A stretch of 22,296 nucleotides of DNA. It comes from a virus. The notes below the pieces were generated by a model that saw only the letters and a list, made by a program, of their open reading frames with translations, ran no database searches and was not told where the DNA came from. The translations under genes were made by a program, and so were the position numbers. Positions 1-22,296 of this stretch are shown here, piece by piece (the first letter of the stretch is position 1; each line of letters opens with the position of its first letter). Location of the stretch: IMG/VR virus record IMGVR_UViG_3300031784_000214, positions 1 through 22,296 of that record. One strand, given 5' to 3'.

Positions 1-43
1 GTTAATTCGAATGTCGCAGGATCGATGCCTGCATCCCCAGCCA
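1..43 (+). tRNA. tRNA-Asn (GUU), 3' part only
   Basis: The window opens inside a tRNA gene. Reading back from the encoded CCA (41-43), there is discriminator G40, a 7-base acceptor arm (33-39), a T arm GCAGG/CCTGC with loop 21-27, a 5-base variable loop and the 3' side of the anticodon arm. This places the anticodon at bases 1-3, GTT, followed by AA. The stretch from the anticodon to the T stem closely matches bacterial tRNA-Asn, and G is the usual Asn discriminator. The T loop starts with A instead of the usual T. The 5' half lies outside the window. Confidence 0.85.
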
Positions 44-44
44 T

Positions 45-119
45 ACCCTTGTAGCTCAGCGGAAGAGCAACAGACTTCTAATCTGTTGGCCGCAGGTTCG
101 ATTCCTGCCAGGGGTACCA
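45..119 (+). tRNA. tRNA-Arg (UCU)
   Basis: A complete cloverleaf can be drawn: acceptor arm ACCCTTG/CAGGGGT (one G-U pair), D arm GCTC/GAGC, anticodon arm ACAGA/TCTGT with loop CTTCTAA, T arm GCAGG/CCTGC with canonical TTCGATT loop, discriminator A and encoded CCA. The anticodon is TCT (77-79), reading AGA/AGG. Only one base separates it from the preceding tRNA, so both are probably cut from one transcript. AGA is very common in the phage genes here, so the tRNA probably supplements the host for that codon (inference). Confidence 0.95.
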
Positions 120-120
120 G

Positions 121-149
121 TAGACAAGCTAAAAATATTTTGCTATAAT
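121..149 (+). promoter_or_regulatory. Promoter for hsp20-like gene
   Basis: A -35 box TAGACA (121-126), a 17-base spacer and an extended -10 TGC-TATAAT (141-149) directly follow the tRNA-Arg gene. The predicted transcription start is near 155-157. Confidence 0.8.
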
Positions 150-152
150 TAT

Positions 153-181
153 ATATAGATCGCTCAATAGAGGGTCTATAT
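153..181 (+). promoter_or_regulatory. 5'-terminal leader hairpin
   Basis: Bases 153-161 pair with 173-181 (one G-U pair), continued by CTC/GAG (163-165 with 170-172) around an AATA loop with one bulged G. The hairpin begins almost exactly at the predicted transcript start. It ends well upstream of the ribosome-binding site GAAAGGGG, so it more likely protects the 5' end than controls translation (inference). Confidence 0.6.
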
Positions 182-209
182 TAAATTATTCGCTTGAAAG
201 GGGAATAAA

Positions 210-707
210 ATGGTAACAACACTGGATTTTTTTAATGATCCATTTTTTATTGGTTTTGATCGCCAAATTAAAGATCTACAAAATATACACAGAAATACTT
301 CAAACTATCCACCACATAACATATCTAAGGTTAAAGGCCCAGATGAAATGTATGTGATTGAGCTAGCCCTGGCTGGCTTCAAGAAAGAAGATATTGAGGT
401 AGAACAAGACAAGAATGTTCTAACAATTAAGGGCTCTTCACACGAGGATCCAAATAAAGAATATCTTTATAAGGGAATCGGTGCACGTTCATTTGTTAAA
501 ACATTTTCTCTTGCAGAATATGTAAAGGTAAATTCTGTATTTATTTTAGACGGAATCCTTATGGTAGGACTGACTAAGTATATTCCAGAAAGTGAAAGAC
601 CAGTCAAGTTCGATATTCATGATTTTGATGCAGAGGATAGCTTTGGAGATTTAAGAGATCTTGCCGAAGAAGAAGCTGCAACAAAGACAAAAAGAACTAA
701 GAAATAG
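210..707 (+). CDS. Hsp20 / alpha-crystallin small heat shock protein
   Basis: A 165-residue small heat-shock-type chaperone, expected to hold unfolding proteins in an ATP-independent way. The N-terminus has a short aromatic segment with DPFF; the alpha-crystallin domain runs from about residue 45 to 135. It includes the typical MYVIELALAGFKKEDIEVE stretch, the VLTIKG strand, FVKTFSLAEYVKV and a DGILMVGL strand. The C-terminus is basic (KTKRTKK). The start is supported by GAAAGGGG nine bases upstream. It has its own strong promoter and leader hairpin. Hsp20 proteins occur in other phages, notably cyanophages, where a role in virion assembly or host stress has been proposed; that role here is inference. 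Confidence 0.9.
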   Translation: MVTTLDFFNDPFFIGFDRQIKDLQNIHRNTSNYPPHNISKVKGPDEMYVIELALAGFKKEDIEVEQDKNVLTIKGSSHEDPNKEYLYKGIGARSFVKTFSLAEYVKVNSVFILDGILMVGLTKYIPESERPVKFDIHDFDAEDSFGDLRDLAEEEAATKTKRTKK

Positions 708-713
708 TATAAT
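684..713 (+). promoter_or_regulatory. Promoter for structured leader / monooxygenase
   Basis: A -10 TATAAT at 708-713 straddles the hsp20 stop codon, with an AAGACA -35 (684-689) 18 bases upstream. The predicted start is near 718-720. Confidence 0.65.
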
Positions 714-718
714 AATAG

Positions 719-786
719 TCTGCACCTCGTCACTGAGGAGTCGCAGATAGCGGGCCGTTACCCGCAGGATGGACCTGAGTAAGTCC
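719..786 (+). promoter_or_regulatory. Structured RNA leader of unknown class
   Basis: Three stems follow one another from the predicted transcript start. Stem 1 pairs TCTGC (719-723) with GCAGA (743-747) and CCTC (725-728) with GAGG (735-738). Stem 2 is GCGGG/CCCGC (750-754 with 761-765) with a six-base loop. Stem 3 is GGAC/GTCC (771-774 with 783-786) with an eight-base loop. An alternative pairing of TGAGGA (734-739) with TCCTCA (784-789) would disrupt stems 1 and 3. The stretch is markedly richer in G and C than its surroundings. It resembles a cis-regulatory RNA, but I do not recognise a known riboswitch class. Confidence 0.5.
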
Positions 787-819
787 TCAAACTGCTCTCT
801 ATTATTAGTTAGGGAAGTT

Positions 820-1602
820 ATGGACCTGCATTGGATGTCAGTTAGGGATGACAGTGATTTAGTTTCACTCAAAAGGTTATCCAACACAGTAAACGATGCA
901 GGGTACAAATCAATTTTGCTTGTGTACCATTCTCTTTTGCCAGATCATATGATCAAGGTAGCAAATATTATAGACAAGACTCATTCATTTAAATATATGT
1001 TTGCAATTAGAACATATGCAGTCAGCCCAGAGCTCTGTGCAATGATGATGCATTCTTTTCATGAAATAGATAAAGACAGAGTGATGCTAAATATTGCGGC
1101 GGGAGATATGAAAGAAGATGAAGATAGTATAAACAACATGGTATTCATATCAGATCAAATGAGAACTAAAGATCAAAGAGTTTTATATACAACAGAGTGG
1201 ATAGAAAAATTTATCAATCACCCCATGTTAGTAAAAAAGCCAGGCATTGTGATAAGCGGAACTTCTGAAAAAACAATTGAAAACTCAGAAAAGTATGCAG
1301 ACATTCACCTGGCTATGCTATCAACATATAAAGAGGGGTTTAAGGTAAATACAAAAAGAAAAATGGCCTCAACCATAGTCATAATACGTGATACCAACGA
1401 AGAAGCAAGGGCGGTAGCCAACCAAGAAAAGAATTACATGATGCGTAACTCTATGGTATACGGCACTGAAGATGCTGTTTTAGAAAAATTAAAAAAGCTT
1501 AGTCTTTTAGGAATAACAGATATACTTATTTCAGATAGCGTGTGGGACAATCAGCTATACAGACTACACAAGATGGTAAAAAGAGTACAGGGAGTTTTAT
1601 AA
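820..1602 (+). CDS. Luciferase-like flavin monooxygenase (LLM family)
   Basis: A 260-residue protein with the pattern of the bacterial luciferase / alkanesulfonate monooxygenase superfamily (FMN- or F420-dependent TIM barrels). Visible are an N-terminal strand MDLHWMSVR, the FAIRTYAVSPEL strand, DRVMLNIAAGD, the substrate-side strand GIVISGTSEKTIENSEKYAD, a VIIRDTNEEA segment and the C-terminal helix GTEDAVLEKLKKLSLLGITDILI. It is shorter than many relatives. I chose ATG at 820 because AGGGAAG lies just upstream; an in-frame ATG at 769 lies inside the structured leader without a ribosome-binding site. The stop overlaps the next start (TAATG). The flavin partner and substrate cannot be read from the sequence. 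Confidence 0.75.
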   Translation: MDLHWMSVRDDSDLVSLKRLSNTVNDAGYKSILLVYHSLLPDHMIKVANIIDKTHSFKYMFAIRTYAVSPELCAMMMHSFHEIDKDRVMLNIAAGDMKEDEDSINNMVFISDQMRTKDQRVLYTTEWIEKFINHPMLVKKPGIVISGTSEKTIENSEKYADIHLAMLSTYKEGFKVNTKRKMASTIVIIRDTNEEARAVANQEKNYMMRNSMVYGTEDAVLEKLKKLSLLGITDILISDSVWDNQLYRLHKMVKRVQGVL

Positions 1603-1790
1603 TGCCAGTATATGAATACAAGTGTAGTCAAGATGATGCACATGCAACACTTGCAGTGACCAGATCAATCTCAGAAGATGATCCAGGTTACCTGTGTGAA
1701 GAATGTGAAGCGGATATGATAAGACACTTCACCCCCTTTGGAATCCAGTTTAAAGGTAATGGCTTTTATAAGACAGATAATCCTAAGTAA
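1602..1790 (+). CDS. FmdB-type zinc-ribbon protein
   Basis: A 62-residue protein with the FmdB/CxxC regulatory-protein pattern: start MPVYEYKC, central CEEC (Cys32, Cys35) and the typical end GIQFKGNGFYKTDN. Canonical members have two CxxC pairs; here the first pair has only Cys8, so zinc binding may be altered or use a nearby histidine. The start overlaps the stop of the monooxygenase by one base, so the two are translationally coupled. An upstream in-frame ATG at 1542 lies within the monooxygenase gene and is not used in this reading. The role of such proteins in phages is not known. Confidence 0.8.
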   Translation: MPVYEYKCSQDDAHATLAVTRSISEDDPGYLCEECEADMIRHFTPFGIQFKGNGFYKTDNPK

Positions 1791-1827
1791 GGTATAATGT
1801 ATATCTAGGGTAAACCCCTATTAGGAG
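1770..1827 (+). promoter_or_regulatory. Promoter, leader hairpin and RBS for virion gene
   Basis: AAGACA (1770-1775), 17 bases, TATAAT (1793-1798). A hairpin TAGGG/CCCTA (1806-1810 with 1816-1820) starts at the predicted transcript start and ends two bases before the ribosome-binding site AGGAG (1823-1827). Confidence 0.7.
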
Positions 1828-1832
1828 TAAAT

Positions 1833-2102
1833 ATGCTAAGAACACGTAATTTAACTTTAAACGGTACAGCACAAGAGCTTACTATTGATGATATGATAGA
1901 TACGCCAAATTCATTATCGGTTCAAAATACATCAGATAGCGGATACGCATACATTGGCAATCAATCAGTTACGACATCAGGATATGGGCATAAGCTTTTC
2001 CCAGGTCAAAGCTTTTCTATAGATTTGGGCTCAGATGATCAAGTTTTTGCAGTGGGCGATTCAGGAGTAACCGTAGCAGTATTTATTTTGGAGAAAGCAT
2101 GA
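1833..2102 (+). CDS. Small virion-associated beta-sandwich-type protein
   Basis: An 89-residue protein of beta-rich composition. It shows the order found in small phage virion or capsid-decoration proteins: an N-terminal strand region, SGYAYIGNQSVTTSGYGHKL, FPGQSFSIDL, then a DQVFAVGDSGVTVAVFIL hairpin. That similarity is from memory of the pattern, not a search. AGGAG sits five bases before the ATG, behind a leader hairpin, suggesting strong expression. Its stop overlaps the start of the following fibre-like gene by four bases (ATGA). Confidence 0.55.
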   Translation: MLRTRNLTLNGTAQELTIDDMIDTPNSLSVQNTSDSGYAYIGNQSVTTSGYGHKLFPGQSFSIDLGSDDQVFAVGDSGVTVAVFILEKA

Positions 2103-2569
2103 TACATGTAAGCGATGCAGTAGGTGGGCAGGCAGTAAGATGGTCACCAAACTTTACAGCAACTGGCCTAGCGTTTACTGGAACAGGCGCTACATATCCA
2201 ACATATAATTCTTATTACGTTAAAGCAGGAAAATTAGTTAGTTTTGCAATTCAAGTTGATTTCACCACAGTTACTAATTTTGGAACTGGACAATATAAGT
2301 TACAACTACCATTTACTCCTGCTGTTGGTTTTAATCATTTTTCTGGCTGGGCATGGGCCGATCCTAATGTTGATCCAGACACTGGAACTGGTCATACAAT
2401 TGTTAATGCTGATACGTCAGGAGTTACTGATGTATTAGATCTTCATTATCTTAAGTCAGCAGGCGGTGCTAATTCTCCGATTAGAGAAGGATTGTTTTTG
2501 CAAGGAACTCCAGTAACACTAACTACTATTAGCAAAATTTATGTTAATGGTACTTACATAACTGCTTAA
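2099..2569 (+). CDS. Tail-fibre / receptor-binding-type protein domain
   Basis: A 156-residue beta-rich protein. After an N-terminal segment ending in TYNSYYVKAGKLVSFAIQVD, the part TTVTNFGTGQYKLQLPFTP matches a module common at the C-terminal end of phage tail fibres, where a 'not-yet-specified' quantity with a G-x-Y-x-x-x-LP strand forms a trimeric jelly roll. There is no signal peptide or membrane segment. It overlaps the preceding virion-type gene by four bases, so both are probably made together. A short separate fibre tip or head-fibre protein fits. Receptor specificity cannot be read. Confidence 0.6.
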   Translation: MIHVSDAVGGQAVRWSPNFTATGLAFTGTGATYPTYNSYYVKAGKLVSFAIQVDFTTVTNFGTGQYKLQLPFTPAVGFNHFSGWAWADPNVDPDTGTGHTIVNADTSGVTDVLDLHYLKSAGGANSPIREGLFLQGTPVTLTTISKIYVNGTYITA

Positions 2570-2600
2570 TAATAAGGTTTAATTAAACTAACACATCTGG

Positions 2601-2642
2601 TATAATTACTAAGTAAGCAAAGATATTGCATTACTTAGGAGA
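2601..2642 (+). promoter_or_regulatory. Promoter, leader hairpin and RBS for PA14 protein
   Basis: TATAAT at 2601-2606 preceded by TGG; the -35 is weak (TTTAAT, 2578-2583). A hairpin follows: CTAAGTAA (2609-2616) pairs with TTACTTAG (2631-2638), continued by GCAA/TTGC across one bulge. The ribosome-binding site AGGAGA (2637-2642) overlaps the last two bases of the 3' arm, so the hairpin could affect translation. Confidence 0.65.
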
Positions 2643-2649
2643 TACCTAG

Positions 2650-5097
2650 TTGACTAGAAAGTTACAGTATTTTTTAACCAGCCTTTTTATAATCGGCTGG
2701 CTCTTTCTTTTTGGACCAAGCAATGCACATGCTGAAGAAGTTACTGTTCAGGTAACACCAGCAAACCCATCTTCAGATACCGCCACAGCAACCACTCCTG
2801 TTACAGTTGAGATAGTTGCAAATAAAATAGAGGCGGCAGAAACAACGCTACAGGCGGCAGCTCAAACACAGGCAAATACGATCATATCTACAATTCAAGC
2901 AAATGTCCCAAACACAGACACTCAAACTGCTACTCAAATTGCTACAACTCAAGAGCCAATTGCAACTGCGGTTGCAGAGGCTACAGTCAAAGTTCAGGAT
3001 GCTAACAATGCAATACAGTCTGCTGAGACTGCAGTAGCAGTAGCAGAAACAGCCCAAGCAGCAGTTGAATCACAAACTGCAGTAGTTGCTACAGCGACAA
3101 CAAATCTAAATAATGCTCAAACAAATTTAAATACAGTAACTCAACAGGTTGAGTCTCAGACTGCTGTAGTTGCAACAGACACTACAAACCTTGCTACAGC
3201 ACAGGCTGCTGCGGATGCTTCAGCCGTTACAACTACAACTAATGGAATTCAGGTAACAACTTACGCATCTCCTGGTGGGCAGCAGCCACCAATGCCAGCA
3301 GAAAATGCAACACCACTTTCAACTACAACAGTTCCTTATATTGCTCACCAATTTGGAAGCGGACAGGTATTTAACTCTGGCAGAGTAGACAATGTAATTG
3401 TTAAGTTTGAAGGAAAGATTACCGTTCCAGAAGAAGCAGTATCAGTAAGGTATGCAATTCATTCAGATGATGGCGCAAAGATGTATGTTGATGGACAACT
3501 TGCAATTAATGAATGGATTGATAAGGGCGGGGGGTGGAGTCAATATTCCCCAACCTATAACACAACTACAGATAAACAACAGGACTTTACTATTTGGTAC
3601 TATGAAAATGGTGGAGGATCAGCCGTCATACTTGGCTGGGCGATAACAAGAGAAAACGGAACTGGCTACTTTACTACCCCAGTCAATGAAGCATTTGCAA
3701 CTACAACAGTGACAAAAGATCCAGTATTAGTTGCTGCAGTTGCTACTGCACAGACAACACTTAATAATGATACTGCAGTTCTTAATACTCTTACTACACA
3801 AAAGACTGCAGCAGAAGCAGTAGTTGTGGATAAAACAGAAGTCAAAGCAGCTGAAGTTGCAACATTAAATCAGCTTACAGAAACTGCTACAGTAGCAGTT
3901 CAAACAGCAGACACCCTTGCTAATACAGCAACAACAAAAGTAAATGAAGCAGTAACTGCAATGACAAATGCAGCACAGGTTACAGTTAATTATTATGCAG
4001 AGCAACAAGCAGCAGCACAAGCCGCTGCAAATGCTGCAGCAGAGGCTGCAGCAGCCCAAGCAGCACAAGAAGCAGCAGCAGCGGAAGCCGCTGCACAAAG
4101 AGCCGCTGCACAAGCGGCAGCTGCAGAAGCAGCAAGAGTTAAAGCAGAAGCAGATGCAAAAGCAGCAGCGGAAGCTGCAGCAAAAGCAGAAGCAGAAGCC
4201 AAGGCAGCAGCGGAAGCTGCAGCAAAAGCAGAAGCAGAAGCTAAAGCCGCAGAAGAAGCGGCAGCTAAGGCTGAAGCAGACCGTGTAGCCGCAGAAGAAG
4301 CCGCTGCTAAAGCAGAGGCTGATCGTATAGCAGCAGAAGAAGCAGCAGCGCAAGCAGAACAAGAAGCTAAAGAACAAGCTGAAGCAGATGCAAAAGCGGA
4401 AGCAGATAGATTAGAAGCAGAGGCTGAAGCGGCAGCACAAGCAGAGGCAGATGCTAAGGCTGAAGCAGAAGCAAAGGCTCAAGAAGAAGCAGATGCTAAA
4501 GCAGAAGCAGAAGCTAAAGCACAAGAAGCGGCAGATGCAAAAGCGGAAGCTGAAGCAAAAGCTGCAGAATTAGAAGCGGCAAAGGCGGAAGAAGAAGCAT
4601 TAAAGAAAGCAGCAGAAGAAGGCAAACTAACTGAAGAGCAAAAAGAAGTTGTAGTAGAAAAACTTATAGAAAATCTTGCTCCAGGAGAATCTATTTCAGC
4701 AGAAGAAATTAAAGCAGCAGGAGTTTCTTATTCAGATCTGCCACCATCAACACCAGTTGAAGTTCGTACAGATGAAAATGGAAACGCTCTTATAATTACT
4801 GCAGCTGTCGCTGCACAAGTTGAGCTTGTGCAAAATCCAGCAGCTTTGGTAGAAGAATTATTTACTAATCCAGCAGCGGCAATTGCAGCTCTTGGAAGCA
4901 TTGGTGCAGATATGACTGAAGAAGAAAGAGAAGAAGCAACAGATATGGTTGTCGCTACAGTTGTTGCAGCAGGTGCTGCTATTAATGCAGTGGGAGCAGC
5001 AACAGGAGGAGCCACTGGAGGTGGCACAGGCGGAGGAAGTTCTGGTGGAGGCTCAGGGGCCAATTCACCAGGTCAAGGAGGAAGAAGAAAATGGTAA
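2650..5097 (+). CDS. Secreted PA14-domain, alanine-rich coiled-coil protein
   Basis: An 815-residue protein starting at TTG, eight bases after AGGAG. Residues 1-29 form a signal peptide (basic start, hydrophobic core, AHA before EE). A Thr/Ala/Gln-rich helical region follows. Residues about 200-355 resemble a PA14 carbohydrate-binding domain, with the hallmark VRYAIHSDDGAKMYVDGQ and a trailing INEWID. A second helical region leads into about 210 residues (446-657) of Ala/Glu/Lys-rich repeats predicted to form one long coiled coil, then a small C-terminal domain and a Gly/Ser-rich tail ending RRKW. It may be an exported adhesin or envelope-spanning protein acting with the lysis genes that follow; a virion fibre is the alternative, though a signal peptide is unusual for one. 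Confidence 0.7.
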   Translation: MTRKLQYFLTSLFIIGWLFLFGPSNAHAEEVTVQVTPANPSSDTATATTPVTVEIVANKIEAAETTLQAAAQTQANTIISTIQANVPNTDTQTATQIATTQEPIATAVAEATVKVQDANNAIQSAETAVAVAETAQAAVESQTAVVATATTNLNNAQTNLNTVTQQVESQTAVVATDTTNLATAQAAADASAVTTTTNGIQVTTYASPGGQQPPMPAENATPLSTTTVPYIAHQFGSGQVFNSGRVDNVIVKFEGKITVPEEAVSVRYAIHSDDGAKMYVDGQLAINEWIDKGGGWSQYSPTYNTTTDKQQDFTIWYYENGGGSAVILGWAITRENGTGYFTTPVNEAFATTTVTKDPVLVAAVATAQTTLNNDTAVLNTLTTQKTAAEAVVVDKTEVKAAEVATLNQLTETATVAVQTADTLANTATTKVNEAVTAMTNAAQVTVNYYAEQQAAAQAAANAAAEAAAAQAAQEAAAAEAAAQRAAAQAAAAEAARVKAEADAKAAAEAAAKAEAEAKAAAEAAAKAEAEAKAAEEAAAKAEADRVAAEEAAAKAEADRIAAEEAAAQAEQEAKEQAEADAKAEADRLEAEAEAAAQAEADAKAEAEAKAQEEADAKAEAEAKAQEAADAKAEAEAKAAELEAAKAEEEALKKAAEEGKLTEEQKEVVVEKLIENLAPGESISAEEIKAAGVSYSDLPPSTPVEVRTDENGNALIITAAVAAQVELVQNPAALVEELFTNPAAAIAALGSIGADMTEEEREEATDMVVATVVAAGAAINAVGAATGGATGGGTGGGSSGGGSGANSPGQGGRRKW
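3989..4620 (+). repeat. Alanine/glutamate/lysine-rich coding repeat
   Basis: Within the PA14 gene, imperfect 10-12-residue units of the type AEAAAKAEAEAKA recur, with phrases such as DAKAEAEAKAQE occurring several times almost unchanged. At DNA level this is a GCA/GCT/GAA/AAA-rich repeat tract, prone to unit gain or loss. It gives long false reading frames on other frames and the opposite strand. Confidence 0.8.
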
Positions 5098-5270
5098 GAA
5101 TAATAAAGAATATCCTAAAGGATATGGTTGACCAAGCATGGACCCTTCTTGGAATGTTTATTGCTTGGGTAGTTCTGGACGGAAGTGCAAAGACTATTGT
5201 CGGTTATGGCATTATGGCAACGACTGCTCTTTGGATAATTACAAGTCCAATAAGAAATAAGGAGGAATAA
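5091..5270 (+). CDS. Small membrane protein, holin candidate
   Basis: A 59-residue protein starting MVRIIKNILKDMVDQAW. It has a basic amphipathic start, one or two hydrophobic segments (about residues 17-30 and 36-50) and a charged end RNKEE. The ATG overlaps the last codons of the PA14 gene by seven bases, and the stop lies two bases before the next start, so it sits inside a tight lysis operon. Size, topology and place before a second membrane protein and an endolysin suggest a holin or antiholin. No family-specific motif is recognised. Confidence 0.6.
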   Translation: MVRIIKNILKDMVDQAWTLLGMFIAWVVLDGSAKTIVGYGIMATTALWIITSPIRNKEE

Positions 5271-5272
5271 AA

Positions 5273-5560
5273 ATGGCAAAGGCATATATTGAAGAGCCAA
5301 CACAAGTAGGATCAGGAGCAATTGCAAGCATAAATAATATTCTTATGAGAATAATTGCAGTATTTGCAGCATCAGGATTGTCCGTAATTGGAGCAGGTGC
5401 AGTGGTAGGAATTGAAACCTATAAGGCAGTAATATTGGCAGGAACTTTAGGAGTAGCAACTGTAGTTGAAAGACTAGCAAGAGGCTTCCTGGATGACGGC
5501 AAGCTGACTGTGGCAGAAATTAATGCAGCATTTTCAGCGGTAGACAAAAAAGCAAAATAA
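5273..5560 (+). CDS. Holin-like membrane protein
   Basis: A 95-residue protein with two hydrophobic segments (about residues 23-46 and 50-68) separated by a short turn, followed by a charged C-terminus (DDGKLTVAEINAAFSAVDKKAK). This topology resembles actinophage r1t-like holins. A strong ribosome-binding site GGAGGAAT precedes the ATG. It directly follows a smaller membrane protein and directly precedes the endolysin, so a holin that permeabilises the inner membrane for the endolysin is the likely role. Which of the two membrane proteins is holin and which is antiholin is not decided. Confidence 0.65.
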   Translation: MAKAYIEEPTQVGSGAIASINNILMRIIAVFAASGLSVIGAGAVVGIETYKAVILAGTLGVATVVERLARGFLDDGKLTVAEINAAFSAVDKKAK

Positions 5561-5570
5561 ATGCTATACT
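5541..5570 (+). promoter_or_regulatory. Endolysin promoter
   Basis: TAGACA (5541-5546), an 18-base spacer and extended -10 TGC-TATACT (5562-5570), inside the end of the holin-like gene. The leader is short and carries AAAGGAGG before the endolysin ATG. Confidence 0.65.
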
Positions 5571-5596
5571 ACATATAACCTTAAAGGAGGACTTAA

Positions 5597-6163
5597 ATGT
5601 CAAACAATATACACCCAAATGCAGCCAAAGTTGTAGCTGCAGCAAAGAAGTATGCTGATGAAGGCTACTCAGAAGGACCAAATAACGATACAATTTTTGG
5701 AAAGCGATACGGAATGAATCACCAGCCTTGGTGTGCAATGTTTGTTTCAGGATGCTTTGATGACGCAGGACTAGTTCATCTAGTTGCAGCTTCAACAAAG
5801 AAAGGCTTTGCGTCATGCGATGCAGGAGCACAGTGGTTTGCTAAGAACAAGAGAATTGTTCCTATCGGACAAGCACAAGCAGGAGACGTAGTATTCTTTA
5901 ACTTTGATAAGACACCAACAGATACAGAGCATGTTGGAATTGTTGTTAAGAATGATGGAAAGAATTTGCACTGCTACGAAGGAAATACTAGTGGAAACGC
6001 AAAGGGATCACAGGCTAATGGAGATGGCGTATTCCTTAAGAAGAGAGCATACAGCTTGGTCATGTCAGTAGCTAGACCAGACTGGGATGCACCAGTTCCA
6101 GCAGCAAAGGCTCCCGCAAAGAAAGCGGCTCCTGTAAAGAAGGCGGCAGTCAAGAAAAAGTAG
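5597..6163 (+). CDS. CHAP-type endolysin
   Basis: A 188-residue cell-wall hydrolase of the CHAP (Cys/His amidohydrolase) fold. The catalytic cysteine is in QPWCAMFVSG (Cys46), followed by the CHAP core GQAQAGDVVFFNFD and the histidine in TEHVGIVV (His112); CYEGNTSG supplies the likely third polar residue. It should cleave peptide bonds in host peptidoglycan. No separate cell-wall-binding domain is seen; instead the C-terminus is a Lys/Ala/Pro-rich tail (AKKAAPVKKAAVKKK) resembling actinobacterial histone-like tails, perhaps binding the anionic wall. No signal peptide is present, so export depends on the holin. The ribosome-binding site AAAGGAGG is very strong. Confidence 0.85.
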   Translation: MSNNIHPNAAKVVAAAKKYADEGYSEGPNNDTIFGKRYGMNHQPWCAMFVSGCFDDAGLVHLVAASTKKGFASCDAGAQWFAKNKRIVPIGQAQAGDVVFFNFDKTPTDTEHVGIVVKNDGKNLHCYEGNTSGNAKGSQANGDGVFLKKRAYSLVMSVARPDWDAPVPAAKAPAKKAAPVKKAAVKKK

Positions 6164-6165
6164 TC

Positions 6166-6930
6166 ATGGAAATTTTAGAAACTAAAATACCTGACGTACA
6201 CATTATAAGGAATTACATTAGCCAAGAAGAGGTTAATGTAATTAACTCTGCACTATGCTCTCTTAATGAATCAGATTGGAATATCTTTGATGCAGAAAGA
6301 AGAATTCAAAGATATAAAAATTTAAAAAGAGATCAAAAAGAAATTACGGGTAGTAATCCTACAGGCAGAAAAGATGTTTGGGATGGCATGACAATAGGAA
6401 CAACAGATATTCCTAAATCTCGTGCCATGTACCCAAATTTTCCTTTAGACCTTGTATTTGATATAGAAAAAAGAATGCAAGCTACGGCTGAAGAGCAATT
6501 TAATCAAAAACTTTTGGTACAGCTATCTGGACTTCACAGATGGAGAGTCGGTAGACTTCAAGAGCCACACATAGATTACTTTGATCCTGAAGAGGATTAC
6601 GATTGGGAAGAGCTAGCTAACTACAGAATATGGCCTGAGAGCGCAGAAAAGTTTGGAAAAACATTTTTTGATAAACATTACTCAAGCTTACTTTATTTTA
6701 ATAGTGATTATGTAGGAGGCTCTCTTTACATGCCACAATATGATTTTGAAATTCAACCAGAGCCAGGAATGCTTATTTCATTTAAAGGAGACTCAAAACA
6801 TCTTCATGGTGTTCGTGAGATAACAGAGGGAGTAAGACATACCCTTTCTCTTTTTTGGACTAAGAGATCTTGGTATGATATACCAGGAAATTCAAAAATT
6901 TTCCCAGGAAGGCACCCGAACAATGTATGA
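6166..6930 (+). CDS. 2-oxoglutarate/Fe(II) oxygenase, prolyl-hydroxylase-like
   Basis: A 254-residue protein of the 2OG-Fe(II) dioxygenase superfamily. Iron ligands: HxD in EPHIDYF (His135, Asp137) and the distal histidine in KHLHGV (His214). The 2-oxoglutarate-binding arginine is Arg224 in GVRHTLSLFW. The strand SSLLYFNSDYVGGSLYMP is typical of the prolyl 4-hydroxylase branch. An insert (about 139-171) lies between the HxD and the core strands. It starts two bases after the endolysin stop, without a clear ribosome-binding site, so coupling is likely. Its substrate (protein, nucleic acid or small molecule) is unknown. Confidence 0.85.
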   Translation: MEILETKIPDVHIIRNYISQEEVNVINSALCSLNESDWNIFDAERRIQRYKNLKRDQKEITGSNPTGRKDVWDGMTIGTTDIPKSRAMYPNFPLDLVFDIEKRMQATAEEQFNQKLLVQLSGLHRWRVGRLQEPHIDYFDPEEDYDWEELANYRIWPESAEKFGKTFFDKHYSSLLYFNSDYVGGSLYMPQYDFEIQPEPGMLISFKGDSKHLHGVREITEGVRHTLSLFWTKRSWYDIPGNSKIFPGRHPNNV

Positions 6931-7327
6931 ATATCACGTAAAAAAAGTAACTAATGTAGTAGACGGAGATACAATAGACGTAGAGATTGATCTTGGTTTT
7001 GATATATCATTTAGTTCAAGAGTCAGGCTTGCGGGCATCGATACCCCAGAAAGTAGAACAAAAGATAAGATTGAAAAAGCTTTAGGTCTTGAAGCAAAAG
7101 AGTATGTTAAGTCTAAGATTAAAGACGCTAAAGAAGTTGTTATTAAAACAGAAAAAATGGATTCTTCAGAAAAGTACGGAAGAATCTTAGGATGGTTGTA
7201 TCTAGACGGATCAACAGTTTCTGTAAATGAGCAAATGATTGCTGATGGTTACGCCTGGGGATACCTTGGAGAAACTAAGGTTAAAGACTTTGAAGAGCTT
7301 GCAAAGATAAGATCTAAAAAGAAATAA
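6923..7327 (+). CDS. Staphylococcal-type thermonuclease (SNase)
   Basis: A 134-residue Ca-dependent nuclease fold. The catalytic set is complete: VVDGDTI (Asp14, Asp16), RVRLAGIDTPES (Arg35, Asp40, Glu43) and EKYGRILG (Arg87). The start ATG at 6923 matches the usual family N-terminus MYEYxVxxVxxVVDGDT and has AGGAAGG upstream; it overlaps the preceding oxygenase by eight bases. There is no signal peptide, so it acts in the cytoplasm, for instance on host DNA or RNA, or is released at lysis. Its stop lies two bases from the stop of the convergent minus-strand oxygenase. Confidence 0.9.
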   Translation: MYEYHVKKVTNVVDGDTIDVEIDLGFDISFSSRVRLAGIDTPESRTKDKIEKALGLEAKEYVKSKIKDAKEVVIKTEKMDSSEKYGRILGWLYLDGSTVSVNEQMIADGYAWGYLGETKVKDFEELAKIRSKKK

Positions 7328-7329
7328 AT

Positions 7330-8049
7330 TTATTTGTTTTTGTGCTTTTCTAAAAACTCAAGAGTTGTCTGAACTTCCTGGTGTATTCCATTTCTTGCAT
7401 TGGTATACCTTTGTGTTTTATAAAACTCATCTGAATTTCTAACGGCTGGCCAGAAGAATGAAATTAGATTATTTCTTTCTCCAGATAGAACTGGTGTTAC
7501 CTCATGTGGCACTTCTTCGTCACCAGTAAAGAATATAAACGTACCTGGCTTTGGTTTAATTTTAAAGTTTTGGAATGGGAAGTTTAACTCTCCACCTTCA
7601 CAGTCAGAATAAAAGTATAGCAACCCAGATCTGTCTGAATCAGCTCCAGGTCTTTCCAATAGCTCATCTTTTGTTGAAACAAATCTATTGTCCATGTGCA
7701 AAACATTTCGTCCGCCAGTTACCATTTTGCTATAAAATGCTGTCTTTAGATCGTAGTCTTCTTTATAGAAATCAGATATTACCCTAGACATCATTGGGCA
7801 TATTAATGATAGTAAATCAATTCCAACATTGTACATTGGGTCATTGTTGTAGTGTGCGATAGGTCTTTTTATTCCAACCTCTTCTGCATTATCACCAGCA
7901 CTAGGGCCAGAAAATACTGAAGGCCCAGCTTTTTGGTGACTCATATCAACATGCGGATTAATAGCCTTGTATATAAACATGGCTGTATCTGGAGAAATAA
8001 AATCTTCAATAATATGAATTTTTCCGTCTATGCTTTTTATGTTTTTCAT
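7330..8049 (-). CDS. 2-oxoglutarate/Fe(II) oxygenase (second copy, minus strand)
   Basis: A 239-residue 2OG-Fe(II) oxygenase. Ligands are His118 and Asp120 in NVLHMDNR, His182 in VPHEVTPV, and Arg192 in GERNNLISFFW. The core strand SGLLYFYSDCEGGELNFP matches the prolyl-hydroxylase-like branch and is related to, but quite diverged from, the gene at 6166-6930. It is the only minus-strand gene seen before position 19379. On the minus strand, TATAGT lies exactly six bases before its ATG, so its mRNA is probably leaderless. Its promoter fully overlaps that of the gene at 8086. Confidence 0.85.
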   Translation of the reverse strand: MKNIKSIDGKIHIIEDFISPDTAMFIYKAINPHVDMSHQKAGPSVFSGPSAGDNAEEVGIKRPIAHYNNDPMYNVGIDLLSLICPMMSRVISDFYKEDYDLKTAFYSKMVTGGRNVLHMDNRFVSTKDELLERPGADSDRSGLLYFYSDCEGGELNFPFQNFKIKPKPGTFIFFTGDEEVPHEVTPVLSGERNNLISFFWPAVRNSDEFYKTQRYTNARNGIHQEVQTTLEFLEKHKNK

Positions 8050-8085
8050 ATATATACTATACCATATTTGTGATATAATTGATAG
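8050..8085. promoter_or_regulatory. Divergent overlapping leaderless promoters
   Basis: Only 36 bases separate two divergent ATG codons. For the plus strand, TATAAT (8074-8079) lies six bases before ATG 8086. For the minus strand, TATAGT (8061 to 8056) lies six bases before ATG 8049. Each -10 box sits where the other promoter's -35 would be, so polymerase could occupy only one at a time. Confidence 0.65.
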
Positions 8086-8232
8086 ATGGAAAAATATCTA
8101 ATTAAGCTAAATATTGATATAGAGGTTGAAGCCTTTAATGAATCTGATGCAAAAGAATATGCTCTTGATGTATTAAATATAGACAATGAAATTAAGCATA
8201 TAGATATTTTAAAAATAAAAAAGATTAAATAA
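8086..8232 (+). CDS. Hypothetical 48-residue protein
   Basis: A 48-residue protein beginning MEKYLIKLNIDIEVEAFNES and ending in IKKIK. Its order (beta strand, EAFNESDAKEYALDVL helix, then strand) resembles small phage proteins of the 'EAxsxxdAxexa' type, but I cannot name a family. A -10 box lies six bases before the ATG, so it is probably leaderless, facing the oxygenase on the other strand. A longer reading frame on the opposite strand here appears to be a shadow. Confidence 0.6.
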   Translation: MEKYLIKLNIDIEVEAFNESDAKEYALDVLNIDNEIKHIDILKIKKIK

Positions 8233-8236
8233 TCTA

Positions 8237-8266
8237 TTGACAGCATGGGTTTAAATATTATATAAT
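8237..8266 (+). promoter_or_regulatory. Promoter for WhiB operon
   Basis: TTGACA (8237-8242), 18 bases, TATAAT (8261-8266). This is a consensus promoter with a leader of about 28 bases and AGGGAAA before the GTG at 8301. No leader hairpin is evident. Confidence 0.8.
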
Positions 8267-8300
8267 AGGATATAGGCGGAACTAACAGATAGGGAAATAA

Positions 8301-8534
8301 GTGCTAGTTTTGACGCCTAAAGGAGTTGATGTCTTTATTGAAAGATTCAGCTCTAAAGATAGAGAATCCTATTGGGATAACTATAATTTAATTATATGGA
8401 AAAAAAATCCAACGGGGTTTTCTAATAAAAAGGGATTATTTAAAAACAATTCTTGGGGAATTGCAGAGAATTTATCTATAAGTACAGACGGAACATGGAA
8501 GATGTCGGACAAATATGTCAAATATTTTAAATGA
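8301..8534 (+). CDS. Hypothetical 77-residue protein
   Basis: A 77-residue protein starting at GTG, supported by AGGGAAA ten bases upstream. It contains a TPKGVDVFIERFSSKDRESYWDNY start, an aromatic-rich middle and a C-terminal NLSISTDGTWKMSDKYVKYFK. No family is recognised. It overlaps the WhiB-like start by 20 bases and is the first gene behind a consensus promoter, so it is probably co-expressed with WhiB. Confidence 0.65.
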   Translation: MLVLTPKGVDVFIERFSSKDRESYWDNYNLIIWKKNPTGFSNKKGLFKNNSWGIAENLSISTDGTWKMSDKYVKYFK

Positions 8535-8826
8535 TCTAGGTCTAGAGGAAAGTGATTTTAAGTGGTTTGATATTGCTATTTGTCGTGGTATGGACACAAA
8601 TTTATTTTACGACAAGTATGAATCAGATCCAATCATAGCCTCAAGTATTGATGAAGCTTGTTTGAGTTGTCCAGTTTCTAAAGATTGTTTCGAGTCTGGA
8701 ACCATAAACAATGATCACGGTGTATGGGGCGGCATATATCTAAACTCTGGCGAGATAGACAAGGTAAAGAATATTCACAAAACAAAAGAGTTTTGGCAAA
8801 AAATAAAAACAAAAAATGGTATTTAA
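8515..8826 (+). CDS. WhiB-like transcriptional regulator
   Basis: A 103-residue protein with the WhiB signature: four cysteines spaced C23-x25-C49-x2-C52-x5-C58, expected to hold a [4Fe-4S] cluster, followed by the beta-turn motif GVWGG (69-73). WhiB proteins occur only in Actinobacteria and their phages, where they bind the main sigma factor and redirect transcription. The usual basic C-terminal DNA-binding tail is only partly present (KVKNIHKTKEFWQKIKTK). It is translated from within the preceding gene. A role in takeover of host transcription is inference. Confidence 0.85.
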   Translation: MSNILNDLGLEESDFKWFDIAICRGMDTNLFYDKYESDPIIASSIDEACLSCPVSKDCFESGTINNDHGVWGGIYLNSGEIDKVKNIHKTKEFWQKIKTKNGI

Positions 8827-8829
8827 AAA

Positions 8830-9159
8830 ATGGAATTTATAAACAAAGACAAAGACCACTTTAGATATGGTGTCAATGAATGGACGGGCGATCCAAACAA
8901 GCCAGTTTTTTACACCCCAGAAATGGCAAAAAGAATTAGAGAAATTAAGAAGCCTGACATGGGCTTGCAAATGGACATAGCAAAGTATCCAGAGTTTTTA
9001 GCAATAAGACTATATGAAGACAATTTTTTGCAATACGAAGGTATTAAAAAAGAAATGGTAATTGATTACGTTGGAAAAGTTAAAAAACTAATCGAATCTT
9101 ATGGAGTAAGATGCGAACTGGAAGGGGTCCCAAGTGCGAGAATATTACGAAGTAATTAA
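8830..9159 (+). CDS. Hypothetical 109-residue protein
   Basis: A 109-residue soluble protein starting three bases after the WhiB stop, with no ribosome-binding site visible, so it probably depends on coupling. The middle (PVFYTPEMAKRIREIKKPDMGLQMDIAKYPEFLAIRLYEDN) is charged and helical. No domain is recognised. It overlaps the next gene by 26 bases. Confidence 0.6.
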   Translation: MEFINKDKDHFRYGVNEWTGDPNKPVFYTPEMAKRIREIKKPDMGLQMDIAKYPEFLAIRLYEDNFLQYEGIKKEMVIDYVGKVKKLIESYGVRCELEGVPSARILRSN

Positions 9160-9331
9160 GATTGTATTTATTCATGCTGAAAGAGTATACGGCTCAGTAG
9201 AAAGCTTGGGCCTATATGCATCAAAAGTTAAATACCAAAAGGATGGTATTGAAATAGAAGAAGTGCTAGAAAATGATGAATTTACCATAATGGATGAGAT
9301 CGTTTTTGAACACGTAGAGGAATCTAATTAA
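9134..9331 (+). CDS. Hypothetical 65-residue protein
   Basis: A 65-residue protein starting at GTG (9134), supported by GAAGGGG seven bases upstream. It has a beta-rich pattern (VIKIVFIHAERVYGSVESLGLYASKVKYQKDG) and a very acidic end. No family is recognised. Its stop overlaps the next ATG by one base (TAATG). Confidence 0.6.
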   Translation: MREYYEVIKIVFIHAERVYGSVESLGLYASKVKYQKDGIEIEEVLENDEFTIMDEIVFEHVEESN

Positions 9332-9567
9332 TGGAAAAAATACTATGTTACTCCTGTAACAAGACCAAAAACAAGTTAAGTGTAAGAAAATCAATCTTAA
9401 TTCCAATTAACTTGTTAATGTGTGAGACATGCATATCTTCTAAATTTGAGCCTAGGTGGGTTATTATCCTTGCTGGCAGACAACTAGGACCAGATAGTGT
9501 TAAAGAGCTTATTATTAAGAAGAGATACTGCGGAAACGACATTGCGGCCTCTGAACTTTTAGTTTAA
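9331..9567 (+). CDS. Small zinc-ribbon protein
   Basis: A 78-residue protein with CYSC (Cys6, Cys9) and CETC (Cys31, Cys34), the layout of a four-cysteine zinc ribbon, followed by a helical tail PRWVIILAGRQLGPDSVKELIIKKRYCG. Proteins of this pattern recur in actinophage genomes without known function. It is translationally coupled to the preceding gene. Confidence 0.65.
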   Translation: MEKILCYSCNKTKNKLSVRKSILIPINLLMCETCISSKFEPRWVIILAGRQLGPDSVKELIIKKRYCGNDIAASELLV

Positions 9568-9603
9568 GTCAACTAGGAATAATCTAATTAAATTAAATTA
9601 GTT

Positions 9604-9632
9604 TTGAGTTATAACTATTAGTCGAGTATAAT
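9604..9632 (+). promoter_or_regulatory. Leaderless promoter with short palindrome
   Basis: TTGAGT (9604-9609), 17 bases, TATAAT (9627-9632), then six bases to the start GTG at 9639. A perfect 10-base palindrome AGTTATAACT (9607-9616) overlaps the -35 box. Confidence 0.7.
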
Positions 9633-9638
9633 TTACAT

Positions 9639-9920
9639 GTGAGCGTATTAGAATGGATTGTGTTATCGGCTGCTGCAAGCGCTGGCCTAGGATACTTTGT
9701 AGGCAAATTCATTAAGCTATTCAAAACGTGGTTTGACTTTATTGATGAGTGGTATGGAACAGAAGAAACCCCAGGAATAACCGCCAGGCTAGATGACGGA
9801 CAACAGCATTTTAATAAAATAGATGCTGAGCTGGCAACCATTAAAGCCGAGCTATTTAATAATGGCGGCTCCTCATTGCGTGATGCAATTGATCGCATCG
9901 AAAAAAATACCTCAAAATAG
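9639..9920 (+). CDS. Membrane-anchored actinophage-type protein
   Basis: A 93-residue protein starting at GTG. An N-terminal membrane segment (about residues 5-25) precedes DEWYGTEETPGITARLDD, a short coiled coil and the ending FNNGGSSLRDAIDRIEKN. The PGIxARLD...NGGSSLRDA order matches a conserved actinophage membrane protein family; I believe this corresponds to DUF2746 but could not check. With a -10 box six bases before GTG, the mRNA is probably leaderless, and leaderless GTG starts are established in Actinobacteria. Confidence 0.7.
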   Translation: MSVLEWIVLSAAASAGLGYFVGKFIKLFKTWFDFIDEWYGTEETPGITARLDDGQQHFNKIDAELATIKAELFNNGGSSLRDAIDRIEKNTSK

Positions 9921-9922
9921 CC

Positions 9923-9951
9923 TATACCTTCGAATTTATATTTAGTATACT
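9923..9951 (+). promoter_or_regulatory. Leaderless promoter for proteasome-like gene
   Basis: TATACC (9923-9928), 17 bases, TATACT (9946-9951), then exactly six bases to ATG 9958, which is the expected first transcribed base. Confidence 0.65.
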
Positions 9952-9957
9952 AGGGAT

Positions 9958-10515
9958 ATGACCTGTATAGTAGCTATTGCCCAAAATGGTGTTGTTTATA
10001 TGGCATCCGATCACGCCGCATCCGATGATAAGACTGGCTGGATTCTTGCAAGAAAAGAACCTAAAGTGTTTAAAGTGGGACAGTACGGAGTTGCGTTTAC
10101 AGATTCATTTCGCATGGGACAAATTTTGCAATACTCATGGACGCCACCAAAGTATACTCCAACAAAAACTAATTCAGGTTTAGATAAGTTTATGCGGACC
10201 AAGTTTATTGATTCAGTTAAACAGGCATTCAAAGACAATGGTTACGGAAGCATCGGATCTTCTTCAGAAGAAGACACTGGTGGAATATTTATAGTTGGAA
10301 TCTGTGGAAGAGTTTTTACTGTAGACGAAGACTTCCACGTAGGTGAGAATGTTGTTAACTATATGGCAGAAGGAAGCGGTGGACAGATAGCGCTTGGTGC
10401 TTTATATGCTACAAAGAATCAAAAGAATCCACGCTTACGCTTAAAGGCGGCGCTAGAAGCTGCTTCAGAGTTTAATATGAGCGTATCTGCCCCCTATACA
10501 TACATCCAAGTTTAA
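9958..10515 (+). CDS. Proteasome beta-subunit-like Ntn hydrolase
   Basis: A 185-residue protein with the fold signature of the proteasome beta / HslV family. If Met1 is removed, Thr2 becomes the catalytic N-terminal threonine; counting from it, Asp17 (GVVYMASD) matches the catalytic aspartate and Lys35 (EPKVFKV) is near the expected Lys33. The C-terminal half has the conserved GSGGQIALGAL turn and a LKAALEAASEF helix. It lacks the propeptide of cellular beta subunits, like HslV and Anbu. It may act as a self-compartmentalising peptidase on host or phage proteins. No partner ATPase is visible. Confidence 0.8.
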   Translation: MTCIVAIAQNGVVYMASDHAASDDKTGWILARKEPKVFKVGQYGVAFTDSFRMGQILQYSWTPPKYTPTKTNSGLDKFMRTKFIDSVKQAFKDNGYGSIGSSSEEDTGGIFIVGICGRVFTVDEDFHVGENVVNYMAEGSGGQIALGALYATKNQKNPRLRLKAALEAASEFNMSVSAPYTYIQV

Positions 10516-10523
10516 GGTATAAT
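10495..10523 (+). promoter_or_regulatory. Leaderless promoter
   Basis: TATACA (10495-10500), 17 bases, TATAAT (10518-10523), then six bases (AGAACT) to ATG 10530. It lies at the very end of the proteasome-like gene. Confidence 0.7.
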
Positions 10524-10529
10524 AGAACT

Positions 10530-10889
10530 ATGAAATGGCTCATAGTAATTGCAGTTACACTTGCAGTATACATCTGGGCATCAAAAATTAAAGCAAATGT
10601 CAAGCTATTCCTTGATAACTATGAAATTTTGCTGGTAGACAAGGAAGATGTTGAAAGAGAAGGCAGACACTCTGATGACATTTTACAATTAAGACCAGAA
10701 AGTTATGAGAACTCTATTGATTTAAGAGGCACCCCAACACACGTATGTCCATGTGGATCACAAATTTGGAACCTTAAAGTTATTTTTGAAGACTTTGAAA
10801 TTGCTACCTATTTCCTAGATATGGAATGTGTTAGCTGCGGTAGTGTTGCTACAGCACCTACCCCTGTAGACAGAGAGGAAACAGAGTGA
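10530..10889 (+). CDS. Membrane-anchored zinc-ribbon protein
   Basis: A 119-residue protein. An N-terminal membrane segment (about residues 3-17) is followed by a charged linker and a zinc-ribbon domain: CPC (Cys73, Cys75) and CVSC (Cys100, Cys103), with the intervening IWNLKVIFEDFEIATYFLDM. The TPVDREE tail is acidic. The domain is of a type I have seen in phage genomes without a known function. The mRNA is probably leaderless. Confidence 0.65.
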   Translation: MKWLIVIAVTLAVYIWASKIKANVKLFLDNYEILLVDKEDVEREGRHSDDILQLRPESYENSIDLRGTPTHVCPCGSQIWNLKVIFEDFEIATYFLDMECVSCGSVATAPTPVDREETE

Positions 10890-11065
10890 GAAAGTCAGAA
10901 AGACTAAGACTACTAGAAATGCAAGTCGTAAGACTTGAAATGATGGTTGAGTTGTATACACAAAGCTTAACTAATCTATTACAGTCTCAAGGCCTACAGA
11001 CTCCAACACAGCTCGATGCTGGAAAATGGTATAAGGCTAAGTTAGATAAACTAGATAACGAATAG
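10886..11065 (+). CDS. Small coiled-coil protein
   Basis: A 59-residue protein starting at GTG (10886), overlapping the previous stop by four bases, with GAGAGGAA upstream as ribosome-binding site. The N-terminal half is an amphipathic helix (VRKSERLRLLEMQVVRLEMM) likely to dimerise; the C-terminal half includes QLDAGKWYKAKLDKLD. No family name can be given. Confidence 0.65.
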   Translation: MRKSERLRLLEMQVVRLEMMVELYTQSLTNLLQSQGLQTPTQLDAGKWYKAKLDKLDNE

Positions 11066-11068
11066 CCT

Positions 11069-11097
11069 ATTGACAACCTGTCAATATTTAGTAGAAT
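11069..11097 (+). promoter_or_regulatory. Subtilase promoter with palindromic operator
   Basis: TTGACA (11070-11075), 16 bases, TAGAAT (11092-11097), then seven bases to ATG 11105, so the mRNA is essentially leaderless. A perfect inverted repeat ATTGACA-ACC-TGTCAAT (11069-11085) covers the -35 box and is centred 28 bases before the start. Confidence 0.75.
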
Positions 11098-11104
11098 AGG
11101 TACT

Positions 11105-12046
11105 ATGAATAAAAAAATAATCACGGCTCTAGTAGCCCTAGTAATCGCTTTACCTACAACTGCAACTGCTGCTTCTAAAAACAATATTAGCAACAAGTCT
11201 GCACAAATTCCAACAATAGCAATCCTGGACACAGCGATTGACACATCTCTACCTATTTTTAAAGACAAGATTATTTACGAAGCATGTGTTGTTCAGTGGA
11301 GCTCATGCCCAAATGGCTTGTCGGTCATGGAAGGTCCTGGCTCTGCCACATTGAAGACAGAGTGGCTTTCAAAAAATGGATTTGATCATGGCACACAAAT
11401 GTCATCTCTTGCAGTGGCAACAAATCCAAACATTAACATTGTTTTTGTTAAGATTATCGGTACAAACATCAATGGATTGAGGCAGGCTGCAGGAGAACCT
11501 ACTGTGTATAACGCATTAGAATGGGTAATCCAAAATAAGAATAAGTTTAACATTCAGGCTGTTTCTATGTCTCAAGGACACCACAACTTGGTAACTGGAT
11601 CAGACTATTGTCCTAAAACACCAGTAACCGAATCAAAGATTGAAACATTGAAATCAATGGATGTCGGAGTATTCTTCCCAACTGGAAATACTAGAGACTA
11701 TTCAAGAATCGATTGGCCAGCATGTATCCCATCTGCAATAGCAATTGGTGCTACAATGCCTACACAAACTGTTGCGATTTATAGCAATTATGACCCTAAG
11801 CTAACAGATTTCTTTGCACAGGGAACAACACAAGCGGTCACCGTTGGCGGAAAGACTATCAATGTCGCTGGAACCTCTAGTGCAACTGTAATTGCAGCCA
11901 CATCATGGGCAACAATTAAAGCGCATAAGCCACAACTTAATTACAATCAGATTTATGATTTGATTGCTAAGACATCTATCAATACATCTAGTTCTAGGGT
12001 AACTTCTGGTAAGTTAATTAATTTAAATGGCGCTCTAAATGGGTGA
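11105..12046 (+). CDS. Secreted subtilisin-like serine protease (S8)
   Basis: A 313-residue protein with a clear signal peptide (MNKK, hydrophobic core, ATAA cleavage region near residue 23). The catalytic triad is Asp42 (IAILDTAID), His95 (FDHGTQMSS) and Ser258 (AGTSSAT), with the oxyanion-hole asparagine Asn195 (PTGN). The usual proline after GTSxA is replaced by valine. No propeptide domain is obvious between signal and catalytic domain, which is unusual for secreted subtilases. It should act outside the membrane on envelope or released host proteins. The likely leaderless promoter carries an operator-like palindrome. Confidence 0.85.
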   Translation: MNKKIITALVALVIALPTTATAASKNNISNKSAQIPTIAILDTAIDTSLPIFKDKIIYEACVVQWSSCPNGLSVMEGPGSATLKTEWLSKNGFDHGTQMSSLAVATNPNINIVFVKIIGTNINGLRQAAGEPTVYNALEWVIQNKNKFNIQAVSMSQGHHNLVTGSDYCPKTPVTESKIETLKSMDVGVFFPTGNTRDYSRIDWPACIPSAIAIGATMPTQTVAIYSNYDPKLTDFFAQGTTQAVTVGGKTINVAGTSSATVIAATSWATIKAHKPQLNYNQIYDLIAKTSINTSSSRVTSGKLINLNGALNG

Positions 12047-12248
12047 ACAATTAACCATACTTGAAGAGATCATTAAAGAAATTGGTGAGGAGTTGTACCA
12101 GAAATGGTACAACGGCCTTGCCCTAGAAGATAGAACTGAAGAAGCTTCAAAGGCTATGTCTGTAAATGCAGGAGAAACCGCAGTCTGGGTTATCCAAACA
12201 TTTATGAATAAGTTCAATAGTGCAGCGGATGAATTAAAGGGAGAGTAA
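12039..12248 (+). CDS. Hypothetical 69-residue helical protein
   Basis: A 69-residue, mostly helical protein beginning MGEQLTILEEIIKEIGEELYQKWYNGL and ending MNKFNSAADELKGE. It overlaps the subtilase gene by eight bases. No family is recognised. Its last bases provide the ribosome-binding site of the thioredoxin gene. Confidence 0.6.
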   Translation: MGEQLTILEEIIKEIGEELYQKWYNGLALEDRTEEASKAMSVNAGETAVWVIQTFMNKFNSAADELKGE

Positions 12249-12249
12249 G

Positions 12250-12552
12250 TTGATAGTTACAGATGAAAGTTTTGATAGCGTACTTAAATCTCACGATTTA
12301 GTGCTTATCGACTTTTGGGCTCCATGGTGTGGACCATGCAAAAAGGTATCTCCAATCCTAGATGAGATATCAGAAGAGCGTGGTTTATGGGTCGGAAAGT
12401 TAAATGTTGATGAGAATCCTATAAAATCATCAGAATACTCTGTAACATCAATACCTTATATGGTATTATTTAAGTCTGGAAAGCCAGTGAAAACAATTAC
12501 TGGTGCAAAGCCTAAGCACATCATGCTAAAGGAGATTTCAGAATGGATCTAG
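12250..12552 (+). CDS. Thioredoxin
   Basis: A 100-residue thioredoxin, a cytoplasmic dithiol-disulfide reductase. The active site is WAPWCGPCKKVSP (Cys27, Cys30), with the buried Asp21 in LIDFWA and the cis-proline in SVTSIPYMVLF (Pro69). It starts at TTG six bases after AAGGGAG. Without a signal peptide it acts inside the cell, for example with ribonucleotide reductase (not in this window) or as a polymerase processivity factor as in T7; neither is shown here. It lies between small unknown genes in an operon with the secreted protease. Confidence 0.9.
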   Translation: MIVTDESFDSVLKSHDLVLIDFWAPWCGPCKKVSPILDEISEERGLWVGKLNVDENPIKSSEYSVTSIPYMVLFKSGKPVKTITGAKPKHIMLKEISEWI

Positions 12553-12743
12553 AATTTGATTCAGAAGATACTAATCATTTAGAGTTTGAAATATGGCTTA
12601 AGAATGGTTATGATCGTGGCTGGGTATCAGATGTATTTTGTGATACACATGATGGCCCACCAATGTCAGATGAAGAAATGCAAGAATGGGATGAAGGTGG
12701 AGATCCCTGTTCATTTCATGTAAAAATACATGAATTACATTAA
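12543..12743 (+). CDS. Hypothetical acidic protein
   Basis: A 66-residue very acidic protein, with conserved-looking elements FEIWLKNGYDRGWVSDVFCDTHDGPPMSDEE and DEGGDPCSFHV. The Cys and His residues could bind a metal. AAAGGAG lies upstream inside the thioredoxin gene, which it overlaps by ten bases. This pattern is familiar from small actinophage proteins, but no function is known. Confidence 0.6.
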   Translation: MDLEFDSEDTNHLEFEIWLKNGYDRGWVSDVFCDTHDGPPMSDEEMQEWDEGGDPCSFHVKIHELH

Positions 12744-12791
12744 GTTTCTGTGCTCACATTAGAGGCAGAAGAAATAAGGAGAATAAATTAA

Positions 12792-13814
12792 ATGAACTCA
12801 TTTAAGAAAGTATCGCTAATCATCGCTGCAGCCCTGACTAGCACAATGCTTGTATCGCCAGCAGCTCAGGCTAATGCTGGAACTGTTACCCTAACGGTGG
12901 CGGGATCTGCAGCAACAGGTGGAACAGTAGTAGGAACTCCTGTATCACTTCCAGTGCCAGCAGACAACAGTATCGATGCAGCAGATGCATTGAAGATTGC
13001 TGTAACGTCAGTAGACACTGGCACAGTAGTAACAGCAGTTGCAACTAATGCAACAATTGTTTCTGCTCTAGCAACATCAGCAGCACCAGTAACCGCATCA
13101 AGCGGATCTTCAACACTTTCAGTTTCAACAGGAACTGGAAATTCAGCAGACTTTTTTGTATATACTAAGTCTACATCAGTAGGAACAGTATCGATTACTC
13201 GTGCTGGAACTACAACTGTTTACTATGTACAGGGTACAGCAGGTGCCCTAAACTCAATCGCTTTGTCTGCACCAGTATCAGGAGCAGCAGGCACAGTAGC
13301 AACACTAAAGGTAACTGGATACGATGTATTCGGTAACGCTAAGGGTGGAGCAACAATTAATACTCTAGTATCTTCAAATGGTGTTGCAACAGCAACAGCG
13401 CTTACAACAGATACAGCAACAGCAACACTTGGAACAAAGGAGCAGTCAGTCACACTTCCTGCTTCAGGTTCAGTCGTTGTTACAGCATATGCAACAGTTG
13501 CAGCAGCAGTAACTGGTCTTTCAACACCAGTAGGTGCAGTAACAGCAACAGTTGCAGTTCGTGATCTTGCAGGTGAGCTTGCAGCAAGAACTGCAGAACT
13601 AGCAGTTGCTAACGCAGCGCTAGCAGCAGAGAAGGCTGGACGTGCAGCAGATAAGGTAGCAGCAGATAAGGCTATTACAGATGCAGCAGCAAAGCTTGCT
13701 ACAGACAAGGCAGCAGCGGATCTTGCTAAGGCTATTTATATCAAGGAATACAATGCCCTTGCTACAAAGTGGAACGCAAAGAATCCAAAGGCTAAGGTCA
13801 AGCTAAAGAAGTAA
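12792..13814 (+). CDS. Secreted surface-layer-like protein (host-type)
   Basis: A 340-residue exported protein. Residues 1-28 are a signal peptide (MNSFKKVSLIIAAALTS, cleavage near AQANA). Two beta-rich, Thr/Ala/Val-rich stretches follow, the second (about 150-255) reading like an Ig-like repeat (SIALSAPVSGAAGTVATLKVTGYDVFGNAKGG). Then come an Ala-rich coiled coil (ELAARTAELAVANAALAAEKA) and the end YNALATKWNAKNPKAKVKLKK. This layout resembles cell-surface proteins of planktonic actinobacteria, so the gene may come from a host. AAGGAG provides a strong ribosome-binding site; a strong terminator follows directly. It could coat the infected cell, but that is inference. Confidence 0.65.
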   Translation: MNSFKKVSLIIAAALTSTMLVSPAAQANAGTVTLTVAGSAATGGTVVGTPVSLPVPADNSIDAADALKIAVTSVDTGTVVTAVATNATIVSALATSAAPVTASSGSSTLSVSTGTGNSADFFVYTKSTSVGTVSITRAGTTTVYYVQGTAGALNSIALSAPVSGAAGTVATLKVTGYDVFGNAKGGATINTLVSSNGVATATALTTDTATATLGTKEQSVTLPASGSVVVTAYATVAAAVTGLSTPVGAVTATVAVRDLAGELAARTAELAVANAALAAEKAGRAADKVAADKAITDAAAKLATDKAAADLAKAIYIKEYNALATKWNAKNPKAKVKLKK

Positions 13815-13825
13815 TTCTTTAAATT

Positions 13826-13855
13826 AAAGGGGCAGGACTCAGGTCTTGCCCCTTT
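13826..13855 (+). terminator. Strong intrinsic terminator
   Basis: A 13-bp stem (13826-13838 with 13843-13855, one G-U pair) with a TCAG loop; its arms start with AAAGGGGCA and end with TGCCCCTTT. It closes the surface-protein gene. The T-run is short and lies in the 3' arm. Confidence 0.85.
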
Positions 13856-13874
13856 AGTATATAAATGATAGAAT
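13846..13874 (+). promoter_or_regulatory. Leaderless promoter overlapping the terminator
   Basis: TTGCCC (13846-13851), inside the 3' arm of the terminator, 17 bases, TAGAAT (13869-13874), then six bases to ATG 13881. Confidence 0.6.
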
Positions 13875-13880
13875 AGATGT

Positions 13881-14024
13881 ATGGATAAACTCATAGAATA
13901 CCTAGATGAAAGTCATAGGAAAAAAATTGCGGATGAGATAAGATATTTAGAATTGCCTCCAGAGTGGAGACCGTATGAGGTTATACGATATATAGTTAGG
14001 ATAATAGAAAAACAAAATGGGTAA
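13881..14024 (+). CDS. Hypothetical 47-residue protein
   Basis: A 47-residue charged helical protein: MDKLIEYLDESHRKKIADEI, then LPPEWRPYEVIRYIVRIIEKQNG. A -10 box six bases upstream implies a leaderless mRNA. It overlaps the following gene by eight bases. No family is recognised. Confidence 0.6.
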   Translation: MDKLIEYLDESHRKKIADEIRYLELPPEWRPYEVIRYIVRIIEKQNG

Positions 14025-14160
14025 GCACCACGACAAAATTAAAAAGGCTTTAGAGCAAAGAATTGCAGCAACACCTAACGGTGCAGGATTTAAGAAACCA
14101 GGTTCTATGAATAAAAAGAAGACAGGTTATCGTGGCCAAACAGCCAAAGGGTCCAAATAG
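14017..14160 (+). CDS. Small basic protein
   Basis: A 47-residue, strongly basic protein (MGKHHDKIKKALEQRI, then a Gly/Lys-rich tail with PGSMNKKKTGYRGQTAKG). It probably binds nucleic acid or a membrane surface, judging only by charge. It overlaps both neighbours, which indicates coupled translation. Confidence 0.55.
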   Translation: MGKHHDKIKKALEQRIAATPNGAGFKKPGSMNKKKTGYRGQTAKGSK

Positions 14161-14282
14161 TGTTCGGTGAGTTATGTGAATGGCCTGGATGTAGTAATAA
14201 ATCTAGTAGGATTGCTGCTAAACCAGAAGGCGGAATTATAGATATTTGTGACAAGTGTTGGCACAACGAATATAAATCATAA
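14160..14282 (+). CDS. Mini zinc-ribbon protein
   Basis: A 40-residue protein starting at GTG, overlapping the previous stop by one base. Two cysteine pairs, CEWPGC (Cys6, Cys11) and CDKC (Cys30, Cys33), followed by WHNEY, form a likely zinc ribbon. The family is not recognised. Confidence 0.6.
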   Translation: MFGELCEWPGCSNKSSRIAAKPEGGIIDICDKCWHNEYKS

Positions 14283-14293
14283 GAGGTATTAAA

Positions 14294-14512
14294 ATGGAAT
14301 CGTCCAAGAGAAGTTTATACAAGTCATTATCATGGCCTGCAGTACATATCCTTTTTGTAGGCACACTGGTATATTTTTTTGAGCTACTAATTACTGGAGA
14401 AGCACACTGGGAGTATGCTGGTTCATTTGCAATAATTTATACCCTATGTGAAGCCTTAGGGTTCTTTCTACACGAAAGAGCATGGAATAAATACGGCAAT
14501 AAGATCAAATAG
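14294..14512 (+). CDS. DUF2061-like membrane protein
   Basis: A 72-residue membrane protein with the DUF2061 pattern: the start KSLSWPAVHI, two membrane segments (about 16-34 and 41-58), an ITGEAHW loop between them and the hallmark HERAWNKYG (His60 to Trp64) at the end. The family occurs in bacteria and phages; its function is unknown. AGAGGT provides the ribosome-binding site. Confidence 0.75.
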   Translation: MESSKRSLYKSLSWPAVHILFVGTLVYFFELLITGEAHWEYAGSFAIIYTLCEALGFFLHERAWNKYGNKIK

Positions 14513-14543
14513 CCAACGTTTTAGTCTATTAAAAAAGAAATGC

Positions 14544-14580
14544 TATAATAGACTGATAGATGGATTTCTAGACCCATCTA
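14544..14580 (+). promoter_or_regulatory. Promoter and leader hairpin
   Basis: Extended -10 TGC-TATAAT (14541-14549) with a weak -35. A 7-bp hairpin TAGATGG/CCATCTA (14557-14563 with 14574-14580) starts at the predicted transcript start, followed 13 bases later by AGGAG. Confidence 0.7.
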
Positions 14581-14604
14581 AATACAACCTATAGGAGTAA
14601 TAAA

Positions 14605-14763
14605 ATGACAGACGGAAACAACTTGACAGGTTTTAATGAAGTAAAGCCAGCAACAGCAACAGCTTGGAATGGTGAGCAATATGCAGCAGATCCTGCATCA
14701 GCTTTCTCATCAGCAGATAAGTCAACACAAGACGGTTCTGGCCTAGGCAACGGCGGTAAGTAA
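14605..14763 (+). CDS. Hypothetical 52-residue protein
   Basis: A 52-residue protein, rich in Ala, Ser and Gly and without strong secondary structure (MTDGNNLTGFNEVKPATATAW and the end DGSGLGNGGK). AGGAG lies eight bases upstream. A strong promoter, leader hairpin and clean ribosome-binding site suggest abundant expression of a possibly structural protein. It is not recognised. Confidence 0.6.
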   Translation: MTDGNNLTGFNEVKPATATAWNGEQYAADPASAFSSADKSTQDGSGLGNGGK

Positions 14764-14765
14764 TT

Positions 14766-14915
14766 ATGTGTATTGAATGCGGATGTGAAGCATTTGGTAG
14801 CGAAACTGGTATTGTTCCAGTAACTATTACTGATGTTTCAAGAGATGGCGAATCAGGTCTAACCCTAGACATGACTTCAACACCAGAGCAGACAAGACAA
14901 TTCATCAATGAGTAA
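14766..14915 (+). CDS. Small cysteine-containing protein
   Basis: A 49-residue protein starting MCIECGCEAFGSETGIVPVT, with three cysteines in the first seven residues, then a beta hairpin and an amphipathic end. The MCxECGC start is a pattern I associate with small phage proteins, perhaps metal-binding. It starts two bases after the previous stop and overlaps the next gene by eight bases. Confidence 0.6.
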   Translation: MCIECGCEAFGSETGIVPVTITDVSRDGESGLTLDMTSTPEQTRQFINE

Positions 14916-15120
14916 TTTTACAAAAGACGATGGAACTGGAATGACACCACCAGGAGGCGCAGGATCAGCATCTGGTGCAGTAACAAGTCGTGAGGCAACA
15001 AGAAAATATCCAAAGCAAGGCGTTAAGCCAAGAATAAAGATAGATGTTAACAGCCACGGTATACGTAGAGAAACATCACTAGATCCAAAGCCTAAGAAGA
15101 CAAGACCAAAGAAGGTCTAA
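14908..15120 (+). CDS. Basic low-complexity protein
   Basis: A 70-residue protein with a Gly/Ser/Pro-rich first third (DDGTGMTPPGGAGSASGAVT) and a Lys/Arg-rich rest (KYPKQGVKPRIKIDVN, KPKKTRPKKV). It is probably unstructured and binds nucleic acid, judged by charge only. It overlaps the preceding gene by eight bases, and an intrinsic terminator follows. Confidence 0.6.
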   Translation: MSNFTKDDGTGMTPPGGAGSASGAVTSREATRKYPKQGVKPRIKIDVNSHGIRRETSLDPKPKKTRPKKV

Positions 15121-15129
15121 TTACATATT

Positions 15130-15159
15130 AGATATGGCCCCATAACTGGGGCTATATTT
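15130..15159 (+). terminator. Intrinsic terminator
   Basis: A stem of 12 pairs (15130-15141 with 15148-15159, two G-U) with GGCCCC/GGGGCT at the top and a six-base loop, followed by a T-rich tail. It ends the three-gene transcript from 14605. Confidence 0.8.
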
Positions 15160-15173
15160 ATTTAAGGATAACA

Positions 15174-15263
15174 ATGTGCAAAAAATGTGGTAACTGTTCA
15201 GCAGAACATAACGGCAGAACTATAGATGATGCTATAGACGAAATCCTTGACTCTCCAATATAA
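15174..15263 (+). CDS. Tiny cysteine protein
   Basis: A 29-residue protein MCKKCGNCSAEHNG, then a short acidic helix. Three cysteines at CKKCGNC plus a histidine could hold one metal ion. AAGGATA lies before the ATG, immediately after the terminator. It is short, but the start, ribosome-binding site and similar tiny proteins in phages support it moderately. Confidence 0.45.
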   Translation: MCKKCGNCSAEHNGRTIDDAIDEILDSPI

Positions 15264-15275
15264 ATATTATATAAT
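15247..15275 (+). promoter_or_regulatory. Promoter
   Basis: TTGACT (15247-15252), 17 bases, TATAAT (15270-15275). It drives the membrane protein at 15301 and the genes behind it; no leader hairpin is evident. Confidence 0.75.
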
Positions 15276-15300
15276 GGATATCTAACAGAAAGAATTTTAA

Positions 15301-15513
15301 ATGTATTGGTCGTATGTATTAGCTGCAATTGGCGTAGCAGGAATATTTTTTGTCGGTAGGAAAACAATATGGGGATGGCTAATTCTGCTATTTAATGAAG
15401 CCTTGTGGATAACCTATGCTTTAATAACTAATCAATATGGATTTATATTGTCAGCAATTGCTTATGGTATTGTATATATTAGATCTTATATACACTGGAA
15501 AAGAGAAGAATAG
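15301..15513 (+). CDS. Small membrane protein
   Basis: A 70-residue protein with two or three membrane segments (about 4-20, 24-41 and 45-61). The layout WGWLILLFNEALWITYALITNQYGFILSAIAYGIVY resembles a trimmed PnuC-like or small phage transporter-type protein; this is a loose likeness only. The leader lacks a strong ribosome-binding site (AGAAAG). Confidence 0.6.
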   Translation: MYWSYVLAAIGVAGIFFVGRKTIWGWLILLFNEALWITYALITNQYGFILSAIAYGIVYIRSYIHWKREE

Positions 15514-15544
15514 TGATGCAAAAAGTGCGGCGAAAAGAGAGAGC

Positions 15545-15682
15545 ATGTTGAGAATTAAAAGCATTTTGTGCAAAATTAAAGGACATGTGTTGGTAATGGC
15601 GGGCTCATGCCCGTTTACAGGATCAACTTATGAATACTGTGAAAGATGCACGGCAATGATTCCTATTCAGAAAGCGGTTTAA
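15545..15682 (+). CDS. Small zinc-binding protein
   Basis: A 45-residue protein with C9...GH14...CPFTGSTYEYCERC (Cys22, Cys32, Cys35). The order C-x-x-x-x-H, CPFTG, YxxCxRC is a phage pattern that I recognise without a named function; the residues suit one zinc ion. A longer in-frame start at 15437 runs through the preceding gene and is unlikely; GAGAGAG lies before ATG 15545. Confidence 0.65.
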   Translation: MLRIKSILCKIKGHVLVMAGSCPFTGSTYEYCERCTAMIPIQKAV

Positions 15683-15683
15683 A

Positions 15684-15995
15684 ATGTTAACTAATTTAGT
15701 TGAAAGATACCTTATGCGTCCTAAACGCCTCAGAGAGGCAATACAAGCGGTTGTTCACGATAACGATGAACTACTACGCAGGATTAAAGAACACGAACAA
15801 GATGATACTCCAACCAATCTTACGTGGTCTGAAGGCGACAGATGGTATGGATGGACATACAATAGTAACGCCAAGCGTTATTACTTTGACGACATTGGCA
15901 ATGAATCATTGATGGGGCTATGGGAAGATCAATGGGCTAGGGAAAAAGAAGTTGTCAAATCATCTTTATTTGAAAATCAGGTAGACTTTGAATGA
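15684..15995 (+). CDS. Hypothetical 103-residue protein
   Basis: A 103-residue protein. The N-terminal half is a basic amphipathic helix (RPKRLREAIQAVVHDNDELLRRIKEHEQ). The C-terminal half is rich in Trp and Tyr (WSEGDRWYGWTYNSNAKRYYFDD). It starts one base after the previous stop without a good ribosome-binding site and overlaps the next gene by four bases (ATGA). It is not recognised. Confidence 0.6.
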   Translation: MLTNLVERYLMRPKRLREAIQAVVHDNDELLRRIKEHEQDDTPTNLTWSEGDRWYGWTYNSNAKRYYFDDIGNESLMGLWEDQWAREKEVVKSSLFENQVDFE

Positions 15996-16195
15996 GAAGA
16001 CTTTTAAATGGGTCGGAAGTTCCAGAAACTGATAAAGCAGTAGATCTAACAATACATACTAAGGCTCCAGCTAAATGGCTTCTAATCGACATGGAGACTG
16101 GACAAGAATATATCGGATCAGAAGAGCCTAATCTTTATGGCAAATGGAAACGGATAAAAGATAAATCTGAGTTTTATCAAGATGAGATATGGTAG
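15992..16195 (+). CDS. Hypothetical 67-residue protein
   Basis: A 67-residue protein whose core KAPAKWLLIDMETGQEYIG...GKWKRI is a short beta-sheet pattern recurring in many phage small proteins (kW-LxDxxTGexYxG--xGxWxrI). Function is unknown. It overlaps both neighbours by four and seven bases. Confidence 0.65.
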   Translation: MRRLLNGSEVPETDKAVDLTIHTKAPAKWLLIDMETGQEYIGSEEPNLYGKWKRIKDKSEFYQDEIW

Positions 16196-16368
16196 CAGGA
16201 GACTATACTTATTCTTATTTTTGTAAATGTGGGTCTGAGACTTACATGGAGTTGTCTAAAGAATTAGACTATAAACCTAAATGTCTTAAATGTAATTCTA
16301 GTCAACTAATATTAAGATACACAGTAATACATGGTGAGTTGTGGATGAGCCCTGACCTACATGAATAA
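16189..16368 (+). CDS. Zinc-ribbon protein
   Basis: A 59-residue protein with two cysteine pairs, CKC (Cys12, Cys14) and CLKC (Cys32, Cys35), around YMELSKELDYKPK, an FmdB-like or rubredoxin-like zinc knuckle. It overlaps the previous gene by seven bases. Function is unknown. Confidence 0.65.
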   Translation: MVAGDYTYSYFCKCGSETYMELSKELDYKPKCLKCNSSQLILRYTVIHGELWMSPDLHE

Positions 16369-16376
16369 AGAAATGG

Positions 16377-16382
16377 TACAAT
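16377..16382 (+). promoter_or_regulatory. Leaderless -10 box
   Basis: TACAAT lies exactly six bases (ATACTT) before ATG 16389. The -35 is weak (CTGACC at 16352-16357, 19-base spacing). Confidence 0.5.
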
Positions 16383-16388
16383 ATACTT

Positions 16389-17153
16389 ATGAGTGAAAAA
16401 ACAGGATATAAGCCAACTTCTGGTATGCAGTCAGCAGCACGTCGTGCCATTAAACTAAAAGAGCAGGGCAAGGCAAAGGGTGCAGGAACAGCGGTAGGTT
16501 GGACAAGAGCTGGACAACTGGCAAGAGGCGAAACATTAAGCTTATCTACAGTTAAGCGCATGTATTCCTTTTTTTCTCGCCATGAGGTAGATAAGCAAGG
16601 AAAAGATTGGGATAACGCAGAGAATCCTTCAAACGGAAAGATCATGTGGCTTGCTTGGGGCGGGGATGCAGGATTTTCTTGGTCTAGAAAAATTGTTGAA
16701 AGAGAGAAGAATATGAAAAAGTCACTAGAATTAAATGAGATCGTAGAAGAGATTAAAGATATCCTTGATGATGTGGTAAACCCAATCACGAAGGCAATTG
16801 AGATTGAAATTGAAGAAGAAGACGAAGAAGACGATATGGAAGATACCGAAGATTGCAAGTGTAATGGGTGTATGGATTGTAAGGCAAAAGGCGGATGCAC
16901 CGAGAAGTCATGCAAAGGCCATGATAATATGTACAAGTCTGAAGAGCTTTCAGATGAAGAGATTTCAAAGTCATACGAGTCCGATAATGAAGAAGAGGAC
17001 AAGTGGGACAATATGCAGAAGGCTTGCTGGTCTGGATATACCCAAAGAGGTATGAAGGAAAAAGATGGTCGCATGGTACCTAATTGCGTACCCGTAAAGA
17101 AGTCTCTATTCGGCACAGAAGGACCTCAAACACTAATCCCTAGGAACAGATAG
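16389..17153 (+). CDS. Conserved phage protein with Cys-rich insert
   Basis: A 254-residue protein in three parts. Residues 10-103 carry a known phage module (SAARRAIKLKEQGKAKGAG, VGWTRAGQLARGE, LSTVKRMYSFFSRHEVDK, GKIMWLAWGGDAGFSW), found in several phage structural or processing proteins; function unknown to me. Residues 138-155 are strongly acidic. Residues 156-178 form a Cys-rich cluster (six cysteines and His178). The end (210-236) carries the second phage motif KACWSGYTQRGMKEKDGRMV-PNCVP. It is probably leaderless. It may belong to capsid morphogenesis, but that is uncertain. Confidence 0.65.
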   Translation: MSEKTGYKPTSGMQSAARRAIKLKEQGKAKGAGTAVGWTRAGQLARGETLSLSTVKRMYSFFSRHEVDKQGKDWDNAENPSNGKIMWLAWGGDAGFSWSRKIVEREKNMKKSLELNEIVEEIKDILDDVVNPITKAIEIEIEEEDEEDDMEDTEDCKCNGCMDCKAKGGCTEKSCKGHDNMYKSEELSDEEISKSYESDNEEEDKWDNMQKACWSGYTQRGMKEKDGRMVPNCVPVKKSLFGTEGPQTLIPRNR

Positions 17154-17154
17154 T

Positions 17155-17322
17155 ATGGGTATCCTAGATAATCTAGAGGCATACTTAGAGGCGGCGGAAG
17201 AGACAGATAAGTGTTATTACTGTCAAGCCATTGCTACATACAACGATATAGCTGAAGTAGATAGAAACTATCAAATAGTAGGCGTATGTGGATGTCATGC
17301 ATATAAAGGATTAGTTTCATAA
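17155..17322 (+). CDS. Small zinc-ribbon protein
   Basis: A 55-residue protein: an acidic amphipathic helix (MGILDNLEAYLEAAEETDK), then CYYC (Cys20, Cys23) and CGCH (Cys45, Cys47, His48), which suit one zinc ion. It starts one base after the preceding stop with AGGAAC upstream. Confidence 0.6.
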   Translation: MGILDNLEAYLEAAEETDKCYYCQAIATYNDIAEVDRNYQIVGVCGCHAYKGLVS

Positions 17323-17330
17323 TCGGTAAT

Positions 17331-17528
17331 ATGCCAAAAGACAAAGAGTTTAAAATAAGCATTGGAGCAGTAGAAGCCCAGTGGGACGAAGATAATCAAA
17401 ACTATACCGTAGACATATCATTTAATCTAGGTGGGTCAGCAGAATACATAATGGATGAAGATCAATTATCTGATTTTGAGTCGAATCCTACTGGAAAATA
17501 TTATAACTCTAATATTAGATTAAGTTAA
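17331..17528 (+). CDS. Hypothetical 65-residue protein
   Basis: A 65-residue beta-rich protein (FKISIGAVEAQWDEDNQNYTVDISFNLG) with an acidic middle. CATAAT lies seven bases before the ATG, a weak leaderless candidate. It is not recognised. Confidence 0.55.
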   Translation: MPKDKEFKISIGAVEAQWDEDNQNYTVDISFNLGGSAEYIMDEDQLSDFESNPTGKYYNSNIRLS

Positions 17529-17573
17529 ATATAGACCGCAATTAGTGCGAAAATTTCGGCGGTAGAGACCCCC

Positions 17574-17602
17574 TTGTCAGTACCTGACAAATATACTATA
17601 AT
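17574..17602 (+). promoter_or_regulatory. Leaderless promoter with palindromic operator
   Basis: TTGTCA (17574-17579), 17 bases, TATAAT (17597-17602), then six bases to ATG 17609. A perfect inverted repeat TTGTCAG-TAC-CTGACAA (17574-17590) covers the -35 box and is centred 27 bases before the start. Confidence 0.8.
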
Positions 17603-17608
17603 AGGCAT

Positions 17609-17818
17609 ATGTTACAGAGCCTAGAGATACCTGATCCATTTGCTACATTTGTAGCAAACAAATATGCCAAATTTAAGGGCATGCAATATGACTTCTTTGC
17701 CAAAGAATGGCACCTAAAAGCTGCTTGCTGTGGGGAAGACCTTTATGCTCCAAATAGAAAAACTATGACTAAGATCAGACTTTATCACACCAGAAATGAA
17801 TGTATGGGCGGGTACTAA
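17609..17818 (+). CDS. Hypothetical 69-residue protein
   Basis: A 69-residue protein beginning MLQSLEIPDPFATFVANKYAKF. The second half has CC (39-40) and a late H...C pair (HTRNEC), possibly metal-binding. The promoter with an operator-like palindrome starts a new, probably repressible, transcript here that includes the following three genes. It is not recognised. Confidence 0.6.
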   Translation: MLQSLEIPDPFATFVANKYAKFKGMQYDFFAKEWHLKAACCGEDLYAPNRKTMTKIRLYHTRNECMGGY

Positions 17819-18331
17819 TTGGCTAGAATCTGGGAATATAGCCTATCTGCCAAAGAGGAAGCCATATGTGTAGAGGTAGGATATCAAAGACAAAAGCCAT
17901 ATTTTGGTGATCCAAGTAAGAATATCAACTATGCTGAAGGTGATCTCTGGGAGATGTGGCAGCATGTCGTATGTGCAGGATCAGAATTGGCATTTGCCAG
18001 AATGCTTGGCAAGAAAGAGTTTGTACCACACTTTAACAAATGGAAGACTGAATTAGATGTTCCAGGGGTTGGGGAAATTAGATACTCATTTAATCCAACT
18101 GGTGGGCTACGCTTCACCAAGAGGGATAACCCTGATCTAAGATATGTCCTAATGATAGATGGCATGGCCATCAAGAATAGGACGGGGCGGAATGAAGATA
18201 GAAGAAGTACTCCCTATAAAGCTATAGGCTGGATGTATGGACATGAGTGCATGCAAGAGGTATATCTATCTAAATATAATAATACTACATGGGTAGTACC
18301 TTATGATCAATTAAGGCCAATGCCCAAATAA
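17819..18331 (+). CDS. Conserved phage protein, PD-(D/E)XK-like
   Basis: A 170-residue protein starting at TTG immediately after the previous stop. The order GSELAFAR (Glu56), ELDVPGVGEIRYS (Asp80, Glu86, Arg88), then LRFTKRDNPDLRYVLM and GWMYGHEC and the end WVVPYDQLRPMP matches a widespread phage protein type whose E-D-ExK/R residues suggest a PD-(D/E)XK nuclease fold; catalytic Lys is replaced by Arg here. A DNA-processing role is inference. Confidence 0.55.
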   Translation: MARIWEYSLSAKEEAICVEVGYQRQKPYFGDPSKNINYAEGDLWEMWQHVVCAGSELAFARMLGKKEFVPHFNKWKTELDVPGVGEIRYSFNPTGGLRFTKRDNPDLRYVLMIDGMAIKNRTGRNEDRRSTPYKAIGWMYGHECMQEVYLSKYNNTTWVVPYDQLRPMPK

Positions 18332-18341
18332 GGGGGAACCA

Positions 18342-18596
18342 ATGGCATATAGCAGATTCTACAATAGTCATATATACATATATCCCCATGTAGCAGGGTA
18401 TATCGAATGTGCTGGATGCTGGTTAAATAAAGATAAGTCTGGAATGTCAATCTTTCCTAAAGGTGTAGAGATATATACAGATGATCAACTAATCGCTCAT
18501 TTAGATCAACATGCCAAGGCTGGTCATTCTATGCCAGAGGGGCTACTGGATGAAATTTTGCGGGATCCAGAGAGATATGGTATCCTAGAACAATGA
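18342..18596 (+). CDS. C2H2-type small phage protein
   Basis: An 84-residue protein: MAYSRFYNSHIYIYPHVAGY, then IECAGC (Cys23, Cys26) and HLDQH (His53, His57), a CxxC...HxxxH zinc layout, and the AGHSMPEGLLDEI tail. This order is frequent in actinophages. GGGGGAA is a strong ribosome-binding site. Function is unknown. Confidence 0.75.
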   Translation: MAYSRFYNSHIYIYPHVAGYIECAGCWLNKDKSGMSIFPKGVEIYTDDQLIAHLDQHAKAGHSMPEGLLDEILRDPERYGILEQ

Positions 18597-18775
18597 TAAC
18601 TATACTAGCCATACTCATTACATGGTATATAACCAAGTACTATTACACTCGATCATTTACTCTGGATATAGAACAATCTGATCTAATTAAAGCTACATGC
18701 TCCAAATGTGCTCGATCAGGATATATCAGTCAAGATAACCTACGTGCTCCATACTACTGCATCTCCTGTAAATAG
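18593..18775 (+). CDS. Membrane-anchored mini zinc ribbon
   Basis: A 60-residue protein with an N-terminal membrane segment (2-18) and a terminal zinc ribbon CSKC (Cys36, Cys39) and CISC (Cys56, Cys59). It overlaps the previous gene by four bases (ATGA) and is the last plus-strand gene of the block. Confidence 0.65.
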   Translation: MITILAILITWYITKYYYTRSFTLDIEQSDLIKATCSKCARSGYISQDNLRAPYYCISCK

Positions 18776-18781
18776 AGCACA

Positions 18782-18799
18782 ATAGGAGCTAACTCCTAT
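18782..18799 (+). terminator. Possible terminator hairpin
   Basis: ATAGGAG-CTAA-CTCCTAT, a perfect 7-bp stem six bases after the last plus-strand stop. There is no T-run, so termination may need a factor or a second hairpin nearby (GGCCT/AGGCC at 18829-18843). Confidence 0.5.
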
Positions 18800-18850
18800 A
18801 TCCCCCCGCCCATAAACATGGCTCATATGGCCTTCTAGAGGCCTTATAAA

Positions 18851-18875
18851 TGGAGTAAAGTGGAGCATTGTGGAG
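18851..18875 (+). repeat. Three TGGAG boxes, 10-base period
   Basis: TGGAG at 18851, 18861 and 18871, each separated by five unrelated bases. The exact one-turn spacing would put three protein contacts on one face of the helix. Confidence 0.5.
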
Positions 18876-18999
18876 AATTTATACTATAGATACTGTTTAA
18901 TTAGTTATTGATTTATCGACAAATATACATATGTGTAATTGAACCTTATCAAATGATTGCCCGTAATGTCAAATTTGTCCATTTTGGATATAGACATGC

Positions 19000-19064
19000 T
19001 GGCATATTTCAGGGATTTTGTCAATAGCCTCGTAAATGGCATATTTTGCCCACATTGTCAATAG
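19000..19064 (+). repeat. Two copies of a 28-base direct repeat
   Basis: TGGCATATTT-N9-TGTCAATAG occurs at 19000-19027 and 19037-19064, 37 bases apart. Both outer blocks are identical, while the nine central bases differ, so these look like paired contacts of one protein. Confidence 0.75.
19012..19051 (+). repeat. 40-base spaced repeat, copy A
   Basis: GGGAT (19012-19016), 13 bases, TCGTAAA (19030-19036), 9 bases, TTGCCC (19046-19051). The last block runs into TTGCCCACA, a DnaA-box-like sequence. Confidence 0.75.
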
Positions 19065-19179
19065 ATTTTATGTAGAAAATATAGAGGAAATTTTGACAGA
19101 TTCTGGGTATATTATGCTTAATTCATTATATGTTTTAAATGATTCTATATCTATTTGTCGACATTTCTACAAATTTTGA

Positions 19180-19219
19180 GGGATTTTTAATATGCCCTCG
19201 TAAACGAGAAAAATTGCCC
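19180..19219 (+). repeat. 40-base spaced repeat, copy B
   Basis: GGGAT (19180-19184), 13 bases, TCGTAAA (19198-19204), 9 bases, TTGCCC (19214-19219), continuing to TTGCCCACA. Copy C starts exactly 50 bases later. Confidence 0.75.
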
Positions 19220-19229
19220 ACAAATTTCA

Positions 19230-19269
19230 GGGATTTTTTTTGATCTGTCGTAAAGGGGAAAATTTGCCC
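19230..19269 (+). repeat. 40-base spaced repeat, copy C
   Basis: GGGAT (19230-19234), 13 bases, TCGTAAA (19248-19254), 9 bases, TTGCCC (19264-19269), continuing to TTGCCCACA. It lies just before the perfect DnaA boxes. Confidence 0.75.
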
Positions 19270-19298
19270 ACATGCCCACACACAAAAAATCCACAGGC

Positions 19299-19319
19299 TG
19301 TGGATAAACCTGTGGATAA
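19299..19319 (-). other. Two perfect DnaA boxes
   Basis: TGTGGATAA at 19299-19307 and 19311-19319 is the consensus DnaA box TTATCCACA read on the minus strand, in direct repeat with a 12-base period. TTGCCCACA at 19046, 19214 and 19264 (plus strand) differs by one base from TTGTCCACA, the form common in Actinobacteria. Confidence 0.75.
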
Positions 19320-19378
19320 TTTGGGCTATATACTAACCAACTAAGTATATGTTGCCATTAGATAAGCTTGCTTACTAT

Positions 19379-19804
19379 CTAGATAAATGGATGATCTATA
19401 GTTACATGTTGTCTATTATCTTTATCATGTAACCAGGAGTATCTGTAACTTTGTTCCTCCGCCTTTGGTAGCTTTTTGATTACCTTGTCTGGGTCCACTG
19501 GAAGTTTGATGTTCTCCCATTTGTATTGCTTAATTAGTTTATTAAGAGTTTGATTTAGTTCGTGTGCTAAGAACAATCCTTCACAGGATTGGCCTGAGTT
19601 ATAAATACCTGACTCTGTAGTTAATTCATCATTATGTCTATTTGCTTCCCAGCGAATAATTTGAGCAACTAATTCCATAATGCGGTCAACTGTGTAAAAT
19701 GGTTGGTCTGTTAGATATCTTGCCAATATGGCAGGATTAAACCAATGGTCTTCTGTTAGATTAACTAGGTCTTCTGCTACTTTGATTTCTCTTGTCTTAC
19801 TCAT
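19379..19804 (-). CDS. Hypothetical 141-residue protein
   Basis: A 141-residue soluble protein. It has a helical N-terminal part (VAEDLVNLTEDHWFNPAILARYLTDQPF, then IMELVAQIIRWEANRHND), a Cys-containing middle and a Lys-rich C-terminal third (KLIKQYKWENIKLPVDPDKVIKK). No family is recognised. It has its own promoter (TATAAT at 19839 to 19834 on the minus strand, with TTGCCA upstream) and GGAAG before the ATG. It lies next to the origin-like region, so a replication role is possible, but only by position. Confidence 0.65.
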   Translation of the reverse strand: MSKTREIKVAEDLVNLTEDHWFNPAILARYLTDQPFYTVDRIMELVAQIIRWEANRHNDELTTESGIYNSGQSCEGLFLAHELNQTLNKLIKQYKWENIKLPVDPDKVIKKLPKAEEQSYRYSWLHDKDNRQHVTIDHPFI

Positions 19805-19833
19805 TCTTCCGCCTTCCGCCTTGGTAACTGCTC

Positions 19834-19881
19834 ATTATATCAAAATTAGGGAGGGGTGGCAACTCTCGTCCACCACCCCTC
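19834..19881 (-). terminator. Terminator with embedded promoter (minus strand)
   Basis: GAGGGGTGG (19851-19859) pairs with CCACCCCTC (19873-19881); on the minus strand a TTTT run follows, ending the Lsr2-like gene. The -35 box TTGCCA (19862 to 19857) of the next gene lies across the loop and 3' arm, 17 bases before TATAAT (19839 to 19834). Confidence 0.65.
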
Positions 19882-19888
19882 GTTCTAT

Positions 19889-20041
19889 TTACTTAGCCTT
19901 TTTTGTAGCTGGCTGTGGGTCCGTGAAGGTAACACCCTTGTTCATAGCTTCCTGGATAGCTACCTTGGCAGCTCCTGAGAAACGTCCACGTACACCTACT
20001 GTAATTCCTTGCTGCTTTAGATATTCACGCTTTGTTGTCAT
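19889..20041 (-). CDS. Lsr2 C-terminal-like DNA-binding mini-protein
   Basis: A 50-residue protein MTTKREYLKQQGITVGVRGR, followed by FSGAAKVAIQEAMNKG. The order RE-aromatic, six residues, G, then RGR matches the C-terminal DNA-binding domain of Lsr2, whose RGR motif enters the AT minor groove. The N-terminal oligomerisation domain is absent. A stand-alone DNA-binding domain might compete with host Lsr2 or act as a counter-silencer (inference). It has a clear promoter and AGAAAGG before the ATG, and a terminator follows. Confidence 0.6.
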   Translation of the reverse strand: MTTKREYLKQQGITVGVRGRFSGAAKVAIQEAMNKGVTFTDPQPATKKAK

Positions 20042-20075
20042 TTGGTTTGATCCTTTCTAGATCGGTTTTGTTTTA

Positions 20076-20104
20076 ATTATAACAGATTTCCACGGGATTG
20101 TAAA
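20076..20104 (-). promoter_or_regulatory. Promoter of Lsr2-like gene
   Basis: On the minus strand TTTACA (20104 to 20099), 17 bases, TATAAT (20081 to 20076). The -35 box falls inside copy D of the spaced repeat. Confidence 0.75.
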
Positions 20105-20132
20105 TACCTGTCGTAAAGCAAATTTTTTGCCC
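20094..20132 (+). repeat. Spaced repeat, copy D
   Basis: GGGAT (20094-20098), 12 bases, TCGTAAA (20111-20117), 9 bases, TTGCCC (20127-20132). It lies about 825 bases from the other copies, at the promoter of the Lsr2-like gene, and lacks the following ACA of the DnaA-like box. Confidence 0.7.
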
Positions 20133-20137
20133 CTGCT

Positions 20138-20296
20138 TTAAATTTTTTTAGTCAGCTTATCTTTAATTAGTTTTTGTTCTTCCCGCCAGCGCTGCCAATG
20201 ATTAACTTGTTTGATCTCGACATCTACTTCTGGTGGGCACTCAAGGATCTTTGGGACTCCCCCAACTATCTCTATTTTAACTTTATACTTGCTCAT
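20138..20296 (-). CDS. Hypothetical 52-residue protein
   Basis: A 52-residue protein MSKYKVKIEIVGGVPKILEC, then PPEVDVEIKQVNHWQRWREE and a Lys-rich end. Two beta strands and a helix are likely. It overlaps the upstream gene by 14 bases and is the last gene of the long minus-strand operon. It is not recognised. Confidence 0.6.
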   Translation of the reverse strand: MSKYKVKIEIVGGVPKILECPPEVDVEIKQVNHWQRWREEQKLIKDKLTKKI

Positions 20297-20426
20297 CGCC
20301 TAACCTATCTTTAATTAGTTTAGCAATGATGTTATGAGCTTGAATGTTCTCTGTCTCTGATCCGCCCCACAGAAGCCTTTGGGCCTCTGCGAGGACGGTG
20401 TCCACGTACTGATCACTCATCTTCAT
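20283..20426 (-). CDS. Hypothetical 47-residue helical protein
   Basis: A 47-residue protein MKMSDQYVDTVLAEAQRLLW, then GGSETENIQAHNIIAKLIKDRL. I chose the start at 20426 because GGAGG lies six bases upstream; a start two codons later is also possible. The repeated helix resembles phage DUF proteins of the 'ilaeAxxLvwgxR-x-Yg' type without a firm match. Confidence 0.55.
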   Translation of the reverse strand: MKMSDQYVDTVLAEAQRLLWGGSETENIQAHNIIAKLIKDRLGDEQV

Positions 20427-20724
20427 CTTCTTCCTCCTCTTCGCTTTCAGGGTCAACCATGTGGCCCCGTTCAATTAGCCAGTCCATTACATCGTCGCTT
20501 AGTTGTTCGGCACCATACTCTAATGAGAAGCCAAAGCCTTCGTCCACTGACTTGCATAGGTCCTCCCATACTTCATCCTCAGTCGATTTAAAGATGTAGT
20601 CTGAGTCGTTCATTCGGTATTTAATTACGTCCCACGTCCACAGCCATACCAGGGACAGCCCAAGGTCGGTGCTTTCTAGAATAGAAATACATTCGTTTAG
20701 TTTATCTTTATCTGCTGGCTTCAT
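20413..20724 (-). CDS. Hypothetical acidic protein
   Basis: A 103-residue protein with a hydrophobic, Trp-rich first part (LGLSLVWLWTWDVIKYRM) and a strongly acidic end (ESEEEEEDEDE). It may mimic DNA by charge, which is only a possibility. It overlaps neighbours by 17 and 14 bases. Confidence 0.6.
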   Translation of the reverse strand: MKPADKDKLNECISILESTDLGLSLVWLWTWDVIKYRMNDSDYIFKSTEDEVWEDLCKSVDEGFGFSLEYGAEQLSDDVMDWLIERGHMVDPESEEEEEDEDE

Positions 20725-20941
20725 ATGCTAGTTCCTTTTCTTCCCATTGTGCGAGTGTTCTGACTGTAAAGTCTTTTCCGAGATTGTAGCAGAATCGAAC
20801 GGATTCCTCAAGTGTGGTAGCACTAAAAATCGGAGGACTAGAATGGTCACGTTCATCAAGACTATAGACCTCAAACTCATCAATACCTCCTGGACTAATA
20901 GAATAATTTACTTCTAGAATTTCTAATTGAACATCATTCAT
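20708..20941 (-). CDS. Hypothetical 77-residue protein
   Basis: A 77-residue protein MNDVQLEILEVNYSISPGGI, with later TLEESVRFCYNLGKDFTVRTLAQWEEKEL. The start at 20941 has GGAG seven bases upstream and overlaps the previous stop by eight bases; a longer frame from 20971 lacks this. It is not recognised. Confidence 0.6.
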   Translation of the reverse strand: MNDVQLEILEVNYSISPGGIDEFEVYSLDERDHSSPPIFSATTLEESVRFCYNLGKDFTVRTLAQWEEKELAYEASR

Positions 20942-21206
20942 TACGTGCTCCAATCGCAAATGATAAATCATATGTTAGTTTATACATACCAGTTAATGCG
21001 TCAAGATATCCTTCAGCATATGTGCGTTCCATTGAATCCATTGCCTCTTCTGACCTGTCTTCCGCCTCTTGTGCAAGCGCTAGGTCTTGCTCTCCAATTA
21101 GCATTAGGTTTTTAAGTTCCCCGTGCATTATATCTAATCCAGTAACACCTGCATTTACCATACGTTGCAAGTGGGGCGGGAGCCCAATATCTTCTGCAGT
21201 CATCAT
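20934..21206 (-). CDS. Hypothetical 90-residue helical protein
   Basis: A 90-residue protein. MTAEDIGLPPHLQRMVNAGV is followed by acidic helices (LALAQEAEDRSEEAMDSMERTYAEGYLDALTG). The ERxYAEGYLDAL phrase is reused in the neighbour at 21405 (LWAEGYFDGY), so the two may be related. AAAGGG lies upstream; the ATG pair overlaps the previous stop. Confidence 0.6.
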   Translation of the reverse strand: MMTAEDIGLPPHLQRMVNAGVTGLDIMHGELKNLMLIGEQDLALAQEAEDRSEEAMDSMERTYAEGYLDALTGMYKLTYDLSFAIGARNE

Positions 21207-21421
21207 TCATATACCCTTTCGTTAGAGTCATTCATTATATCAGTAGCCACTGACAATAAATGCCTGGTTGCCTCAATTTGTCCGTCAATGCCTAATATGT
21301 AATCTATCGCATCATCGTCCTCATCAAAGACATATTTATTCTGATATGCCTCTTTGTCTTGTTCTAAACTAATTAGATGTAACTTCATATATTCCAGGAA
21401 TCTACTAGTCTTGGTAACCAT
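21203..21421 (-). CDS. Hypothetical 72-residue helical protein
   Basis: A 72-residue protein MVTKTSRFLEYMKLHLISLEQ, then an acidic FDEDDDAIDYILGIDGQIEATRHLL helix pair. The helical, acidic nature resembles its neighbours. It starts within the preceding gene. It is not recognised. Confidence 0.6.
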   Translation of the reverse strand: MVTKTSRFLEYMKLHLISLEQDKEAYQNKYVFDEDDDAIDYILGIDGQIEATRHLLSVATDIMNDSNERVYE

Positions 21422-21590
21422 CAAAATACCCTTCTGCCCACAAGCCTTGGAGAAAACTAACTGTCTTTTCCAAGCTTTTAACTAATGGCTCCTTGTCGAT
21501 CAAATCGGACGGGGTCCTAAGATAGAATAACTTAGCATCGTGTACAGCATTAATCATTTCATCTATATCTGCCATTTCATATCCTAACAT
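21405..21590 (-). CDS. Hypothetical 61-residue helical protein
   Basis: A 61-residue protein MLGYEMADIDEMINAVHDAK, ending SFLQGLWAEGYFDGYQD. I chose ATG 21590 because GGGAGG lies nine bases upstream and the start overlaps the previous stop (TAATG); an in-frame start at 21644 would lie deep in the previous gene. The ending resembles the AEGYLDAL phrase of the 90-residue neighbour. Confidence 0.6.
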   Translation of the reverse strand: MLGYEMADIDEMINAVHDAKLFYLRTPSDLIDKEPLVKSLEKTVSFLQGLWAEGYFDGYQD

Positions 21591-21757
21591 TACTTTACCT
21601 CCCAATATTCTAGTATTAGATTTAATGCAGAGTGGATATTGCAATCACAATCCCCACCCATATTATCCATAAATTCAAGATGACTATAATTGTCATTATA
21701 GATTTCATCTACTAATGTACCAACAGTCATAGCCCTTAGTTTTTCAACAGTTCTCAT
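21590..21757 (-). CDS. Hypothetical 55-residue protein
   Basis: A 55-residue protein MRTVEKLRAMTVGTLVDEIY, then DNMGGDCDCNIHSALNLILEYWEV. The DCDCNIH motif might bind a metal. It overlaps its upstream neighbour by four bases (ATGA). It is not recognised. Confidence 0.6.
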   Translation of the reverse strand: MRTVEKLRAMTVGTLVDEIYNDNYSHLEFMDNMGGDCDCNIHSALNLILEYWEVK

Positions 21758-22296
21758 TTTCCTAATGCCTCCTCCATTGTGTAGGTTTTCTGATTTGCTA
21801 ATACTACACTATGGGTCTGACATTCTGCCATAGCCACCTCATCCTGCCAAGAGCCTTCTCCACATTCTGAGCAGAATTCACCGCAGTCATCTTCACAATA
21901 AGATAATGTATCAAAAGACTGGCAAGCATAGCAACGATTCTCATATTCTAGAATCTCTTTAACCTCACCACGGACAATCTCATACTCACCACCCCAACCT
22001 GTTTCTTCCTCAAACTCTAATGTGAGCAGGCAGTTAGGAACAAGATTACTTAGTTTAGTTAAGATAGTTACAGCAGGTGACCAAGCAGTTTCATATTTGT
22101 AGACAAGCCAGTTGTCATCACCTTCTGATTTATATTCAAGTAATTCTGTATTAGAATACTCTTCATCATCACGAACGGCTACATCCCATTTGGTGCCCCA
22201 ATTAGAATTATTCCAAGAATACCAATCCTTCTGAGTCTTAGCAAACTCAACAGATTTGCGGAACCAATCAGGGTCATTAGTATCAATACCACCACG
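21754..22296 (-). CDS. Api92-like ferredoxin-fold protein, N-terminus missing
   Basis: The gene runs out of the window, so the first residues are missing; 180 are visible. WYSWNNSNWGTKWD, the ETAWSPAVTILTKLS segment and LTLEFEEETGWGGEY match the ferredoxin-like domain of Api92/YubB-type proteins found in phages and plasmids. A C-terminal extension carries a Cys-rich zinc-binding part (CYACQ, YCEDDCGEFCSECG). It is the most upstream visible gene of the minus-strand operon. Its function is not known. Confidence 0.75.
   Translation of the reverse strand, partial: RGGIDTNDPDWFRKSVEFAKTQKDWYSWNNSNWGTKWDVAVRDDEEYSNTELLEYKSEGDDNWLVYKYETAWSPAVTILTKLSNLVPNCLLTLEFEEETGWGGEYEIVRGEVKEILEYENRCYACQSFDTLSYCEDDCGEFCSECGEGSWQDEVAMAECQTHSVVLANQKTYTMEEALGK

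Follow-up and report, generated by a model that had tools for sequence, protein, structure and literature searches.

A rigidly spaced three-block DNA element in a gene-free region and at leftward promoters of Stanwilliamsviridae-like phages

The complete IMG/VR virus record analyzed here (22,296 bases, hereafter the window) carries four copies of an asymmetric, three-block DNA element that is real and apparently new, and that recurs in about 100 IMG/VR stretches from what is apparently a large family of actinobacterial viruses. The explanation that we tentatively prefer, while placing it a little below an even chance, is that of an oriented binding site of ~45 bp for a putative phage-encoded DNA-binding protein, inherited within Stanwilliamsviridae-like phages; its cluster would mark an untranscribed control region, most likely a replication origin, and its copies at promoters would time or shut off early transcription. 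The first-pass annotation, made from the sequence of the window, had known of no element with such a layout, and we likewise found none in the open literature searched; for the Stanwilliamsviridae, this literature is also silent on an origin, an early regulator or an early-control site.

The four copies are exact where the first-pass annotation had placed them, at 19012, 19180, 19230 and 20094, all on the + strand (Table 1). In copies 1–3, the blocks A, B and C are arranged as GGGAT-N13-TCGTAAA-N9-TTGCCC, with the corresponding gaps being N12 and N9 in copy 4. Two blocks alone (GGGATTN{9,12}TCGTAAA) give four matches in the window versus none in 100 dinucleotide-preserving shuffles, which places the four copies beyond chance. 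The element extends past the three blocks first noticed, running from TTTCAGGGATTTT to AATTTGCCCACA over ~45 bp, with copies 1–3 ending in TTGCCCACA and copy 4 in TTGCCCCTG. Just left of copy 1, at 18969–18979, there is a further block (CGTAATGTCAA), kept in relatives, which reads TTGACATTACG on the minus strand and is perhaps a promoter or a partial element. A megablast of positions 10000–22296 returned no resembling phage record. Elsewhere, between 210 and 12552, the window has genes for Hsp20, a luciferase-like monooxygenase, two 2OG-Fe(II) oxygenases, WhiB and a subtilase, with the ORF at 12250–12552 being thioredoxin-like to judge by its sequence.

Table 1. Features of the element and its surroundings in the window
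Feature	Position	Strand	Details
Element copy 1	19007..19054	+	TTTCAGGGATTTT...TCGTAAA (19030-19036)...TTGCCCACA; TTGCCC 19046-19051
Element copy 2	19175..19222	+	GGGAT 19180-19184, TCGTAAA 19198-19204, TTGCCC 19214-19219
Element copy 3	19225..19272	+	GGGAT 19230-19234, TCGTAAA 19248-19254, TTGCCC 19264-19269
Element copy 4	20089..20132	+	GGGAT 20094-20098, TCGTAAA 20111-20117, TTGCCC 20127-20132
Gene-free region between convergent gene blocks	18776..19378	.	66% AT; 70% in 18880-19270
Intrinsic terminator of leftward operon	19283..19317	-	11-bp stem 19289-19317, then T-run
141-aa helical protein, function not assigned	19379..19804	-	conserved beside element cluster in relatives
Lsr2-like protein, 50 aa	19889..20041	-	PHROG 6269, E 1.7e-8
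Promoter of Lsr2-like gene	20076..20104	-	TTTACA-17-TATAAT, TG before -10; 11 of 12

Across IMG/VR, the exact three-block pattern matches 99 stretches, and most of the matching contigs carry a second or third copy, whose exact form the search did not demand, with most having 2–4 copies. The shorter two-block pattern recovers 1–4 copies in each of 30 records, in one orientation per record, and a reversed-control pattern has no match in the same 30. When a gapped matrix was run on six near-complete contigs (104–116 kb), its strong copies were restricted to the convergent gene-free region and the adjacent leftward gene block; as the matrix was trained mostly on gene-free-region copies, their "stronger" rating is partly by construction. 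On the same six contigs plus the window, a regular expression with a relaxed core matched the leftward strand 39 times, at 26 distinct sites, and the other strand not at all; the reversed control had one match. One record, G010, has an 85-base identical overlap of its ends, suggesting a circularly closing assembly though it is classed as linear. Copies in different contigs are partly kin by descent, and the statistics were computed on non-redundant sets: in these, the information is limited to block A (TTCAGGGATTTT), block B (TCGTAAA) and block C (TTGCCC.CA), with the A–B spacer and the flanks near background and the B–C spacer weakly biased. Further loci, not used in the definition, were fetched with a pattern that allowed the A–B gap four lengths and the third block a range of 4–14 bases; despite this freedom, the A–B gap is identical in 31 of 33 and GCCC is at offset 11 in 28 of 33. 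Hence, conservation of the neighboring sequence does not explain the fixed geometry proposed in the first-pass annotation, which had itself raised the prospect that the blocks might be kept only along with their surroundings: in related phages, blocks and spacing are conserved independently of these.

The metagenomic phages share synteny with the Streptomyces Stanwilliamsviridae and are roughly 40–65% identical to them in DNA polymerase, helicase, primase, RecA, terminase, portal and capsid, and can thus be described as Stanwilliamsviridae-like; further, a DUF932 protein of the leftward block has a ~52% match to Streptomyces cluster BE phages. This kinship, along with the predicted WhiB and Lsr2-like genes, suggests an actinobacterial host. 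The syntenic gene-free region of the Streptomyces phages contains a two-block relative of the element (GGGAATTTT/GGCAAATTTT, 16–19 bp, TCGTAAA). Jay2Jay, Karimac and seven others have 3–6 copies of TCGTAA(A/G) where their long terminal repeat is gene-free, at its left end; the cluster BE copies are all on the + strand, and the first 1000 bases contain no reversed copy. Even when picked by TCGTAA(A/G) alone, they have block A (C-C-G-G-A-A-A-T-T-T) 10–20 bases upstream, above 99.9% of the null. The BE form is also found in one further metagenomic contig of 122 kb. Among the Loccivirinae, Gilson, Karp and Patelgo have GGCAAATTTT-N-TCGTAAAG both in a gene-free region of 1.2–1.8 kb and in some intergenic gaps. 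Against the binding-site reading stand the restriction of block C to the window's group, as the Streptomyces forms do not keep it (the operon-nearest BE copy ends in TCGGACA), and the differing orientation of the element relative to transcription in Gilson-type phages. In Rhodococcus phage Weasels2, the TCGTAAA copies are mostly intragenic and lack block A. A host element is not supported: a scan of 84,980 bacterial and archaeal genomes yielded 41 scattered single hits, none in a record titled Actinobacteria.

In Gilson, the copies at 4782, 7101, 10087 and 12249 come right after stop codons, with stems around TCGTAAA, and element and terminator appear to have merged in the Loccivirinae. Stems of this kind in Gilson and Jay2Jay made it attractive to view the element as a structured nucleic acid, an RNA or single-stranded DNA hairpin whose arms pair around a conserved TCGTAAA loop. 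When own flanks were compared with swapped ones, the Gilson-type intergenic copies indeed proved complementary (p<=0.012), but these are the copies that look like terminators, and neither the metagenomic relatives (p 0.52–0.97) nor cluster BE (p 0.28–0.47) had any excess of pairing; nor do the arms covary in the window's type or in cluster BE. The permutation rejects the hairpin for both of these types, and we attach next to no credence to it. The one sub-threshold Rfam match, to SNORA64, is taken as chance. The position of the cluster BE copies in the first 900 bp of an 11–12 kb terminal repeat (PMC5764925) might alternatively point to a packaging or genome-end signal recognized by the terminase at the direct terminal repeat. 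However, the Gilson terminal repeat measures 766 bp and its cluster, at 120.3–120.5 kb, is more than 7 kb away and not at the packaged genome end, while other copies of the element are at promoters; we accordingly disfavor a pac or terminal-repeat site as highly improbable.

The first-pass annotation was also right in its claim that the fourth copy overlaps the -35 box of the Lsr2-like gene: copy 4 covers TTTACA at 20104–20099 (the extended -10, TATAAT, being at 20081–20076), and block A falls within the -35/-10 spacer of this promoter in both the window and its relatives. Copy 1 similarly contains a -35 hexamer: TTGACA is found between its blocks A and B on the - strand, and the spacer again includes block A. 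The Lsr2-like ORF is reduced to the DNA-binding domain. In cluster BE, lsr2 is among the leftward genes located in the long terminal repeat (PMC5764925); judging from other phages with long repeats, this would fit a role early in infection. Many leftward promoters of the metagenomic relatives have a copy upstream, and the -10 match is often found 28–95 bp downstream of it; the interval between the element and the -10 contains a CRP-like TGTGA-N6-TCACA palindrome and a TGTCAGTGG block. This palindrome and TGTCAGTGG are seen at promoters in the leftward block of records G001, G002, G009 and G010 (e.g., 48027–48135 and 49898–49999 of G001), and in all seven records TGTCAGTGG is found solely on the leftward strand. 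Copy 4 and the relatives' copies thus overlap or adjoin promoters, as members of an operator family do. Together with the shared leftward-only promoter block and the -35 hexamers in copies 1 and 4, this lends itself to a purely transcriptional account, under which the leftward early operon would be repressed or activated by a phage protein bound to the copies, with those in the gene-free region controlling leftward non-coding promoters or constituting a stoperator-like reservoir, and replication would not be involved. We regard this as a possible but rather unlikely alternative: element-to-promoter distances vary widely, and cluster BE phages keep their copies to the gene-free 900 bp at the left end, with only one TCGTAAA-type site elsewhere (first 14–16 kb, two phages).

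Copies 1–3 are inside the gene-free region, as originally noted. The first-pass annotation had further proposed a check of their position relative to the GC-skew minimum; the cluster is instead at a local maximum of the cumulative skew in the window, in line with the switch of gene strand there. Its other suggestion, of a link to DnaA through the DnaA-like sequence ending copies 1–3, is not supported. The only consensus DnaA 9-mers adjoining the cluster are the TTATCCACA 9-mers contained in the stem of the leftward operon's terminator, and in other loci these are replaced by unrelated stems. All 37 non-redundant loci have a strong hairpin at the terminator's place (mean z -5.6), and many relatives build it from unrelated sequence (e.g., GGGACAT...ATGTCCC); hence, the hairpin structure and not the DnaA box is what is conserved. 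Tandem TTATCCACA 9-mers form the stem in one clade and GGACAT-type sequences elsewhere, a wholesale replacement with retention of the hairpin. One could still see the element as a site for a host factor such as DnaA, with TTGCCCACA being a degenerate DnaA box by tandem TTATCCACA boxes, given that tandem TGTGGATAA boxes at a 12-bp pitch are beside the cluster in five of seven records and, in a separate count, in 31 of 97 loci, and that the Gilson gene-free region has two TGTGGATAA-type boxes at the same pitch ~0.55 kb from its copies. However, with the 9-mers being the terminator stem in the window's group, rather than a conserved independent cluster, and with no DnaA-type boxes in the corresponding region of the Streptomyces cluster BE relatives, a DnaA-dependent oriC-type origin is unsupported and we give a host-factor site very little weight.

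Iteron origins, such as those of plasmid Rep and lambda O, consist of direct repeats, all pointing the same way, in non-coding DNA, and the element shares these properties. It could therefore represent only replication-origin iterons for a phage initiator, its promoter copies being autoregulatory leftovers. The AT-rich, gene-free and terminator-shielded setting of the same-orientation repeats and their conservation in three lineages are compatible with this. Yet the spacing from copy to copy is irregular (168 and 50 bp in the window), copies are also present at several promoters and no initiator-type gene or protein is recognizable beside the element. The satellites MiniFlayer and Mulchroom, which are without primase genes and depend on helpers such as MindFlayer and MulchMansion (PMC10690885), lack the element. 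The adjoining conserved 141-aa ORF, considered as a candidate binder of the element, has no known domain, no PDB relative (its structure model is of low confidence, pLDDT 64) and, by profile comparison, no match among the first ORFs of cluster BE. We consider iterons alone unlikely, and the absence from helper-dependent satellites, along with the collapse of the DnaA evidence, also weakens a replication role for the control region.

A precedent for a single phage factor acting at promoters as well as at an origin is provided by the MotA boxes of the T4 middle promoters and oriF; no MotA-like protein or box is recognized here and the geometry is unrelated. Stoperators are dispersed, asymmetric 13 bp operator sites that act in transcription and are bound by the immunity repressor of temperate phages. 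The element resembles them as a set of dispersed asymmetric sites overlapping or adjoining promoters, but differs in its length and in that cluster BE phages are presumed virulent, with no known repressor in the helpers MindFlayer and MulchMansion (PMC10690885). The study that mentions the stoperators of cluster A mycobacteriophages also describes the start-associated sequences (SAS) of cluster K, multi-copy asymmetric sites that are mostly in one orientation, lie in the non-structural gene region and are absent from the host (PMC3203893). The element is similarly multi-copy, asymmetric, mainly in a single orientation, located in the non-structural gene region and without a host pattern in the genomes scanned. 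In contrast, the SAS is a 13 bp sequence (GGGATAGGAGCCC) found at translation starts in 11–19 copies, whereas the element has three blocks over 45 bp and is located in the gene-free region or at or upstream of promoters. Identity with the SAS can be rejected, as the window has two matches to GGGATAGGAGCCC at three mismatches versus 2.67 expected, which is the chance level.

The simplest account, we infer, is that a phage DNA-binding protein recognizes strong sites in the control region and weaker ones at promoters. Briefly, the tandem strong copies would occupy the gap closed to leftward transcription by the leftward operon's terminator, and the weaker copies would overlap leftward promoters or immediately precede them. 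The putative phage protein might contact all three blocks, either along a single face of the DNA or by wrapping it. At the cluster, it would nucleate a control complex, most likely at a replication origin; bound to promoters, for example the one of the Lsr2-like gene, it would cover the -35 and the spacer, and thereby time or shut off early transcription. The homology list had no conspicuous site-specific DNA-binding protein shared by every lineage. A bolder version, of which we are doubtful, would have the element as the three-contact, rigidly spaced, asymmetric site of a new phage regulator that both fires the replication origin and switches early promoters, from the Streptomyces Stanwilliamsviridae to the related metagenomic phages.

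Beyond the element itself, these results illustrate that apparent DnaA boxes can be terminator stems. The Stanwilliamsviridae comprise many sequenced Streptomyces phages, and the element offers a handle in isolates such as Jay2Jay, Karimac and Gilson; it may lead to the regulator of the early genes of the long terminal repeat and, possibly, to the replication origin.
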